Positions 1 to 64,000 of a stretch of 64,000 nt of DNA are shown here, piece after piece. Both the position numbers and the translations under genes were made by a program. The stretch is from contig NZ_CP036532.1 in assembly GCF_004331955.1 (NCBI RefSeq), forward strand, positions 744,001-808,000, given 5' to 3'. The DNA comes from Roseitalea porphyridii. Lineage in GTDB: Bacteria > Pseudomonadota > Alphaproteobacteria > Rhizobiales > Rhizobiaceae. Numbering within the stretch: the stretch's first letter is position 1; each line of letters starts with the position of its first letter. The notes under the pieces were generated by a model. It made no database searches, was not told where the DNA came from, and saw nothing but the letters and a program-made list of their open reading frames with translations.

Positions 1-719
1 TAGGGCGGCACCTCGCCATAGGAGATTTCGCCGGTGGCGCGGTTGACGATCTTGGTCGACTTGCCGATGAACACGCCCATGCCGAGCACCGAGCCCTCGC
101 GCACGATGCAGCCCTCGACCACTTCCGAGCGCGCGCCGATGAAGCAATTGTCCTCGATGATGGTCGGGCCGGCCTGCATCGGTTCGAGCACGCCGCCGAT
201 GCCGACGCCGCCGGACAGGTGCACGTTCTTGCCGATCTGCGCGCACGAGCCGACCGTCGCCCATGTGTCGACCATCGTGCCCTCGTCGACATAGGCGCCA
301 AGATTGACGAAGCACGGCATCAGCACCGCGCCCCTGGCGACGAAGGCCGACCGGCGCACCGTGCAGTTGGGCACCGCGCGGAACCCGGCGCGCTCGAACT
401 CGGCCGCCGACCAGCCGTCGAACTTGGAGGGCACCTTGTCCCACCAGGTCGCTTCGCCGGGCCCGCCCTTGATGATCTCCATCGGGTTGAGCCGGAACGA
501 CAGCAGGACCGCCTTCTTCAGCCATTGATGGACGGTCCAGTTTCCGTCGGCCTCGCGCGAGGCGACGCGCGCCTTGCCCGAATCGAGCAGGTTCAGCGCG
601 GCCTCGACCGCCTCGCGCACTTCGCCGCGCGTTTCGGTGGTCACGCCCTCGCGTTCGTCGAAAGCGGTCTCGATGGTCTTTTCGAGGCTTGCATGGTCGT
701 GGCTGGCGGCAGCGGACAT
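1..719 (-). CDS. dapD: 2,3,4,5-tetrahydropyridine-2,6-dicarboxylate N-succinyltransferase (5' part)
   Basis: This is the N-terminal part of DapD, which transfers a succinyl group from succinyl-CoA to tetrahydrodipicolinate in the succinylase branch of lysine and meso-diaminopimelate synthesis in the cytoplasm. About 239 residues are visible before the window edge; the full protein is normally about 280. The helical N-terminal domain carries the family stretch around [19 protein letters not shown]. The left-handed beta-helix of hexapeptide repeats follows, with [20 protein letters not shown] and the [12 protein letters not shown] segment. The start ATG at 719 gives [16 protein letters not shown]. 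The gene is cut by the window, not by mutation. It diverges from the LOG-family gene at 860. Confidence 0.96.
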
Positions 720-859
720 GAACACATCCTTTGATTGTGGGAGGCCGTGCGCGGTGCTAACAGCTGCGCCCGGCGGCGGGCATGTCCTAGGCGAGGGCGG
801 CCCGCAAGGTCAATCGAAAGCGGCGGGGTGCGCCGCGCCACGGTCAGGGAGGCACGCCG

Positions 860-1705
860 ATGAGCGCTTACCGACGCGACGAGGTCTGGGATCCGCTGGT
901 CCCCTCGCACCGCGACAAGGATCGCGCCCGCAAGGTGCCCGACACGCCGCAGACGCGCGCGCCGGCCTACCGGCTCGCCTTCGACGACACCGATTTCCTG
1001 TGCCGAGAGGAATTGCGGCCCGTGCGGCTGCAGCTCGAACTGCTCAAGCCCGAACTGCTGCTGGCCGAGCGCGGCATCCGCTCGACCGTAGTCATGTTCG
1101 GCGGCGCCCGCATTCCCGAACCGGGCGGAGAGGCCTGGGCGGCCAAGAACGAAACGCAGAAGAAGAACCTCGAGGCGAACGCGGTCTATTATGACGAGGC
1201 GCGCGAGTTCGCCCGCCTCTGCTCGCGCCATGCCGCCGCGACGCTCTACAAGGAGTTCGTCATCGTCACCGGCGGCGGGCCTGGCGTGATGGAAGCGGGC
1301 AATCGCGGCGCCGACGATGTCGGCGCGCCTTCGATCGGCCTGAACATCGTGCTGCCGCACGAGCAGGCGCCGAACGCCTACGTGACGCCCGAACTGTGCT
1401 TCAACTTCCACTATTTCGCGATCCGCAAGATGCACTTCCTCTTGCGCGCCAAGGCGATCGCGGTGTTCCCCGGCGGCTTCGGCACGATGGACGAACTGTT
1501 CGAATCGCTGACGCTGATCCAGACCGGCCGCATGGAGCGGGTCCCGTTCCTTCTGTTCGGCAAGGCGTTCTGGCAAGGCGCGATCAACCTCGATTTCCTC
1601 GCCGAACAGGGCACGATCTCGCCGGCCGATGTCGAGCTGATCTCGTTTGTCGACACCGCCGCCGAGGCCTGGAACGTGATCGCGGACTTCTACGCGCTGA
1701 CCTAG
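860..1705 (+). CDS. LOG family (TIGR00730-type) Rossmann-fold protein
   Basis: The 281-residue protein belongs to the LOG/YgdH superfamily, formerly annotated as lysine decarboxylase. Its characterised members cleave nucleoside 5'-monophosphates, for example in cytokinin activation. The nucleotide-binding motif GGGPGVMEAGNRGA lies near residues 139-152 and the signature PGGFGTMDELFE near residues 211-222. It is longer than the 190-residue LOG proteins because of an N-terminal extension of roughly 80 residues, which is typical of the bacterial long form. The start ATG at 860 follows a GGGAGG ribosome binding site. It is a single gene between dapD and the LysR gene. The true substrate cannot be read from the sequence. 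Confidence 0.85.
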   Translation: MSAYRRDEVWDPLVPSHRDKDRARKVPDTPQTRAPAYRLAFDDTDFLCREELRPVRLQLELLKPELLLAERGIRSTVVMFGGARIPEPGGEAWAAKNETQKKNLEANAVYYDEAREFARLCSRHAAATLYKEFVIVTGGGPGVMEAGNRGADDVGAPSIGLNIVLPHEQAPNAYVTPELCFNFHYFAIRKMHFLLRAKAIAVFPGGFGTMDELFESLTLIQTGRMERVPFLLFGKAFWQGAINLDFLAEQGTISPADVELISFVDTAAEAWNVIADFYALT

Positions 1706-1730
1706 ACGGCGCGGCGGGGGTGGCCGCTCG

Positions 1731-2618
1731 TCAGCTGCCCTGTCTGATCTCCTCCTGCAGGATCTCCGAGAAGTTCTGGGCGATCCTGCTCAGGGGCGTC
1801 TCGCGTGAATGGACCAGATACGCCACGACCGGAACGACAGGCTCGAAGGGCCGCTTCTCCAGGTGCGCGAACTCGGTGGCGCGCGCAATGAACTCGTCGA
1901 CCAGGGCGACACCGATGCCCATGCCAGCCATGCAGCACGCCGTATAGCCATACCGGGTCTCCACCGAGCACTTGTAGTCCACTTCGGAAGCCTTGAACGC
2001 CCGCGCCACCTTCAGGCCGAGCGGAGTGCCGCGCTCCATCGATATGATCGCATGCCCGTTCAGAAGTGGTGGCGTGACGACGGCTTCGGCGGCGAGCGGA
2101 TGCCCCTTCGGCAGGACGGCGACGAAGCGGCCCTCGTGGATTGGCTCGGTGTGCATCGACGGATGCTCCTCGAACGACAGCGCGACGCCGACCTCGGCCT
2201 GGCGCGTCTGGATCTTGTCGATCAGGTTCTCCATACGGCGAATGTCGAGCGTGACGTGGATGTTCGGCCAGCGCTCGAGGAAGCGCTTCAGTGCGTGCCC
2301 GACGATTGAAGACGCCATGCTGGGCGTGGCGACGACGCGCAAGGATCCCGCGTTCAGTTCACGCAGGTCCGAAATGCGCTGCTCGACGCCCTTGAGGAGC
2401 GAAAACACCGGCTCGAGGTCCTGGTAGATTCGCTCGGCCTCGACCGTCGGGATCAGCCGGCCGCCGCGCCGGGCGAACAGTTCGATACCGATCTGGTCCT
2501 CCATGTGACGCACCAGATTGCTCACATTGGGCTGTGACACGCCCAGTTCGTGAGCGGCTGCGGCGGTGGTTCCATTGCGGACCACCGCGTAGAAGGCCTC
2601 GAGCTGTCTCAACTTCAT
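1731..2618 (-). CDS. LysR-family transcriptional regulator
   Basis: The 295-residue protein is a complete LysR-type regulator. It has an N-terminal winged helix-turn-helix (KLRQLEAFYAVVRNGTTAAA, then ELGVSQPNVSNLVRHME) at residues 2-55 and a periplasmic-binding-like effector domain from about residue 90. It is transcribed away from the N-carbamoylase gene at 2739, the usual LysR arrangement. The intergenic region holds AT-rich repeats that recur upstream of the TRAP transporter at 5390. I infer that it controls the cluster 2739-12510 in response to a substrate or intermediate. The effector is unknown. Confidence 0.92.
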   Translation of the reverse strand: MKLRQLEAFYAVVRNGTTAAAAHELGVSQPNVSNLVRHMEDQIGIELFARRGGRLIPTVEAERIYQDLEPVFSLLKGVEQRISDLRELNAGSLRVVATPSMASSIVGHALKRFLERWPNIHVTLDIRRMENLIDKIQTRQAEVGVALSFEEHPSMHTEPIHEGRFVAVLPKGHPLAAEAVVTPPLLNGHAIISMERGTPLGLKVARAFKASEVDYKCSVETRYGYTACCMAGMGIGVALVDEFIARATEFAHLEKRPFEPVVPVVAYLVHSRETPLSRIAQNFSEILQEEIRQGS

Positions 2619-2660
2619 TGCCTGGCTTCCTCATGGCGTCGCTCCTGGCTCATAACCGGA

Positions 2661-2700
2661 CATTATATTATAGGGCCACTATTTCATACGACATAATAGG
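2661..2700. promoter_or_regulatory. Candidate LysR operator in divergent promoter
   Basis: The 120-base gap between the divergent LysR and carbamoylase genes holds CATTATATTATAGG (2661-2674) and ACATAATAGG (2691-2700). The same AT-rich word in a GC-rich genome occurs again before the TAXI transporter gene (5256-5265). This fits a LysR binding site overlapping both promoters. The role is inferred from position and recurrence only. Confidence 0.45.
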
Positions 2701-2738
2701 TCGGCGCCGCTAGTTTCCGCAAAAACGGTGGGACTGCG

Positions 2739-3665
2739 ATGACGCGGATAGTCAGGGTTGGCGGCGCCCAGATGGGCCCGGTGGCGAGATCGGACACGAA
2801 GGAACGGACGGTCGAACGACTGATTGCACTGCTGCGCGCCGCGCACGGGCGCGGCTGCGAATTGGTGGTCTTTCCCGAACTCGCCCTGACGACCTTCTTT
2901 CCGCGCTGGTATGCCGAACCGGGCGAGATGGACGGCTATTTCGAGACTGAGATGCCGGGGCCGGCCACGCGGCCGCTGTTCGAAGAAGCGCGCCGGCTCG
3001 GCGTCGGCTTCTATCTCGGCTATGCGGAACTGTCGGTGCAAGCAGCCGGCGCCAGGCGTTTCAACACCAGTATCCTCGTCGACGGGTCCGGCGTCATCGT
3101 CGGCAAGTACCGCAAGATCCATCTGCCCGGTCATTCCGACTATGAGAACGAGCGCCGGCACCAGCATCTCGAAAAGCGCTACTTCGAGGTCGGCGACACC
3201 GGCTTCCGCGTCTGGGACGCGTTCGGGGGCCGGGTGGGTATGGCGATCTGCAACGACAGACGCTGGGTCGAAACTTATCGCGTGATGGGTCTGCAGGATG
3301 TCGAGATAATCCTGATCGGCTACAACACGCCGGCCGCCGATTCCCTGTCGGACGAGCCTGAAGAACTGCGCATGTTCCACAATCACCTGACCATGCAGGC
3401 GGGCGCCTACCAGAACTCGACCTGGGTGGTCGGCGTCGCCAAGGCCGGCATCGAGGATGGCCACCGGCTGATCGGCGGCAGCGCGATCATCGCGCCGACC
3501 GGCGAGATCGTGGCTCAGGCCTCCACCGATGCAGACGAGCTAATTGTTGCCGATTGCGATCTCGATCGTTGCCACTACTACAGGGCCAACATCTTCAATT
3601 TCGCCAGGCATCGTCGCCCGGAATTCTATCAGCGCATCGTTTCGCAGGCCGGCGCCGACCGGTAA
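2739..3665 (+). CDS. N-carbamoyl-D-amino-acid hydrolase (nitrilase superfamily)
   Basis: The 308-residue protein matches D-carbamoylase, which hydrolyses N-carbamoyl-D-amino acids to the D-amino acid, CO2 and ammonia. The catalytic triad of the nitrilase superfamily is visible: Glu47 (VVFPELALTTFFPRW), Lys126 (KYRKIHLPGH) and Cys171 (MAICNDRRWVETY). Length and motif spacing agree closely with the Agrobacterium enzyme, where the residues are Glu47, Lys127 and Cys172. It is the first gene after the LysR regulator and lies about 50 bases before the amidohydrolase at 3715, so the two are probably cotranscribed. A related ureido-acid hydrolase activity cannot be excluded. Confidence 0.9.
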   Translation: MTRIVRVGGAQMGPVARSDTKERTVERLIALLRAAHGRGCELVVFPELALTTFFPRWYAEPGEMDGYFETEMPGPATRPLFEEARRLGVGFYLGYAELSVQAAGARRFNTSILVDGSGVIVGKYRKIHLPGHSDYENERRHQHLEKRYFEVGDTGFRVWDAFGGRVGMAICNDRRWVETYRVMGLQDVEIILIGYNTPAADSLSDEPEELRMFHNHLTMQAGAYQNSTWVVGVAKAGIEDGHRLIGGSAIIAPTGEIVAQASTDADELIVADCDLDRCHYYRANIFNFARHRRPEFYQRIVSQAGADR

Positions 3666-3714
3666 TCCGCCCGAAGCCCCTACGCGCCCATGCGCCAAAC
3701 GATCAGGAGAAACG

Positions 3715-5220
3715 ATGAGCGAGAAAATCTGCGTTCGCGGCGGACGGGTGCTCGAACCTGACGGGTCCTCCGCTCCCTATCGCGACCTGATCATCGACGA
3801 CGGCACGATCGTCGACATTGTCAGTCCCGAGGAGAGTCGCGGTGTGACGACACAGATCGTCAACGCGACCGACCGGCTGCTCATTCCCGGTCTCGTCAAC
3901 GCGCACACGCACGGCCACGGCAGCCTTGGTCGCGGAATGGGCGATCGCTGGACGCTCGAACTGCTGCTCAATGCCGGACCCTGGCTTTCCGGCAAGCGCA
4001 CGATGGAGCACAAATACATCGCCGCCGCGCTCAATGCTGCGGAGATGATCCTGAAGGGCTGCACGTCCGCCTACGATCTCTATTTCGAGTTTCCCGCACC
4101 GACGCCCGAGGGCATGGGCACCGTCGCGCAGGCCTATCGCGACGTGGGTGCGCGCGTCGTGATCGCCCCCATGCTCGCCGATATGAGCCTTTACGAAGCC
4201 GTGCCGGGCCTCATGGACAGCCTGCCCGAGCCGCTGCGGCGGCAGGCCGGACAGTTCGCGCTGAACCCGTTCGAGGAGACGGCGGCGGCATGCCAGACCT
4301 TCCTGGAGAGTTGGACGCACCCGGCCGACGAGGCCAAGCCCGCGCTCGCGCCGACCATACCCCTGCATTGCAGCGACCCGTTCCTGGAACGCTGCCGGGA
4401 CCTTGCGAGGGCGCACGGGGTGGGGCTGCATACCCATCTTGCCGAGTCCAGGACCCAGGCCGTCTCGGCGCTCAAGCGATACGGCCGCACCCTGACCGCC
4501 CATCTGGACGCGCTGGGTGTGCTCGGGCCGAACTTCACCGCTGCCCACGGTATCTGGCTCGATGATGACGACATCGCCCGTCTTGCCGCCAACGGATGCG
4601 CGGTGGCGCACAATCCGGGCAGCAACCTGCGCCTTGGAACCGGCGTCGCACCGATCCGCAAACTGCTCGACGCGGGCGTCCGGGTCGGTGTCGGATCGGA
4701 CGGCACCAACTCCTCGGACAATCAGAACATGTTCGAAGCGGTCCGCCTTGCGGCGAACGTGTCGCGCGTTGCCGATGTCGACCCGGACCGCTGGGTGTCG
4801 GCAGGCGAGGCCCTGAAGATGGCGACATCCGAGGGGGCCGCGATCCTCGACCTTGCCACGGCCACGGGGCGCATCGAGATCGGCGCAAGGGCGGACATCG
4901 TCTTTCTGGACCTCGACAACATCAATCTGGTGCCGTTCAACGACCCGGTGAACCTGCTCGTCTATTCCGAGGACGCCACCTCGGTGAAGAGCGTCATGGT
5001 CAACGGGCGCATGGTTCTCGATAATGGCCGTTTCACACGGTTCGACTGCCGGAGCCTGGTCCGCAGGGCCCAGGATGCCGCCGAGGAGCTTCGTGCGCGA
5101 ACGGCGGAGAACCGGCAGATTTCCGCGCAACTGGAACGTCATGTGGCGAAGCACTGCCTGTGCCTCTGCAGGGAACCCTATCCGGTCGAACGGCTCATAT
5201 GCGATCCTGTCAAAGAATAG
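3715..5220 (+). CDS. Amidohydrolase of the ATZ/TRZ (cytosine deaminase-like) family
   Basis: The 501-residue metal-dependent hydrolase resembles chlorohydrolase and deaminase members of the amidohydrolase superfamily (AtzA/TrzA, SAH deaminase). The metal ligands are seen as the HTH pair at residues 64-66, HTHLAES in the middle, AHGIWL, and the Asp in VGVGSDGTNSSDNQNMFEA. I chose the ATG at 3715 because AGGAG lies just upstream; the frame stays open further 5' but overlaps the carbamoylase. In this cluster it probably deaminates or opens a cyclic amide or guanidine-like substrate. Automatic labels such as 5-methylthioadenosine deaminase would be a guess. Confidence 0.85.
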   Translation: MSEKICVRGGRVLEPDGSSAPYRDLIIDDGTIVDIVSPEESRGVTTQIVNATDRLLIPGLVNAHTHGHGSLGRGMGDRWTLELLLNAGPWLSGKRTMEHKYIAAALNAAEMILKGCTSAYDLYFEFPAPTPEGMGTVAQAYRDVGARVVIAPMLADMSLYEAVPGLMDSLPEPLRRQAGQFALNPFEETAAACQTFLESWTHPADEAKPALAPTIPLHCSDPFLERCRDLARAHGVGLHTHLAESRTQAVSALKRYGRTLTAHLDALGVLGPNFTAAHGIWLDDDDIARLAANGCAVAHNPGSNLRLGTGVAPIRKLLDAGVRVGVGSDGTNSSDNQNMFEAVRLAANVSRVADVDPDRWVSAGEALKMATSEGAAILDLATATGRIEIGARADIVFLDLDNINLVPFNDPVNLLVYSEDATSVKSVMVNGRMVLDNGRFTRFDCRSLVRRAQDAAEELRARTAENRQISAQLERHVAKHCLCLCREPYPVERLICDPVKE

Positions 5221-5225
5221 GTTTC

Positions 5226-5265
5226 CATTATAGATAGTGCCCCTGAATTTATTAGACATTATAGG
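5226..5265. promoter_or_regulatory. Candidate LysR operator before the TRAP transporter
   Basis: The 169-base gap before the TAXI receptor gene contains CATTATAGATAG (from 5226) and ACATTATAGG (5256-5265). They share the ATTATAG core with the divergent LysR promoter. Together they suggest that the same regulator controls the transporter operon. Inference from motif recurrence. Confidence 0.4.
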
Positions 5266-5389
5266 AAAGCGGTTGCGATAGTGGTGCCGGACGCGCCTTG
5301 CGTCCGGCATTTCGGGTCAGGCCGACGCCGTCTTGGATGCGGTTTCTCACCCGGTCGCCGGAGCAAAGCAGCACACAACGGAGGAAGCG

Positions 5390-6379
5390 ATGTCATTTGC
5401 AAACTGGAAATCGAAGGCGGCGGCAGTCGCCGCGAGCATGGTCGTGGCTGTAGCGGCCGTCGGTCCGGCGGCTTCGGCCGAACGGATATTTTTCGGCATA
5501 GCCACGGGATCGACCGGAGGGGTCTACTATCCGCTCGGCGGCATGATCGCCCAGGTGATCTCCAACAACGCCCAGGTCGACGGCGCGCGCATCATCGCGA
5601 CCGCCGAGACCGGCAACGCGTCGGTCGCCAATGCGCGCCTTCTGCAGGACGAGGCGATCGAGGCCGGCATGATGGGCGCCGACATTGCCGATCAGGCCTA
5701 TCGTGGCACGGCCCAGTTCGATGACGGGGCGGTGACCAACCTGCGGGCCATCGGCGCGCTGTTCCCCGAAACGGTTCAGGTCGTCGTGCGCAGCGAATCC
5801 GGCATCGAGAGCTTTGAAGATCTCGCGGGCAAGACCGTTTCGTCCGGCCCCGCCGGCTCGGGCATGTATCAGCTCTTCGGCGACGTGCTCGACGTCTTCG
5901 GCATGGAGCGGGACGATGTCCGCGAAGACTTCTCCAGCTTCAGCCAGGCTGTCGACAAACTCCGCGACGGCAACATCGACGCCTTCTTCGCGATCGGCGG
6001 TTTGCCGACCGTTGCGATCCAGGATCTCGCGAGCAGCCATGATATCCGCCTGCTTGCCCTGACCGACGATGAGATCGCGCGGATCCGCGAAGCCCAGCCC
6101 TATTACTCGTCCACCGTGGTGCCGGCCGGCACCTATGAAGGTCAGGACGAGGACATCCAGACGCTCGGATTGCGTGCCCTGCTGGTGGCGCATGACGGCC
6201 TGGAGGATGATGTCGTCTACGCGGTGACCAAGGCGATCTACGACAACACCGAGACGCTGGCGAAGGTGCATGTCCAGGGCCGAAATGTGGCCCTTGAGAG
6301 CGCGCTCGACTCTGTCTCCATCCCCGTTCATCCGGGCGCCGCGCGTTTCTTCGAAGAAGCCGGCATCGAGCTCGAGTGA
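5390..6379 (+). CDS. TRAP transporter TAXI-family substrate-binding protein
   Basis: The 329-residue periplasmic receptor of a TAXI-type tripartite ATP-independent transporter has a signal peptide (hydrophobic AAAVAASMVVAVAAVGPAASA, cut before ERIFF). It then carries the family opening FGIATGSTGGVYYPLGG and the typical segment VVVRSESGIESFEDLAGKTV. The ATG at 5390 is chosen because GGAGG lies 5 bases upstream and the signal peptide begins there; an upstream in-frame start at 5333 would spoil it. DUF1850 and fused permease genes follow directly. The substrate is probably a carbamoyl, hydantoin-like or dicarboxylate compound handled by the neighbouring enzymes. That is inference from context. 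Confidence 0.93.
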   Translation: MSFANWKSKAAAVAASMVVAVAAVGPAASAERIFFGIATGSTGGVYYPLGGMIAQVISNNAQVDGARIIATAETGNASVANARLLQDEAIEAGMMGADIADQAYRGTAQFDDGAVTNLRAIGALFPETVQVVVRSESGIESFEDLAGKTVSSGPAGSGMYQLFGDVLDVFGMERDDVREDFSSFSQAVDKLRDGNIDAFFAIGGLPTVAIQDLASSHDIRLLALTDDEIARIREAQPYYSSTVVPAGTYEGQDEDIQTLGLRALLVAHDGLEDDVVYAVTKAIYDNTETLAKVHVQGRNVALESALDSVSIPVHPGAARFFEEAGIELE

Positions 6380-6876
6380 TCTCGACGACGCGCATCCGCC
6401 GCGGCTTGCCGATGCTTGCCGCGGCCATGCTGACCTCCCCGGTCCTGGGCGCGGCGTCCGAAAAGGCCGATTGCCGGTGGCAACTCGAACTTTTCGACCC
6501 GCGCTCGGACACGGTGGTCGGCATGGTGCCTCTCGCGGTTGGCGAACCGGGTTTCCGGCTTGCCTACACGCACTCGGTGTTCGGCACCGACGTTGTCAGC
6601 CGGTACCGGATTCGGGGCGGCCAGATCGTGCAGATCGGCGAGGTCTTCACCGATCCCGGATACGGCATGGCCAGTTCAACGGTTGACGGTGAAGGCCGAC
6701 TGACGCACGACGACGGGCGCCTGCATCTCGAACTTGATCGGCCGATCCCGGCGCTCACGGTTCGCGTGCAGAAGTCCCAGAACAACCGGATCGAAGGCGC
6801 CATGAGCGTCGACCTTGGCGAAGCGGTCGGCGACGGGCCGATCGGCATACGGCCGGTTCAGACCTGCCGAGGCTGA
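6376..6876 (+). CDS. DUF1850 domain-containing protein of TAXI TRAP system
   Basis: The 166-residue small exported protein contains the DUF1850 core (LAYTHSVFGTDVVSRYRI) that is habitually encoded between TAXI receptor and permease genes. The N-terminus (RRGLPMLAAAMLTSPVLGAAS) looks like a signal peptide. The start is a GTG at 6376 that overlaps the receptor's stop codon, indicating translational coupling. No biochemical function is established for the family. Its fixed position suggests an accessory role in TAXI transporter assembly or regulation at the membrane. Confidence 0.82.
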   Translation: MISTTRIRRGLPMLAAAMLTSPVLGAASEKADCRWQLELFDPRSDTVVGMVPLAVGEPGFRLAYTHSVFGTDVVSRYRIRGGQIVQIGEVFTDPGYGMASSTVDGEGRLTHDDGRLHLELDRPIPALTVRVQKSQNNRIEGAMSVDLGEAVGDGPIGIRPVQTCRG

Positions 6877-6923
6877 CCGGGCCTGCCAGCGCACAAAGCC
6901 AACAGCCAGGAGACCACCGTGTC

Positions 6924-9173
6924 ATGAGCGGCGCGAGTTCGACACAAGGCCAGGCGCGGCCATCGGGTGACGACGTCGCCCATCTCCAGGAAATCGTCGA
7001 TCCCGAGACGAACTTCCGGTCCGTCATGGGGTTCACGGCAAGGTTCGTCACCGTGCTGGCGTTCGGACTGTCGGCATACCATTTCTATACGGCCGGCTTC
7101 GGCGTCCTCACCGAGGTGATCCACCGCTCGGTGCACCTGGCCGTCTCGATGGCGCTCATCTTCCTGCTGTTCTCGCGCGCGGACAGCCTCTGGACCACCC
7201 GCTCGACGGTCGCCACGGCGTTCTTCTCGGGCTGCTATCTCTGGATTAGCTGGAACGTGTGGACCGAGCTCGAGCTTGCGGCGGCGGCGCCCGAATCGAT
7301 CCTGTTCTGGCTCGCCGTTGCCCTGATCGTGCTCCTGTCGCTGCCCAACCTGACCGGCAACCGGATCGCCGGGCGACGTGAAAGCGGAATCGGGCCGACC
7401 GACTATCTGCTGATGATCGTGGCGGCCAGCTTCTCTCTCTACCTGATCGTCTTCTTCGACGAGATATTCATCGCTCGTGTCGGCCAGCCGATCGCCCGCG
7501 ATTATCTCATGGGCGCGCTCGCCCTGATCCTCGTGGCCGAGGCGACGCGCCGCACGATCGGCTCGGCATTGCCGGCGATCGGCATGTTCTGCCTGTTCTA
7601 TGCCGTGCTCGGGCCGGACCTGCCCGCCGAGATCGCCCATCGCGGCTTCAGCATGCAGCGCATCATCAACCATCTGTATCTGGGCACCGAAGGCATCTAT
7701 GGCGTTGCGACGGGCGTCGTCGCCACGTTCGTCTTCCATTTCATCCTGTTCGGCGTCGTCGCGCAGATCTCGGGTCTCGGCCAGCTCTTCATCGGCCTTT
7801 CCACGGCCATCGCGGGCCGATTCTCCGGCGGTCCGGCCAAGGTTTCGGTCGTCTCGTCGTCCATGTTCGGCATGATTTCCGGATCGACCGTGGCGAACAC
7901 CGTCACCACCGGTTCGCTGACCATTCCGCTGATGAAGAAGACTGGCTTCCGCGCCCCGTTCGCGGGCGCCGTCGAGGCGTCGGCCAGCGCCGGCGGCCAG
8001 ATGACCCCACCCATCATGGGCGCGGCGGCCTTCGTGATGGCCGAGTCGCTGGGCGTGCCTTATGTGGAACTGATCCTGATCGCCATCCTGCCGGCCGCCT
8101 TCCACTATCTGTCGGTGCTGCTGTCGGTGCACTTCGAGGCGAAACGGCTGGGGCTGGGCGCGCTGCCGGCCGACCAGATACCGAGCGCCCTGGCGGTCGC
8201 CCGCCAGTACTGGCACCTCGCCTTGCCGCCGATCGCCATGGTGACGCTGCTTCTTATGCGCTTCACCCCGTTCACGGCCGCCTTCTGGGGCATCATCCTG
8301 GTGATCGTGGCGTCCTACATACCGCTGCTCGCCCGGTCCGTCGGCGTGCCGGCTCTGGCGGGCGGCGGCGATGGTAACGCGCTCACGCCGCGGCGGATCG
8401 TCGGCGCGTTCGAAGAAGGAGCGCGCTTCACGCTCGCCATCACGGCGACCTGCGCCTGCGTCGGCTTCATACTGGGCACGGTGACGTTGACCGGCATCGG
8501 CTTCAAACTGTCGGCAGCCGTCCTGTCGGCCGCCCAGATGGGGGCCGACCTGATCGCCCTGGTCGATCCGTTCGACCTGATCAGCGACCGTGGCGCTATC
8601 CTGTTCTGCGCGCTCGTTCTGACCGCGATGGCCTGCATCCTGATGGGCTGCGGCATGCCGACCGTGCCGCTCTACATCATCCTGTCGGCGATCGTCGCAC
8701 CGGCGCTTCTGGAGTTCGGCGTTCCGCTGCTCGCGACCCATTTCGCCGTCTTCTATTTCGGCCTTCTGTCGGACCTGACGCCGCCGTTCGCGCTTGCCGC
8801 GTTCGCCGGTGCGGCGGTCGCTCAAGCGGACCCGATGCGCACCGCCATCATCGGTTTCCGTCTGTCGATCGCCAAGCTGCTGGTGCCGTTCATGTTCGTC
8901 TACAGCCCTGCGCTGCTGCTGATCGACTTCGAGCCCGCCACGTTCGCGCTGGCGCTCGCGAGCGGCATCCTGTCCATTGTGTCGCTGGCAGTCGGCTTCA
9001 CCGGTTTCGCATTCGCCCCGCTGGGCAAGGCCCGTTCGCGCATCCTCATGCTTTGCGGTCTCTGCCTGGTGTTCGATCACGTGCCGACGATCGCAGTGGC
9101 AGCCCTGGTTGCCATCGTGATCCTGGCCAGCAACTTCCGCGACGCACGGCGCGCGGTGACCGGGGAGGTCTGA
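6924..9173 (+). CDS. TRAP transporter fused permease (4TM/12TM)
   Basis: The 749-residue integral membrane protein joins the small DctQ-like part (four helices, residues about 30-130) with the large DctM-like part of about 12 helices. It is the ion-coupled permease that works with the TAXI receptor at 5390. Recognisable DctM stretches include SGSTVANTVTTGSLTIPLMK, GGQMTPPIMGAAAFVMAE and MGCGMPTVPLYIILSAIVAP. The ATG at 6924 has AGGAG upstream at a slightly long spacing. It ends one base before the racemase gene, so the transporter and catabolic genes form one operon. Confidence 0.95.
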   Translation: MSGASSTQGQARPSGDDVAHLQEIVDPETNFRSVMGFTARFVTVLAFGLSAYHFYTAGFGVLTEVIHRSVHLAVSMALIFLLFSRADSLWTTRSTVATAFFSGCYLWISWNVWTELELAAAAPESILFWLAVALIVLLSLPNLTGNRIAGRRESGIGPTDYLLMIVAASFSLYLIVFFDEIFIARVGQPIARDYLMGALALILVAEATRRTIGSALPAIGMFCLFYAVLGPDLPAEIAHRGFSMQRIINHLYLGTEGIYGVATGVVATFVFHFILFGVVAQISGLGQLFIGLSTAIAGRFSGGPAKVSVVSSSMFGMISGSTVANTVTTGSLTIPLMKKTGFRAPFAGAVEASASAGGQMTPPIMGAAAFVMAESLGVPYVELILIAILPAAFHYLSVLLSVHFEAKRLGLGALPADQIPSALAVARQYWHLALPPIAMVTLLLMRFTPFTAAFWGIILVIVASYIPLLARSVGVPALAGGGDGNALTPRRIVGAFEEGARFTLAITATCACVGFILGTVTLTGIGFKLSAAVLSAAQMGADLIALVDPFDLISDRGAILFCALVLTAMACILMGCGMPTVPLYIILSAIVAPALLEFGVPLLATHFAVFYFGLLSDLTPPFALAAFAGAAVAQADPMRTAIIGFRLSIAKLLVPFMFVYSPALLLIDFEPATFALALASGILSIVSLAVGFTGFAFAPLGKARSRILMLCGLCLVFDHVPTIAVAALVAIVILASNFRDARRAVTGEV

Positions 9174-9174
9174 C

Positions 9175-9843
9175 ATGGTCATTCTCAGCAACGCGCGGGT
9201 ATTGATCATCAACCCCAACTCCAATGCGGCGGTCACCGGCGCCATGGCAAAGGCCGTTGCTGGCCTTTCGGGCTCGACGGGAGTGGACTTCGACACACGG
9301 TCCCTCGACGGCGCGCCGCTCGGGATCGAAAGCGACCTCGATGCCGCTGTCGTTGCGCCTCTTCTGGCTCAGATGGTTCGCGACGAGGACGACCGCTACG
9401 ACGCCTTCATCATCGGATGCTTTCTCGACCCGGGCCTTCAGGCGTGCCGCACGGTGACCGACAAGCCCGTGTTCGGCATCGGTGAATGCGGTGTCTTCGC
9501 CGCCCTGACGCATGCCGACCAGTTCGGCGTGCTGGCATTGTCCGAGGCATCGGTGGGTCGCCACAAGCCGATCTTTCGCCGGCTCGGCGTGGCCGACAGG
9601 CTGGCCGGCGAGTTGCCGCTGTCGATCAGCGTCGCCGACGCGGTCGGCAATGAGGCGGTCTATCCGAAACTAGGCGAGGCGGCACGGACACTGCGCGACA
9701 CGCACGGCGCCGGCGCGGTCGTTCTGGGATGCGCGGGCATGGCCGGGCATCGCAGCCGGCTTCAGCGCGACACCGGCATGGTCGTGATCGATCCGGTCCA
9801 GGCCGCGGCGGCGCGGGCCCTCGGTGCGCTTCTGCCGACATGA
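9175..9843 (+). CDS. Asp/Glu/hydantoin racemase family protein
   Basis: The 222-residue protein belongs to the cofactor-independent Asp/Glu/hydantoin racemase family. The two catalytic cysteines are in the expected places: Cys82 (AFIIGCFLDPG) and Cys185 (AVVLGCAGMAG). The N-terminus ILIINPNSN-like (VLIINPNSNAAVTGAM) is the usual hydantoin racemase signature. With D- and L-carbamoylases in the same cluster, a racemase would let the cell feed either enantiomer of a hydantoin or carbamoyl amino acid into one route. Allantoin racemase is an alternative. GGGGAGG precedes the ATG and the gene follows the permease without a gap. Confidence 0.87.
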   Translation: MVILSNARVLIINPNSNAAVTGAMAKAVAGLSGSTGVDFDTRSLDGAPLGIESDLDAAVVAPLLAQMVRDEDDRYDAFIIGCFLDPGLQACRTVTDKPVFGIGECGVFAALTHADQFGVLALSEASVGRHKPIFRRLGVADRLAGELPLSISVADAVGNEAVYPKLGEAARTLRDTHGAGAVVLGCAGMAGHRSRLQRDTGMVVIDPVQAAAARALGALLPT

Positions 9844-9881
9844 ACCCCCGCGAGGGGCAGATCTCTAAGGAAAGGTGAAAC

Positions 9882-11231
9882 ATGTTCGATCTTGTGGTGC
9901 GCGGTGACGTGGTGACGACGCAAGGGGTCCGGCGGGGACATTATCTGAGCGTCCTCAACGGCGAGGTCGTCGGTGTCACCGCCAGTGACCCGGGTTCGTC
10001 TCGGGAGCGGGTCGATGCCGATGGGGCCTATATCTTCCCCGGCGCCGTCGACGCGCAGGTGCATTCGCGCTCGCAAAAGGGCAGCGAAGGGCTCGCCGCG
10101 TGCACGCGTGCCGCGGCGGCGGGTGGCGTGACGACCATCGTCGAGATGCCCTATGACGAGGGTCTGCTCGTCTGCAGCGCTGATGCGGTCCGGTCCAAGG
10201 CCGATGATGCCGAACGACAGTCACATGTCGATGTGGCCATCTACGGCACCATTCATCCCGACGAAGGCACGGTGCGCATCCAGGAGCAGATCGAGGCAGG
10301 GGTCTGCGGCTTCAAGTTCTCGACCTTCGGAACCGATCCCGTCCGCTTTCCGCGCATCCCGCCGTGGCTGATGCGCGATGCGTTCGCCGCGATCGCGCCG
10401 TCGGGCCTGGCGGCCGGCGTTCATAACGAAAACCACGAAACGGTCATGCACGACCTCGAAATGGTCAAGAAGGCGGGTCTCACCGACCATACCGCCCATG
10501 GCAAGAGCCATACGGACTTCGCCGAGGCGCTGGCGATGGCGGAAATATACGAGATCGGCGCATACACCGGCTGCCGCGCCCATGTCGTCCATTGCTCGAT
10601 CGGGCGCGGCATCGAGATCTGCGAGGGCTATCGCCGTCAGGGGTTCGACGCCAGCGTCGAGGTTTGCATCCACTATTTCGTATTCAGCGAGGACGAGGAC
10701 GGCGCGCGCCTCGGCGGCAAGGCCAAGATCAACCCGCCCATCCGTCCGGCCAGCGAGCGCGAGGCGCTCTGGCGCCATCTTGCGGCGGGCAACATCGATC
10801 TCGTCTCGACAGACCATGTCGCCTGGTCGCTCGACCGCAAGAACGATCCGGACATGCTCAAGAACGCCTCGGGCGGACCCAGCATCGAGGTGATGGTGCC
10901 GCTGCTGGTCAAGGGCTGCCTGGAGCGCGGTGTCGATCTGTCGATGGCCGCCCGGGTCCTGTCGGGCAATCCGGCCCGTCATTTCCGCCTGCAGCCCCGC
11001 AAGGGCGCCCTCTGGGCCGGCGCGGAGGCCGATTTCTCCATCATCGATCCGACCGAGGCGCCATGGACCGTGGAGGCAAGCCAGACAGTTTCCGACTGGA
11101 GCCTCTACGACGGCATGTCGCTGCCGCAGGTCAGGGCCACCTATGTGCGCGGCCAGAAGGTCTGGGACGGCAAGGATGTCGTCTCCGCCGAGGGTTTCGG
11201 CGGATTCGTCAAACCCTTCGGCCGTGCTTGA
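9882..11231 (+). CDS. Cyclic-amide hydrolase (allantoinase/dihydroorotase/hydantoinase family)
   Basis: The 449-residue amidohydrolase of the allantoinase and hydantoinase group is probably the ring-opening enzyme of the cluster. Visible elements are GGVTTIVEMP (residues 81-90), Lys145 in CGFKFSTFG (the likely carbamylated lysine), the His in VHNENHETV, AHVVHCS, and the Asp of STDHVAW. The first metal-binding motif is unusual: it reads DAQVHSRSQ at residues 58-66, so the first of the two normal histidines (DxHxH) is Gln59. That could change metal occupancy. AAGGAAAGG precedes the ATG. It sits between the racemase and the M20 carbamoylase. Confidence 0.86.
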   Translation: MFDLVVRGDVVTTQGVRRGHYLSVLNGEVVGVTASDPGSSRERVDADGAYIFPGAVDAQVHSRSQKGSEGLAACTRAAAAGGVTTIVEMPYDEGLLVCSADAVRSKADDAERQSHVDVAIYGTIHPDEGTVRIQEQIEAGVCGFKFSTFGTDPVRFPRIPPWLMRDAFAAIAPSGLAAGVHNENHETVMHDLEMVKKAGLTDHTAHGKSHTDFAEALAMAEIYEIGAYTGCRAHVVHCSIGRGIEICEGYRRQGFDASVEVCIHYFVFSEDEDGARLGGKAKINPPIRPASEREALWRHLAAGNIDLVSTDHVAWSLDRKNDPDMLKNASGGPSIEVMVPLLVKGCLERGVDLSMAARVLSGNPARHFRLQPRKGALWAGAEADFSIIDPTEAPWTVEASQTVSDWSLYDGMSLPQVRATYVRGQKVWDGKDVVSAEGFGGFVKPFGRA

Positions 11232-11241
11232 GGGGGCGAAC

Positions 11242-12510
11242 GTGCTTTCAGGTCAGACCCCATCCACGCTTTCGATCAATGCTGACCGGCTGTGGCAGCG
11301 CATCGCGGAACTCGCCGCGATCACGGATCCGGATCGGCCCTACAGCCGCGTCGCCTTCAGCGATCTCCACGCGGAGGGCAGGCAATGGCTGACCGGGCAG
11401 ATGAAGCAGGCCGGCCTCGATGTGCGCATCGACGCCGGTGCGAACCTGATCGGCCGGCTGGCCGGTTCGGAGAACGGGCGCGCCGCCATCGTCAGCGGTT
11501 CGCACACCGACACGGTTCCCCGTGGTGGCCGCTTCGACGGCATCGCCGGTGTGCTTGTGGCACTGGAAGTGGCCCAGACGCTGGCGGAGAACGGCGAGCG
11601 GCTGCGTCATCCATTCGAGGTGGTCGATTTTCTTGCCGAGGAGCCGAACAAGTATGGCTTCTCCTGCATCGGCAGCCGCGCGATTGCCGGCGTACTCACC
11701 GAGCAGCAACTTGCCTACGTCGCCGCTGACGGAACCAGCACGGCCGAGGGCATCGCCGCCATGGGCGGCGACCCGGAACGTCTCGGCTCGCCCCTGCGCG
11801 ACCGGGACGATCTGGCCGGGTTCTTCGAACTGCATATCGAACAGGGCGTGGTCCTTGAACAGGATGCGGTCGATATCGGCATCGTCACGGACATCGTCGG
11901 TATCACGCGCTACCGGATCAGGCTTACCGGGGAGGCGGCCCACGCGGGCACCACGCCCATGAACCGGCGCAAGGACGCGCTCGTCGCGGCGGCGATACTG
12001 GTTCAGGAAGCCGAGACGCTGGCGTCGACCCAGCAGACCGACGGAGCCTATCTGGTCGCCACCGTGGGCAAGCTGGATGTCGTTCCCAACGGATCGAATG
12101 TCGTGCCCGGCTTCGTCGATCTTGCGATCGAGGTCCGCTCCAACAGCAACGAACAGGTCGATCGCTTCTACGAGACATTTCTCGCCAGATTTCGGGAAGT
12201 CTGCAATCGGCGCGACATCGCGCTCCAGGCGGACAGGATCAGCGACGGCGCCGCGATCGGCTGCGATCAGGCCGTGCAATCGGCGCTGGTGGAGGCGGCC
12301 GAAATGAACCGGGCAAGCTATGTCCGGATGCCGAGCGGCGCGGGCCACGATGCGGCCTACATGGCGCGGATCGGCCCGAGCGGCATGATCTTCATTCCGT
12401 GCCTGAAAGGCCGCAGTCACTGCCCGGAAGAGTGGGCGGACAAGAAGGCCCTCGCCACGGGCGCGCAGGTCATGCTCGACGGCATACGTCTGTATGACCG
12501 GCGGCTGTGA
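11242..12510 (+). CDS. Zn-dependent hydrolase, N-carbamoyl-L-amino-acid hydrolase/allantoate amidohydrolase type (M20)
   Basis: The 422-residue member of the M20 HyuC/AmaB/AllC family hydrolyses N-carbamoyl-L-amino acids, ureidopropionate or allantoate. Metal ligands are visible in GSHTDTVPRGGRFDGIAGV, FLAEEPNKYGFSCIGSR, HIEQGVVLE and the C-terminal GRSHCPEEW. The lid and dimer domain contains AHAGTTPMNRRKDAL. I chose the GTG at 11242 because AGGGGG is spaced correctly before it; another GTG at 11224 overlaps the upstream stop but has no such site. It is the last gene of the cluster and gives the L-specific counterpart of the D-carbamoylase at 2739. Confidence 0.9.
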   Translation: MLSGQTPSTLSINADRLWQRIAELAAITDPDRPYSRVAFSDLHAEGRQWLTGQMKQAGLDVRIDAGANLIGRLAGSENGRAAIVSGSHTDTVPRGGRFDGIAGVLVALEVAQTLAENGERLRHPFEVVDFLAEEPNKYGFSCIGSRAIAGVLTEQQLAYVAADGTSTAEGIAAMGGDPERLGSPLRDRDDLAGFFELHIEQGVVLEQDAVDIGIVTDIVGITRYRIRLTGEAAHAGTTPMNRRKDALVAAAILVQEAETLASTQQTDGAYLVATVGKLDVVPNGSNVVPGFVDLAIEVRSNSNEQVDRFYETFLARFREVCNRRDIALQADRISDGAAIGCDQAVQSALVEAAEMNRASYVRMPSGAGHDAAYMARIGPSGMIFIPCLKGRSHCPEEWADKKALATGAQVMLDGIRLYDRRL

Positions 12511-12540
12511 CAACCGCGCTGCGGCGGGGGTGGCAGCGCG

Positions 12541-12690
12541 TCAGTCGAGCGCCACGGCGACCAATCCGAGCGCGGCGATCGCGGCGACGACCGGCCACCA
12601 GCGCGGCAGCGACACGGTGATCTCTTCCTTCAGCCAGTCGATCGGGCGGCGCGGTTCGTTGTCGTTCGGGGTCACGTCGATCTGTTCCAT
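12541..12690 (-). CDS. Small single-span membrane protein
   Basis: A 49-residue protein (53 if the ATG at 12702 is used) has a polar N-terminus rich in Asp, Asn and Pro. One hydrophobic span, LPRWWPVVAAIAALGLVAVALD, sits at the C-terminus. I do not recognise a family. It lies directly downstream of a direct repeat (12759-12776) that matches one before the PepSY/two-component operon, so it may be a target of that regulator and act at the inner membrane. It is convergent with the M20 hydrolase. Confidence 0.55.
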   Translation of the reverse strand: MEQIDVTPNDNEPRRPIDWLKEEITVSLPRWWPVVAAIAALGLVAVALD

Positions 12691-12758
12691 CCTTGTCTCC
12701 ATTGGGGTGTCGGCGCCGCCGTTCGGCGCCCGTGTGCGACCCTGATAGCAACCTCCGG

Positions 12759-12776
12759 CTGACAGCACGCTGACGA
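12759..12776. promoter_or_regulatory. OmpR-type direct-repeat box (candidate response regulator site)
   Basis: CTGACAG at 12759 and CTGACGA at 12770 are direct repeats with an 11-base period, one helical turn, as OmpR/PhoB-family dimers require. A near-identical pair is at 15171-15188. The box lies about 60-70 bases upstream of the small membrane protein gene. Confidence 0.55.
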
Positions 12777-12792
12777 GAGACGTTGTCGCGCC

Positions 12793-14136
12793 CTATGATG
12801 CCGCCGCCGGCAGGACCAGGCGCGCCTCGAACCCGTCGGGACGGTTGGCAAGTGCCAGCCGGCCGCCGGCCGCCTCCGCGATGTCGGCGGCGATGGCAAG
12901 CCCGAGCCCCGTCCCGGTCTCATCAAGGCGAATGCCGCGCGCGGTCACCTTTTCGAGAAGATCCGGCGCGATCCCCGGCCCGTCGTCGCGCACCGCAACG
13001 CTGACCGCGCCGTCCGCGTGCGCAACCACCAGGTCGACCCGGTCGCGCGCATGGCGGGCCGCGTTCTCGACCAGCGCGCCGAGCGCCTCGGCAAGGTCCG
13101 CCGCGTCGATCGCGGCCATCGGAACCTGCGGTCCGGCGTCCACGTGCCAGGTCAGCCCTTCGCCCGTCGCCGTCCGGCGCGCGACCTCGACGACCCGGCG
13201 GCCGACCCCGGCCGCATCGCAGCGGGAGGCGACCGCCTCGGCGGCGACGCGCGTGCGCGCCAGTTCACGGTCGACATGGCGCTGCATGGCGCGGGCGATC
13301 GCCTCGATGCTCCCGGCATGCGCGCCATCGCCGGCCTGCGACAGGCGCCCGGCTTCGCCCATCAGCGCCTGCAGCGGTGTCTTCAGCCCGTGCGCGAGAT
13401 CGCCCGCGCGGGCGCGGGCACGGACGATGTCCGCCTCGCGCGCGGCGAGAAGTCCGTCGAGTTCGGCGGCGAGCGGTCGCACTTCGGCCGGCCAGTCCTC
13501 GCCGATCCTGTCGGCGCGGCCCGAACGGATGGCGGCGACGCGCGCGCCGATCCGCCGCATCGGTCTGAGGCCGACGCCGACCTGGACCCAGCCGGCCGCG
13601 ATCAGCACGACCGCGAGCAGACCCAGATACGGCGCCAGATCGGCGAGGAAGGCGTTGCGCGCGGCGTCGAGCTCGGCCGCATCGAGAGCCACAGCCGCAC
13701 GCACGCGTCCGCCGCCGAGCGGCGCGGGCAGCGACACCATGCGTTCGAGCGCCAGCAGCGACGCCTCGCCCGGCCCGCCGATCCTGTGGACATGGACGGC
13801 CCCGTCGGCGACTTCGTCGGCCGGCAGGTCGAGACGGTAGTCCCACAGCGACCGCGAGCGCAGCGTGTCGGTCGCCAGGTCGATCTGCCAGTAGAGCCCG
13901 CCATAGGGCCGCTGGAAGCGGGGATCGGCGGGCGGCGCGACGAAAAGAGCGCCCATTTCGTCGCGCGCGAGCCCGGCCAGCACCTGATCCAGATGCACTT
14001 CCAGTTCGGCGATGGCGCGCCGTTCGACGTGGCCGGCGAACAGGGCGGCAAGCCCGGCCGCCGCAAGGCCGAGCGCGACGATGATCGCCGCCGCCCCCGC
14101 GACGACCAGACGCCAGCGCAGCGACAGCCGCGTCAA
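12793..14136 (-). CDS. Two-component sensor histidine kinase
   Basis: The 447-residue inner-membrane kinase has a first transmembrane helix near residues 8-32 (VVAGAAAIIVALGLAAAGL), a periplasmic sensor part and a second helix (YLGLLAVVLIAAGWVQVGVGL). HAMP-like and H-box sequences follow (GDLAHGLKTPLQALMGEA, with the phosphorylated His), then the N-box LVENAARHA and G-boxes DDGPGIAP and GTGLGLAIAADIAEAAGG. I set the start at the TTG at 14136, which overlaps the response regulator stop by four bases (TTGA); the frame is open further upstream but lies inside the regulator. It resembles PhoQ/FeuQ-like kinases paired with PepSY proteins. The signal is unknown. Confidence 0.93.
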   Translation of the reverse strand: MTRLSLRWRLVVAGAAAIIVALGLAAAGLAALFAGHVERRAIAELEVHLDQVLAGLARDEMGALFVAPPADPRFQRPYGGLYWQIDLATDTLRSRSLWDYRLDLPADEVADGAVHVHRIGGPGEASLLALERMVSLPAPLGGGRVRAAVALDAAELDAARNAFLADLAPYLGLLAVVLIAAGWVQVGVGLRPMRRIGARVAAIRSGRADRIGEDWPAEVRPLAAELDGLLAAREADIVRARARAGDLAHGLKTPLQALMGEAGRLSQAGDGAHAGSIEAIARAMQRHVDRELARTRVAAEAVASRCDAAGVGRRVVEVARRTATGEGLTWHVDAGPQVPMAAIDAADLAEALGALVENAARHARDRVDLVVAHADGAVSVAVRDDGPGIAPDLLEKVTARGIRLDETGTGLGLAIAADIAEAAGGRLALANRPDGFEARLVLPAAAS

Positions 14137-14798
14137 GCCGCTGACCCTTCCAGGAAATAGCCGAAGCCGCGTCGCGTGCCGATGATCCCCGCGCCCAGCT
14201 TGCGGCGCAGCCGCGCGATGATGGCTTCGAGCGCGTTGGCCTCGCGCGCATCGTCGTCGCCGTAGAGATGTTCGAGCAGTTCGCCGGGCGGCACGACGCG
14301 GCCATTGCTCAGCGCCAGATAGGCCAGCAGCCGGTATTCGAGCGCTGTCACCCGCACCGGAACGCCGCGAACGGCGACGCTCATCCGGTTGGTGTCGACC
14401 GTCAGCGCGCCGATGTCGTGCACCGCCGCGCCCTGGCCCGCCGCGCGCCTGACCAGCGCCCGCGCCCTGGCGACCAGTTCCTCCATCCGAAACGGCTTGG
14501 GCAGATAGTCGTCGGCCCCCGCCTCGATGCCTTCGACGCGCTCCATCCACGCGCCCCGCGCGGTCAGCACGAGCACCGGCATGTTGCGCCCGTTCGCGCG
14601 CCAGCGCTTGAGCACGCTCAGCCCGTCCATTCCCGGCAGGCCCAGATCGAGCACGATCAACGCATAATCCTCCGTGTCGCCCAGGAACCAGGCGTCCTCG
14701 CCATCCGCACAACTCTCGACGACGAACCCCGCCGCGCCGAGGGCGGCGTCGAGATCGGACGCGATCCGCTGATCATCCTCGACGACGAGTGCCCGCAT
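14133..14798 (-). CDS. OmpR-family response regulator
   Basis: The 221-residue protein has a receiver domain opening with MRALVVEDDQRIASDL. The phospho-acceptor Asp is in LIVLDLGLPGMDG (about residue 51), and Thr and Lys switch residues are in VLVLTARG and DDYLPKPF. A C-terminal winged helix ends with RRKLGAGIIGTRRGFGYFLE. It lies between the PepSY gene (one-base overlap of stop and start) and the kinase (four-base overlap), a coupled operon. The direct repeats at 12759 and 15171 are probable binding sites. PepSY-linked regulators of this shape often answer to envelope stress, cations or peptides, but the stimulus here is not shown. Confidence 0.95.
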   Translation of the reverse strand: MRALVVEDDQRIASDLDAALGAAGFVVESCADGEDAWFLGDTEDYALIVLDLGLPGMDGLSVLKRWRANGRNMPVLVLTARGAWMERVEGIEAGADDYLPKPFRMEELVARARALVRRAAGQGAAVHDIGALTVDTNRMSVAVRGVPVRVTALEYRLLAYLALSNGRVVPPGELLEHLYGDDDAREANALEAIIARLRRKLGAGIIGTRRGFGYFLEGSAA

Positions 14799-15148
14799 CA
14801 GTCCCGGTCGTCTTCATAGTCTTCATAGTCTTCGTAATCGTCGTCATAGGAATCATCTTCGGCTTCCAGTTCGATGATCCGTCCGCTCGCGGCGTCCACA
14901 TAGACCTCGTAGAGCCGCCCTTGCGCGCTGACCAGTTCCATTTCGTAGACGTAGAGGCCGTCGTCCCGGTCCAGTTCGATCTCGATCACCCGACCGCCGA
15001 ACCGTTCGTCGACGATGGCGAGGATTTCGGCGAGCGGCATGATCTCGCCGCGCTCGACGGCCTGAAGCGCGCGATCCTGATCGTCGGCACCGACCGTCCC
15101 GGGAACGACGAGCATCGCGACGAGCAATGGCAGGAGGGATTTGCGCAT
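14798..15148 (-). CDS. PepSY domain protein with acidic tail
   Basis: The 116-residue exported protein has a signal peptide (RKSLLPLLVAMLVVPGTVGA) followed by one PepSY domain. The domain shows VERGEIMPLAEILAIVDER, the strand YVYEMELV and the closing VDAASGRIIELEAEDD. The C-terminus is a highly acidic, tyrosine-rich tail of repeated DDYEDYEDYED that could bind metal or cationic peptides. It is the first gene of the regulator-kinase operon and is probably a periplasmic modulator of the kinase. PepSY domains are known as inhibitory or binding modules; the role here is inferred. Confidence 0.85.
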   Translation of the reverse strand: MRKSLLPLLVAMLVVPGTVGADDQDRALQAVERGEIMPLAEILAIVDERFGGRVIEIELDRDDGLYVYEMELVSAQGRLYEVYVDAASGRIIELEAEDDSYDDDYEDYEDYEDDRD

Positions 15149-15170
15149 GACGCCTTCTAGGTGAGCGCGG

Positions 15171-15188
15171 CTGACAGTTCGCTGACAG
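15171..15188. promoter_or_regulatory. OmpR-type direct-repeat box between two PepSY genes
   Basis: CTGACAG occurs at 15171-15177 and again at 15182-15188, an exact direct repeat with an 11-base period. It lies in the divergent intergenic region, 23 bases from the start of the PepSY-regulator-kinase operon and about 87 bases before the other PepSY gene. It matches the pair at 12759, so it is a good candidate for autoregulation by the response regulator. Confidence 0.6.
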
Positions 15189-15274
15189 ATCCCGTCAGGG
15201 GGCCATCAGCACCGGTGGTGCACAAGGGAACCGTAAACGCGGCAATCGCCGCTCCCGAAGAAAGGATATCGATC

Positions 15275-15568
15275 ATGAAACACGCAACCCTCATCGTCAC
15301 CGCCGCCGCACTCGCCATCGGCAGCTTCGCCATCACCGCACAGGCCTCCGACGGCAAGGTCCTTGAAGCCATCCCGGCGACCGGCGAAAGGATGAGCATG
15401 TCCGAAGTCATCGGCAAGCTCGAGGCGGAGGGCTACCGGGTCGACGAGATCGAGTTCGACGACGACGGCTACTACGATGTCGATCTGTACGATGCCAATG
15501 GCCGCGAGATCGATGTCGATATCCATCCGGTCACCGGCAAGGTGCTCGAGTGGAGGGTCGATCGCTGA
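15275..15568 (+). CDS. Small periplasmic PepSY domain protein
   Basis: The 97-residue protein has a signal peptide (ATLIVTAAALAIGSFAITAQA) and a single PepSY domain: MSMSEVIGKLEAEGYRV, then the acidic strand FDDDGYYDVDLYDANG and the closing VHPVTGKVLEW-like end (IHPVTGKVLEWRVDR). It diverges from the PepSY-regulator-kinase operon and shares its direct-repeat promoter box. I infer that it belongs to the same regulon and acts in the periplasm. The ATG at 15275 is chosen for the AAGAAAGG upstream and the signal peptide. Confidence 0.85.
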   Translation: MKHATLIVTAAALAIGSFAITAQASDGKVLEAIPATGERMSMSEVIGKLEAEGYRVDEIEFDDDGYYDVDLYDANGREIDVDIHPVTGKVLEWRVDR

Positions 15569-15587
15569 CGCCATCCCTCCGCCGTCA

Positions 15588-15617
15588 GGGGCGGATCGGC
15601 GAAAGCCCTTCCGCCCC
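15588..15617. terminator. Hairpin between convergent genes, possible terminator
   Basis: GGGGCGGA (15588-15595) pairs perfectly with TCCGCCCC (15610-15617) across a 14-base loop, in the 85-base gap between the convergent PepSY and RND genes. There is no clear T-run on either side, so intrinsic termination is only possible. Confidence 0.3.
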
Positions 15618-15653
15618 GCGGCCGTGCGCCCCGAGCGGCCGAACGCCGGCCTG

Positions 15654-18600
15654 TTATTCGGCGGGCTCGGGGCTTTCGAGCGCTTCGCCCAGTTCCTCCT
15701 CGAGCCGGCTTTCTTCGGTCGCGCGGGGGCGGGTGAAGCGGGCGAGCAGCAGGAAGGCGACCGGCGTCAGGTAGAGCGTCGCCACCGTCGCAAGGCCGAG
15801 GCCGCCAACGATGACCCAGCCCAGCGCCTCGCGCGCCTCCGCCCCGGCACCCGTCGACAGGATCAGCGGCACGCCGCCGAACACGGTCGAGGTCATCGTC
15901 ATCATCACCGGCCGAAGGCGGATCGTCGCCGCGTCGGTGATCGCCGAGCGCACGTCCTGTCCCGCGTCGCGAAGCTGGTTGGCGAACTCGACGATCAGAA
16001 TGCCGTTCTTGGCCATGATCCCGATCAGCATGACGAAGCCGATCTGGCTGTAGACGTTCAGCGACAGGCCCGTCAGCAGCAGTGCGAAGATCGCGCAGGC
16101 GATGCCGATCGGAACGGTCACCATGACCACGATCGCCGAAACGAAGCTTTCGAACTGCGCCGACAGCACAAGGAAGACGACGACGATCGCAAAGCCGAAC
16201 GTCAGAAGCAGCCCGGAACTCGTCTGGTCGAGCGTCGCCGCTTCGGCCAACGGCACGATCCGGTTTTCCTCGGCGAGGACGCCGTCGGCGAGCGTGCGCA
16301 CCTCGGCAAGCGCGTCGCCGAGCGCGAACTCCGGCGTCAGCGAGGCCGATATCTCGACCGACCGGTTCTGCCCCTCGCGCGCCAGTTCCGGGGCCACGGC
16401 CCGTTCCTCGAGCGTGACGAACGTCGCCATCGGCACCATCGTGCCGTCGCCCGCCCGCACGAAGATGTTCCGAAGATCACCCGGATCGTCCACCCGGTCG
16501 GAGGTCGACACCATCTGGATGTCGTAGCTGAGATCGTTGATGAAGACCGAGCCGACGGTGCGGCCGTCGAGCACCGCGCCGAGCGCCTCGCCCAGGCCGG
16601 AAATGTCGACGCCGAGGTCCGAAGCGCGCTCCCGGTCGATCTCGATGAAAAGCTGCGGCTGGGTCAGCTCGTATTCGAGCCGCACCTGGCCGAAGGCGGT
16701 GTTCTCCTGCATCCGCGCGACCAGATCCTGGGCGACCGTGGCGAGCTGCTCGTAGCTGTTGCCGGTGACCGCGAAGCTCAGCCCCCGCCCGGCGCCGCGA
16801 ATGCCGAGCGAATTGGGCTGGATCGCAAACGCGCGCACGCCGATCACGCTGCCGAGCGCGCGATTGATATCGCCGACGATCTCGTTCTGGCTGCGCGCGC
16901 GTTCATCCCAGTCGGCCAGCGTGAACACCATGAAGCCGCGATTGCCCGACCCGAAGCCGGCGATCGAGAACGTGTTGGTGATCTCCCCGCTTTGCTGGAG
17001 CGGCGCGACCAGTTCCTCGATCTGGCGCATCTTCGACGTCGTGTATTCGAGCGAGACGCCCTGCGGCGCCGACACCGACAGCAGCGCCACGGCGCGATCC
17101 TCGCGCGGCGTCAGCTCCTGACGGATCGTGCCGAAGACCATCGCCGCGGTGGCCGCAAAAAGCAGCGATGCGACGATGACGACCAGCGGATAGGACAGCG
17201 CCGCCGACAGCGAGCCGCGATAGAGCGCGGCCAGCCGTGCGCCCAGCCAGATCATCGGCCCGCGCCGGCCGGCATCGCTCTCGGTCGTCAGCAGCCGGCT
17301 CGCCAGCATCGGCGCCAGCGACAGCGCGACGAACGATGAGATCAGCACCGCGATCGCCAGCGTGAAGCCGAACTCGCGGAACAGCCCGCCGGCCTGTCCG
17401 GGCAGGAAAGACAAGGGCACGAACACCGCCGCCAGCGTCGCCGTCGTCGTGACGACCGCAAAGAACACCTGGCGCGTGCCGAGCACGGCGGCCGCGCGCG
17501 GGCCCATCCCCTCGTTGCGCCGCCGCACGATGTTCTCGAGCACCACGATCGCATCGTCGACGACAAGCCCGGTGGCGAGCACGAGCGCGAGCAGGGTCAG
17601 GATGTTGACCGAGAACCCGACCAGATAGATCGCCGCCAGCGTTCCGATCAGCGCGACCGGGATGGTCAGGGCGGGGATCAGCGTGGCGCGCCAGTCGCGC
17701 AGGAAGACGAAGATGACGACGACCACGATCGCCACGGCAAGGCCCAGCGTGCGCAGCACCTCGCGGATCGAGCCGTTGATGAAGGTGGCGTCGTCGGAGG
17801 TCACGAAGATCGAGATGTCGTCGGGCAGCGACGCATCGAGTTCGGCCACGACCGCGCGCACGTCGGCCGAGATCTCGAGCGTGTTCGAGGTCGCCTGCCG
17901 GATCACGCCGATGCCGAGCCCGGTCTGGCCGTTGGTGCGCAGCAGCGTCTCGTTGGTCGCCGGCCCGAGCAGCACGTTGGCGACATCACCAAGGCGGACA
18001 TCTTCGGTCAGCTCGAGCGCCTCGAACGCTTCCTCGGTGGCGACGGTCGCCGTGGTCCTGACGTTGATCGACTGGCGGTCGCCGGCCAGATCGCCCGCCG
18101 GCGCGTCATAGGCGACGTCGGCGAGCGCGGTCCGGACATTGCCGAGCGTCAGCCCGCGGCTGGCCAGCCGGTCGAGGTCGATGTCGACGCGGAACACGGG
18201 CTGGCGATCGCCATAGACCTGAAGGTCCGCCACGCCCTCGATCGAGATCAGCCGGTCCTCGACCCGTTCCTCGACGATCCGGGTCAGGTCCTGCGGCGAG
18301 CGCAGGGTCGAGGTCACGCCGATGCGGATCACCGGCTGGGCGTTGGCGTCGGCCTTGACCACGCGCGGTGTCTCGGCGCCTTCGGGCAACTGGTTGGCGA
18401 TGCGGGCGACCGCGTCGCGCGCGTCGGTTGCCGCAACGTCAAGGTCCGCGCTGTCCTCGAACTCCAGCGTCACGCGGCTGCGGCCGAAGCGCGAGTTCGA
18501 CGAGATCGTGCGCACGCCCGGCACGCGGCCGAGCGCCCCCTCGATGCGGCTGGTCAGTTCCTGGTCGACGCTTTCGGGCGAAGCGCCCGAATATTCGGTC

Positions 18601-18776
18601 GTGACGGTGATGACGGGACGGTCGACATTTGGCAGTTCGCGGATCTCGACACCGAACAGCGAGGCAAGACCGGCCAGCACGATCAGCGCGCTGATCACGA
18701 GCGTGACGATCGGCCGTCGCACGAAGAAGGCCGTGCCTGATCCCGCTATCGCCGAAAGGTCCCTGTCGCGCGCCAT
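15654..18776 (-). CDS. RND efflux transporter permease (HAE1-type)
   Basis: The 1040-residue inner-membrane proton-driven pump belongs to the AcrB/MexB-like RND superfamily. It has the first helix after FFVRRPIVTLVISALIVLAG and the proton-relay Asp pair in ATGLVVDDAIVVLENIVRRR (TM4). Further landmarks are the second-half helix RPVMMTMTSTVFGGVPL and the GIMAKNGILIVEFANQLR segment. The length is normal and the frame intact. It is encoded just after its periplasmic adaptor (seven-base gap). No outer-membrane factor gene is in view, so TolC or a distant partner would complete the tripartite pump. The substrate is unknown. Confidence 0.95.
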   Translation of the reverse strand: MARDRDLSAIAGSGTAFFVRRPIVTLVISALIVLAGLASLFGVEIRELPNVDRPVITVTTEYSGASPESVDQELTSRIEGALGRVPGVRTISSNSRFGRSRVTLEFEDSADLDVAATDARDAVARIANQLPEGAETPRVVKADANAQPVIRIGVTSTLRSPQDLTRIVEERVEDRLISIEGVADLQVYGDRQPVFRVDIDLDRLASRGLTLGNVRTALADVAYDAPAGDLAGDRQSINVRTTATVATEEAFEALELTEDVRLGDVANVLLGPATNETLLRTNGQTGLGIGVIRQATSNTLEISADVRAVVAELDASLPDDISIFVTSDDATFINGSIREVLRTLGLAVAIVVVVIFVFLRDWRATLIPALTIPVALIGTLAAIYLVGFSVNILTLLALVLATGLVVDDAIVVLENIVRRRNEGMGPRAAAVLGTRQVFFAVVTTTATLAAVFVPLSFLPGQAGGLFREFGFTLAIAVLISSFVALSLAPMLASRLLTTESDAGRRGPMIWLGARLAALYRGSLSAALSYPLVVIVASLLFAATAAMVFGTIRQELTPREDRAVALLSVSAPQGVSLEYTTSKMRQIEELVAPLQQSGEITNTFSIAGFGSGNRGFMVFTLADWDERARSQNEIVGDINRALGSVIGVRAFAIQPNSLGIRGAGRGLSFAVTGNSYEQLATVAQDLVARMQENTAFGQVRLEYELTQPQLFIEIDRERASDLGVDISGLGEALGAVLDGRTVGSVFINDLSYDIQMVSTSDRVDDPGDLRNIFVRAGDGTMVPMATFVTLEERAVAPELAREGQNRSVEISASLTPEFALGDALAEVRTLADGVLAEENRIVPLAEAATLDQTSSGLLLTFGFAIVVVFLVLSAQFESFVSAIVVMVTVPIGIACAIFALLLTGLSLNVYSQIGFVMLIGIMAKNGILIVEFANQLRDAGQDVRSAITDAATIRLRPVMMTMTSTVFGGVPLILSTGAGAEAREALGWVIVGGLGLATVATLYLTPVAFLLLARFTRPRATEESRLEEELGEALESPEPAE

Positions 18777-18783
18777 GACCGGT

Positions 18784-19944
18784 CTATCCCTGGCTTGGGA
18801 CGGTGCCGCCGCTCTCGGCCACCGGCCCGTCGGGCACGTCGACCTCGGCGCCGGGGCGCAGGTTCTGGACCCCTTCGGTGACCACGAGTTCGCCCGGCGA
18901 CAAATCGGCCGCCACGATCACGCTGTCGGCGTTGCGCTGGCGGATCGTCACCGGAACCCGGACGGCCTTGCCCTCGCGCACCGCCCACACGAACGAGCCC
19001 TCGTCGGACCATTGCACCGCGAGCGGGTCGACCGAGGGAAGGCTCTCGCCGGGAAAGCTCATCGTCACCGTGAAAGCCATGCCGGCGCGCAGCCGGTCGC
19101 CGCTGTTGTCGACCTCGCCCTGAACGCGCAGCGTCCGGCTCTCGCGGTCGACGATGTTGTCGATGGCGCGCACCGTGCCCTGAAGCTCGACACCCGGCAG
19201 GCTGAGCGGCCGGACCGTGATCGGCATGCCGTCGTCGATGAAGGCGACGGCGCGTTCGGGAACCTGGAAGTCGATCAGGATCTTCGAGCGGTCGGTGATC
19301 GTTGCGACCACGTCCTGGCTGTTGAGCCGGTCACCGACGGCGAGGTCCAGAACGCCCATCCAGCCCGAAAGCGGGGCGCGCAGGGTGCGCTGCGCGAGTT
19401 CATATTCGGCCTCGCGCAGGGCCAGTTCGGCGGTCTGGACGGCGAGACGCGCCTCGCGCAGGCTGACTTCCGTCACCGCGCCCGAATCGCTGAGACGCGA
19501 CAGGCGTTCGGCGTCCTCGGTCGCGCTCTGAAGGTTCAGCCGCGCCCGCTCGACGGCGATTTGCCGGGCCTGGTCATCGAGGCGCAGCACGACGTCGCCC
19601 TGTTCGACGAAGCTGCCGCCCATAACGGCGATCTCGACGATCACGCCGGTGACATCCGACCGCAGCGTGACCGTGTGCAGCGCCCGCCCGTCGCCGATCG
19701 CCTCAAGCCTGTCGTCGATCTTGCCCTCCGCGACCGGCGCGACCACGACCGAGGTCGGACCGCCGCCGCCCCAGCCGCCGCGTCCGGCGGTTTGCGTCGC
19801 CGGCTCGGCGGCCTCGAGACCCAGCCGCTCGGCGAGCCCGAACCGCTCGAGATACCCCGCCGCCGACGGAACCTGGGTGATCCAGACGTAGAGCGCGACC
19901 GCGACGAGACCGAGGGACAACAGCACCTGGCTGAGAAGTTTCAT
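18784..19944 (-). CDS. RND efflux periplasmic adaptor subunit (membrane fusion protein)
   Basis: The 386-residue adaptor has an N-terminal signal anchor (LLSQVLLSLGLVAVALYVW) and a glycine-rich spacer (AGRGGWGGGG). Lipoyl-like and hairpin domains follow (SDVTGVIVEIAVMGGSFVEQ, then a helical hairpin with repeated LRLDDQARQIAVERARLNLQ). A beta-barrel part reads LSGWMGVLDLAVGDRLN and DFQVPERAVAFI. The ATG at 19944 is chosen because the hydrophobic anchor starts there, although the frame is open 46 codons further. It links the pump at 15654 to an outer-membrane channel. Confidence 0.93.
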   Translation of the reverse strand: MKLLSQVLLSLGLVAVALYVWITQVPSAAGYLERFGLAERLGLEAAEPATQTAGRGGWGGGGPTSVVVAPVAEGKIDDRLEAIGDGRALHTVTLRSDVTGVIVEIAVMGGSFVEQGDVVLRLDDQARQIAVERARLNLQSATEDAERLSRLSDSGAVTEVSLREARLAVQTAELALREAEYELAQRTLRAPLSGWMGVLDLAVGDRLNSQDVVATITDRSKILIDFQVPERAVAFIDDGMPITVRPLSLPGVELQGTVRAIDNIVDRESRTLRVQGEVDNSGDRLRAGMAFTVTMSFPGESLPSVDPLAVQWSDEGSFVWAVREGKAVRVPVTIRQRNADSVIVAADLSPGELVVTEGVQNLRPGAEVDVPDGPVAESGGTVPSQG

Positions 19945-20103
19945 GAACGGGCCTGCGAGAAGTGGAACGTCGCCGAACATAGGGCGGCGAGCCCCAAAAG
20001 AGTAGGGCGAAGTTGCCGGGTCTCGACCGCGACGGGCGGTCGAAGGGCCGGGCCGAACGGCCAACGGTGGCGCCGTATCCATGCCGGCGCATGACGGAGG
20101 AGG

Positions 20104-20178
20104 TGGCTGGGGCGGCAGGATTCGAACCTGCGCATGGCGGTACCAAAAACCGCTGCCTTACCGCTTGGCTACGCCCCA
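20104..20178 (-). tRNA. tRNA-Gln (anticodon UUG)
   Basis: A 75-base tRNA on the minus strand. The acceptor stem TGGGGCG pairs with CGCCCCA, the CCA end is encoded, and the D arm reads GCCAAGCGGTAAGGC. The anticodon stem GCGGT/ACCGC holds the loop TTTTGGT, giving anticodon TTG. The T arm contains GGTTCGAATCC. It lies between the RND adaptor and the LacI gene. No integrase or repeat flanks it here. Confidence 0.96.
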
Positions 20179-20252
20179 ACGCGCTGTTGCCGCGGCCCTA
20201 AGAGAACATAGGGCCGGGTGGAGGCGGGATAAACCTGCATCGGTCCGGCCTG

Positions 20253-21308
20253 TCAACGGTCGGCCGACGTTTTTCCCGCCACGAGCGCCGCCGGCGGCGG
20301 CCCGGTGCTGGAACCCTGCACCAGTTCGGCTTCCAGCAGCATCTGCGACGGCGTCGCCTTGCCCTCGATCCGGTCGATCAGCATCATCGCGCAGTGGCGG
20401 CCCGCCTCGCGGATGCCCGAACGCATGACGGTCAGGCCCATGCCGCCCGGCCCGATGTCCAGAAACGACAGATTGTCGTCATAGCAGATGATCGACATGC
20501 CGGTTCCGGGCATCAGGTCGAATTCGCGTGCCGCGCCCATCACCCCGAGTGCGGGCAGGGCGCTCGAGCATATCACCGCCGTGGGCGGATCGGGCAGCAT
20601 CAGGAAGCGCTTCATCGCCTCGTAGCCGGCCGGCTCGATCATCTCGTTGCTGGACATCAGCGCCGGATCGGGCTCCAGCCCGGCCTCGCGCAGCGCCTCC
20701 TCGTAGCCTTCGCGCCGGCGCTGGGCGAACACCATGTGCTCCCAGCCATTGACCAGGCCGATCCGCCGATGGCCGAGCGCGATCAGGTGCCGCGCCGCTT
20801 CACGGAAGGCGCGTCGGTTGTTGACGTCGACCCAGCTGTAGCTGTCCTCGGCCTGCAGGGTGCGGCCATGCACAAGGAACGGCAGTCCGATCTCGGCGAG
20901 CAGCGGCAGCCGCTCGTCATGCGCCATCGGCCCGTGCACGATCACCCCGTCGACGCGGCGGTTGCGGCTGAGCGCCCGATAGGTCTCCGCCTCCTTGTCG
21001 CCGTCGACCACCGAGATGAGCATGTCGTAGCCGCGCTGGCTGTAGACCGCGCCCGCCCCGGCGATGAAGTCGGTGAAGTGCGGGTTGATCATGTCGTGCT
21101 TGGCGACGGGAATCACATGCCCGATCGTGCGCGCCTTGCCTGTTGCCAGACGCCTTGCGCTGGAGTTGGGTTCGTAGTCATATTGACGGGCCGCTTCGAT
21201 CACGCGCTGGCGCGTCGCCTCGCTGACTTCCGGATAGCCGTTCAGGGCCCGGCTGATGGTGGTCTGCGAAAGCCCCAGCTTTTCCGAAAGCTGTCTGAGG
21301 TTGGCCAA
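20253..21308 (-). CDS. aglR: LacI-family repressor of the alpha-glucoside operon
   Basis: The 351-residue LacI-type regulator has the N-terminal helix-turn-helix LRQLSEKLGLSQTTISRALN, the hinge NSSARRLATGKARTIGHVIP and a sugar-binding core domain ending near SQMLLEAELVQGSSTGPP. I set the start at the TTG at 21308, because GGAGG lies 5 bases before it and the protein then begins (M)ANLRQLSEKLGL as LacI proteins do; a GTG at 21323 would overlap that ribosome site. It diverges from aglE, and three operator-like palindromes lie between them. It presumably represses aglEFGAK until an alpha-glucoside is present. The symbol is by analogy with the Sinorhizobium locus. Confidence 0.9.
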   Translation of the reverse strand: MANLRQLSEKLGLSQTTISRALNGYPEVSEATRQRVIEAARQYDYEPNSSARRLATGKARTIGHVIPVAKHDMINPHFTDFIAGAGAVYSQRGYDMLISVVDGDKEAETYRALSRNRRVDGVIVHGPMAHDERLPLLAEIGLPFLVHGRTLQAEDSYSWVDVNNRRAFREAARHLIALGHRRIGLVNGWEHMVFAQRRREGYEEALREAGLEPDPALMSSNEMIEPAGYEAMKRFLMLPDPPTAVICSSALPALGVMGAAREFDLMPGTGMSIICYDDNLSFLDIGPGGMGLTVMRSGIREAGRHCAMMLIDRIEGKATPSQMLLEAELVQGSSTGPPPAALVAGKTSADR

Positions 21309-21329
21309 TATTCCCTCCCGCACGTCCGC

Positions 21330-21343
21330 TCAAAGGGCTTTGA
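21330..21343. promoter_or_regulatory. LacI-type operator near the repressor gene
   Basis: TCAAAGGGCTTTGA is a near-perfect palindrome with CAAAG arms, 22 bases upstream of the repressor start. It shares arms with the two operators nearer aglE. Probable autoregulation site. Confidence 0.55.
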
Positions 21344-21442
21344 ACGGCATATCAAGCCGCACAAAGGGCCCGCTGGCAAGCCCCGGCATCGCTATCGCCT
21401 TTTTCGCGCCGCAGCGAAACCCGGGACCGCGCACGGTGTGGA

Positions 21443-21500
21443 CAAAGCGCTTGACTCGGACCGTCCGCATGCTCAATGTCCGCGAAGCCAAAGCGCTTTG
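21443..21500. promoter_or_regulatory. Paired LacI-type operators at the aglE promoter
   Basis: CAAAGCGCTTG (21443-21453) and the perfect 12-base palindrome CAAAGCGCTTTG (21489-21500) carry the AAAGCGCTTT core typical of LacI-family operators, with a central CG. A TTGACT hexamer (21451-21456) overlaps the first, and CAATGT about 17 bases later could be a -10 box. So repressor bound here would block the aglE promoter. The two palindromes are centred about 46-47 bases apart. Confidence 0.65.
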
Positions 21501-21560
21501 ACCGCGCCTGGTTTGAGGCAACGTTCAGTGAGCGTAACAATCGATCTGGGAGGATCACCG

Positions 21561-22919
21561 ATGAAAAGAACTCTTCTGGCCGGCGTGGCCGGCCTTGCAG
21601 TGCTGGCTGCCGGCAGCGTCCATGCTCAGGATCTCGTTTTCCCCGTCGGCGAAGGAGATTTCAGCTGGGACAGCTACAATGAATGGGCCGAGTCGGCGCC
21701 CGACCTGAGCGGCCAGACCGTGACGATCACCGGACCCTGGCTGCAGCCAGAAGACGGCGTCTTCCGCTCGGTGATCGCCTATTTTGCCGAAGCCACGGGC
21801 GCCGAAGTCATCTACACCGGCTCGGACTCGTTCGAGCAGCAGATCGTCATCGACGCCGAAGCGGGTTCGGCACCCAATGTTGCGGTCTTCCCGCAGCCCG
21901 GCCTTGCCGCCGACATGGCGAGCAGGGGGCTGCTCCATCCCCTGCCCGAGGGCATGGGCGAATGGGTTGCCGAGAACTATGGCGCCGGCGAATCGTGGGT
22001 CGATCTGGGCACCTATCCGGACGAGGACGGCAACGAGCAGCTCTTCGGCTTCTTCTACAACGTCAACGTCAAGAGCCTGGTCTGGTACGTCCCCGAGAAC
22101 TTCGAGGACGCCGGTTACGAAGTGCCCGAAACCATGGAAGAGCTGAAGGCGCTGACCGAACAGATCGCGGCCGAAGGCGAAACGCCCTGGTGTATCGGCC
22201 TTGGTTCGGGCGCCGCCACGGGCTGGCCGGCCACCGACTGGGTCGAGGACATCATGCTTCGCACCCAGCCCGCCGATGTCTATGACGACTGGACGACGAA
22301 CGATATCCCCTTCAACGACGAGCGCGTCGTTGCGGCCATCGAGGAGTTCGGCTGGTTCGCCCGCAACGACGACTATGTGTCGGGCGGCGCCGGCCAGGTG
22401 GCCTCGACCGACTTCCGCGACTCGCCCAAGGGCCTGTTTGCGTCGCCGCCGCAGTGCTACATGCACCGCCAGGCATCGTTCGTGCCCGCCTTCTTCCCGG
22501 AAGGCATCGAGTTCGGCGAGGATGTGGACTTCTTCTACTTCCCGTCCTTTGCCGAGAAGGATCTGGGCAACCCGGTCCTTGGCGGCGGCACGCTGATGTC
22601 GATCACCGATCCGTCGGACGCGACCGATGAGTTCTTCGAGTTCCTGAAACTGCCGTTGGCCCATGAGGTCTTCGGGGCGCAGTCGGGCTTCCTGACGCCG
22701 CTCAAGACCGTCAATCCCGATACCTATCTCAACGACGCGCTGCGTGGTCAGGCGGAGATTCTCGTCAACGCCACCACCTTCCGCTTCGACGGCTCTGACC
22801 TGATGCCCGGAGGTGTCGGTGCGGGCACCTTCTGGACCGGCATGGTCGACTATACGGGCGGCAAGGACGCCCAGGCCGTGGCCGACGAGATCCAGGCAAG
22901 CTGGGATGCGCTGAAGTAA
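21561..22919 (+). CDS. aglE: Alpha-glucoside ABC transporter substrate-binding protein
   Basis: The 452-residue periplasmic binding protein has a clear signal peptide (MKRTLLAGVAGLAVLAAGSV, cut after VHAQ). It has the extracellular solute-binding family 1 fold, with VTITGPWLQPEDGVFRSVIA, FPQPGLAADMASRGLL and a tryptophan-rich C-terminal lobe. The ATG at 21561 follows GGGAGG. The frame is open far upstream through the regulator gene, but that is antisense and not coding. Gene order with two permeases, an alpha-glucosidase and an ATPase matches the rhizobial aglEFGAK operon for sucrose, maltose and trehalose uptake. Specific ligands cannot be proven from sequence. Confidence 0.94.
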   Translation: MKRTLLAGVAGLAVLAAGSVHAQDLVFPVGEGDFSWDSYNEWAESAPDLSGQTVTITGPWLQPEDGVFRSVIAYFAEATGAEVIYTGSDSFEQQIVIDAEAGSAPNVAVFPQPGLAADMASRGLLHPLPEGMGEWVAENYGAGESWVDLGTYPDEDGNEQLFGFFYNVNVKSLVWYVPENFEDAGYEVPETMEELKALTEQIAAEGETPWCIGLGSGAATGWPATDWVEDIMLRTQPADVYDDWTTNDIPFNDERVVAAIEEFGWFARNDDYVSGGAGQVASTDFRDSPKGLFASPPQCYMHRQASFVPAFFPEGIEFGEDVDFFYFPSFAEKDLGNPVLGGGTLMSITDPSDATDEFFEFLKLPLAHEVFGAQSGFLTPLKTVNPDTYLNDALRGQAEILVNATTFRFDGSDLMPGGVGAGTFWTGMVDYTGGKDAQAVADEIQASWDALK

Positions 22920-23029
22920 GCGTCGCATCCGCTTGAGTTGCGCGGGAGGCGGTCTGCCGCCTCCCGAAATCCCAGGACAATGAGCGCACGCCGGCCATTG
23001 TGCCGGTCGTCCGGCGCCGGGAGGGCACC

Positions 23030-24262
23030 ATGAACCCAGCACTGCAGGGTCTCATCACAGTATTGTTAGGCGTTGGCGGCTGCGTCGGATACTTCTACTT
23101 CTCCAACCAGATCCTCGACCGGGTGATCTTTCCCGCCAAGGGACCGAACGCCGGCGACAACATCAATCGCGCAAATCAGGTGCGCCCCTGGCTGTTCCTG
23201 TTTCCGGCCATCTTCGCGCTCGGTCTCTATCTCGGCTATCCCGTGTTCGAGACGCTGCGCCTGTCGCTGACCGACCGTGCCCAGGGCGGCGCTTTCGTCG
23301 GGCTGGCCAACTACAGCCAGATGATGGCGGAGCCGAAATTCTGGGAGGCCATCCGCAACAACATGCTGTGGCTGATCGTCGTTCCGGCCGCGTCGACGGC
23401 GTTCGGCCTTCTCGTTGCCCAACTCACGGACAGGATCGCCTGGGGGAACATCGCCAAGTCGCTGATCTTCATGCCCATGGCGATCTCGTTCGTCGGCGCG
23501 TCGGTGATCTTCAAGCTGATCTACGACGCCCGTCCGGCCGACGTGCCGCAGATCGGCGTCATGAACGCCATCTGGATGAGCTTTGAGGGCGGGCCGATGT
23601 CAATCCTCATGCTCAGGATCCTGCCGACGATCATTCTTGCGGCCTTTGCCGGCATCGTCGGCTACGTCGTCTATCTGTCCGCACGTGCCATCATCGAGCC
23701 CGGCCGGCAGAAGTCGGTGGGCATGTCGCTGCTGCGCGCCGTGGTCGTCGTAGGCGGTGCCTGGCTGGTCTGGCTGTCGCTCAAGTCGATCCTTGGCGTA
23801 TGGACCGTCGAACTGGCTTATGGCGTGCCGCAGCAATGGCTGACCATTCCGTTCTGGAACAGCTTCTTCCTGATGGTCGTCCTGATCTGGATCCAGACCG
23901 GCTTTGCCATGGTGATCCTGTCGGCGGCTCTGCGCGGCATTCCCGAAGAGACGATCGAGGCGGCCGTGATCGACGGCGCCAATCCGTTCGATATCTTCTT
24001 CAGGATCAAGGTCCCGCAGATCATGGGTACGATCATGGTGGTCTGGACGACGATCACGCTGGTCGTGCTCAAGGTGTTCGACATCGTCTTCGCGATGACC
24101 AACGGCCAGTGGGAAACACAGGTGCTGGCCAACTACATGTACGACAAGCTGTTCCGCGCCAATGATTGGGGGGTCGGGTCGGCCAGCGCGATTGTCATCA
24201 TGCTGCTGGTGACGCCGATCCTTGTCTGGAATGTCTATCAAGCCCGCAAGGAGATGCGCTGA
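23030..24262 (+). CDS. aglF: Alpha-glucoside ABC transporter permease
   Basis: The 410-residue inner-membrane permease belongs to the MalF-like binding-protein-dependent family. An N-terminal helix (LQGLITVLLGVGGCVGYFYF) is followed by the conserved core. The EAA loop reads EETIEAAVIDGANPFDIFFR, close to the C-terminus, where it docks on the ATPase. The ATG at 23030 follows GGGAGGG. Its stop shares a base with the start of aglG, so the two permeases are translated together to form the heterodimeric channel. Confidence 0.94.
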   Translation: MNPALQGLITVLLGVGGCVGYFYFSNQILDRVIFPAKGPNAGDNINRANQVRPWLFLFPAIFALGLYLGYPVFETLRLSLTDRAQGGAFVGLANYSQMMAEPKFWEAIRNNMLWLIVVPAASTAFGLLVAQLTDRIAWGNIAKSLIFMPMAISFVGASVIFKLIYDARPADVPQIGVMNAIWMSFEGGPMSILMLRILPTIILAAFAGIVGYVVYLSARAIIEPGRQKSVGMSLLRAVVVVGGAWLVWLSLKSILGVWTVELAYGVPQQWLTIPFWNSFFLMVVLIWIQTGFAMVILSAALRGIPEETIEAAVIDGANPFDIFFRIKVPQIMGTIMVVWTTITLVVLKVFDIVFAMTNGQWETQVLANYMYDKLFRANDWGVGSASAIVIMLLVTPILVWNVYQARKEMR

Positions 24263-25506
24263 TGGCCGATCAAGACGTCGACCGCGGTCAGATCCAGTCA
24301 TCGGCCACTTCGTTCATCCGGGGCTGGTTCCGGGACCGTTCAAAGACCTCCGAAGGGGCGGCCGGGGGCAAGTCCAGCTTGATGTGGGCCGTGCACATCT
24401 CCGTCGCTGCCCTGGTGCTCCTGTGGCTCTTCCCCACGGTCGGCCTGTTCGTTTCGTCCTTCCGGACCGCCGACCAGATCTCCGCATCGGGCTGGTGGGC
24501 TTCCCTGTCGACGTCCGAGCAGGTCCTGCAGCTGCGAACCGGCGGCCGTGACGACGCCCGCGAGGATGACGGCGTCTTCGTCGTCGAAGGCAACATCCTC
24601 ACCGATGGCGAGGATGCGCCCGGTGTCGTCGAGATGCGCGATTTCGGCATCTCCTCGCGTGACATCGGCGCCTACCAGATCGGCGAAACGGCGGAGTTTG
24701 GCGACGGGGAAACGTTGACCCTGAATGCCGATGGCTCCTATCTCTACACCAGCGTCGAGGAGCCGGGCCGGCGCGGCCAGCGCGTCTTTGTCACCGCGCT
24801 TCTGCCGCCTGACTTCACGCTCGAGAACTACCAGACGGTCCTGTTTTCCGGCAGCGGCCAGGACAACATGGCCAAGGCGTTCTACAACACGCTGACCGTG
24901 GTGATCCCGGCGACCATCATCCCGATCCTGATCGCCGCGTTCGCCGCATACGCGCTCGCCTGGATGGATTTTCCCGGCCGCGCGCTGCTGATCGCGGCCG
25001 TCGTCGCCCTCTTGGTCGTGCCGTTGCAGCTCGCGCTCATTCCGCTGTTGCAGCTTCACAACAATATCGGCATCGGCAAGGGCTATCTGGGCGTGTGGCT
25101 GGCCCATACCGGCTTCGGCCTGCCGCTGGCGATCTACCTGTTGCGCAACTACATGGTCGGCCTGCCGCGCGACATCATCGAGAACGCCCGCGTCGACGGC
25201 GCCACCGATTTCCAGATCTTCGTGCGCATCATCCTGCCGCTGTCGTTCCCGGCGCTGGCCTCGTTCGCGATCTTCCAGTTCCTTTGGACATGGAACGACC
25301 TGCTCGTGGCGCTGGTCTTCCTGATCGACGCCACCGGCGAGACGACCGTGATGACCCGGCAGATCGTCGAACTGCTCGGCACGCGCGGCGGCAACTGGGA
25401 GATCCTGGCGACGGCGGCCTTTGTGTCGATCGCCGTGCCGCTGGTCGTCTTCTTCGCCATGCAACGTTATCTCGTGCGCGGCCTGCTGGCCGGCTCTGTC
25501 AAATAG
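24262..25506 (+). CDS. aglG: Alpha-glucoside ABC transporter permease
   Basis: The 414-residue MalG-like permease has its first helix at about residues 43-65 (HISVAALVLLWLFPTVGLFV). The EAA loop DIIENARVDGATDFQIFVRI sits near the C-terminus. A soluble insert of about 110 residues (roughly 75-185, containing VVEGNILTDGEDAPG and GDGETLTLNADGSYLYT) lies between the first and second helices and should be periplasmic. It is longer than MalG but in line with agl-type permeases as I remember them. Its ATG overlaps the aglF stop. Confidence 0.93.
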   Translation: MADQDVDRGQIQSSATSFIRGWFRDRSKTSEGAAGGKSSLMWAVHISVAALVLLWLFPTVGLFVSSFRTADQISASGWWASLSTSEQVLQLRTGGRDDAREDDGVFVVEGNILTDGEDAPGVVEMRDFGISSRDIGAYQIGETAEFGDGETLTLNADGSYLYTSVEEPGRRGQRVFVTALLPPDFTLENYQTVLFSGSGQDNMAKAFYNTLTVVIPATIIPILIAAFAAYALAWMDFPGRALLIAAVVALLVVPLQLALIPLLQLHNNIGIGKGYLGVWLAHTGFGLPLAIYLLRNYMVGLPRDIIENARVDGATDFQIFVRIILPLSFPALASFAIFQFLWTWNDLLVALVFLIDATGETTVMTRQIVELLGTRGGNWEILATAAFVSIAVPLVVFFAMQRYLVRGLLAGSVK

Positions 25507-25519
25507 CAAAGAGGCGTTC

Positions 25520-27205
25520 GTGAACGTGATCTACGACATGGCCGACCAGGCCCCCGGCCTGGTCACCAGCCACGAAACCGACCGCGACTGGTGGCGCGGC
25601 GCGGTGATCTACCAGATCTATCCGCGCTCGTTCCAGGACACCAACAATGACGGCATCGGCGATCTGCGCGGCATCACGCGCCGGCTGCCCTACGTCGCCG
25701 CCCTGGGTGTCGACGCGATCTGGGTGTCCCCCTTCTTCAAGTCGCCGATGGAGGATTTCGGCTACGACGTCTCCGACTACCGGGCCGTGGACCCGATGTT
25801 CGGAACGCTGGCCGATTTCGACGCGATGATCGCCGAGGCGCACCGGCTCGGCCTGAAGGTGATGATCGACCAGGTCATCTCGCACACCTCCAACAAGCAC
25901 GAATGGTTCGTCGAGAGCCGTTCGTCGCGCGAGAACCCGCGCGCCGACTGGTACGTCTGGGCCGACGCCAAGCCGGACGGCACGCCGCCCAACAACTGGC
26001 TGTCGGTGTTCGGCGGATCGGCGTGGGAGTGGGACACCTCGCGCCGGCAATATTATCTGCACAACTTTCTCGCCAGCCAGCCGGACCTGAACTTCCACAA
26101 TCCGGCCGTGCAGGACGCGCTGCTCGACGAGGTCCGTTTCTGGCTCGACCGCGGCGTCGACGGCTTCCGGCTCGACACGATCAACTTCTACGTCCATTCG
26201 GCCGGCCTCGAGGACAACCCGCCGCTGGCGCCCGAACACCGCAACGCCTCGATCGCGCCCGAGGTCAATCCCTACAACTACCAGGATCACATCCACGACC
26301 GGAACCAGCCCGAGAACATCGCCTTCCTAAAGCGGTTCCGGGCGCTTCTGGACAAGTACCCGGCGGCCGCCGCGGTCGGCGAGGTGGGCGACGCGCAGCG
26401 CGGTCTGGAGATCATCTCCGAATACACCTCCGGCAACGACCGCATCCACATGTGCTATTCGTTCGATTTCCTGGCCGGCACCTCGCTGACGGCAAGGCGC
26501 GTGCGCGAGGTCGTCGAGCGGTTCGAGCGCGTCGCCCCCGATGGCTGGTCCTGCTGGGCGTTTTCCAACCATGACGTGGTGCGCCACGCCAGCCGCTGGG
26601 CCGATCATGTCGTCGACCGCAACGGTTTCCTGAAGATGGCGGCCACGCTGATCATGACGCTGCGCGGCTCGGTCTGCCTCTATCAGGGCGAGGAACTGGG
26701 CCTGACCGAAGCGGTGCTCGACTTCGAGGATCTGCAGGACCCTTACGGAATCCAGTTCTGGCCCACCTTCAAGGGACGTGACGGCTGCCGCACGCCGATG
26801 GTCTGGAGCCACAACGAGCACAATGGCGGCTTCACCGAAGGAAAGCCGTGGCTACCGGTGCCCTACGAACATCTGACCGGCGCGGTCGACCTTCAGGCCG
26901 GCCGCGAGGGCACGATGCTCGAACATTACCGCCGGATGCTCGCCTTCCGCCAGCGCTACCAGGCGTTCGCCAAGGGCACGATCGCGTTCTTCGATGCGCC
27001 CGACAACATCCTGATGTACGAGCGGCACCATGAGGACATGCGCATTCTCGTCGTCATCAACACGGGCGACCGGGCGCAGTCGGTGGAACTGGAGAGCGAC
27101 GCGTGGCGGACGCTGGAGGACAGTCCCCACGAGGACGGCGTGCGCGAGGGACGCCGGCTGACGCTGTCCGGCTTCGGTGCCTGGTTCGCGATGATGGACA
27201 ACTAG
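25520..27205 (+). CDS. aglA: Alpha-glucosidase (GH13)
   Basis: The 561-residue glycoside hydrolase family 13 enzyme splits imported alpha-glucosides in the cytoplasm. It has WWRGAVIYQIYPRSFQDTN at the N-terminus and the nucleophile Asp219 in GVDGFRLDT. The acid/base Glu288 is in AAVGEVGD, and the transition-state Asp is in FSNHDVVRH. These are the GH13_23-like oligo-1,6-glucosidase and alpha-glucosidase signatures. I chose the GTG at 25520 (AGAGG upstream); an ATG at 25538 is possible. It sits between aglG and aglK, the standard position in rhizobial agl operons. Confidence 0.93.
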   Translation: MNVIYDMADQAPGLVTSHETDRDWWRGAVIYQIYPRSFQDTNNDGIGDLRGITRRLPYVAALGVDAIWVSPFFKSPMEDFGYDVSDYRAVDPMFGTLADFDAMIAEAHRLGLKVMIDQVISHTSNKHEWFVESRSSRENPRADWYVWADAKPDGTPPNNWLSVFGGSAWEWDTSRRQYYLHNFLASQPDLNFHNPAVQDALLDEVRFWLDRGVDGFRLDTINFYVHSAGLEDNPPLAPEHRNASIAPEVNPYNYQDHIHDRNQPENIAFLKRFRALLDKYPAAAAVGEVGDAQRGLEIISEYTSGNDRIHMCYSFDFLAGTSLTARRVREVVERFERVAPDGWSCWAFSNHDVVRHASRWADHVVDRNGFLKMAATLIMTLRGSVCLYQGEELGLTEAVLDFEDLQDPYGIQFWPTFKGRDGCRTPMVWSHNEHNGGFTEGKPWLPVPYEHLTGAVDLQAGREGTMLEHYRRMLAFRQRYQAFAKGTIAFFDAPDNILMYERHHEDMRILVVINTGDRAQSVELESDAWRTLEDSPHEDGVREGRRLTLSGFGAWFAMMDN

Positions 27206-27241
27206 CAGACCGCGCGCTTAACTGGCGGTCGGGAGGAGACT

Positions 27242-28360
27242 ATGGCTGATTTGAAACTGACCAAGATCGTCAAGGCCTATGGCGATGTGGAGGTGCTGCA
27301 CGGCATCGACCTCGACATCAAGCGTGGCGAATTCGTCGTCTTCGTCGGCCCTTCGGGCTGCGGCAAGTCGACCCTTCTGCGCACCATTGCCGGGCTCGAG
27401 CGGATCACCGCCGGCACGATGGAGATCGACGGGCAGGTGGTCAACAACATCCCGCCGTCCGAGCGCGGCATCGCGATGGTGTTCCAGACCTACGCGCTCT
27501 ATCCGCACATGACCGTCTACGACAACATGGCTTTCGGCATGCGGCTGGCCAAGAAGTCCAAGGAAGAGATCGAGGAGCGCGTCAAGAACGCCGCCGACAT
27601 CCTCCAGCTCGGCCCCTATCTGGACCGGCTGCCGAAGGCGCTGTCGGGCGGCCAGCGCCAGCGCGTGGCGATCGGCCGGGCGATCTGCCGCGATCCGAAG
27701 GTGTTCCTGTTCGACGAACCGCTGTCGAACCTCGACGCGGCGCTGCGCGTGGCCACCCGCATCGAGATCGCCAAGCTCAACGAATCCATGCCCGACACGA
27801 CGATGATCTACGTCACCCACGACCAGGTCGAGGCGATGACGCTCGCCGACCGGATCGTCGTGCTGCGCGCCGGCTATGTCGAGCAGGTCGGCGCGCCGAT
27901 GGAGCTCTACCACCGTCCGGCCAACCTGTTCGTCGCCCAGTTCATCGGTTCGCCGGCCATGAACATCATGGACGCGACGGTTACCGCGGCCTCGTCGAGC
28001 GGTATCAGCGTCGACGTGCAGAGCGGCGGCAAGGCGACCGTGCCGATCGCAGGCGCCGCGTCGCTGAAGGGCAATGCGGTCAAGCTCGGCGCCCGTCCGG
28101 AGGATCTGCGCATCGCCGCCGATGGCGAGGAGGCGATCATCAACGGCAAGATCGACATCGTCGAGGCGCTCGGCGAGGTCACGCTGCTCTATGTCGACGT
28201 CGAGGGCCATGAAGATCACGTGCTGGCCAAGCTGTCGGGCTATCACGAGGTCGAACGCGGCACCGAGGTCCACCTGACGGCCGATGCCGAACAGCTGCAT
28301 TTGTTCGACGCAGACGGCCAGTCCATGCGCGAGAGCGCCGAAGCCAAAAAGGCCGCCTGA
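27242..28360 (+). CDS. aglK: Alpha-glucoside ABC transporter ATP-binding protein
   Basis: The 372-residue MalK/UgpC-type ATPase energises the AglEFG importer from the cytoplasmic face. It shows Walker A GPSGCGKST, the Q-loop in VFQTYALYPHMTVYDNMAFG, the signature LSGGQRQRVAIG, Walker B VFLFDEPLSNLD and the switch His in YVTHDQVEAMTL. A C-terminal TOBE-like domain includes LGARPEDLRIA. GGGAGGAG precedes the ATG. It is the last gene of the agl operon. Confidence 0.95.
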   Translation: MADLKLTKIVKAYGDVEVLHGIDLDIKRGEFVVFVGPSGCGKSTLLRTIAGLERITAGTMEIDGQVVNNIPPSERGIAMVFQTYALYPHMTVYDNMAFGMRLAKKSKEEIEERVKNAADILQLGPYLDRLPKALSGGQRQRVAIGRAICRDPKVFLFDEPLSNLDAALRVATRIEIAKLNESMPDTTMIYVTHDQVEAMTLADRIVVLRAGYVEQVGAPMELYHRPANLFVAQFIGSPAMNIMDATVTAASSSGISVDVQSGGKATVPIAGAASLKGNAVKLGARPEDLRIAADGEEAIINGKIDIVEALGEVTLLYVDVEGHEDHVLAKLSGYHEVERGTEVHLTADAEQLHLFDADGQSMRESAEAKKAA

Positions 28361-28676
28361 GCGCGGCCCGTTTGAGGCCCTTGCGGGCTGCCACTCGGCG
28401 CCACGAGCGCGAGCGGCGTTCGCCGGCCGCTAACCCTGCCGGCAGTTCCCGCTGTTCGCATCGTCGCAATGGGCGTACTCTGATCACGCATGGAACAGCG
28501 GATCGGCGTCGCAAGCGGCGGTCGGGACGCGCAGCGAAGGGTGAGTCGCGGCATGCGCCGAACAGTGTGCGAGCGGGGTCCGAGCGGCCCGGCGAAAGAT
28601 TTGTCGTCGCCCCTGCGGGCATCAGGCCACGGCTGCCTGGCCGCGGCCGCATCATCATGGTCGCGGGGCTGGGCTC
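28361..28676. other. Intergenic stretch with nothing recognised
   Basis: These 316 bases separate aglK from a lipoprotein gene. Open frames here are short and have no ribosome binding site or recognisable protein features. I see no RNA gene or long inverted repeat. A promoter for the downstream lipoprotein is presumably present but not identifiable with confidence. Confidence 0.5.
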
Positions 28677-29363
28677 ATGCCCGCTAGCGTCTCTCCGGCA
28701 CGGCTCGGCCTGACGCTGGCGTCCCTTGTGGCGGCCGGGCTGGCGCTTGCCGGGTGCGGCGAGAGCGTTTCATGGCACCAGAAGCTGACCGTGACGGTGG
28801 ACACGCCGGACGGTTTCCGCAGCGGCAGCGCGGTGCAGCGCGTGCGCATCTACGACAAGGCCGGCATTCTGGAGCCGATCTTACCGCACGAGGCGCGCGG
28901 GGTCGCCAACGAGGTGACCGGCGAAGCGGTGGTCGTCGACCTGGGCCAGGGCCGCTATATGTTCATGCTGGTTCCCGGCGCTTCGCTCCTGACGCAGCGG
29001 GTACTGGAATGGCCCAAGCCCTGGTTCCCCGACGGAGCGCGGGCGGTGGCACGGTTCGAGGGCGTCGCGCACGTGCCCCCCAATCGGGCGCCAACGCTCG
29101 TCACCTTCACCAGCATCGATGCGCCGAAGACGGTCAAGCGCATCGATCCGGGCAACCTCGCCGCGACGTTCGGCTCCGGCTACCGGCTCCACTCCATCAC
29201 GCTGGAGATCACCGACGAACCGGTGACCGAGGGAAGGGTCGAGCAGGTGCTGGGGTGGTTGCTTACGATTGGCAATGACCAATTGGATGGCGAGCGATAT
29301 CAAGATGCCCGATCGCAACTCTTGGCCAGCCAGCTAAACAGCCTCGATTTCAAGAGGGATTGA
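28677..29363 (+). CDS. Putative lipoprotein
   Basis: The 228-residue protein starts with a lipoprotein signal peptide whose lipobox LALAGC puts the modified Cys at residue 27. The mature part (VSWHQKLTVTVDTPDGFRSG and so on) is rich in beta strands and contains WPKPWFPDGARAVARFEG; I do not recognise a domain. It would be anchored in the inner or outer membrane facing the periplasm. It ends two bases before a truncated open frame at 29366. As I recall, this lipoprotein type is often followed by a lipase-like gene, and here only that gene's start seems to remain. Confidence 0.75.
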   Translation: MPASVSPARLGLTLASLVAAGLALAGCGESVSWHQKLTVTVDTPDGFRSGSAVQRVRIYDKAGILEPILPHEARGVANEVTGEAVVVDLGQGRYMFMLVPGASLLTQRVLEWPKPWFPDGARAVARFEGVAHVPPNRAPTLVTFTSIDAPKTVKRIDPGNLAATFGSGYRLHSITLEITDEPVTEGRVEQVLGWLLTIGNDQLDGERYQDARSQLLASQLNSLDFKRD

Positions 29364-29365
29364 AA

Positions 29366-29419
29366 ATGACGATCTCGAAGGACCTCTTTCTCGCCATTCT
29401 CTCGATGGACGCCTACAAT
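29366..29419 (+). pseudogene. Remnant 5' end of a lipase-like gene
   Basis: Immediately after the lipoprotein gene, with AGAGGG before the ATG, 18 codons read MTISKDLFLAILSMDAYN. From memory this matches the start of alphaproteobacterial lipase-like (DUF2974-type) proteins, where the text continues with a RGY-type segment. Here the frame instead runs into the antisense of the dehydratase gene ending at 29422 and stops at 29566 without sensible protein sequence. I infer that a deletion or rearrangement brought the dehydratase's 3' end up to codon 18. The family assignment is from memory and not checked. Confidence 0.45.
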
Positions 29420-29421
29420 CC

Positions 29422-31221
29422 TCAATGGCTGTCGCGCGGCAGGCCTTTCGACTGGGCGATGGCCCGATATTTCCCGGCCGGCTCGAGCACCATGCCCTCG
29501 TCGAGCTGGCCCACCATGGCGCGCTGGATTTCCTGCCATGGCGTCTGCGCCTCGGGGAACGGGTAGCCGCCCTTTTCGGCGAGCGCGGCGCGCCGGCTTT
29601 CGAGTTCGGCCTCATCGAGCAGCACGTCGACCCGACCGGCCTTCAGATCGACCCTGAGCCGGTCGCCGTTCTCGAGCAGCGCCAGCCCGCCGCCGGCCGC
29701 CGCCTCGGGCGAGGCGTTCAGAATGGACGGCGAGCCGGACGTGCCCGACTGGCGCCCGTCGCCGATGCAGGGCAGGGAGGTGATGCCGCGCCTGATCAGC
29801 GCGTCCGGCGGGCGCATGTTGACCACTTCGGCGCCGCCCGGATAGCCGATCGGCCCCGCCCCGCGCATGACCAGGATCGTGTTCTCGTCGATCCCCTCCG
29901 CCGGATCGTCGATGCGCGCGTGATAGTCCTCCGGCCCGTCGAAAACGGCCACCTTGCCCTCGAACGCATCGGGGTCGTCCGGGTTGGAAAGGTAGCGCTT
30001 GCGGAACGCGTCCGAGATCACCGAGGTCTTCATGATCGCCGAGCGGAACAGATTGCCGCTCAGGTCGATGAAGCCGGCCTCGGCCTTCAGCGCCTTGCCG
30101 AGCGGCCGGATCACGTCCTCGTTCAGGTTCGCCGCATTGGCGCAGTTCTCGGCGATGGTCCTGCCGTTGATCGTCGGCGCGTCCGGATGCGGCAGAAGAT
30201 CGTTGCGGATCAGTTCTGCGATCACCGCCGGCACGCCGCCGGCGCGGTGATAGTCCTCGCCCAGATAGGCGCCGGCCGGCTGCAGGTTGACCAGCAGCGG
30301 GATCGTGTGGCCCAGCCGCTGCCAGTCCGCCGGCGTCAGTTCGATCCCCAGATGCCGGGCGAGACCGTTCAGATGGATCGGCGCGTTCGACGAGCCGCCG
30401 ATCGCCGAATTGACGACGATCGCGTTCTCGAAGGCGCGCCGCGTCATGATCGCCGCCGGCGCGCGGTCCTCGAGCACCGTCTCGACCGCCATCCGGCCGG
30501 TCTCGAAGGCCATCTGGCCGCGCTCGCGATAGGGCGCAGGGATCGCCGCCGATCCGGGAAGCTGCATGCCGAGCGCCTCGGCCAGCGAGTTCATCGTCGT
30601 CGCGGTTCCCATCGTGTTGCAATAGCCGACCGACGGCGCCGAGGCGGCGGCCGCGTCCATGAACTGGTCGTAGTCGATCTCGCCGGCAGCGAGCTTTTCA
30701 CGGTATTCCCAGATGATCGTGCCCGAACCGGCGCGCTTGCCCCGGTGCCATCCGTTGAGCATCGGGCCGACCGAAAGCGCGATCGCGGGAATGTTGACCG
30801 TGGCGGCGGCCATCAGCAGCGCCGGCGTGGTCTTGTCGCAGCCGATCGTCAGCACCGCGCCGTCGATCGGATAACCATACAGCACCTCGACGCAGGACAG
30901 GTACTGCAGGTTCCGGTCGAGCGCGGCGGTCGGCCGCTTGCCGGTCTCCTGGATGGGATGGACGGGAAACTCCAGCGGCACGCCGCCGGCCGCGATGATG
31001 CCGTCGCGCACCCGCTTGGCCAGCTCCACATGGTGCCGGTTGCAGGGCGCCAGATCCGAACCGGTCTGGGCGATGCCGATGATCGGCTTGCCCGACTGCA
31101 GCTCCTCGCGCGTGATGCCGTAGTTCAGATAGCGCTCAAGATAGAGCGCGGTCATGTCCGGATTTTCGGGATTGTCGAACCAGGCCTGGCTGCGCAGCTT
31201 GGTGGTTTGCTTGATCGTCAT
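29422..31221 (-). CDS. IlvD/Edd family dehydratase (sugar-acid dehydratase type)
   Basis: The 599-residue Fe-S dehydratase belongs to the dihydroxy-acid / 6-phosphogluconate / pentonate dehydratase family. Cluster ligands are expected in [29 protein letters not shown] and [20 protein letters not shown]. The C-terminal domain contains [16 protein letters not shown]. The opening [21 protein letters not shown] is typical of the L-arabonate and D-xylonate branch rather than of branched-chain amino acid synthesis. I chose the ATG at 31221, since [15 protein letters not shown] is the usual N-terminus. It stands alone; the sugar acid used is uncertain. Confidence 0.88.
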
Positions 31222-31266
31222 GGCGTTTCCCCTTCGGCCTACGGGTAGGCACAAAGGGGGCGCCGA

Positions 31267-31479
31267 TCAAGCGTCCCCCGTCCGGTATTCGAGGATGTCG
31301 CCGGGCTGGCAGTCGAGCGCGGCGCAGATCTTGTCGAGCGTCTCGAAGCGCACGCCCTTCACCTTGCCCGACCTCAACAGCGACACGTTCTGTTCGGTGA
31401 TGCCGACGCGCTCGGCCAGTTCCTTCGAGCGCATCTTGCGCCGGGCCAGCATGACATCGAGATTGACGATGATCGCCAT
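31267..31479 (-). CDS. XRE-family regulator (YozG-like)
   Basis: The 70-residue protein is little more than a Cro/C1-type helix-turn-helix: MLARRKMRSKELAERVGITE, then QNVSLLRSGKVKGVRFETLD and the closing ICAALDCQPGDILEY. It starts two bases after the DUF2975 membrane gene ends, a pairing common in bacteria. It probably represses its own operon at the AT-rich inverted repeat 32050-32076. Confidence 0.88.
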   Translation of the reverse strand: MAIIVNLDVMLARRKMRSKELAERVGITEQNVSLLRSGKVKGVRFETLDKICAALDCQPGDILEYRTGDA

Positions 31480-31481
31480 GG

Positions 31482-32027
31482 TCACACGAACGCCCGGTTT
31501 TCCGCCTCGATCGCCGCGGCGACCGAAAGTACGTGGCCGATCGCGAACAGCACGCCGGCCAGGAGCAGCGGGAAGAGCTGGTCGCTCGAAAGGCCGATCG
31601 CCAGTTGCCGTTCGCCGACCGGATTGTTGAGCGTCAGCAGAAGGATGCTGAGCGTGTGCGCGATTGCGCTCCAGACCGCGGCCAGAACGAACGCGCCGCC
31701 CGCCCGCCGCATCAGGTCTGCGGTGCGTGACGAGACGAGATCGCCCTTCCTGAACGCGCCGAACAGCGCCCAGAGGGCATGAAGCGCATAGGCGATCAAC
31801 GCGATCGTCGGCGCGTTGACGAGAACCGCCATGACGGCCTGCGTCATGGTGATCCGCTCGGCATGGACATAACCGCCGTCGAAGAAGGTGGCGAGGGCGC
31901 CCGGCTCGGCCATGACGCGCATCGCCGCATCGGCCGAGCCGATCAGCACCAGCACGATCGCTCCGACGCAGAACCACTGCATGGTCCGGCTGACGCGCAC
32001 GAGTTCTCGGGGAGGTTCCTGTTGCAT
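31482..32027 (-). CDS. DUF2975 family membrane protein
   Basis: The 181-residue inner-membrane protein has four predicted helices: MQWFCVGAIVLVLIGSADAA, ALIAYALHALWALFGAF, AAVWSAIAHTLSILLLTL and LFPLLLAGVLFAIGHVL. The arrangement matches DUF2975 proteins that accompany small XRE regulators. The ATG at 32027 follows AGGAATT and is preferred over an in-frame ATG at 32051. No biochemical role is established for the family. Confidence 0.8.
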   Translation of the reverse strand: MQQEPPRELVRVSRTMQWFCVGAIVLVLIGSADAAMRVMAEPGALATFFDGGYVHAERITMTQAVMAVLVNAPTIALIAYALHALWALFGAFRKGDLVSSRTADLMRRAGGAFVLAAVWSAIAHTLSILLLTLNNPVGERQLAIGLSSDQLFPLLLAGVLFAIGHVLSVAAAIEAENRAFV

Positions 32028-32049
32028 GTGAATTCCTGACAAGGCTTGC

Positions 32050-32076
32050 ATTAATTATCGCAAAACAATAATTAAT
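32050..32076. promoter_or_regulatory. AT-rich inverted repeat in divergent promoter
   Basis: ATTAATTAT (32050-32058) and ATAATTAAT (32068-32076) are perfect inverted arms around a 9-base centre, between the divergent DUF2975-XRE operon and the lipoprotein gene at 32088. It is a good candidate operator for the XRE regulator and would overlap the lipoprotein promoter too. Confidence 0.5.
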
Positions 32077-32087
32077 AGTGGAATTTC

Positions 32088-32710
32088 ATGAACGCAAGAG
32101 GATTCTTCACCGTGTCACCGAAACCGTCCCGATCCCTCAGCGCCATCGCCCTTGGCGGGCTCGTCGCGCTTGCGGGTTGCCTGACGACGCCGCCCTCGTC
32201 CATGCTCGAACTGTCGCGGCTGAGCCCGCTCAAAGCCGATCCCGGCGCGATCCGGCTTGCGGCGCGGCTGCCCGACCCGCTGCAGGTCCGCGACGGCGAC
32301 ATAAGGTTGCGCATCAGCTTTGACGGCGGCACCGACGCGACCCGTCTGGTCGAGGAATATGCCGCGATCATCGTCGATGCGCCGGCGGGCACGCCCGGCA
32401 TCGCGCCGGGCTCCGCCGGGGAGCGTACCTATGTCGCAGCGCTCAGTGGCGAGGATGCGGAGAGCCTGCGCGCCGTCCAGCGGCGCATCCGGGATTGGCG
32501 GGCAGGCGGCATGGAAGGAGAGGGGCAACTGGCCGTGAGCGCGACCGCCTGCGCGGCGGGACCATTGCCGGACGGGCCGATCCGTCTGACCACATGGATG
32601 CGCACCGAGCCCGACGCGCCGTTCTTCGTGCTGACCCGGGGCGTCGATCTGCGCCGGCAGATCGAACGCCGCGGCGCGCCGGCCGACGCGATCGAGCGGT
32701 GCGCTTCCGG

Positions 32711-32714
<4 letters not shown>
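32088..32714 (+). CDS. Putative lipoprotein
   Basis: The 208-residue protein has a lipoprotein signal ([16 protein letters not shown], modified Cys at residue 31). The mature part opens with [21 protein letters not shown] do not recognise its domain. Two cysteines near the C-terminus ([15 protein letters not shown]) might form a disulfide in the periplasm. The stop overlaps the end of the convergent pgi gene by a few bases. Confidence 0.75.
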
Positions 32715-34351
<1,637 letters not shown>

Positions 34352-34430
34352 CGGCGGGCCCCGTTGCTGGAGCCCGCCCAATATCAGACGCGGCCGGTCA
34401 GGTCATCGGCCAATGCGGGGATCGGCCCCG

Positions 34431-36161
34431 TCAGCGCAGTTCGCGGCGCAGGATCTTGCCGACATTGGTCTTCGGCAACTCGTCCCGGAACTCGATATGC
34501 TTGGGCCGCTTGTAGTTGGTCAGGTGCTGGGCGCAGTGGTCCTTGACGTCCTTCTCGGTCACGCCGTCATGGGCGCGCACGACGAACAGCTTGACCGATT
34601 CGCCCGAATGCTCGTCCGGCACGCCGACCGCGGCCGCTTCCACCACGCCCTCGCAGCCGGCCGCCACTTCCTCGATCTCGTTGGGATAGACGTTGAAGCC
34701 CGACACCAGGATCATGTCCTTCTTGCGGTCGACGATCTTGGTGTAGCCCTCCTCGTTCATGAAGCCCATGTCGCCCGAGCGGAAGAAGCCGTCATGGGTC
34801 ATCACCTTTTCGGTCTCGTCGGGACGGTTCCAGTAGCCGGCCATCACCTGCGGCCCACGAATGCAGATTTCGCCCACCTCGCCGACGGGCAGGACGTTGC
34901 CGTCGTCGTCGCGGATCGAGATGTCGGTCGACGGCATCGGCAGGCCGATCGTGCCGGTGAATTTGGTCGCGTCGAGCCGGTTTCCGGTGGCCACCGGCGA
35001 GGTTTCCGAAAGGCCGTAGCCCTCGGTGATCATGCAGCCGGTCAGGTCGTACCAGCGGTCGGCGACGGGCTTCTGCACGGCCATGCCGCCGCCGAAGGTC
35101 ATGCGCAGGTGCGAGAAGTCGAGCTTCCGGAATTCATCATTGTTCAAGAGCGCGTTGAACAGCGTGTTCAGGCCCGGGAAGAAGTGGAACTGGTGGTTGC
35201 CCAGCTCCTTGACGAAGGCCGGAATGTCGCGCGGGTTGGGGATCAGGATGTTGTGCCCGCCCTCCTTGATGCCGACGAACGCGTTCACCGTGAGCGCGAA
35301 GATGTGATACAGCGGCAGCGCGCAGATATAGTTGATTTCGTTCGGCTTTCCCTTGGCGCGATAGCCGACGTCCAGCCAGGTCGAGCACTGCTCGATGTTG
35401 GCGAGGATGTTGGCGTGGGTCAGCGTCGCCCCCTTGGAGACGCCCGTCGTGCCGCCGGTATATTGCAGGAACGCCACGTCCTCGTGGCCGAGTTCGGGCC
35501 GGTTCGGGCGCTTGCCCTGCGCGGCGGCCAGCGCCGCCTTGAACTTGTGATGGCCGTCGATGTGCCAGGCCGGCACCATCTTCTTGACCCGCCGCACGAC
35601 CAGATTGACGATATGGCCCTTCAGCCCCATCAGGTCGCCCATGGCGGTCACGAAGACATGGCTCACCTGGGTGCGCTTGACCACCTGCTGCAGCGTGTTT
35701 GCGAAATTCTCCAGGATCACGATCGCCTTGGCGCCCGAATCGTTGAGCTGGTGCTCGAGTTCGCGCGGCGTATAGAGCGGGTTGACGTTGACCACCGTCA
35801 GTCCGGCCCGCAGCACGCCGGCCATCGCCACCGGATATTGCAGGATGTTGGGCATCATCAGCGCGACGCGGTCGCCCTTTTGAAGGCCGAGCGACTGCAG
35901 ATGCGCGGCGAACGCGTTCGAGGCCGCGTCCAGTTCGCCGTAGGTGATCGACTTGCCCATGCACGAGAAGGCGGCCCGATCGGCATAGTGCGCAAACGAC
36001 GCGTCGAGCAGGTCGGCGATCGAGGCGTGGGCCAGCGGGCCGATCTCGGCCGGCGTGCCCTCGGGATAGGATTTCAGCCAGATGCGGTCGAGGCCTGAGC
36101 CGCCCGTGTCCTGTTCGGGCGCTGCGGTCTCGGCGGCACGGGTAGCGGCGGTTTCTGCCAT
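34431..36161 (-). CDS. Long-chain fatty-acid CoA ligase
   Basis: The 576-residue adenylate-forming enzyme activates a fatty acid with ATP and CoA. The AMP-binding P-loop-like motif YTGGTTGVSKGATLTH is complete. The fatty-acyl-CoA synthetase signature is seen around GYGLSETSPVATGNRLD, and the C-terminal domain has DRKKDMILVSGFNVYPNEIE and the catalytic Lys in LPKTNVGKILRRELR. Size and motifs fit FadD. The ATG at 36161 follows GGAGGAAAC. Confidence 0.92.
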   Translation of the reverse strand: MAETAATRAAETAAPEQDTGGSGLDRIWLKSYPEGTPAEIGPLAHASIADLLDASFAHYADRAAFSCMGKSITYGELDAASNAFAAHLQSLGLQKGDRVALMMPNILQYPVAMAGVLRAGLTVVNVNPLYTPRELEHQLNDSGAKAIVILENFANTLQQVVKRTQVSHVFVTAMGDLMGLKGHIVNLVVRRVKKMVPAWHIDGHHKFKAALAAAQGKRPNRPELGHEDVAFLQYTGGTTGVSKGATLTHANILANIEQCSTWLDVGYRAKGKPNEINYICALPLYHIFALTVNAFVGIKEGGHNILIPNPRDIPAFVKELGNHQFHFFPGLNTLFNALLNNDEFRKLDFSHLRMTFGGGMAVQKPVADRWYDLTGCMITEGYGLSETSPVATGNRLDATKFTGTIGLPMPSTDISIRDDDGNVLPVGEVGEICIRGPQVMAGYWNRPDETEKVMTHDGFFRSGDMGFMNEEGYTKIVDRKKDMILVSGFNVYPNEIEEVAAGCEGVVEAAAVGVPDEHSGESVKLFVVRAHDGVTEKDVKDHCAQHLTNYKRPKHIEFRDELPKTNVGKILRRELR

Positions 36162-36357
36162 AGTTTCCTCCCAACTATGATGTGACGCGCACCGAACCGA
36201 TGCCGGACCACATGGCAAACGGCCGGCCGCTCGAACCGCGCCGGCCTCCCCGCAAGGGCGGGATTGTCATCGATCAGTCATAGTGGGATTAGCCGAAAGT
36301 CGCAAGCAATTCTGACGTAAACGTCAATGGCGATCGGCAGGGGCGGGACGCACCCCG

Positions 36358-36903
36358 TCAGAACCCGCCATGCTCGTCCAGATGCGCCTTTTCGGCCTCG
36401 GTCGTCTGCCGGCCGAGCACCGCGTTGCGATGCGGAAACCGGCCGAACCGGGCGATCACGTCGCGATGCAGCTTGGCGTATTTGATGCCCTGTTCCTTGC
36501 CCAGGGCCTCGAACAGGGCGACGCACCGTTCCTGGTGCGCAAGATCCTCGGAATGCATGAACGGCATGTACAGAAAGTGCCGTTCGTCCTCCGAAAGCGC
36601 CGCATCATGGCCCTCCGAAAGCGCCACCTCGGCGACCGTGAGCGCCTTGGCGTCGCTTTCGTAGGCGCGCGGGCTGTCGCGGAACATGTTGCGGGGAAAC
36701 TGGTCCAGCACGATCACGGCGGCCAGCGCCGCCTTCGGCGATGCGGCGAGCGCCGCCACTGGCTCGGCCCTCGCCGTCTGATAGGTCGCCATGAAGCGCG
36801 CGGTGATCGTCGCGTCGACGGCGGCGTCCTTCTTGAACCACTGCTCCTGTGTCAGTTCGCCGAACCAGAAGTCCAGCACGGTCTCGGACCAGTGCGCCAC
36901 CAT
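36358..36903 (-). CDS. DUF924 family protein
   Basis: The 181-residue soluble helical protein has all the DUF924 landmarks: VLDFWFGELTQEQWFKKD, AVIVLDQFPRNMFRDSPRAY, FLYMPFMHSEDLAHQERCV and HRDVIARFGRFPHRNAVLGR. The fold is TPR-like; function is not established. Two adjacent ATGs (36906 and 36903) follow GGGAG, and I prefer 36903 for spacing. It is the last clearly chromosomal gene before the mobile element begins. Confidence 0.9.
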   Translation of the reverse strand: MVAHWSETVLDFWFGELTQEQWFKKDAAVDATITARFMATYQTARAEPVAALAASPKAALAAVIVLDQFPRNMFRDSPRAYESDAKALTVAEVALSEGHDAALSEDERHFLYMPFMHSEDLAHQERCVALFEALGKEQGIKYAKLHRDVIARFGRFPHRNAVLGRQTTEAEKAHLDEHGGF

Positions 36904-37266
36904 CATCGTTCTCCCGCCGCAAAGCCAATCGTCACCGCACGCTCCGGCCGCGTGCCCGGTCGCGCGATGATTGAAGACCGTGGCGGGCAAAAGCAAGTGC
37001 CGCGCGCACGAGAGGTCGCGGGAAGGGCGGCGGTGAGCGATGCAAGGCCGGAGACTGGCGCGCCCGGACGGAGAAAGTTCAAACGCGCTTTTCGAGACTT
37101 TAGAGACATGGGAAGGTATCCTCAAAACCGAAAAAATCAGTTTCCAGACTGATGCGCGCGCTACCATTTCAGAGACTGCGACAGATCGCGAAAAACGAAG
37201 TCAGAAACCGGCAACGCAGCGCCGGTCACGCAAGCTCTCCGGTCCTCAGTTGCGGGGGCCATCGCG
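36904..37266. other. Element boundary region with candidate oriT hairpin
   Basis: These 363 bases separate the last chromosomal gene from mobC and hold no convincing gene. ATCAGT (37136-37141) and ACTGAT (37148-37153) form a perfect inverted repeat with a 6-base loop. CGGC/GCCG arms lie further on, around 37210. Directly upstream of mobC and the relaxase gene is where an origin of transfer normally sits. I see no nick sequence I can name and no integrase or attachment repeat, so both oriT and the left boundary are inferred. Confidence 0.35.
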
Positions 37267-37725
37267 ATGAACCAGGTCCCTCAGAAAATTCAGGCGAATG
37301 CACCGCGCATCCGGAATGATTTCGTTTCCGCTGCGAGTGAAAAAGACGTCCGGCGGCGAAAGAGACCCTCCCCGATCACATGGCGCGTGACGGAAGAAGA
37401 GCGTGAAAAGCTCAAATGCCTCGCCGAAGGCATGCCCGTCAGCGCGTATATCCGCCAATGCGTTTTCGGGAAGGATGCGGTGCGGCGCAAACGCCGAAGC
37501 CATACCCCGGTGCAGGACCAGGAAGCATTGGCCAAGATTCTTGCCATGCTGGGGGCGTCACGCATCGCCAACAATCTGAACCAGCTTGCCTACCACGCGA
37601 ACACGGGATCGCTGCTTCTGGACGAGCACACGCTCGGCCAAATCAATGAAGCCTACGACCACGTGTGCGCCATGCGCGAACTGCTGATCCAAACCCTTGG
37701 CCTGGTGGAAGACCGCAAACAATGA
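37267..37725 (+). CDS. MobC-like mobilization (relaxosome accessory) protein
   Basis: The 152-residue basic protein has the MobC pattern: a ribbon-helix-helix-like segment (ITWRVTEEEREKLKCLAEGM, then PVSAYIRQCVFG) followed by the MobC motif around GASRIANNLNQLAYHANTGS. Such proteins bind the origin of transfer and help the relaxase open the strands. It overlaps the relaxase gene by four bases (ATGA), so the two are coupled. Confidence 0.85.
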   Translation: MNQVPQKIQANAPRIRNDFVSAASEKDVRRRKRPSPITWRVTEEEREKLKCLAEGMPVSAYIRQCVFGKDAVRRKRRSHTPVQDQEALAKILAMLGASRIANNLNQLAYHANTGSLLLDEHTLGQINEAYDHVCAMRELLIQTLGLVEDRKQ

Positions 37726-38993
37726 TTCTCAAAGCTTCGCAACGCGGCGGCGGCATGCAGCTTGCCCGCCACCTTCTCAATTCCCGCGACAATGATCATG
37801 TCGAGGTCCACGAGCTGCGGGGCTTCGTTTCAAGCTCGCTGGAGGGCGCATTCAAGGAAGCCTACGCGGTGTCGAGGGGGACCAAATGTACACAGTTCCT
37901 GTTCTCGCTTTCGCTCAACCCGCCTGAAACGCAGCGCGTGCCGGTCGAGGTTTTCAAAACAGCCATCGCCGACATTGAAAGGAGCGTTGGCCTGGAAGGA
38001 CAACCCCGCGCCATCGTCTTTCATGAAAAGGAAGGACGAAGGCATGCCCATTGTGTCTGGTCGCGCATCGATGCGGAGAAAATGAAGGCGATTAACCTGC
38101 CGCACTTCAAACTGAAGCTGCGTGACATGTCGCGGGAGCTTTATCTTGCACATGGCTGGCAGATGCCGCGTGGCCTGCTGAACCCGTCCGAACCCGATCC
38201 GCTCAGTTTCACGCTGGAGCAATGGCAACAGGCGAAACGAACCAGGCAGGACCCGCGTGTCATCAAGCAGATATTTCGAGACTGCTGGAACCGCTCGGAT
38301 TCCATGGCCTCCTTTGGCCATGCACTGAAAGAAAACGGCTTCTGGCTCGCGCGCGGCGATCGCCGGGGCCATGTGGCCGTGGATTGGCGCGGAGAGGTTT
38401 ACGCCATCAATCGGTGGACGGGCATTAAAGCCAAAGAAGCCCGGGCACGCCTCGGCGATCCTGCCAAGTTGCCTTCAGTGGAAAAGACAAGAGCGCTGAT
38501 AGCTGAGCGCTATGCCGGAAAGCTCCGGGAGTTCGTCGATGCGGAAATCGAAAAGTTCGCGCAGACGAACTCGGCCATCCGCCAGGAACAGACCCGGCTT
38601 GTTACCGCCCATCGCCATTCCCGCCACCTGTTGCGGAAACAGCAGGAGCAACGCGCAATAGATGAAGCGAAAGCAAGGGCGGCCCGTTTGCCGACCGGGC
38701 TCAAGGCGCTCTGGTTTCGGCTGAGCGGGAAATATCGCCAGCTATGCGCTCAGAACGAGCGAGAGTTTAGCGAAGCGAAGGCGCGCGACATACAGGAACG
38801 CCAAAACCAAATCGATGAGCAAATGCGCGAACGCCGAGCCTTGCAGGATGAACTGCGCGAACATCGTCAGCGCCATAGCCTGACGATAAAAAAGCTTTAC
38901 CGGTATATCGGTCACATCCTCAGTTTGAGCGAGCAGGAAAAACGCCAAAGCGCGACACATCAGCGATCAAGAAAGCGTCAGCCAAGCCGATAA
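37722..38993 (+). CDS. Relaxase / mobilization nuclease
   Basis: The 423-residue protein has an N-terminal relaxase domain of the MobA/VirD2 type. It opens ILKASQRGGGMQLARHLLN and carries the metal-binding histidines His101 (VFHEK) and His108/His110 (GRRHAHCVW). It would nick the transfer origin and pilot the strand. No obvious catalytic Tyr lies in the first 40 residues; Tyr48 is the first Tyr. The C-terminal half is charged and probably coiled-coil, with QEQRAIDEAKARAARLP and ERQNQIDEQMRERRALQDEL. The ATG at 37722 overlaps the mobC stop. Its 3' end overlaps the convergent ardA by 16 bases. Confidence 0.87.
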   Translation: MILKASQRGGGMQLARHLLNSRDNDHVEVHELRGFVSSSLEGAFKEAYAVSRGTKCTQFLFSLSLNPPETQRVPVEVFKTAIADIERSVGLEGQPRAIVFHEKEGRRHAHCVWSRIDAEKMKAINLPHFKLKLRDMSRELYLAHGWQMPRGLLNPSEPDPLSFTLEQWQQAKRTRQDPRVIKQIFRDCWNRSDSMASFGHALKENGFWLARGDRRGHVAVDWRGEVYAINRWTGIKAKEARARLGDPAKLPSVEKTRALIAERYAGKLREFVDAEIEKFAQTNSAIRQEQTRLVTAHRHSRHLLRKQQEQRAIDEAKARAARLPTGLKALWFRLSGKYRQLCAQNEREFSEAKARDIQERQNQIDEQMRERRALQDELREHRQRHSLTIKKLYRYIGHILSLSEQEKRQSATHQRSRKRQPSR

Positions 38994-39484
38994 ACGTAAG
39001 AAGTGCCGGCGATTTCGGTTGCCGCGTATTCAACGGCCAAGTCGCGAGCGATAGCATCAAAATCAATGTAGAACTGGAGCCGTTCCGGGATATCGCCGAA
39101 GATGCCTTCATCGACAAATTCCTGCGCCAGTTCCCGCAGCGAATTCATCTCGTAGAGGTCGATTTCCAGAGCGTCGATATCGTCGGATTCAACATCGAAG
39201 CTGTAGCCGCCTTCACCAACGGCGATAATGAAGCGGACCTTTTGCCCCTCGTCCCATTCCTCCGTGAGGTCGAAGAACCGGGCAAAGTTGGACTGGTTCA
39301 GACCAAGCGCCCTGGCCATTTCGCAATCGATGCGCTCCCCATCGATGAACTGAATCTCATATTCCTCGACGAACTGACCGAAGCGGTCGAAATTGCTTTT
39401 TGCCTTGGCGTTGTATTCCTCTGCGTTGTCGAAATAGAAGCCTTGGGCCTCGATATTGTATGGTTGGGCGTAAAGTGTAGTCAT
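38978..39484 (-). CDS. ardA: Antirestriction protein ArdA
   Basis: The 168-residue strongly acidic protein is an ArdA-type DNA mimic, which protects incoming DNA by occupying type I restriction enzymes. It shows IEAQGFYFDNAEEYNAKAKS, YEIQFIDGERIDCEMARALG and a run of acidic residues through DVESDDIDALEIDLYEMNSL. I use the ATG at 39484, although a GTG six bases earlier is in frame. Its place beside the relaxase gene is typical of conjugative leading regions, where early expression is needed after entry. Confidence 0.85.
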   Translation of the reverse strand: MTTLYAQPYNIEAQGFYFDNAEEYNAKAKSNFDRFGQFVEEYEIQFIDGERIDCEMARALGLNQSNFARFFDLTEEWDEGQKVRFIIAVGEGGYSFDVESDDIDALEIDLYEMNSLRELAQEFVDEGIFGDIPERLQFYIDFDAIARDLAVEYAATEIAGTSYVYRLG

Positions 39485-40030
39485 AGTCACCCCGCTCGTC
39501 TCAAAGGTTCAGGTCCCGCGAAGCTTCCCGACAAGGGAACACCCCGCGCATGAACCTCTGCCCAGCGGCGAGCGCCCGAATGACAAACCAAGAAAAACGG
39601 CGCCGGCGTTTGTCGCCGGCGCTCCGCAAACGGGCTGCGAGATCAAAAACAAAACGCCCCAAAGGACAACCGCTTGCGGCGCGTGGCACCACGCGATCCG
39701 ACTACACGGGAGCCGGACTTGTTCCGGCGAATGGAGCGGGCCGGAGGATTTGGCCTATTGGAAAGGCGTTTTGTGTTGATGCAAGCTGAAAAGACAGGTT
39801 CACTGCGCATGGAACAGGCGCAAGCCAGAGAAATGGCGGCACAGATGCCGCCTCCGCTCATCAATCTGTCAGGGATGGAAGCCGAATGGCCAAGACCGGA
39901 AACAGGCTTGGTTCACGACAGCCCGCCTGGACAGCAGTGTAATAGCGATTTCCGTGTGTAGGTATGAATTAGCGGTGGGTATCGGTTATATATTCTTGTT
40001 TTGTTCTTTCGAATCGGTAACCATGTTTTC
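39485..40030. other. Noncoding region with clustered inverted repeats
   Basis: About 540 bases lie between ardA and the SIR2 gene. GCGCCGGCG (39600-39608) and CGCCGGCGC (39614-39622) form a 9-base-pair hairpin; read on the minus strand it is followed by CGTTTTTC, like an intrinsic terminator pointing toward ardA. A second dyad, CGCGTGG-CA-CCACGCG, is at 39680-39695. The last 70 bases before 40031 are AT-rich and probably hold the SIR2 promoter. Short open frames here have no supporting signals, though one of about 95 codons around 39674-39961 cannot be fully excluded. Confidence 0.4.
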
Positions 40031-42589
40031 ATGAGCCATAATGCCAGCATCAAAATTCTCGCTTCGTTGCTGAGACCAGAGAATGATGCCCGACCGACCT
40101 TCTTGCTTGGGGCCGGTGCTTCTTTTTCATCGGGCGTGCCGCTCGCCGCGGAAAGCGTGCGGCGCCTAGCAAAGCAGGTTTATGCCGAAAGGGAACTGGG
40201 CGGGCAGACGCTTCCCGAACATATCAAACCCACGGAATGGATGAACTGGCTCCAGCGACAGGACTGGTTCCTCCACGGCGATGACCGGCTGGCTGAGAAT
40301 TTCCCTCTGATCATCGAACATCTGCTGAAGCCGCAGGCGTACCGCCGGCGTATTCTGCTGGAGCTGATGAGCCTGAAGGGGGAGCTTGGCGAGGGTTACC
40401 GGGCGACGGCGGATCTTGTGCTACGGGGCCTTGCCGGTACGGTACTGACGACGAATTTTGATCTCTGTCTGCCCAAGGCGCTCGGCGAGAAACATCCGCA
40501 TATCCGGCACGTCTGCGAAGTGAACCGAGGCCCGGATGATTTTAACGAGTTCAATCTTTTCGCCAGGGCGCAGATTGTTTGGCTCCACGGCAAAGCGGAA
40601 CAATACACCGACCGAAACCTGATCGAGGAAACGCGGGCGCTGGACGGCAAGCTTCTTGATTGCCTCAGGCCGCTTCTGGATTCCGCGCCGCTGATCGTGA
40701 TGGGCTATCGGGGCGCGGAGCCCTCGATTACCACGTCCCTTCTGGGCGAGGCAGATAGGAAATTCCGGCACGGGATTTTCTGGTGCATGAGGCCGGGAGA
40801 TCAGCTGCACCCGAACGTGGCCGCGCTGTCCGAGAGACTGGGGCCAAACTTCCAGAGGCTGGAGATAAATGGCTTCGATGAAGCCATGAGCGACCTGAAC
40901 GTTGAACTGGCAGGCGTTCAGCGATTTGTAACGACGCCCGCGGGAACGCAGGATGTGCGCTTCGACGATCAGCTTTGTGACGGCGCGACCTGGGCGGATA
41001 TCGATGCGGACCTGGCGCTCTCCACGCTCAAGAAATACTGCCAGAAGCTGAACCGCGGCGACATCAGTTCTGAGCAGCTAAGGCCGCTGATGCGCGAGAT
41101 CGGGCTGCTTGTCCAAGACAAGAATGGCGCGGCCGTGCCGAGCAATGGATGTGTGCTGCTATTTGGGAGGACCCCGGCGCGCTTTTTCCCCTGCTCAGTC
41201 ATTTCCGCAACGATAGCAGGGAAGAAAAGAGCCGTGTTTGAAGGCAACCTTATGGATCAGTATAAGGCGGCCCTGGAATGGCTGGAAAGCGACGAGGTCA
41301 ATCCCCCGATCAAGGTCAAAGGCAAGCACAGGCACAGCATGCGGCGGGCCTATCCGGAGCGTGCGCTTGTTGAGCTTCTCGTCAACATGATCGTACACAG
41401 GGACTATGAGTCGGATGAACCGTCGCTGATCAATGCTGGCGGGAATGCCGAGATACGGTTTGCCAACCCCGGCGGCATGTCGGAGCGCCTGAAAAACCGG
41501 CTCAGGACGGATGATGAAGGCGCGTTTGTGCCAGTTGCAGAATTCAGCGATCTCAGAAACCGGGCGCTATGTGACGTATTTTTTGGGATCAGTGCCATGG
41601 AGCGGGCCGGTACGGGACTGAGCGATGCCATGGATCTGAGCACCCAGGCCGGCGGGGCGGCGCATTTCGCTTTCCCGCCCGGGAACACGGGGTTCGTCGC
41701 CAGGATTCTCCGGCCTGGTGCCTCTGCCGGTTCGGCCTCTATTGCGATCGATACACGGCCGGTGGGCACCTATACGATCAACTCTCTTATGTTTACCGCG
41801 CTGCCGGAGACCGTAACTCGGCTGAAAATCAACGGCGGATGGCGTGATCTGGAAAGCCATGTCCCGCTGGAGCAGGCCGGGACATTTGTTTTTGAGTATC
41901 GCAGCGGCGATCTGTGGACCTTCCTGCCGCCGGCAATGGCCAATGTGCTGTTCGATGCCGTCATTGCCGAGAAAGCACGCTCCATCCCGTTATCGGAGGC
42001 CGACAGCGATCCAATTCTTCATAGGAAAGTGGCCTGGCTGATCCGGAAACATTTCGAAGGTCACATCAGGACGTTCGCGGATGACGGGCTGATCATTGAA
42101 CTTACGAAGAACCGTCGGCCCGCGAAACGTGCGTATTTCAAGAGCCGCAACAAGGACAACCGGACCCTCACATACGACACGCCCCACCGGAAGGGGATCC
42201 GGCGGGACGTGGTAAAAAAGCGCGGAGACAACGGCAAACCGTGGTTCGAATGCGAAGGATTTGGATATGAGGTTATTCGCCTCGGCAGCGGCTGGGGTGT
42301 GCGGATAAAGCCGTTTTACATGTTCACGAAACAGGACGGCGTCACGCCCCTGCCGGGTTACCTGAGGACGCGGCGCTCAACGCGGCGTATCCGTTTTGAC
42401 CGGAACACCAATGTCGATAGCGATCTGGTTTTCTGGGGCCGGTTTCTCTCGCGCGGCCAGCAGACGATCAATATTGGCGGCGACCACGTTCCGGACCTTT
42501 TGCTGGAGGGAAGTTTTTTCACACAGGATGTAACTGAAGAAGGGCTCATGGATCATGACGATTCAGATGAAAATCGACGTACTGCATGA
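40031..42589 (+). CDS. SIR2 - HATPase_c_4-like - APAZ-like fusion protein, partner of short Argonaute
   Basis: The 852-residue protein has three visible parts. Residues about 15-290 are a SIR2-like NADase or NAD-binding domain, with GAGAS at 27-31, TTNFD at 140-144, His186 in WLHGK and GYRGAEPS at 225-232. Residues about 330-560 resemble the C-terminal part of Schlafen/AlbA_2 and RecG-like ATP-binding proteins. There one sees a VLLFGRTPARFFP segment, then LVELLVNMIVHRDYE (446-460), FANPGG (477-482) and RNRALCDVFFGISAMERAGTG. The last 250 residues resemble APAZ, with a basic RKGIRRDVVKK run, GWGVRIKPFYMFT and a closing FWGRFL. Known SIR2-APAZ partners are, as I recall, clearly shorter and lack the middle part. 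The ATG at 40031 is used; a TTG at 40001 is weaker. It overlaps the Argonaute gene by 35 bases, so the products very likely form a complex that senses invader nucleic acid and depletes NAD. Confidence 0.82.
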   Translation: MSHNASIKILASLLRPENDARPTFLLGAGASFSSGVPLAAESVRRLAKQVYAERELGGQTLPEHIKPTEWMNWLQRQDWFLHGDDRLAENFPLIIEHLLKPQAYRRRILLELMSLKGELGEGYRATADLVLRGLAGTVLTTNFDLCLPKALGEKHPHIRHVCEVNRGPDDFNEFNLFARAQIVWLHGKAEQYTDRNLIEETRALDGKLLDCLRPLLDSAPLIVMGYRGAEPSITTSLLGEADRKFRHGIFWCMRPGDQLHPNVAALSERLGPNFQRLEINGFDEAMSDLNVELAGVQRFVTTPAGTQDVRFDDQLCDGATWADIDADLALSTLKKYCQKLNRGDISSEQLRPLMREIGLLVQDKNGAAVPSNGCVLLFGRTPARFFPCSVISATIAGKKRAVFEGNLMDQYKAALEWLESDEVNPPIKVKGKHRHSMRRAYPERALVELLVNMIVHRDYESDEPSLINAGGNAEIRFANPGGMSERLKNRLRTDDEGAFVPVAEFSDLRNRALCDVFFGISAMERAGTGLSDAMDLSTQAGGAAHFAFPPGNTGFVARILRPGASAGSASIAIDTRPVGTYTINSLMFTALPETVTRLKINGGWRDLESHVPLEQAGTFVFEYRSGDLWTFLPPAMANVLFDAVIAEKARSIPLSEADSDPILHRKVAWLIRKHFEGHIRTFADDGLIIELTKNRRPAKRAYFKSRNKDNRTLTYDTPHRKGIRRDVVKKRGDNGKPWFECEGFGYEVIRLGSGWGVRIKPFYMFTKQDGVTPLPGYLRTRRSTRRIRFDRNTNVDSDLVFWGRFLSRGQQTINIGGDHVPDLLLEGSFFTQDVTEEGLMDHDDSDENRRTA

Positions 42590-44057
42590 GCCCCGGATCG
42601 AGTTTTCGAATGCGAAAACCGACATCGATCCGCGGCGTGGGCTGCCCCGAAACGGTCCTTCGGATAACCGGGGTCTGCGGCGCGTAAGACTGGGATTCGT
42701 CGGACTTGCCGACGACGTCCAGGCGACGGTGGGATGGTTTTCGAAACTGGAGCAGTTCATTCCCGCCAAGGAAAGCAATTCGGCGCGATTTCGCAACTGG
42801 CCCGGCCTGAAGAAGGCCCTGAACGCGGAATTCCTGATGGAGGAGCGGCACCAGCGGCATATCAATGCCTCGAAATATGAGCTGTTTTTCAAGGAAGCGC
42901 AGCGCGGCCAGAAATTCGGCGAACTGGTTGAATTGTTCGAGGACGAGATAAGCGGTCTGTATGGGGATGAGGCGCCGGACTGCATCATTGTCTGCATCAG
43001 GCCCGAACTAGGCGATCTGAGAGTTATCAATCCGGGTCTGACGCCCGAAGAGCGCCATGCGCTAGAGATGCTGCGGGCAGAGGAGGAAAGTGATCAGCTT
43101 GCGCTTTTTCAGCCCTCGCCCGACGAGCTTGAGGCTGCGAGTGCCCTCTACACCATGGCGGACGACCTTCTGTTCCGGACTTTTTACCGCGCGCTGAAAG
43201 CGCGGATCATGTCGGACAGTCAGGCGGTGCCCATACAGGTCATTCGCCGCGACACGATCGATCGCCCGGACGACAAGGGTCATAGTCATGCGACGCGCGC
43301 GTGGAATGCGGCCGTGTCAATCTACTACAAGGCCAAGGGGATACCCTGGCGGCCCGCCGACCTGCCAAAGAATGTGTGCTTTGTCGGCGTGTCGTTCCAT
43401 CACATGAAAAAGCGGGGCGGCCATCTCGTTTATGCGAGTGTGGCGCAGGCATATTCAACGGATATCGAACCCTACGCGATCAAAGGCGCCAACATCGATC
43501 ACAGCCAGAAGTGGGACCGGCAGCCTTATCTGAACGAGGCCCAGGCCAGGGACCTGATGGAACAGATTCTGGAGGAATACGAAAAGCGCGCGGGCGTCAG
43601 TCCCGACCGGGTAGTGATCCACAAGACAACGCACTACCAGCCGGAGGAGGAAGCCGGGTTTATGCAGGGTGCCAAAGGCCGCGTCGCCAACTGCGATCTG
43701 ATCTGGCTGCGCAGCACGTCGTTCCGCATTGTCCGGAAAGGAACCGAAGAGCCCTGGCGCGGAACGCTCTGCTCTGTAGATGGGCACAACTACCTGTTCA
43801 CAAGCGGCTATATACCCTGGTGGAATGAATTTCCGGGTATGCATATTCCCGCTCCACTTGAAATCGGCAGCATGAACCATACCGATATAGCAGCGCGCTC
43901 TCGGGAAATTCTGGCTCTCACCAAGATGAACTGGAACTCAAGCGACGGAATTACGCGCCTTCCCATTACCCTGCTGTTTGCGCGCCGTGTGGGCGAACTG
44001 ATGTGTGAACTGTCGGACAACGCGACGCCCAATCCGTCCTTCCGCTTTTATGTTTAG
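42555..44057 (+). CDS. Short prokaryotic Argonaute (MID-PIWI), catalytically degenerate
   Basis: The 500-residue protein has the size and layout of short pAgos, with a MID part (DCIIVCIRPELGDLRVI, about residues 142-158) and a PIWI part from about residue 270 to the C-terminal Val500. The nuclease tetrad is not intact. The strand that should carry the first Asp reads FVGVSFHHMKKRGG (Ser280), and the position of the third Asp reads VVIHKTTHYQP (Thr358-Thr359). So it should bind guide and target without cutting. PIWI landmarks RGGHLVYASVAQAYS and the closing ITLLFARRVGELMCEL are present. No PAZ domain is seen. It overlaps the upstream SIR2 fusion gene by 35 bases. Functionally characterised relatives (SIR2-APAZ/Ago) kill the infected cell by NAD depletion. 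Confidence 0.85.
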   Translation: MTIQMKIDVLHEPRIEFSNAKTDIDPRRGLPRNGPSDNRGLRRVRLGFVGLADDVQATVGWFSKLEQFIPAKESNSARFRNWPGLKKALNAEFLMEERHQRHINASKYELFFKEAQRGQKFGELVELFEDEISGLYGDEAPDCIIVCIRPELGDLRVINPGLTPEERHALEMLRAEEESDQLALFQPSPDELEAASALYTMADDLLFRTFYRALKARIMSDSQAVPIQVIRRDTIDRPDDKGHSHATRAWNAAVSIYYKAKGIPWRPADLPKNVCFVGVSFHHMKKRGGHLVYASVAQAYSTDIEPYAIKGANIDHSQKWDRQPYLNEAQARDLMEQILEEYEKRAGVSPDRVVIHKTTHYQPEEEAGFMQGAKGRVANCDLIWLRSTSFRIVRKGTEEPWRGTLCSVDGHNYLFTSGYIPWWNEFPGMHIPAPLEIGSMNHTDIAARSREILALTKMNWNSSDGITRLPITLLFARRVGELMCELSDNATPNPSFRFYV

Positions 44058-44069
44058 GTCGCGGGCTGC

Positions 44070-45275
44070 TTATCCGGCCTGCTTCAGCCCTGCTGTCTTT
44101 GGGTCATAGACGTAGCCGGCGATCGTACCGTCCTTGATCTTTTCGACTACTTCATCGATCACAAACAGCGGAACCAGGAACCATTCGCGCGGAATGACCG
44201 GATTACCGAAGCGGTCCTTGATCTCGATATCAAGCCGCGCCGGGCCGAAGACACGGTGCAGCAGGTTCTCCAGTCTGGTGCGGTTGATGTTGTAGAGTTC
44301 ATAGGTCGCGACGATTTCGACATCAGCCAGCAAAAATGTAGCATCAAGCTTGGCATTCGCAATGCGTCGTTCGACGCTGCCGCCCGTCACGCCGATCTTG
44401 TGCAGGACATCGCGGTTTTCAGCCACAAGCGGATGATCGGATTTGCTGCGCAGGACATAGATAGTTCCGCTGGCATTATCGCCTTCTGTAGTCTCACCAG
44501 CAAATAACGGCCCTGCCACGGGATCAGTAATGCGGCGTCCCGCCTCGTCCTTGTAGAGCGCCCGCTGGAGCGAGCGCAGGAGCAGGTTGCTCTCGGTAGC
44601 GTTGGAATAAATTACGCGAAGGCGCGCATCGGTTTCCCCGTTCGGTGCCTTGAAGGATTCTCCCACGTCCGCGACGTATGCAGTCTGGCCGCCCAGAATG
44701 AAAAACTGGCCGGCCGTGATCTCCGCCTTGAGAAAACCGGCATCTTTGACAAAACGCCGCGTCGTGCGTACGCCCATATCAAGGTCTTTCTGCACCTGCT
44801 CGAAAAGCGGCTTGAATATCGGAAAATCCTCGCAGCGTTCGCGATTGGCGATATCATCGGCAGCTTGCTTTTCTGCATTCGAACGAACATGGCGAAGCTC
44901 CGTGATCGGCGCCATTTCCGCTTCCACGCCAAGTTCGGCTAGGAGCGCATCATCATCCATCGCGTCTGTAAGCGGGGTGGTGGTGATTGCCTGTCCGCCA
45001 AGGATCCCTTGAAGGTCAAGGGGCTCAAGCAGTTGGCGGCAGTCTTCCTGCTCCCGGAGCCGGTCCAGCCGAACAGCATACAGCCGCTCAAAAATGTCCC
45101 GGTCTTCACCATGCTGCGGGGTGCGGCCATGCTCCTCGACGAAGCGCTGAATATCCTCAAAGCCGGCGATGATGCGTTCGTCCCGCGGCGTGCGCCTGGC
45201 GGCCGTGTTCATCTCGACCTCAACGCCAAGTTCACTCAGCAGTTCATCATCTTCCTGCGTAAATTCCCTAGCCAT
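44070..45275 (-). CDS. GIY-YIG (T5orf172-like) nuclease family protein
   Basis: The 401-residue protein has a C-terminal GIY-YIG/T5orf172-like domain, residues about 270-355: GTIYVLRSKSD, then HKIGVTGGSVERRIANAK with Arg303/304, and LENLLHRVFG with the likely catalytic Glu336. The N-terminal half contains two copies of an acidic motif, DDELLSELGVEVEM (about 9-22) and DDALLAELGVEAEM (about 108-121). It is the last gene of the six-gene operon and overlaps the helicase gene by eight bases. I infer that it is the DNA-cutting subunit. It is convergent with the Argonaute gene, 12 bases away. Confidence 0.82.
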   Translation of the reverse strand: MAREFTQEDDELLSELGVEVEMNTAARRTPRDERIIAGFEDIQRFVEEHGRTPQHGEDRDIFERLYAVRLDRLREQEDCRQLLEPLDLQGILGGQAITTTPLTDAMDDDALLAELGVEAEMAPITELRHVRSNAEKQAADDIANRERCEDFPIFKPLFEQVQKDLDMGVRTTRRFVKDAGFLKAEITAGQFFILGGQTAYVADVGESFKAPNGETDARLRVIYSNATESNLLLRSLQRALYKDEAGRRITDPVAGPLFAGETTEGDNASGTIYVLRSKSDHPLVAENRDVLHKIGVTGGSVERRIANAKLDATFLLADVEIVATYELYNINRTRLENLLHRVFGPARLDIEIKDRFGNPVIPREWFLVPLFVIDEVVEKIKDGTIAGYVYDPKTAGLKQAG

Positions 45276-47340
45276 TCGCGGCCTCCGCCTTCATTCGGGC
45301 AAGAAAGGTAACGCCTTCGGCCATGCGCTTTTCCCAGGCATCGGGGGACGTGATTGAAGGAAGCCGCCCGCGCTCCTGCTTGAATTTGAGCGCGCGCCTT
45401 GCCAGATCGCGAGCTTCTTCCGGTGTCAGCTGCACCTTCTTGGCAGAGATAATTGCCGCCACCTGTTTTAGGCTCTCTTCGCTCATGGTCTTGGCGAGGA
45501 TGGCATAAGCCTCGCTGAACGGGTTGATACGATCAATCAGGTCAATATCCAGTTCGCGCACATCCATGGCGAACTTGCGCACGCCATCGACAAAAGCGGT
45601 GTTGGCGCTCTTTTCACCCTCGTTTCCGTCACTGCCAAGTGCGATTTCCTTGGCTTTCTGCGTCAAGCTGAGGGCCGCAATGGCGTGCTGGCGCACGGCT
45701 TCCTGATCCTCATCATCTAATTCGGGGTACTTGTCTTTAATGATCTTGCCCAGGCGTACCTGGGTCAATTCTTCAGGCAGGGTCTCACCGCCGGAGTGTT
45801 CGCTGTCAAACAGGCCGCGTTCCAATGCCTGCTTATCCTGAACGAAAGCAGCGATCACCTCGTTGAGGTCTTCCTGACAGATACGCGCCGCTTCCTTGCT
45901 CTTCGGTTCGGCAAGACCCTTGATTTCAATCTGGAACTGCCCGCTGTCTTCATCGAAGCCGACATTGCAGGCGTTGGAATCATAGCCTCCCTCGCCATAG
46001 TCGAACCCCTCAATCGGTCCGCTGTTTGGGTTCTTGGGAACGAAATTGAATCGCGGCGCCAACACCTGTTCCATCAGCAGGCTGGCTGCGATCGCTTTCA
46101 GTGTGTCGTTCACGGCTTCCGTAACAGCCTCTTCTGATGCATCCGGTTCGGCGATTAGATTGGTGAAACGGGCACGTGTCTTGCCGGGCGCGTCACGCGT
46201 CGCGCGGCCGATGATTTGCACAATTTCGGTCAGGCTGGAGCGGTAACCGACGGTGAGCGCATGTTCGCACCAGATCCAGTCAAACCCCTCTTTGGCCATG
46301 CCCAGAGCAATGATGATGTCCACATGATCGCGGTTATTCTTCTGACTGGCATCTTTTAGTGCCGCTGACACCCTGTCGCGTTTGGCTGGATCATCATCGA
46401 CCAGATCGGCGATCCTTAAGGTGCGCCCGTCCGCTGCCTCTACCAGCTGGAAGCCCGTCGCCGGGTCGGTGCCCTGCCACTCGCCCAGCTCCTCGATGAT
46501 GTGTTCGACTTCCCTGATCTTGTCCTTTGTGCTTTCGCGCGAATTAACCGATGGAATGTGAATGATGGTCTTTTCGGATGGATCAAGAACGCTCAGGATG
46601 TCGTCCGAGTAGGCCCCGGAATAGAAGAAATAGCCGATATCAAGTGACTTGAGATATTTGTAGCCGTTGAGCTGCTCATAATATGTGTAGGTAACCGTAT
46701 CGAAGCGTGCCTCGTCATGGGGCATTAACACCGGCTCGGCATCGCCACGGAAGTACGATCCGGTCATGGCGACGATATGCACCATGTCCCGGGCAATGAA
46801 CTCTCCCAGATGGGTGCCTAGCTTGTTGTCAGGATTAGCCGAGACGTGATGGAACTCGTCCACCGCGATCAGCCGGTCGTCGAAGGCATCTACGCCAAAC
46901 TTGTCCACGGCAAAGCGGAAGGTGGCGTGAGTGCACACCAGCACACTGTCATCACTGGTAAGGAAAGTGCCGACCGAACTGACCTTGCCGCCATTGTCCG
47001 ATCCCGGCGCATTGCAGAGGTTCCATTTCGGCTCGACGGTCCAGTCGGCCCAGAAACCGTGTTTGCTCAGCGGCTCATCATGGAAACTTGAGCCGATGGA
47101 TTTTTCCGGAACGACAATGATCGCCTGGCGCAGGCCCTGATTGTTGAGCTTGTCGAGCGCGATGAACATGAGCGCCCGGCTCTTGCCGCTGGCCGGCGGC
47201 GATTTGATAAGAAGATACTGCTCCCCCCGTTTCTCATAGGCGCGCTCTTGCATCGGGCGCATGCCAAACTCGTTGGACCTGGTTGAGCTGCCGTTCTGGG
47301 CATAGGTAACGGATACGGATGGAACAGATTTTGCCTTCAT
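45268..47340 (-). CDS. DEAD/DEAH-box helicase family protein
   Basis: The 690-residue superfamily 2 helicase/translocase resembles the Res-type ATPases of restriction systems. Walker A SPPASGKS is at 47-54, motif II is DEFH at 161-164, motif III lies in VAMTGSYF, and motif VI is in IVQIIGRATRDAPGK. The C-terminal 250 residues are helical and acidic, with no nuclease motif visible. It overlaps the preceding gene by four bases and the GIY-YIG gene by eight. In the operon it would translocate along DNA marked as foreign and hand it to the nuclease. Confidence 0.88.
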   Translation of the reverse strand: MKAKSVPSVSVTYAQNGSSTRSNEFGMRPMQERAYEKRGEQYLLIKSPPASGKSRALMFIALDKLNNQGLRQAIIVVPEKSIGSSFHDEPLSKHGFWADWTVEPKWNLCNAPGSDNGGKVSSVGTFLTSDDSVLVCTHATFRFAVDKFGVDAFDDRLIAVDEFHHVSANPDNKLGTHLGEFIARDMVHIVAMTGSYFRGDAEPVLMPHDEARFDTVTYTYYEQLNGYKYLKSLDIGYFFYSGAYSDDILSVLDPSEKTIIHIPSVNSRESTKDKIREVEHIIEELGEWQGTDPATGFQLVEAADGRTLRIADLVDDDPAKRDRVSAALKDASQKNNRDHVDIIIALGMAKEGFDWIWCEHALTVGYRSSLTEIVQIIGRATRDAPGKTRARFTNLIAEPDASEEAVTEAVNDTLKAIAASLLMEQVLAPRFNFVPKNPNSGPIEGFDYGEGGYDSNACNVGFDEDSGQFQIEIKGLAEPKSKEAARICQEDLNEVIAAFVQDKQALERGLFDSEHSGGETLPEELTQVRLGKIIKDKYPELDDEDQEAVRQHAIAALSLTQKAKEIALGSDGNEGEKSANTAFVDGVRKFAMDVRELDIDLIDRINPFSEAYAILAKTMSEESLKQVAAIISAKKVQLTPEEARDLARRALKFKQERGRLPSITSPDAWEKRMAEGVTFLARMKAEAANG

Positions 47341-48515
47341 TGCTTATGGTCTTTCGCTGTTAAATTACCTTTCTGCCAGGCCTCATCGATCAGATCCGGA
47401 CCGGCCAGGAAAAATTCACCGCCCAGTGAAGCGCCTGCCGGCTGTCGGCAAAGAACTTCCTGCATGGCACGCTCGCCGGCTTTCGCATGGTTGGAACTGG
47501 GATGCGGGTCAAAGCCAGACAAAACGCCCGAATAGAGTACTTCCCACCGGTACGCGCCGCGCGGCAGGGCGCGATTGTGATCATCACAGCGCGTCTGTGG
47601 GCTTTTGGAAAACCCTGCCTTTACGATCATCCGGCCCCGGGCCGGTTCGCCCAGAAAGACATCGGCATCACCGCGCAGCGTGAGAACGTAAAGATGCTTG
47701 GGGCCTTCAGACTCGCGTGTGACAAAGGGATTCTGGGAGACAGGGCCGGCCTTGCTCGGCGCGAGGATTTCCTTCGCGGTTCCCGGCGTTGAGCCGATGA
47801 TGGGGTTTTCTCCGTAGACATCGACCTCCTGAAGATCGAGGTTCAGGATATTGAGCGCCTCCTGACGCGAGAGCCTTACCCCGCGCGCCCCGATATGCTG
47901 CCAAGCCCCGGAAGAGGTTGCCTTGGGGGCAAACTCACGCACATCCATCCGGCTTTCCGGCGTCACGCGCCAGGCGCGCGTTGCCTTCACGGCAAAGTTC
48001 CATTTGCCGGTTCGCTCGGGATCGCGCTCCTTGGCATCCCATTCATGGGGCGCCATGAACTGGCGGGTATGGCCAAGCCGGTGAGAACATTGCTGTATGC
48101 CGATCACCTGGCCGAGATCGTCTTTCGACGCCTTTCCAGCTCCGTATACGACAACCAGCACGCCGGGCCTGCTGCCATCGAGAAAGCTTTTCCGGCGGCC
48201 CTCGTCGGCAAAGCCCAGCAATCCCCACTCCTCTGGCCGGAAGCCGTAGAAGCTTGTCAACCAGACATTCGGCGGATCGCTATAAATCGCCTCCATCGGC
48301 GACATCAGCTCACCGGGCGCGTGCAGCTCCTCAAATCGCTGGATGCTGCCATAATCGCGGACAATCAGCCCCGGTGCCGATATCATCATCTTGTTGCCCG
48401 GGGCGTCCCAACCATGCACCTCGAACATGTTGCGATAGCTTCCGTAATAGCTATTGGCGATTCTTTGGATCGCCTGCGCATCGCCTCCTTGTGTGAAATT
48501 CGCCGCCTTTGCCAT
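47337..48515 (-). CDS. Unknown protein with PUA-like and GIY-YIG-like segments
   Basis: The 392-residue protein has two suggestive segments. Around residues 115-150, GVLVVVYGAGKASKDDLGQV followed by IGIQQCSHRLG looks like the beta-rich PUA/EVE-type fold that reads modified bases. Around residues 270-340, LYVLTLRGDADVFLG, then VKAGFSKSPQTRCDDHNRAL resembles a GIY-YIG core like that of the last gene in the operon. Neither is certain. I use the ATG at 48515 because AAGGAG lies 6 bases before it; a GTG at 48518 is too close. It overlaps its neighbours on both sides, so it is probably a complex subunit. Confidence 0.6.
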   Translation of the reverse strand: MAKAANFTQGGDAQAIQRIANSYYGSYRNMFEVHGWDAPGNKMMISAPGLIVRDYGSIQRFEELHAPGELMSPMEAIYSDPPNVWLTSFYGFRPEEWGLLGFADEGRRKSFLDGSRPGVLVVVYGAGKASKDDLGQVIGIQQCSHRLGHTRQFMAPHEWDAKERDPERTGKWNFAVKATRAWRVTPESRMDVREFAPKATSSGAWQHIGARGVRLSRQEALNILNLDLQEVDVYGENPIIGSTPGTAKEILAPSKAGPVSQNPFVTRESEGPKHLYVLTLRGDADVFLGEPARGRMIVKAGFSKSPQTRCDDHNRALPRGAYRWEVLYSGVLSGFDPHPSSNHAKAGERAMQEVLCRQPAGASLGGEFFLAGPDLIDEAWQKGNLTAKDHKQ

Positions 48516-49369
48516 CACCCACTCCTTTGGTCAAAGCGGCGCAGAAACAGGCGTGCTGTCACCAGATTGATCTGAAGGCGGAAGGTCGCGTCTTCTTCTT
48601 CAGAAAGCCCGGGATGCCCGCCATGCGGATGCATCCGGCTCATCAGTCCCTGGACAAACTGCGGCTTCTGATTGTTCGCATTCCATTCGTTATAATCAGC
48701 CAGAAGGAATGGCGGCTGAAGAGCGCCGAGAAAGTCACGCTTGGCTTTGCTGTCGCCTGTACCTGTATAGCCAAGCCGGTCGGCGATTTCGTTCAAGTAG
48801 CTCTCATAGAGATTGCGCAGGGCACCATTTGCCGATGCCCATTCGCCTCTGCTGAAAGCCGAAACCGCCTGCTTGAGGTGTCCCTTGGCAACGGTGAACC
48901 CATGCCGGTCCAGAAGCTGTTCGATTTCGCTTTCAGCTTCGCGAAACTCCAGTCCCGGCACATCGGAGGGGAGCATGCGCACAAGCTGAACCGAGGTTTC
49001 TACCTGCGGACTTCCCCAAGGGTGATCGGCGTCAATCTCGGTCTGTGTCTCAGCAATTTCAAATCCGTCGAATCGAAGGCCAGCCACAAGCCTTCTCCAG
49101 TTATCGGAACTCTTTACGCCTGGCGGTGCCGTGATTGCTCTTTCGACCAGCGCCCTTGCAAGGCCAACGCGGCCGGACTCGGTGACAACTTCTCCGTTCT
49201 CCTCAATAGCGAACTTTGCGAGACCCGCCACGCGCGCAGATTTGCTGCCCGTTGCATAGCGGCCGGCAAGCTCCCACTCCACTTCGAGGATTTCCATGTC
49301 ACTGTGCGAACTGAACGCGGAAATCACCTCAGCTGCGGCGACGACGGTCATGCGGTTGAATTCGCTCAT
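48515..49369 (-). CDS. Unknown protein with HEPN-like C-terminus
   Basis: The 284-residue protein has an N-terminal half that is mixed and not recognised. The C-terminal half is all-helical and resembles HEPN-type or abortive-infection proteins: LLDRHGFTVAKGHLKQAVSA, then FSRGEWASANGALRNLYESY and, near the end, HPHGGHPGLSEEEDATFRLQ. A canonical RxxxxH RNase motif is not evident, so RNase activity is doubtful. The four-base ATGA overlap with the methyltransferase and the one-base overlap with the next gene place it inside the defence operon. Confidence 0.6.
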   Translation of the reverse strand: MSEFNRMTVVAAAEVISAFSSHSDMEILEVEWELAGRYATGSKSARVAGLAKFAIEENGEVVTESGRVGLARALVERAITAPPGVKSSDNWRRLVAGLRFDGFEIAETQTEIDADHPWGSPQVETSVQLVRMLPSDVPGLEFREAESEIEQLLDRHGFTVAKGHLKQAVSAFSRGEWASANGALRNLYESYLNEIADRLGYTGTGDSKAKRDFLGALQPPFLLADYNEWNANNQKPQFVQGLMSRMHPHGGHPGLSEEEDATFRLQINLVTARLFLRRFDQRSG

Positions 49370-52128
49370 GCCGCGCCTGCCTTTTGTTTTGCCGGCTTGG
49401 CCGCAGTCATTTTAGTGTAGAGCTCGAAGAGCTTTTCCAGCCGCTCGGTATCATTCTTGAACCGCCGACCGATATAGATGCGCTCCAGCACCTCATCGTT
49501 ACGGTCATGCGCAGAGCGCAGATCGTCCGGCATTTTCGACATGCCGTTAGAAACTTCGTACAATTCAGCAATAGTAGCTGGAAAATATAATTCACGAATA
49601 AGTAATAATTCTTTCGCACTATAAATTAGATCAGCCTTATTTTTCTCCGTTAGCCGAGGGACGGGAAATGTATTCCATCCAAGTGTGTTTGAGTACGAAT
49701 AATCGGATCGTAGACGCCCACAAATCGCTGCAATCCACGATAAATGAAGCCTAGAAGACAAGATAGCTAAGCACCATAGCGGTGCATCCCGCATAAAGAA
49801 TGTCTTATTTGTTGGTATTGTGCGCTCGTCCACTAGACCGATAGGCAGATACTCGCGGTTTTCTGACGACACGATAGGTATGAGGATTTTTCTATGCTCC
49901 TCACCCTTACGCTCACGAAATTGATGTGGTTTGGCGGCTAGTTTGTTTACCGCAGAATCTTTGGTCGCTAGTCGATCGTTGCGAACTGATTCAATGCGCT
50001 GACTGACTTCGGGAAACTGATTGGCAACGTCCAGATCGGAATCCTCCAGCCAAAGGCAATACCTCTCCACGCCGTTGATGAACTCTGTCGAGCCCAGAAA
50101 CCGCTTCAGCAACTGAATAGGGAATCCATCAGCCAATAGCCTACGCACTTCGCCCGGCGTCAAGATTAGGCCCGCCGATTTAGAATAATAGACACCGTAA
50201 TCCATCGCCTCCTCAATAAATATCGGATTACGCGATGCCGGAACAATGTCTATTTTGTGCTCGGTCAAATAGGGATTGATATTACCAACCGCTCGCCTGC
50301 TATCTCCTTCTATCAAGTAGCGGTCACCGGCATCGTTCGCGTCAAGGCCGACAATTATCACGGTTACACCTGCGCGGTTCCTTGCCAGGTTAGACCAAAT
50401 GAATGACCTGTACGCAAAGCGTATTCTAAAACCCAAATCTGTCAGTATTTTCCAAGTAATCGGGACTTGCTGTCCCTGACAAAGACTGTTGGTCGCGACA
50501 AAAGCGAACGGCGCACGACAATGGCTATTGTACTGAGCGGCTTTTACAAGCCACGCTCCCACGTAATCAACGTTCTTCCATTTGTTTGTGTAGCGAGAAA
50601 ATACGGCATGCAGATCTTCCTTTTGATCGTCAGTTTGCCTGCGAGTACCGGTAAAGGGCGGATTTCCGCAGATGTAAGTTTCTCCGCCCTCGTTTTCGAA
50701 GTCGATTTGCGCCTGATCGATCGGCGTGTGAAACAGGTCATCGGCGTGGTGCTTCACGCCCGTACCTGTGGGTGGGCAAATGCTTAGCCAGTCCAGCCGC
50801 AGGGCGTTGCCACAGGTGATCCAGTTCATCGCATCGAGCGGCAGGAAGTCCCGCAGGGCTTCCTTCTGGCCGCGATAGAGAACGTCGCACTGATATTCCG
50901 CGATGATGAGCGCCAGCCGCGCGATCTCCGCCGGGAAATCACGCAGCTCTATGCCGCGGAAATTGGTCAGCGGGATATCGGACTTGCGGTCGTCCTCTCC
51001 GCGCCGGCGGTTGATCTCGGCTTCTATGCTGCGCATTTCCTTGTAGGCGATGACGAGGAAATTTCCCGATCCGCAGGCCGGGTCGAAAACCCTGATCTTC
51101 GCCATTCGGTTTCTGAGATTCAGGAGCTTGCGTGGGTTGTCGCTGGCCTCTTCGAGATTTTCCCGCAGATCATCGAGAAAAAGTGGATTGAGCACCTTCA
51201 GGATGTTGGGCACAGACGTGTAGTGCATCCCGAGCGCGCCGCGCTCCTCATCATCGGCGACAGCCTGGATCATCGAACCAAAGATGTCCGGGTTGATCTT
51301 CTTCCAGTCGAGATTGCCGATATGGATGAGATAGGAACGCGCGATTCTCGAAAAACGCGGCACCTCCACCGACCCGGAAAACAGCCCGCCGTTGACGTAT
51401 GGAAACTGGTCCGCCCAAGGGCGGAAGCTGCTCGCTTTCCGATGCTCGGATTTCGTGTTCATCGCCCGGAAGATTTCCGAGATCACGAAATCCGTGTTGG
51501 AGGCATCGCGATCCGTGTATTGCTCCAGCGTGCGTGTAAACAGCCCTTCACCGTTGAAGATGTCGGTATCTTCGGCGAAGAAGCAGAAGATGAGCCGTGC
51601 CATGAAATGGTTCATGTCCGGCCGACGGGCAGCGCTGGCCCAATCGGGATTGTCCTTGAGCAGCTCGACATAAAGCCGGTTGAGCCGCCCGGTCGCCTTG
51701 ATGTCGAAGGCGCTTTCGCGGACCTGCTTGACAGTAGTGATGCCGGCCAGCGGTAGGAAGAAACCGAAATGGTCGGGGAAATCAGGATAGTCGCAGACGA
51801 CGACCTCGCCGCTATTCAGATCCTCCGCCTGGAATTCGTTTCCGTCGGTCGCCAGCACGAACTTGGCCTTGGCGCGCGCCGTGGCGGGGCTGGCTTTCAG
51901 GGCTGTGACTGTACTCGTCACCTCGCCTTCGGGACATACCTTGATATGGATGTTGCTGGTTTGGAGGACACCGCCCAGGTCAGACTTGTTCGATGCACCA
52001 GTGCGAAGGCGCTTGATGGTGGTCGGCTTGTTGCCAAAGGCCTCGAGGAATGCGTAAGGAAACTCAGCCGGGTCGAACGGCTGCTGGGCCAATGCTGATA
52101 TCGCCTCCTCGATTTCGACCGCGTTCAT
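49366..52128 (-). CDS. Class I SAM-dependent DNA (adenine-N6) methyltransferase, MmeI-like
   Basis: The 920-residue DNA methyltransferase has motif I FDPACGSGNFLVIAYKEMR at about 348-366 and motif IV GNPPFTG at 488-494, the NPPF form of gamma-class N6-adenine enzymes. A long C-terminal part probably includes target recognition (NRAGVTVIIVGLDANDAGDR onward). Layout is similar to MmeI-type enzymes, but I see no D-ExK nuclease motif in the N-terminal 150 residues, so cutting is likely left to other subunits. It follows the ribbon-helix-helix regulator and starts a chain of overlapping genes. It would methylate self DNA. The GC content drops visibly between 49,500 and 50,700, hinting at an exchanged recognition segment. 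Confidence 0.87.
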   Translation of the reverse strand: MNAVEIEEAISALAQQPFDPAEFPYAFLEAFGNKPTTIKRLRTGASNKSDLGGVLQTSNIHIKVCPEGEVTSTVTALKASPATARAKAKFVLATDGNEFQAEDLNSGEVVVCDYPDFPDHFGFFLPLAGITTVKQVRESAFDIKATGRLNRLYVELLKDNPDWASAARRPDMNHFMARLIFCFFAEDTDIFNGEGLFTRTLEQYTDRDASNTDFVISEIFRAMNTKSEHRKASSFRPWADQFPYVNGGLFSGSVEVPRFSRIARSYLIHIGNLDWKKINPDIFGSMIQAVADDEERGALGMHYTSVPNILKVLNPLFLDDLRENLEEASDNPRKLLNLRNRMAKIRVFDPACGSGNFLVIAYKEMRSIEAEINRRRGEDDRKSDIPLTNFRGIELRDFPAEIARLALIIAEYQCDVLYRGQKEALRDFLPLDAMNWITCGNALRLDWLSICPPTGTGVKHHADDLFHTPIDQAQIDFENEGGETYICGNPPFTGTRRQTDDQKEDLHAVFSRYTNKWKNVDYVGAWLVKAAQYNSHCRAPFAFVATNSLCQGQQVPITWKILTDLGFRIRFAYRSFIWSNLARNRAGVTVIIVGLDANDAGDRYLIEGDSRRAVGNINPYLTEHKIDIVPASRNPIFIEEAMDYGVYYSKSAGLILTPGEVRRLLADGFPIQLLKRFLGSTEFINGVERYCLWLEDSDLDVANQFPEVSQRIESVRNDRLATKDSAVNKLAAKPHQFRERKGEEHRKILIPIVSSENREYLPIGLVDERTIPTNKTFFMRDAPLWCLAILSSRLHLSWIAAICGRLRSDYSYSNTLGWNTFPVPRLTEKNKADLIYSAKELLLIRELYFPATIAELYEVSNGMSKMPDDLRSAHDRNDEVLERIYIGRRFKNDTERLEKLFELYTKMTAAKPAKQKAGAA

Positions 52129-52155
52129 ACCTACTCCTAACAGACCTCTTTGGTG

Positions 52156-52341
52156 CTAACGCTGCGTTTCGCTCTCCTCGTCGCGCTGCGCCTGCCCGTT
52201 TTGCTGCTTTTTTACATATTCCCTCATGAACGCACGGATGACCTGGGCTGCGGGCAGGTCCTGCGCGCGACACGCTTTCAGGAACTCTTCTCGTAGGGTG
52301 CGCTCCACACGGATGCGCATCCCGGCGTCTTTTTCCGACAT
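52156..52341 (-). CDS. Ribbon-helix-helix regulator of the restriction-type operon
   Basis: The 61-residue protein has the ribbon-helix-helix/RelB-like pattern MRIRVERTLREEFLKACRAQ, then DLPAAQVIRAFMREYV, with a charged tail. I chose the ATG at 52341 because a perfect palindrome lies just upstream and a longer reading would run through it. It is the first gene of the operon, 27 bases before the methyltransferase. The role is probably autorepression that delays or tunes expression, like controller proteins of restriction systems. A solitary antitoxin is an alternative, but no toxin gene adjoins it. Confidence 0.7.
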   Translation of the reverse strand: MSEKDAGMRIRVERTLREEFLKACRAQDLPAAQVIRAFMREYVKKQQNGQAQRDEESETQR

Positions 52342-52348
52342 CCGGGCA

Positions 52349-52367
52349 GTGTAACCATCGGTTACAC
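52349..52367. promoter_or_regulatory. Perfect palindrome, operator of the defence operon
   Basis: GTGTAACC-ATC-GGTTACAC has 8-base perfect arms around a 3-base centre and lies 8 bases upstream of the regulator's ATG. Position and symmetry fit autorepression by the dimeric ribbon-helix-helix protein. Confidence 0.65.
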
Positions 52368-52562
52368 ATTTTCCTAGTTTGAATTTAGAGCCTCTCAACG
52401 TCTGCTCACAGATTCGCGCTATTCTCCTTGGTCGTGTTTATGGCAAGAAACCTGCCCTGCCGACGCTTAGTCCGTCTGTGCTTAAGCTCCATTTCGAAGC
52501 AATTGACGATGTTCAGAGCAAGTATCGTGGGAATCATGAAATAATATATCCTCCATTGTGGA

Positions 52563-53447
52563 ATGACGATCGTGAAAGAACAGACTGTCGAGTATGAGAT
52601 GAAAACAATTGATATCGCACCCTTTTCCGATATCGCCGGCGAGGATGTGGTGTCGTTCATTTTCGAACACGCACCCCGGAAGGTGACGACGCGGGTTGCC
52701 AAAGCGCTCGATCACTATGTTCGCGCAACGATGCTAATCGACCTCGATGAGGAAATGGGGGCAATTCGGCTGATTGCGGCGGAAGAGGAACTAGTCGTAG
52801 CGATTTTTGAGTGGCTGAAGCTGAATGAGGACCGGTTTCCTGAACACAGGGACTTCGTTCGCAAGTTCAAAAACCACGTCGTGAAACTGTCCTTCTATCC
52901 GACCCTGGCTCAGTTCCGCTTTATCCTAGGTGACATGCTGGCGCACGGCTTTACGATGGAAGGACTGGAGGATGTTTTGAACTGGACCGCAATGCCAGTG
53001 ATCGATGGCAAGGAGATCAAGCTGGCCATCATCGATGGCAAGGGAGAAGAGCTTATCCGGCATAATCCACTTGCAGTTTCGATTTCCCGAGATGACATTC
53101 CCGATGAAAAAATCGTCGAGACCCTGCTGAAAGAATTTACCGGCTTGGTCGAAAGGCAGCAAAAGAAAACGCTGAAAGCGTTTCTTCTGGAGCGTGCTGA
53201 TTTTCGTAACAAGCTACTTTACGCAAGTGATGCAGGGTCGCTGGAAATGGCAGACCGGTTGGTCGACCTCATTGACGAATTCAAGCAGACCTATCACGAT
53301 CTCTTGTGGACGCTCGCCGTGCTAATCGGTGCCGAACCGGCCATCAAGCATTGGGGACTGGTCAGCCAGTTCATCGCACTTTATCGCCGCGCGCTTATCG
53401 AAGCGGGAGTGCTGCGCGCCGACAACACAGTGGCTGAAGCGGAATAG
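52563..53447 (+). CDS. Hypothetical protein beside the defence operon
   Basis: The 294-residue soluble, mainly helical, acidic protein has no family I recognise. It starts with VEYEMKTIDIAPFSDIAGED and later reads FRFILGDMLAHGFTMEGLED, then VERQQKKTLKAFLLERADFR. No signal peptide, helix span or catalytic motif stands out. The start could be the ATG at 52563 or the one at 52599. It diverges from the ribbon-helix-helix regulator, so it could be regulated from the same promoter region, and it closes the defence island on the right. Confidence 0.65.
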   Translation: MTIVKEQTVEYEMKTIDIAPFSDIAGEDVVSFIFEHAPRKVTTRVAKALDHYVRATMLIDLDEEMGAIRLIAAEEELVVAIFEWLKLNEDRFPEHRDFVRKFKNHVVKLSFYPTLAQFRFILGDMLAHGFTMEGLEDVLNWTAMPVIDGKEIKLAIIDGKGEELIRHNPLAVSISRDDIPDEKIVETLLKEFTGLVERQQKKTLKAFLLERADFRNKLLYASDAGSLEMADRLVDLIDEFKQTYHDLLWTLAVLIGAEPAIKHWGLVSQFIALYRRALIEAGVLRADNTVAEAE

Positions 53448-53874
53448 GTCGCGGGCTCGGCCAGTATTCAAACCATTACGAGTTGTATTCGGAAAGACTG
53501 GGATCAAGTAGACCTCTTTGCCATGGGATGTCGGGGAGCCTGGAAGCGTACTGACTGGTGGTGCAGCGGCCAAACGACTGCGAGTGGGTTCAGGGCGGCG
53601 CGATAGCCCCCTGATCGCATGGGTGCAGGGAGGAGCGAAATCTCCCTGCGAGTGATCAATCGGCGATACGATTGGATGGCGGGAAAGGCTCGATGCCGGG
53701 TCCCGCCACGGCTTGAGGGATGCAACGGGAGAGCGCCAGCGTCTCCCTTGCCAAGATGGTGTGGTATTACCGCACACATCTTGCGAACCGCGATAACGGC
53801 AGTTCGGGTAATACATCGCTCTTTTGAAGTTGATCTGGCGAATTCGGAATGAGGTTCACGAGCAGATCAGACAA
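53448..53874. other. Structured noncoding region, possible RNA
   Basis: These 427 bases contain four consecutive short hairpins between about 53600 and 53760: GCGAT/ATCGC (53600-53604 with 53614-53618), GCAGGGAG/CTCCCTGC (53625-53632 with 53642-53649), a GGCGGG/CCCGCC pair and a GGGAGA/TCTCCC pair. The open frames crossing the stretch have no ribosome binding site or protein-like composition. The density of GC stems suggests a structured RNA or the scar of a mobile element; I cannot name a family. Confidence 0.4.
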
Positions 53875-54087
53875 TCAACATTTCGGTTTTCCGGCCATGC
53901 TCCTGATGAGGACATGGCGACGGGCATAAGCGGCACGTTCGCGCAGGTAGAGACTCATGACCGTCTGCATTTCTGGTCTGCCAGGCTCCAGTATCGCCGC
54001 AACCTGCTCCGGGCTCATTCTCAGCACAAACAGACAGCTGAATGCCATGTCCTGCCAGTCGCGCTCCGGCTTAGGTTTCGCTTTCAT
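53875..54087 (-). CDS. Small hypothetical protein
   Basis: The 70-residue basic protein is KAKPKPERDWQDMAFSCLFV followed by LRMSPEQVAAILEPGRPEMQ and ERAAYARRHVLI. I do not recognise it. The helical middle (SPEQVAAILEP) could be a small DNA-binding or adaptor helix. Its ATG overlaps the stop of a decayed gene fragment immediately upstream (54084-54170). That suggests it was once the second gene of a two-gene unit. Confidence 0.5.
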   Translation of the reverse strand: MKAKPKPERDWQDMAFSCLFVLRMSPEQVAAILEPGRPEMQTVMSLYLRERAAYARRHVLIRSMAGKPKC

Positions 54088-54170
54088 ATTTCCCGTGCTT
54101 TGGCCCGTATCGCTTTCAAACTTTCATAGAGCGGGCTTTTCGAACAGGAACACGCTCGATCGCGTTCCGG
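54084..54170 (-). pseudogene. Frameshifted remnant of the zinc-finger protein gene
   Basis: The sequence corresponds to the 3' end of the intact gene at 55110-55367. Both share the DNA coding for IERVP.RK followed by SPLYE.LKA.R. In this copy one base is missing after the CGA codon (AA in place of AAG), which shifts the frame, and the upstream part is lost. The remaining frame ends in TGA overlapping the ATG of the 70-residue gene. So the small zinc-finger gene was duplicated and one copy has decayed. Confidence 0.65.
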
Positions 54171-54210
54171 CTACGAAACGAAGCTGCAGTTTCGAACTTC
54201 GGTCAGCGAC

Positions 54211-54558
54211 TCAGTTGGGGAGCCCCGCTCCATCGTCAGGAAGTTTCGGGTTTGGCGGCTTAAAACTTCCACCAGAATAGAACCCGGCGGAACCTCCGGT
54301 CACAGCGGCGATTTCAGATGCTATATTTTCGATCCTGGGGATAGGCGTAGGATTGAAGCCGGGGACAATACCCGGCGCAGCGCGCGGGCGGCCTTTGCCC
54401 ATTTTTTCAATCAGCGCCTCAGAGATATCAGAAACAGTTGTTTCCAAATACTTCATTAGCGTTCTGACAAATCCGTAGTCTTCGGCTTGCGCCGGGGTCG
54501 CGGCGCTGGAGAAAATGAGGGCTAGTGACACCGAACCGGCCTGCAAATATCGTTTCAT
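54211..54558 (-). CDS. Small secreted protein
   Basis: The 115-residue protein has a signal peptide (YLQAGSVSLALIFSSAATPA, cut after AQA), a short amphipathic part (TLMKYLETTVSDISEALIEK) and a long proline- and glycine-rich tail. I do not recognise a family. Exported proteins with such tails are common in transfer regions, but no link is proven. It overlaps the lipoprotein gene upstream by four bases, so the two are coupled. Confidence 0.6.
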   Translation of the reverse strand: MKRYLQAGSVSLALIFSSAATPAQAEDYGFVRTLMKYLETTVSDISEALIEKMGKGRPRAAPGIVPGFNPTPIPRIENIASEIAAVTGGSAGFYSGGSFKPPNPKLPDDGAGLPN

Positions 54559-54926
54559 TGCGCCGCTCCAATCACCCTAAACACACCTTGCCTGATGATC
54601 TTCTTTCCTTCTTTTACAGCCAATTCAGCGGTCGCCTTCCTTTGTTTTGTGCGGATACCGTCTTTTCCCTTGAACGATTCATTATACACAAATGTCGAAA
54701 ACGCCATTTCGTGGTCAGAGCATCGATCAAATGATGCATCTAGCGCATCATTTGGAATAACCGTTTCTCCCCCATTCGTTTCGAAGAAATCAGTAAACAC
54801 ACAGGCAGTCCAACGATCCAGTAAGGGTTTTGAACCATCAGGAAAAGGTTGCGTATCTGTGATGCACCCCGCGAGCAGGAATATAGAACCTAAAATTGAT
54901 AGAATTAAAGTATTTCGTTTTGTCAT
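54555..54926 (-). CDS. Small lipoprotein
   Basis: The 123-residue protein has a lipoprotein signal peptide (LILSILGSIFLLAGC, modified Cys at residue 21). The mature part has two further cysteines (WTACVFTDF, FDRCSDHEM) that could pair. The ATG at 54926 is chosen because the signal peptide begins there; upstream reading is unlikely to be coding. Coupled to the secreted protein gene at 54558. Function unknown; entry exclusion or envelope roles are common for such genes on mobile elements but are only a guess. Confidence 0.65.
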   Translation of the reverse strand: MTKRNTLILSILGSIFLLAGCITDTQPFPDGSKPLLDRWTACVFTDFFETNGGETVIPNDALDASFDRCSDHEMAFSTFVYNESFKGKDGIRTKQRKATAELAVKEGKKIIRQGVFRVIGAAQ

Positions 54927-55109
54927 TACACACTCTGTCAGCGTATTTATTTTCCATGGTACATGATGTGATTTCCTTGGACAGGAAGCAATCCTTTTTC
55001 TCGAAGGTTCTGTCGACAGTCGCTCAAGCCCGGCGTTTTCAGGCTCCAGGGCTTCCACCATCACCATGCCCTGCATGCCGCGCCATATTCGTTCAGGGCG
55101 CTTCGTCCT

Positions 55110-55367
55110 TCATTCTTCATAGCCGCTTTTCTCATCTCGCATAGCTTTCAGACGCTCATAAAGCGGGCTCTTTCGAGCAGGAACACGCTCGATCGCGCCC
55201 CACACGACAAAGGGACCCTCGGGGTCGTGCCCGGTGCCGCCGCATTCCTCGCAGGGTTTCATCGGCATCGTGCCGTGAACGTCGTACTCCCCCGCTCCGT
55301 CACATACGAAGCAGGGGGTGATGCGCTTCTCGTGAAGCCGTCCGTCAATGATCTTTCGTTCAGGCAT
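55110..55367 (-). CDS. Small DnaJ-type zinc-finger protein
   Basis: The 85-residue protein has two CxxCxGxG motifs, CFVCDGAG and CEECGGTG, about 20 residues apart. Together they can hold one zinc ion, as in the DnaJ cysteine-rich domain. A conserved tail (ERVPARKSPLYERLKAMRDE) follows. The ATG at 55367 overlaps the stop codon of the upstream gene (TAATG). A decayed copy of its 3' end lies at 54084. It may be a chaperone-like or nucleic-acid-binding accessory protein. Confidence 0.65.
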   Translation of the reverse strand: MPERKIIDGRLHEKRITPCFVCDGAGEYDVHGTMPMKPCEECGGTGHDPEGPFVVWGAIERVPARKSPLYERLKAMRDEKSGYEE

Positions 55368-56173
55368 TATCGGCACAGGGCCTCGTCTTTCTTTGCATCA
55401 AGGAATGAGCCGAAAACACCGCCGTTTTTGATTGCCGCATAAATTCCGCCCGGCGAAGATATCTTTTCCTGAAACAGGTCCACGGCATGGTCAGCCAGAC
55501 AAGTGCAAAACGTCGTCGCGTCATCCGCGGTCATCTTATCGAAAATCTTCGACTCCGTAACGCACTCGGGCACGCCTTCCGCGATCGCTACCTCCCTGTT
55601 CACGCATTGAGCGGGCATCGGCTCTTCAAAAATCCTATTCAACTGGTTCACCGAACCGACATAACCGTCGCCGTTAATTTCAGGGTGGTGTTCCTCCACA
55701 TAGTCGAGAAACTGCCCGGCGACGCAGTCGCAATCGAATACGTCCAGATTTTCGCACTTGCGTCGAATTTCTGCTTCAACCTTTCGTACGGTCGGGGAGT
55801 TGCGGCCGGCGCCTTTCACGATGGCGTGCCAACCGTCTGGAACGGACGGACCAATCTTGCCGATATCCTGATAGGGAACGGCAATCGCGGTACACTCCCC
55901 TTCCGACAATCGCTGCATACCCTGCGCCAACGTGTCATACGGGATCGCTTCCGATTGCAGCCTGTAAGAACGAAGAATGGCTTCGCTCCAATACGTTGAG
56001 ACACAAACCGGCTGCTCATAGAGGTCCATGAAATAGGTGATGGATTGTTCCCCAGTGAAAATCGCGTGGCCATGAATCCGGTCGAGCGGAACAGTTTCCT
56101 CGGCCCATACGCAGGTCGCCATGGCGAACAGCGCCATGGCGATTGATGCGGATCGGAGCGTCGCCAGCAACAT
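55367..56173 (-). CDS. Exported protein of unknown function
   Basis: The 268-residue protein has a signal peptide (LRSASIAMALFAMATCVWAE). The mature part is cysteine-rich: VCVSTYWSE, GECTAIAVPYQD, RKCENLDVFDCDCVAGQFLD, CVTES and FCTCLADHAV. The central EAIPYDTLAQGMQRLSEGEC to VPYQDIGKIGP section is reminiscent of periplasmic binding-protein-like folds, and the cysteines could form disulfides. I do not recognise the family. It is coupled to the zinc-finger gene downstream. Confidence 0.6.
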   Translation of the reverse strand: MLLATLRSASIAMALFAMATCVWAEETVPLDRIHGHAIFTGEQSITYFMDLYEQPVCVSTYWSEAILRSYRLQSEAIPYDTLAQGMQRLSEGECTAIAVPYQDIGKIGPSVPDGWHAIVKGAGRNSPTVRKVEAEIRRKCENLDVFDCDCVAGQFLDYVEEHHPEINGDGYVGSVNQLNRIFEEPMPAQCVNREVAIAEGVPECVTESKIFDKMTADDATTFCTCLADHAVDLFQEKISSPGGIYAAIKNGGVFGSFLDAKKDEALCR

Positions 56174-56195
56174 TCGTCGCCTCCCTGCTTCCCGG

Positions 56196-56591
56196 CTACT
56201 CTTTGTTGAGCGAGGGGATGGGCTGAAACTCATCCGCCATCGTGGCACCCTTTAGGGCCTTCTCGCTTTCTTTGCGCTGCTCTCCCTCCGTCCACTCCAG
56301 AGCAGCCAGTTCGCAAAGAGTACCGACAGCAAGGAGAGCCTCGGCCGCTGATTGGGAGAACACGACGCCAAAGCCTTTGACCACATCGGGCTTGGCGGAG
56401 TAGAGCGGGCTCCATTCTTCGGTTGCGCACAGTTTGTAGCCGCGCACATCCTCCCCGTTTTCGATTTTATTCAGAACGTCCTCGAGCCATGTGAAGTACC
56501 GGAACTCCGGTTCCTGTGCTCCGGCCTGTACCGTGATGAGAGAGATCAACGCCGCAAATGCGACCGCGAGTATGCGTTTCAGCGAGGACAT
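56196..56591 (-). CDS. Small exported protein of unknown function
   Basis: The 131-residue protein has a signal peptide (LKRILAVAFAALISLITVQA, cut after GAQ) and a mature part, FRYFTWLEDVLNKIENGEDV onward, with a single pair of cysteines (KLCATEEW, TLCELAALEW). It lies 22 bases upstream of the larger exported protein and is probably cotranscribed with it. No recognised domain. Confidence 0.6.
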   Translation of the reverse strand: MSSLKRILAVAFAALISLITVQAGAQEPEFRYFTWLEDVLNKIENGEDVRGYKLCATEEWSPLYSAKPDVVKGFGVVFSQSAAEALLAVGTLCELAALEWTEGEQRKESEKALKGATMADEFQPIPSLNKE

Positions 56592-56637
56592 GCTGCTTTC
56601 TCCTTTGAGATTTTGGGGTGATGTGAAACCGTTCGGG

Positions 56638-57126
56638 CTACCTGACGAACAACAGATAGATCAGGCCGAAGAAGGCTCCGGCGAAGGCGGCAGCCATGGC
56701 GGCCTGCAAAAGCCAGTCGATGGCATAGATGAGCCCTGCCAGCGCGACGTGACCGGCGAAAAAGCCGCCAATGGCCGCCGCCGGAAAGGCGAGCCACGCC
56801 AGCCAGCCCGCATTGAACGCGAGAATGTCAGTGGCGATCGCGGGGAAACCGATATGGAGCGCCGCCATCGCGATAATCGCTCCAAGGCAGGAGAACAGGA
56901 GAATGACAGCCGCCGGCATGTTCTCGATCAGCTTTTCGGTCGTGCGAAACGGTCTGTAACCGGCGCCAAGCGGATGAGGCTCCCCAGCCGCAGTCGCCGG
57001 TCTTTTTCGCTCGTCCTTCAGGCGCCGTTGCCTTTGGTACTCGGCACGGCCCAGCTGCCCCAGGCCTGACGTGGCATAGGGATCGCCGTTCAGTCCCCGT
57101 AGTAAATCCAGGTGATCGTTAGACAT
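56638..57126 (-). CDS. Membrane protein of unknown function
   Basis: The 162-residue protein has a soluble basic N-terminus of about 70 residues (AEYQRQRRLKDERKRPATAA). Three to four helices follow: AAVILLFSCLGAIIAMAALH, LAWLAFPAAAIGGFFAGHVA and AAMAAAFAGAFFGLIYLLF. I do not recognise a family. It is the first gene of the leftward run of exported and membrane proteins, so it may form a membrane complex with them. Confidence 0.6.
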   Translation of the reverse strand: MSNDHLDLLRGLNGDPYATSGLGQLGRAEYQRQRRLKDERKRPATAAGEPHPLGAGYRPFRTTEKLIENMPAAVILLFSCLGAIIAMAALHIGFPAIATDILAFNAGWLAWLAFPAAAIGGFFAGHVALAGLIYAIDWLLQAAMAAAFAGAFFGLIYLLFVR

Positions 57127-57339
57127 ATCCGGTGGTCTCCCGTTTCTGATGCAAGAGCAACCGGCGTCGGGGATGCGATAGTCTATTGTTTCTGCGCCAT
57201 TTAATTCATTGGACTACAAGATAACAATAGGGGTTCCTTTTGATATATTGCCATAAACCAAGTTTTCGTGTTGATTTTTATTCGCTTCCCTGATTCGATA
57301 GGCGAAACGACCGGCCAGCGCGGCTTTCCGCCGGATGCT

Positions 57340-57357
57340 CAAAAGGGACCCCTTTTG
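57340..57357. repeat. Candidate resolvase crossover site
   Basis: CAAAAGGGACCCCTTTTG is a perfect inverted repeat of two 8-base arms around a 2-base centre (AC), about 100 bases upstream of the serine recombinase gene. Serine recombinases cut with a 2-base stagger at such centres. A partly matching half-site (GGGGTTCCTTTTG, from about 57229) lies further upstream. The rest of the 330-base intergenic region holds no gene that I can support. Confidence 0.5.
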
Positions 57358-57456
57358 TCAGCGACCAGCCGGAGCGTTTGCCATGCACCAACCACCTGAA
57401 ATAGCAACGTTTTATTTCCCGTTGCGGCCCGCATCCGGCCCACGCACAATCTTCCC

Positions 57457-58047
57457 ATGAGGATTGGCTATGTGCGGGTGTCCGATGACGATCAAACCGA
57501 AGCGCTGCAAATGGATGCTTTGCAGGCCAGTGGCTGCGACCTGATCTATGGCGATCACGGCATTTCCGGCGCACGAGTTTGCCGCAAAGGTCTGGACCAG
57601 GTTCTCGGTGGCTTACAGTCCGGCGATACGCTGGTCGTCTGGAAACTCGATCGTCTCGGCCGGTCCACCGTGCACCTGCTTCAGCTCCTCGATGATCTGA
57701 GAGAGCGACAGGTTGATTTCATATCCGTGACGCAGGGCATCGACACGACGACGTCGGTCGGACGGATGGTCTATGGCCAGCTTGCCGTCTTCGCGGAATT
57801 CGAGCGCGAGCAAATCCGCGAGCGGACAAAGGCGGGAATGGCTGCCGCCAGACGTCGCGGAAAACATATCGGCAGACCCCGCAAGCTGACAGCTGTTCAG
57901 GTTTGTCTCGCAGCCAAACGGCTGGAAAACCAGAGCGATACGATTATTGGTATGGCAAGAGATTTCGGGGTTGCGCCTGTTACGCTCAGCAGGGCGCTGA
58001 ACGCACGGCGAAATGTGAAGGTCAGTCGGGCACGGGACCTGACTTAG
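57457..58047 (+). CDS. Serine recombinase (resolvase/invertase family)
   Basis: The 196-residue protein has the small serine recombinase layout. The catalytic Ser is in MRIGYVRVSDDDQ, at residue 9. Arg and other active-site residues are in VVWKLDRLGRS, the helix FAEFEREQIRERTKAGMAAA follows, and a C-terminal helix-turn-helix of Hin/Tn3 type reads RDFGVAPVTLSRALNA. It would resolve multimers or invert a segment at res-like sites such as the palindrome at 57340. Its 3' end overlaps the convergent ankyrin gene by 26 bases. Confidence 0.93.
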   Translation: MRIGYVRVSDDDQTEALQMDALQASGCDLIYGDHGISGARVCRKGLDQVLGGLQSGDTLVVWKLDRLGRSTVHLLQLLDDLRERQVDFISVTQGIDTTTSVGRMVYGQLAVFAEFEREQIRERTKAGMAAARRRGKHIGRPRKLTAVQVCLAAKRLENQSDTIIGMARDFGVAPVTLSRALNARRNVKVSRARDLT

Positions 58048-58714
58048 GCTCCTTCCATTTCATATGGGGATGCCTCACGGACATTATGCTAGCGACTATG
58101 TCGGGAAAGTGCCGTCCGTGTTCCATGGCCGTCTTTCCGGTAAAGTCAGTTATTCCAGTGTCTATCCCCTCCTGTCGAAGAAGGAACTCGGTCAGACGTT
58201 TAAGACCGCTGCCCGAAGCGGCCATCAATGGAGTTACGCCAGTCCGCTTGTCCTGATAGTTCAAAGCAGATGGATTATCTTGCAGAAGGGCCTCTACGCC
58301 TTCGATGTTGTTTTGCAGGCTCAACGATATTATTTCCGCGGGATCACGCTCTGAAATTTCGATTTCAAGAACTTCCTCGTCCTTAAGCCGGCGAATAAGC
58401 TTCTGGACCGCTTGGTTGTCATTTTGGAAGGCGATATCCCAAGGCGTTCTCAACCAGCTATCCCGCACTGCCATATGGTTGCTGCCGCGCCTGAACAGTT
58501 CTTCCGCGAGTTTCAAATGCTCAGATGATATCTCAACTTGGCCTTCCGGAAGAACCGCAACTGCATGAAGCGGCGAAAAATCCAGTCGCTCTCCGGAAAG
58601 ATCGATTTCACCGCCGAGAATCTGCCACGCCAAATTCCATTTTTTTTCGAAGATAGCCAAATTTAGGCGGTAGGCGGCCATTTGTGCTTTGCTAAGGTTT
58701 TCCTTCTTGTCCAT
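58022..58714 (-). CDS. Ankyrin-repeat protein
   Basis: The 230-residue protein carries ankyrin-type units: DFSPLHAVAVLPEG, a degenerate WLRTPWDIAFQNDNQAVQKL, and clearer ones GVTPLMAASGSGLKRLTEFL and DFTGKTAMEHGRHFPDIVA. There is no signal peptide or second domain, so it is probably a cytoplasmic protein-binding module. It is convergent with the resolvase gene; a link to defence or transfer is possible but not shown. Confidence 0.75.
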   Translation of the reverse strand: MDKKENLSKAQMAAYRLNLAIFEKKWNLAWQILGGEIDLSGERLDFSPLHAVAVLPEGQVEISSEHLKLAEELFRRGSNHMAVRDSWLRTPWDIAFQNDNQAVQKLIRRLKDEEVLEIEISERDPAEIISLSLQNNIEGVEALLQDNPSALNYQDKRTGVTPLMAASGSGLKRLTEFLLRQEGIDTGITDFTGKTAMEHGRHFPDIVASIMSVRHPHMKWKEPKSGPVPD

Positions 58715-58811
58715 CGAATATGAATTCTACGAGTCTTCTCGACCTGTAAGGTGGCTGTTTGTCCAGCCTACCGGCCGATAATAACCCGTCATTTATAGCT
58801 GAATTATACAT

Positions 58812-59672
58812 CTATATATTATATCCTTTGTCAAATAAATCCAAGTATTTTTCGTCATAATTATGATTCTTATAAATAACTACTCCAGTATCGTTTGGTT
58901 TATCTCTAGCCATCATCTCTCTGTCTGGTCTGCGCCCTTTTGACCAGTTCTTAAAAAGCCATTTTTCAAAACGGACCAGTTTTTCAAAAGCAACGTCGCT
59001 ATCAAAATCGATCGTACCGAGGCCTGCTTCTTCTGAGAAGTTCAAGTGTGACCACTTCTTAGGTTCACGCAAACGATTGTCGATTGCTCTGAATTGCATC
59101 GCAATCGTAACTCCGTTTTCAAGATTTCGCATATGGAGTTGGAGTTGGCCATTTGTCGGTATGGCAAATCCATCAAAGAAGAATCTTTGATATTCAAACG
59201 AATAACTAAAAGATAAAACTGCCCTCATAAGATGGACATTGTGTTCAGGAACATAATCCAGCAACAAATCACATAATATCGATCTGTTATCTTCCGATGC
59301 TAATGAGTAACATCCTGAGAACGATTTCATCGTCCCTGGATCTGTGTGTCTGCGTTTCATGATGGACATATAGGATTTCGCGCATTCCACTAAGTTCTCG
59401 TCTACGAAAAATATATTCATCCCAAAGGGTGAAGCTTGCGCAATGAACTCTGCAATTTGAAAGATTGTATTCTCGTGGCAGTTTTTGCCGTTACGTAGAT
59501 TGTCAATAGCTTTGGCAGATATTTTTTGCCCGTTCGCACGACGGGGTGCGTTTACTGATCTTGCGGCCGCGATACGCTTGGCAAGTTCCCAGCTTGTCCA
59601 GCGCTGTTTGAGCAGGAGGATTTCAACCTCACGCTGAACCCGTTCTCGCAGAATGTCCTTCATTGCGGTCAT
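58812..59672 (-). CDS. AT-rich hypothetical protein with HTH-like N-terminus
   Basis: The 286-residue protein has an N-terminal part resembling a lambda-repressor-like helix-turn-helix: TSWELAKRIAAARSV, then KISAKAIDNLRNGKNCHENT. The C-terminal 200 residues (FSYSFEYQRFFFDGFAIPTN and so on) are not recognised. The gene is visibly richer in A and T than its neighbours, indicating separate origin. It diverges from a 36-residue gene across a nested inverted repeat that could be its operator. The start may be the ATG at 59672 or 59663; neither has a good ribosome site. Confidence 0.6.
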   Translation of the reverse strand: MTAMKDILRERVQREVEILLLKQRWTSWELAKRIAAARSVNAPRRANGQKISAKAIDNLRNGKNCHENTIFQIAEFIAQASPFGMNIFFVDENLVECAKSYMSIMKRRHTDPGTMKSFSGCYSLASEDNRSILCDLLLDYVPEHNVHLMRAVLSFSYSFEYQRFFFDGFAIPTNGQLQLHMRNLENGVTIAMQFRAIDNRLREPKKWSHLNFSEEAGLGTIDFDSDVAFEKLVRFEKWLFKNWSKGRRPDREMMARDKPNDTGVVIYKNHNYDEKYLDLFDKGYNI

Positions 59673-59714
59673 TGGAGAAGTCTAGGCAGAAAACGCCGGA
59701 TGGGAAATCCGATG

Positions 59715-59755
59715 CACTCACCAAATGGGACGAAATCCCGCTCAGTTGGTGAGTG
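59715..59755. repeat. Nested inverted repeat in a divergent intergenic region
   Basis: CACTCACCAA (59715-59724) and TTGGTGAGTG (59746-59755) are perfect 10-base inverted arms. Inside them GGGA (59727-59730) and TCCC (59736-59739) form a second stem around CGAAA. Lying between two divergent genes, it could be an operator for the HTH-like protein at 58812 or a folded DNA/RNA signal. Confidence 0.5.
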
Positions 59756-59814
59756 AGAATGCAGTATTTCAGGGCTTGGTCGAATGGTTTGGCCAAGAAC
59801 TGAAAGGAAAAACG

Positions 59815-59925
59815 ATGTCCAACAAAGACGCTGAGCAAGGCCGCAGGGATGCCGGAAACGGCCTGCGCCCGAACCCCAATGGCAACGCGACTTACCAGTC
59901 AGCCTTCAAGAAGGCTGGCAAGTAA
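59815..59925 (+). CDS. Very small protein (36 residues)
   Basis: MSNKDAEQGRRDAGNGLRPN then PNGNATYQSAFKKAGK. The ATG at 59815 has AAAGGAAA upstream at good spacing. Codon usage is like that of neighbouring genes. The sequence is hydrophilic, basic and rich in Gly and Asn, with no domain. Its 3' part contains an 8-base inverted repeat (59900-59917), and a strong hairpin follows the stop. Confidence 0.5.
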   Translation: MSNKDAEQGRRDAGNGLRPNPNGNATYQSAFKKAGK

Positions 59926-59936
59926 GGAAGCAACCC

Positions 59937-59966
59937 GCCGTCCGGGCTTTGCAGAGCCCGGACGGC
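59937..59966. terminator. Strong GC hairpin after the 36-residue gene
   Basis: GCCGTCCGGGCT (59937-59948) pairs perfectly with AGCCCGGACGGC (59955-59966) around a 6-base loop, 11 bases after a stop codon. A second stem, CCGGCT/AGCCGG, follows by 59990. There is no T-run, so it may be an RNA-stabilising or processing structure rather than a classic terminator. Confidence 0.4.
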
Positions 59967-60021
59967 ATCTGCCCGGCTCTGGAAAGCCGGATGCCACACA
60001 GGATCAATTGGAGACTGACCG

Positions 60022-60174
60022 ATGCGTGACCCATTCATCATTAGCGGCGATCCGTTCTGGACGCCACATCCCGAATGCCCTTTTTGCGGAAGTCCGTGGG
60101 GCAGGTTCGTGGTGGCAAAGCCATTTACCCGGCGGTGCCGCTGCATTCCACTCGGCCCGATATACCTGGCCTGA
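60022..60174 (+). CDS. Small cysteine-rich (zinc-ribbon-like) protein
   Basis: A 50-residue protein, MRDPFIISGDPFWTPHPECP followed by FCGSPWGRF and ending RRCRCIPLGPIYLA. Four cysteines arranged as CPFC and CRC, about 16 residues apart, suggest a zinc ribbon. The ATG at 60022 has GGAG upstream (60010-60013). It is likely real because it sits in a tight row of small genes before the coupling protein. Function unknown. Confidence 0.5.
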   Translation: MRDPFIISGDPFWTPHPECPFCGSPWGRFVVAKPFTRRCRCIPLGPIYLA

Positions 60175-60292
60175 TGGGTGCAGCGATCACTAGCGCCGCT
60201 TGAGAACCCAAACCTTTGTCACTTCCTGCAACGTCCCGGCCCTTCGCCGGGGCGAACGGGAAAGGTGCGTCCAAAACCGAGGAACCATTGTC

Positions 60293-60502
60293 ATGAAGAA
60301 GCTGATCTCGATTCTGAGCAAAGCTGCCACGCTCGTTTTAGCCGTCTTTATCGGCGTCGTTGCCACCCTTGCACTCCTGACCACCAATGAACCGATCATG
60401 GCGGTCTTCGCAGCGATGGCGGATGATATTCCTGCCCGCTTCACTGTGGACTGCCGACAGGATGCGTCCGGGCAGGTCTGGTGCCGGAAGGTGTCGCCAT
60501 GA
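60293..60502 (+). CDS. Small single-span membrane protein before coupling protein
   Basis: A 69-residue protein with one N-terminal helix (ISILSKAATLVLAVFIGVVA to TLALL) and an exported C-terminal part with two cysteines (VDCRQDASGQVWCRKV) that could be bridged. The ATG at 60293 follows GAGGAA. Its stop overlaps the start of the next gene (ATGA), so the three genes 60293-62438 are translated as a unit and are probably all part of the DNA transfer apparatus. Confidence 0.65.
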   Translation: MKKLISILSKAATLVLAVFIGVVATLALLTTNEPIMAVFAAMADDIPARFTVDCRQDASGQVWCRKVSP

Positions 60503-60801
60503 CGCCGTTCCATCGTTCCACCGGTGCCATCGCCACGATCAACCTGAAGTTCGCCTATGGGATTTGCTTCGGGTTCATCGCCTGGCTGATCTGGCCGACC
60601 GGCATCAATTATTGGGGCTTCGGCCTGCTGAGCATCATGATCGCGCTTTCAGCGCTTGCCGTAACGGGCGGGGCCATTGTCACGCTTGTCAAACTGCTCG
60701 CCATCGAAAGCGCCATCCGGAATTTCTCCAGGCGTGGCCGTCAGCCCAAATCCGCAAAGCTCGCCGGTGACGACGACCTCGAACAAGCGGGGATGTTGTG
60801 A
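60499..60801 (+). CDS. Two-span membrane protein coupled to the T4CP gene
   Basis: A 100-residue protein with two helices, FAYGICFGFIAWLIWPTGI and FGLLSIMIALSALAVTGGAI, ending in a basic cytoplasmic tail. This two-helix hairpin is what normally forms the N-terminus of VirD4/TraG coupling proteins. The coupling protein encoded next lacks it. I infer that this is the membrane anchor supplied as a separate chain. The ATG at 60499 overlaps the upstream stop, and its own stop overlaps the coupling-protein start. Confidence 0.65.
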   Translation: MTPFHRSTGAIATINLKFAYGICFGFIAWLIWPTGINYWGFGLLSIMIALSALAVTGGAIVTLVKLLAIESAIRNFSRRGRQPKSAKLAGDDDLEQAGML

Positions 60802-62438
60802 TGCGCCGGTTGTTCGAGAAATATTTCCGGCGAGCTGCTGACAACCGCAAGCAGCGCAGGAAGATACAAAGTCAGATCAGACGGGTTATCGGCCTGAGCC
60901 TCAAACTCGGCAAGCCGATATTCGAACCTGACAGCACGACCTCCTGGATCGTTTACGCCGCTTCGGGTGGCGGCAAGACAACCTGTGTTGCGGTGCCCGC
61001 AGTCCAAGCCATGCTTGCCGATCATCGCCGGGCCATCGTCATCAATGATGTGAAGTCGGGCGAGATCGCATTCCAGATCGCCAATATGTGCGTCAAGTAC
61101 GGACGCAAGTTCGCGGTCATCGACGACAGTTTCGTCATGGGAGCGGATTGCCCCTACCGGATCAGCATCAATCCGCTCGGCAACCTCATCGACGCCTATG
61201 AGCGAAGGGCTCCGGACCTTGCCCTGGAAGTCGAAACCGCCTCGCACACCTTTATCAAGGAACCGGAGGGAGGCGAGGACAAGAACTATTACTTCCGGCA
61301 GACGCCGCGCGAGATCATCGAACTCGCCATCCTTACCCTTCTTTCGCACAACTCGCGACTGTGCACGCCAGGTGGCCTTGCTGCATTTCTTGGCGACCCG
61401 GACGTGTGGAATCCCGCCGTCGATATCGAGGCCGAAGAAGGCGACGAACTGACCCGCTCGCGCGCCAAGCAGGTCCGGGAACTGCGCGACAACGACCCTG
61501 AGCATTACAGCCAGCACTATTTGGCCGCGCTCTCTGCCCTCCGCATCTTTCAAGTCGGCGGGCCGATGCACGAGGCCGGGCGCGATGCCGATATCACCCA
61601 TGCCGAGCTGCTTCGCGAGAGTTACATCGTTTGCCTCGTACAGAACCAGAAGAATGCCGCGCGGCTCGGCACCTATTACGGCCTTCACTTCAACGCGTTT
61701 CTGAGCGCCCAGCTCTCAGGGACATGTGGGCGCACGGACATCATTCTCGATGAAGCGGCGAACACGCCCGCCAGGGATCTGATCGAAAAAGTCACGATCT
61801 TCCGCGCTTACAAATTGCGCGTCATCTATATCGCCCAGTCGCGCGCCGACATGCAGCGCCAGAACGGCGAGAAGCTGATCGCGACGCTGGAAGATAATTG
61901 TCACAAACAGTTTCTGAAGCTGGCGAATTTCGAAGAGGCCGAACGGCTGTCAAAGGCGCTCGGTGAAGTCGACAATGTCAATTTCACCCAAGCAGAGAGC
62001 TTCGAGAAGCTTGACCTAACGCGAACCCACCAGACCGGCCGGGAGCGGATGTTCCCCGCCGATGAACTGCTCGCGCTCCCGAAAGACCAGCAAATATTGC
62101 TCCTCTCTGGGGTGGGCTTCGTTCACTGCCACACCGTTCGCCAGAACATGCTGGCACCAACCTGCGGAGGACCAATCATGATCGCTCTATTCCGCAGCTT
62201 GCGTTTCTTCGTGTGGGTTGTCGTGCCGGTCGCCGCATACCTGTTCTACCAGTTCATCGGCCTGCCGCACGTCATCTGGTCCTACTCGTTCCGCGACAAC
62301 GGAAGCCCGTACGATCTGTCGGTGCCGCGCTATTACACGCGCTGCACGTTTGTCGGGCCATACGGCGCCATCAACGCCCTCCCCAAGAACGGGAAGTGCG
62401 AATGGGTCCGCTTCTTCCGGGAAGAGGATGCGGGTTAA
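60801..62438 (+). CDS. VirD4/TraG-type IV coupling protein with C-terminal membrane extension
   Basis: The 545-residue coupling ATPase would bring the relaxase-DNA complex to a type IV secretion channel. Walker A AASGGGKT is at 53-60 and Walker B in DIILDEAAN near 313-321. Typical segments are INDVKSGEIAFQIA, INPLGNLID and VIYIAQSRADM. Two oddities appear. It begins directly with the ATPase domain and lacks the usual N-terminal helices. It also carries a C-terminal extension from residue 460 with one helix (LRFFVWVVVPVAAYLFYQFI). That extension starts at an internal ATG with its own GGAGG site. I use the ATG at 60801; a GTG at 60798 is possible. Confidence 0.87.
   Translation: MRRLFEKYFRRAADNRKQRRKIQSQIRRVIGLSLKLGKPIFEPDSTTSWIVYAASGGGKTTCVAVPAVQAMLADHRRAIVINDVKSGEIAFQIANMCVKYGRKFAVIDDSFVMGADCPYRISINPLGNLIDAYERRAPDLALEVETASHTFIKEPEGGEDKNYYFRQTPREIIELAILTLLSHNSRLCTPGGLAAFLGDPDVWNPAVDIEAEEGDELTRSRAKQVRELRDNDPEHYSQHYLAALSALRIFQVGGPMHEAGRDADITHAELLRESYIVCLVQNQKNAARLGTYYGLHFNAFLSAQLSGTCGRTDIILDEAANTPARDLIEKVTIFRAYKLRVIYIAQSRADMQRQNGEKLIATLEDNCHKQFLKLANFEEAERLSKALGEVDNVNFTQAESFEKLDLTRTHQTGRERMFPADELLALPKDQQILLLSGVGFVHCHTVRQNMLAPTCGGPIMIALFRSLRFFVWVVVPVAAYLFYQFIGLPHVIWSYSFRDNGSPYDLSVPRYYTRCTFVGPYGAINALPKNGKCEWVRFFREEDAG
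62178..62438 (+). other. Possible internal translation start giving an 86-residue membrane protein
   Basis: Inside the coupling-protein frame, GGAGG (62166-62170) lies 7 bases before an in-frame ATG (62178). From there the sequence reads as a small protein with one N-terminal helix and a periplasmic-looking tail. It may be made separately, or it may be a once separate gene fused by loss of the upstream stop. Confidence 0.35.
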
Positions 62439-62695
62439 TGGTTAGAGACAACTTTCAGCCACGGCGTCACCGGCCTCCACTTCAACCCGTGGCGCTCCCT
62501 CAGTTCAACACGCGTCATATGTTTCAGCACGGCCAGCACGGTGTCTTCATCGACTTCGCCGGAACGGATTTGCGCATCGCAATGCGCGCGATCCTGCAGG
62601 ACCAGATTGAAGGGCGCAATCGCGGTCCAGAACTCAAGATAGCTCATCGGCTCAAGCCAGGATTCGACATCATCGATGTATCTAAAATTTTTCAC
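62435..62695 (-). CDS. Small hypothetical protein
   Basis: An 86-residue soluble protein, KNFRYIDDVESWLEPMSYLE followed by FWTAIAPFNLVLQDRAHCDA and LKHMTRVELRERHGLKWRPV. The start is a GTG at 62695 without a clear ribosome site. The composition is protein-like and the opposite strand has nothing better, so I keep it with moderate confidence. It is convergent with the coupling-protein gene, with a four-base overlap. Confidence 0.5.
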   Translation of the reverse strand: MKNFRYIDDVESWLEPMSYLEFWTAIAPFNLVLQDRAHCDAQIRSGEVDEDTVLAVLKHMTRVELRERHGLKWRPVTPWLKVVSNH

Positions 62696-62757
62696 GCATC
62701 GATTTTAGCGAGCACGGTTCGGCGACTGCAAATTTCATGCGGAAAACGAGGCCAGCC

Positions 62758-63249
62758 ATGACTTCCCGGCCGCCCAACCTTTCCGATCAAATTCGCCAAA
62801 CCTTCAGGCTGGCAAACCTGCGCCATGAGGCTGCAAAAAGCCTGCGCGGCGAAGATCAGGTCGCCTACAACAAAGTGAGGACCGCCTATGCGGAGCAGCG
62901 AAAGACGGAAATCCACGCCTATCAAAGCGAATATCAGACGCGGGTCGAAGCCGAGCGCAGAAGGCTGATCGACAAGGCGGGACAGAAGAACAAGAGCTAC
63001 CAGCATCGCGGGATGGGAGCCGACAAGTTCGACGGCGACGCCATCACACGCCAGGCCGAGCGCAACGTCCGGCAGGATCATGAACAGACGCTCGCCCGCC
63101 TCGACCAACAGGAAACCGAAATCGTGGGCGGCATCCTGGAGCGCGCCGCGCATCGCCAAGAACAGCGCGAAACCCCCAAACGCCATTTCCAGAAAGCCGT
63201 CGACCGCCGCAGCGGCCAGGAACGCAGAACCACGCGAAGTCGAGAGTGA
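62758..63249 (+). CDS. Basic coiled-coil-like hypothetical protein
   Basis: A 163-residue highly charged, helical protein: LSDQIRQTFRLANLRHEAAK, VEAERRRLIDKAGQKNKSYQ and ERNVRQDHEQTLARLDQQET, ending in a basic arginine-rich tail. It may bind DNA or a transfer protein. I prefer this strand because the opposite-strand reading is hydrophobic by chance and has no start signal. The ATG at 62758 is chosen over 62737 for the GAGG before it. Confidence 0.6.
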   Translation: MTSRPPNLSDQIRQTFRLANLRHEAAKSLRGEDQVAYNKVRTAYAEQRKTEIHAYQSEYQTRVEAERRRLIDKAGQKNKSYQHRGMGADKFDGDAITRQAERNVRQDHEQTLARLDQQETEIVGGILERAAHRQEQRETPKRHFQKAVDRRSGQERRTTRSRE

Positions 63250-63290
63250 CCGGAGGCTTTGCGAGTAATGAGCAACAGAAATCAAAGCTT

Positions 63291-63311
63291 ATTTCAAATA
63301 TTACTTGAAAT
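63291..63311. promoter_or_regulatory. AT-rich inverted repeat before the last gene
   Basis: ATTTCAA (63291-63297) and TTGAAAT (63305-63311) are perfect inverted arms around 7 bases, in a strongly AT-rich 90-base stretch before the gene at 63376. It probably marks an operator overlapping the promoter. Confidence 0.4.
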
Positions 63312-63375
63312 ATATAGGAATTAATTCATAGTATGTTCCCTGTTTGTTCTAGATAACCGAAGAAAGGAGACGGAA

Positions 63376-64000
63376 ATGGAACACTACTACAATAATAATG
63401 AGAAGGAACGGGTCGCCAGTGCCCGCGAAAGCTTCTCAGGCCGGTTGCTCACCGACGCGCAATTCGGCGAGGCCATGGCCATCACCGGCATCATCGAGAG
63501 AGAAATCAAACGCGCAGGCGCCTTCAAGGAAAAGTTGGGCGACTATGCCCATGCCTTTGCCCGCACCGAAAGATTCGATGCGATGAAAGCCGAAACGATC
63601 CTGCGCGACCTCTTCAAGGAACGTACCGGCCAGACCATGAACCAGATGCGTGAAAGTCTGATCGAACGCGAGCAGGCAATCACCGATGATCAGCGCCAGC
63701 AGGCTTATCAGTACGCCTGCGATATCGGCGACATGATTGAGCAGGGAAACAAGCTGACATTTCATCGTGCGTGCGCGAGCCAGGCGCAAACTCTGGCGGG
63801 CGAATTGGGCGTAACCGATGTGGCCGCAAGGCGGATCATGTCGGAAGAGTTCAATGCAGCCGAAGGGTCGCAGCTCCATGAGTGGGGCAAGGAACTGGAT
63901 GAACAGTTCTACCGACCTCAGGTCGAAGCCGAGAAATCCCAACGCGAACAGGAACCGCAAGCACGGCGGCAAAACCGCACGAGAACGCGCCAGCGCGCAC
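63376..64000 (+). CDS. Hypothetical transfer-region protein (3' end beyond window)
   Basis: The frame is open from an ATG at 63376, with AAAGGAG 5 bases upstream, to the window edge. It gives 208 residues so far: NEKERVASARESFSGRLLTD, then FGEAMAITGIIEREIKRAGA and ERTGQTMNQMRESLIEREQA. From memory, proteins with this opening are common on rhizobial plasmids and integrative elements near transfer genes, always without known function. The visible end is becoming basic and Gln/Arg-rich, so a disordered or DNA-binding tail may follow. Confidence 0.75.
   Translation, partial: MEHYYNNNEKERVASARESFSGRLLTDAQFGEAMAITGIIEREIKRAGAFKEKLGDYAHAFARTERFDAMKAETILRDLFKERTGQTMNQMRESLIEREQAITDDQRQQAYQYACDIGDMIEQGNKLTFHRACASQAQTLAGELGVTDVAARRIMSEEFNAAEGSQLHEWGKELDEQFYRPQVEAEKSQREQEPQARRQNRTRTRQRA

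Follow-up and report, generated by a model that had tools for sequence, protein, structure and literature searches.

A short Argonaute and its SIR2–APAZ partner with a predicted GHKL domain in Roseitalea porphyridii

Gene pair and domain anatomy

The window, the whole 64,000-nucleotide stretch of Roseitalea porphyridii DNA analysed here, encodes a three-part partner protein (P0001) and, overlapping it, a short prokaryotic Argonaute (pAgo; P0002). The features of the locus, in window coordinates, are as follows.

40031–42589, + strand: P0001, SIR2–GHKL(HATPase_c_4)–APAZ protein, the GHKL fold being predicted; intact open reading frame, 852 aa plus stop
40031–40924, + strand: SIR2 NADase-like domain, residues ~1–298 (GsSir2 profile match, Pfam SIR2_2)
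40454–40456, + strand: Asn142 codon, first of the SIR2 Asn–His dyad, aligned with GsSir2 Asn142
40586–40588, + strand: His186 codon, second of the dyad, aligned with GsSir2 His186
40937–41338, + strand: connector, residues 303–436, common to free-standing relatives (alignment A5) and inside the 3lmm match
41339–41746, + strand: predicted GHKL (Bergerat) domain, HATPase_c_4, residues 437–572 (AF2 and Foldseek)
41372–41407, + strand: N-box ELLVNMIVHRDY, Glu448–Tyr459, conserved in family rows
41465–41476, + strand: G1-like motif NPGG, Asn479–Gly482, loosened (family versus free-standing rows)
41609–41617, + strand: G2-like motif GTG, Gly527–Gly529, both glycines conserved
41756–42562, + strand: APAZ domain, residues ~576–844 (profile and Foldseek matches to SPARHA/SPARDA)
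42555–42589, + strand: overlap of P0001 and P0002, 35 bases, from the coordinates
42555–44057, + strand: P0002, short pAgo (MID–PIWI) with degenerate PIWI motifs; intact open reading frame, 500 aa plus stop

Both reading frames lie where a first-pass annotation of this DNA had put them, with the 35-base overlap and the 852-residue SIR2 protein that it described, confirming that the three-part partner and its overlapping pAgo are real and intact. With the start codons chosen, the two genes share exactly 35 bases in 10 of the 11 close rows (the window and L002–L011), L008 having 32; an annotated Mesorhizobium pair likewise shares 35, and in the distant rows L012 and L013 the two genes do not overlap. 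This arrangement suggests that translation of P0001 and P0002 may be coupled. The partner is organized as SIR2 (~1–298), connector and GHKL (303–572) and APAZ (~576–844), an order that profile matches and an AF2 model compared by Foldseek both bear out, and the pTM of 0.48 for the full-length model means that the arrangement of the domains in space cannot be fixed from it. At E 0.001, NCBIfam gave no match to either protein.

The pairing recurs across relatives. A search for homologues of the same architecture beside pAgo genes, proposed in the first-pass annotation, found an adjoining pAgo in 12/12 full-length relatives (80 loci were kept from the scan), and a Mesorhizobium plasmid also carries the partner with its pAgo. 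The window protein belongs to a branch of 850 aa, the other branch having 920–950 aa.

An architecture already catalogued

The three-part order had been thought undescribed, but it has been catalogued since 2018–2023. PADLOC-DB 2.0.0 (2023) covers P0001 nearly end to end: model PDLC02402 (Aga_SIR2-PNTD1-PNTD2) places residues 10–813 on positions 5–811 of 876 (E 1.1e-137), and PDLC02418 (Aga_SIR2-Kinase-PNTD1-PNTD2) matches at E 3.1e-80, with 403–811 as the best stretch. Both classes resemble P0001 in length class and domain order, although by these values P0001 is more distant from the models than the 920–950 aa branch is; relatives L112–L114 match both at E ≤4e-297. A scan with PDLC02418 at E 1e-40 detected 0 of 398 phylum genomes and 0 of 14 controls, and is uninformative on absence because the window's own genome was equally missed.

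Two literature entries, each seen in part of its source, describe similar proteins. A 2023 listing (PMC10810196) includes an APAZ protein of a short pAgo that carries both SIR2 and a histidine kinase domain; this double-effector partner has the same domain combination, fused to APAZ and beside a short pAgo, and is likened to P0001 by description, the entry as available giving no accession, domain order or experiment. In 2018, the APAZ orthogroup og_40 was reported as a fusion of SIR2_1 with Schlafen; as at our locus, the pAgo operon encodes SIR2, a Schlafen-related part and APAZ (PMC6299218). Compared by description rather than by member list, og_40 is likely the same subclass as P0001. P0001 differs from it in retaining the HATPase_c_4 part with no Pfam match to AlbA_2 at E up to 1, and SLFN chains were absent from the PDB matches of alignment A2 at E up to 0.01. 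The main text of PMC2743648 does not mention Schlafen, RecG, HATPase, AlbA or GHKL, and Schlafen is likewise unmentioned in the available portion of PMC10952713. For this subclass, then, the middle segment is largely an ordinary part of described SIR2–APAZ proteins, the outcome that the first-pass annotation had named as telling against its claim. Experiments on the subclass were not found in the literature searched.

SIR2, APAZ and the short pAgo

Residues 22–296 of P0001 match the profile of GsSir2, the SPARSA effector, at E 2.9e-25, and Pfam SIR2_2 only just passes its family cut-off (E 1e-5). Asn142 and His186 align without gaps to the same-numbered GsSir2 residues and are unchanged in all 14 rows aligned, and GAGAS (27–31), TNFD (141–144) and HG (186–187) are invariant across alignments A1 and A2. 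According to the available part of PMC10781750, NADase catalysis has been demonstrated for a SIR2–APAZ protein, and alanine mutants of Asn142 and His186 abolished this activity in GsSir2. With SPARSA-type active-site residues present and in register, P0001 is a putative NADase. Alternatively, its SIR2 domain might make a signal molecule or modify a target instead of emptying the NAD pool. SIR2 domains vary in what they do, and the Foldseek matches of P0001 also include ThsA and DSR2. However, the nearest solved sequence, GsSir2, consumes NAD, and a Thoeris-like partner was not named among the neighbours scanned (two scans, 10 proteins each); we regard this alternative as improbable.

SPARSA (GsSir2/Ago; 8jkz, 8in8) also combines a SIR2 domain bearing the Asn–His dyad with APAZ and a short pAgo, but its partner has no middle domain. 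The first-pass annotation was right that P0001 is the longer protein: the GsSir2 chain has 587 aa and four S1B partners have 593–647 aa, against 852 aa here, and SIR2 is not directly followed by APAZ, the connector and GHKL, about 270 residues in all, standing between them. One could read the locus as SPARSA (S1) of the ordinary kind into which a domain has been inserted, given that SIR2, APAZ and pAgo are all present and the SIR2 is like that of SPARSA. The APAZ end and the pAgo argue otherwise. The C terminus, which had been called APAZ-like, matches 9om4_A (SPARHA, HNH-APAZ) at E 8e-11 over residues 576–844 and 9qbp_A (SPARDA, DUF4365-APAZ) at profile E 9.9e-5, whereas SPARSA chains matched P0001 in the profile comparison via SIR2 only and not via APAZ. 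By the 9om4_A match and the overlapping gene, an APAZ-bearing partner is thus encoded beside the pAgo. P0001 also matches PADLOC REase-APAZ models and none of the TIR-APAZ models (E up to 1). These matches and those of the APAZ profile bear on a possible place in the S2B (SPARDA-like) clade, with DUF4365, SMEK or HNH rather than TIR systems, on which the pAgo tree is undecided at its inner S2 forks.

P0002 matches PADLOC pAgo_I at 9.5e-137 and the PDB chains 9om4_B (2e-58) and 9qbp_B (9.7e-45). It reads VGVSFHH at 277–283 and IHKTTHY at 355–361, so that Ser280 and Thr358/359 stand as reported at the positions that the first-pass annotation assigned to catalytic Asp residues, and the PIWI domain looks inactive. 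At 500 aa, with MID–PIWI and without PAZ, it is a short pAgo; every short pAgo has a substituted PIWI* variant, according to the portion of PMC6299218 available. A 31-row pAgo tree, which carries long-branch warnings (the fused S1A row and Mrr-TIR rows are among those flagged), separates 26 S2-side rows from 5 S1 rows at 100/99, with P0002 on the S2 (nuclease/TIR) side and the S1-type pAgos, including SPARSA, elsewhere. Of 21 pAgo places, 16 entered the tree, which also contains the window's own; one was another piece of the same gene, and three (the L115, L128 and L133 regions) were omitted because they are broken or fragmentary. L003, L004 and L006 were omitted as near-copies. SMEK and DUF4365 labels come from Pfam for L118 and L121 and from PADLOC models for the rest.

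We reject ordinary SPARSA membership because of where the pAgo falls in its tree and what the APAZ domain matches, and the inserted-domain reading is very improbable. The SIR2 domains of 13 rows also form a group of their own (100/99 in a 23-row tree). Because this tree is unrooted and long-branched, independent recruitment of SIR2 is suggested rather than established. The nearest pAgo and APAZ by sequence are those of SPARDA and SPARHA (9qbp, 9qcc, 9jsb, 9om4), several of whose structures are filaments (titles of 9om4 and 9qcc; PMC12205087, in part), and SPARDA assembly is triggered by target, according to the same partial source. In those systems the effector is a DUF4365 or an HNH nuclease, whereas the N terminus of P0001 is SIR2 and not a nuclease.

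The predicted GHKL domain

The proposal that the middle segment is HATPase_c_4-like holds up. An AF2 model of residues 303–572 has a pLDDT of 92, and Foldseek matches it to 3lmm at 1e-12 and to histidine-kinase CA domains from 8.7e-5, pointing to a GHKL Bergerat fold. Its connector (303–436) is of the type found ahead of HATPase_c_4 in Schlafen-like proteins. The 3lmm match, to DIP2311, which we take to be an AlbA_2-type protein with HATPase_c_4, spans 265 columns and most of the segment; DIP2311 has no SIR2 or APAZ match, whereas in P0001 SIR2 stands before the segment. Pfam HATPase_c_4 reaches only E 0.0029 in P0001, under the family cut-off, which is passed in 3 of the 6 relatives scanned (L112, L113 and L013, not L114, L012 or L089).

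The N-box Glu and Asn and the G2 glycines have recognized roles in GHKL domains. We compared 18 family rows, five of them found by other routes (L089, L111–L114), with 62 free-standing HATPase_c_4 rows, 6 of 68 loci having been dropped for open reading frames below 350 aa. Glu448, Asn452, His456, Arg457, Asp458 and Tyr459 are kept in 18/18 family rows; the N-box conservation of the free-standing rows is partly selection, because the patterns used in their scan included NMIVHRDY. Gly527 and Gly529 are present in every row of both sets (18/18 and 62/62). The Asp position of the GHKL DxGxG motif is Asn in the NPGG of P0001, as in the free-standing proteins (62/62), and within the family this Asn479 is found in 14/18 rows, with Ser in 4/18; Gly481 is present in 15/18. 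Arg at position 447 occurs in 62/62 free-standing rows versus 2/18 family rows, and Arg at 532 in 60/62 versus 0/18.

Nucleotide binding may therefore be weak or lost, the G1 motif being loosened and HATPase_c_4 falling under the Pfam cut-off. One reading, appreciable but less probable than the one we favour below, is that the middle domain no longer binds nucleotide and serves only as a structural spacer or protein–protein platform, setting how far apart and in what geometry SIR2 and APAZ stand in the assembled complex. The G1 changes, the absent arginines and the sub-cut-off match speak for it. Against it stand the invariant Glu448, Asn452, Gly527 and Gly529, which may be retained for the fold alone, and the dN/dS of the middle domain, which in three close pairs comes to 0.073, 0.054 and 0.025, comparable to the low values of the SIR2 domain (the middle domain gives 0.097 and 0.092 in two wider pairs, where dS is saturated; one further pair was not computable). 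Each of the three parts of P0001 is under purifying selection, and the low values in the close pairs rule out a decaying middle domain.

The match to histidine-kinase CA domains also bears on a reading with two effectors, in which SIR2 would consume NAD and GHKL, after activation of the complex, would work on its own as a kinase or ATP hydrolase. The part of PMC10810196 available suggests that double-effector APAZ proteins with SIR2 and histidine kinase may do two functions. But a Pfam search of P0001 with E up to 1 reported no histidine-kinase phospho-acceptor domain (HMMER filters drop most matches above 0.1), and the G1 motif is loosened, which leaves this reading with little probability.

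Proposed mechanism and its meaning

The reading that we favour, and think fairly probable, is an NADase defence that is triggered by a guide and works by assembly, a step that the GHKL domain would regulate or aid. In this two-gene short-Argonaute system, the pAgo, presumably inactive, would join with its partner's APAZ end in a single guide-binding heterodimer. Pairing of the guide with invader DNA would cause heterodimers to assemble, bringing SIR2 domains together so that NAD is consumed and the infected cell is stopped. The GHKL domain between SIR2 and APAZ would most likely aid or restrain this assembly, possibly via a bound nucleotide. We infer complex formation, the type of guide and target, NAD depletion and any GHKL role; what we say of guide type, target and activity comes by analogy from other subclasses, since the literature searched yielded no test of this one. 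In favour count the near-full-length PADLOC and pAgo_I matches, the dyad in register, the APAZ match, the pAgo found beside 12/12 full-length relatives and on the Mesorhizobium plasmid, the split of S2-side from S1 rows, the predicted GHKL fold with its invariant N-box and G2 glycines, the low dN/dS of the middle, target-triggered assembly in SPARDA and NADase catalysis by a SIR2–APAZ protein; against count the loosened G1, the sub-cut-off HATPase_c_4, the low pTM and the long-branch warnings of the pAgo tree.

Gating of NAD depletion by nucleotide, as raised in the first-pass annotation, is possible. A bolder version, in which a NADase requiring both target DNA and nucleotide on a captured Schlafen-type GHKL domain forms a two-input Argonaute switch, we consider rather unlikely; the second signal would be cellular ATP or a phage-altered nucleotide, read before the cell is stopped.

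As an example of a known architecture, the locus is compact, intact and well conserved. Because SIR2 is here joined to an S2-side pAgo/APAZ pair, it seems that different short-Argonaute lineages exchange effector domains. A GHKL domain that gated the NADase would give short Argonautes a second input beyond guide–target pairing.

A three-part partner protein beside a short pAgo

The protein P0001 and its short pAgo, P0002, are encoded by two genes in the window:

40031-42589, + strand: P0001, SIR2-GHKL-APAZ protein, 852 aa
42555-44057, + strand: P0002, short pAgo, 500 aa, overlapping the P0001 gene

P0001 gives a single match at E 0.001 in the Roseitalea porphyridii genome, one contig of 3.54 Mb. 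With the start codons chosen, on which these lengths depend, the overlap measures 35 bases in 10 of 11 rows (the window and related loci L002-L011) and 32 bases in L008; the partner and pAgo genes of the distant loci L012 and L013 do not overlap.

A profile of 13 sequences matches residues 22-296 of P0001 to the SIR2 region of GsSir2, which belongs to SPARSA, the S1 SIR2-APAZ short-pAgo system (E 2.9e-25). In this match Asn142 and His186 align with the same-numbered GsSir2 residues. An alignment of 14 proteins shows no variation at these two residues, in the GAGAS loop (27-31) or in TNFD (141-144). PMC10781750 describes almost no NAD loss with N142A and H186A of GsSir2. At the other end, residues 576-844 resemble the APAZ region of the HNH-APAZ protein 9om4_A (E 8e-11) and residues 580-811 that of the DUF4365-APAZ protein 9qbp_A (E 9.9e-5). 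A full-length AF2 model (pLDDT 77.3, pTM 0.48) retrieved only SPARSA, SPARHA (HNH-APAZ), SPARDA (DUF4365-APAZ) and 3lmm (DIP2311) chains among its top ten Foldseek matches. The first-pass annotation of a three-part protein beside a short pAgo is correct and has good support.

That annotation also knew of no study of this three-part order, but the architecture has been described before. Two PADLOC-DB 2.0.0 models match P0001, Aga_SIR2-PNTD1-PNTD2 (876 positions; residues 10-813, 1.1e-137) and Aga_SIR2-Kinase-PNTD1-PNTD2 (3.1e-80), and PMC6299218 places og_40, SIR2_1 fused with Schlafen, among the APAZ orthogroups; the same paper assigns 13 SIR2 proteins to APAZ group IIb. Among the open-licence PMC papers listed in literature searches, titles and abstract openings yielded no experiments on the SIR2-GHKL-APAZ class. 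Because the architecture is already catalogued, the window's pair adds a member to it.

The middle domain and its nucleotide site

Pfam HATPase_c_4 matches P0001 weakly (E 0.0029, below cut-off) and passes the cut-off in three of six relatives scanned. An AF2 model of residues 303-572, built from a 61-sequence alignment (pLDDT 92, pTM 0.90), aligns with DIP2311 (3lmm) over 265 columns (1e-12, Foldseek); next come histidine-kinase GHKL domains, starting at 8.7e-5. In P0001 this segment is preceded by SIR2; in free-standing relatives a Schlafen-like N-terminus takes that place (positions 3-59 match SLFN14 at 7.3e-6 in a profile of 11); Pfam reported no AlbA_2 in P0001 at E up to 1.

All 18 family rows retain Glu448, Asn452, His456, Arg457, Asp458, Tyr459, Arg509, Asn510, Gly527 and Gly529. 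Asn479 is kept in 14 of 18 and Gly481 in 15 of 18, compared with 62 of 62 and 60 of 62 free-standing rows, which were partly selected on their N-box. A spacer role for the GHKL domain, with nucleotide binding lost, would likewise be compatible with the loosened G1 motif. Over 13 sequences, pairwise identity averages 55.6% in the middle, 55.9% in APAZ and 63.6% in SIR2, and dN/dS in three close pairs, the third having few changes, is 0.073, 0.054 and 0.025 for the middle, 0.045, 0.061 and 0.181 for SIR2, and 0.036, 0.134 and 0.046 for APAZ. From these residue counts, identities and ratios, the middle is conserved, with function very probable, and its nucleotide site is under looser conservation than that of the free-standing relatives.

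Two further positions differ. Residue 447 (window 41369-41371) is Arg in 62 of 62 free-standing rows and 2 of 18 family rows; residue 532 (41624-41626) is Arg in 60 of 62 free-standing rows and Asp in 17 of 18 family rows. These changes may mark an altered partner surface.

Kinship, spread and surroundings

A tree was built from 31 pAgos whose neighbours are known; it carries a long-branch warning for the fused S1A row and the Mrr-TIR rows. In it the 12 pAgos of SIR2-GHKL type form one group (100/99), to which the three long versions are joined at 89/92. A 100/99 split separates five S1 rows from the 26 rows of the S2 side (DUF4365, SMEK-like, Mrr-TIR, SIR2-GHKL); the placement is to the S2 side and does not separate S2A from S2B, because the inner S2 forks are open and branches long. 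In an unrooted, long-branched tree of 23 SIR2 rows, the 13 domains of SIR2-GHKL type group apart from S1 and other SIR2 rows (100/99).

A contig scan found 204 encoded relatives; among the best 80, 12 are full-length, each with a pAgo gene directly downstream, and 68 match essentially the middle only. Of 10 plasmid records just one, a Mesorhizobium plasmid, gave a match covering 80% of the query; it carries the pair at 48% identity. In the class sample, 5 of 385 genomes match at E 1e-20, the window's own among them; in three of the five the protein is longer (929-951 codons as open frames), and against both PADLOC models these versions score E 4e-297 or lower. The SIR2-GHKL-APAZ proteins of loci L112, L113 and L114, whose ORFs give lengths of 922-950 aa, form a sister branch. 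At locus L115 (G617:C23), a pAgo 59% identical to P0002 has one in-frame stop and is likely a decayed copy; the same-strand ORFs shown there include no SIR2-protein match.

The pair is flanked by:

37267-39490: MobC/NikA-like protein, MobA-type relaxase and ArdA, upstream
44070-52128, - strand: T5orf172 protein, ResIII-like helicase, two family-less proteins and MmeI-type IIG enzyme, downstream
57457-62438: resolvase-like ORF (named from sequence) and VirD4-like ORF, further downstream

The two family-less proteins of the 44070-52128 cassette have no Pfam, PADLOC or NCBIfam match, and the NCBIfam matches of the VirD4-like ORF all fall below cut-offs. At 78-82% identity, homologues of the T5orf172 protein and the helicase occur close to the same pAgo pair in at least 2 of 17 loci (L002 and L004, both Brucella), with flanks of up to about 8 kb compared on each side. 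The MmeI-type enzyme has a 63% identical homologue in L002 and a remote one, 26% identical, in L010, and L111 holds an ArdA relative (36% identity). The surroundings look like a mobile defence island, and because of the mobilisation genes and ArdA upstream and the resolvase-like and weak VirD4-like ORFs downstream, the pair may be carried by an element that is mobilisable or conjugative.

A possible route from target recognition to NAD loss

If the pair works as SPARSA and SPARDA do, its pAgo-APAZ unit would bind guide and invader DNA, the guide- and target-bound units would assemble, and assembly would activate SIR2 to consume NAD; we consider this core defence reading fairly probable. In P0001 the GHKL domain lies between sensor and effector. 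Because many GHKL proteins form dimers around bound ATP, nucleotide-assisted assembly through this domain would be a reasonable guess, and we hold actual gating by nucleotide to be unlikely. In the longer branch the HATPase_c_4 match clears the Pfam cut-off for L112 and L113 but not for L114; the proteins of this branch, L112-L114, are perhaps better suited to nucleotide-binding studies.
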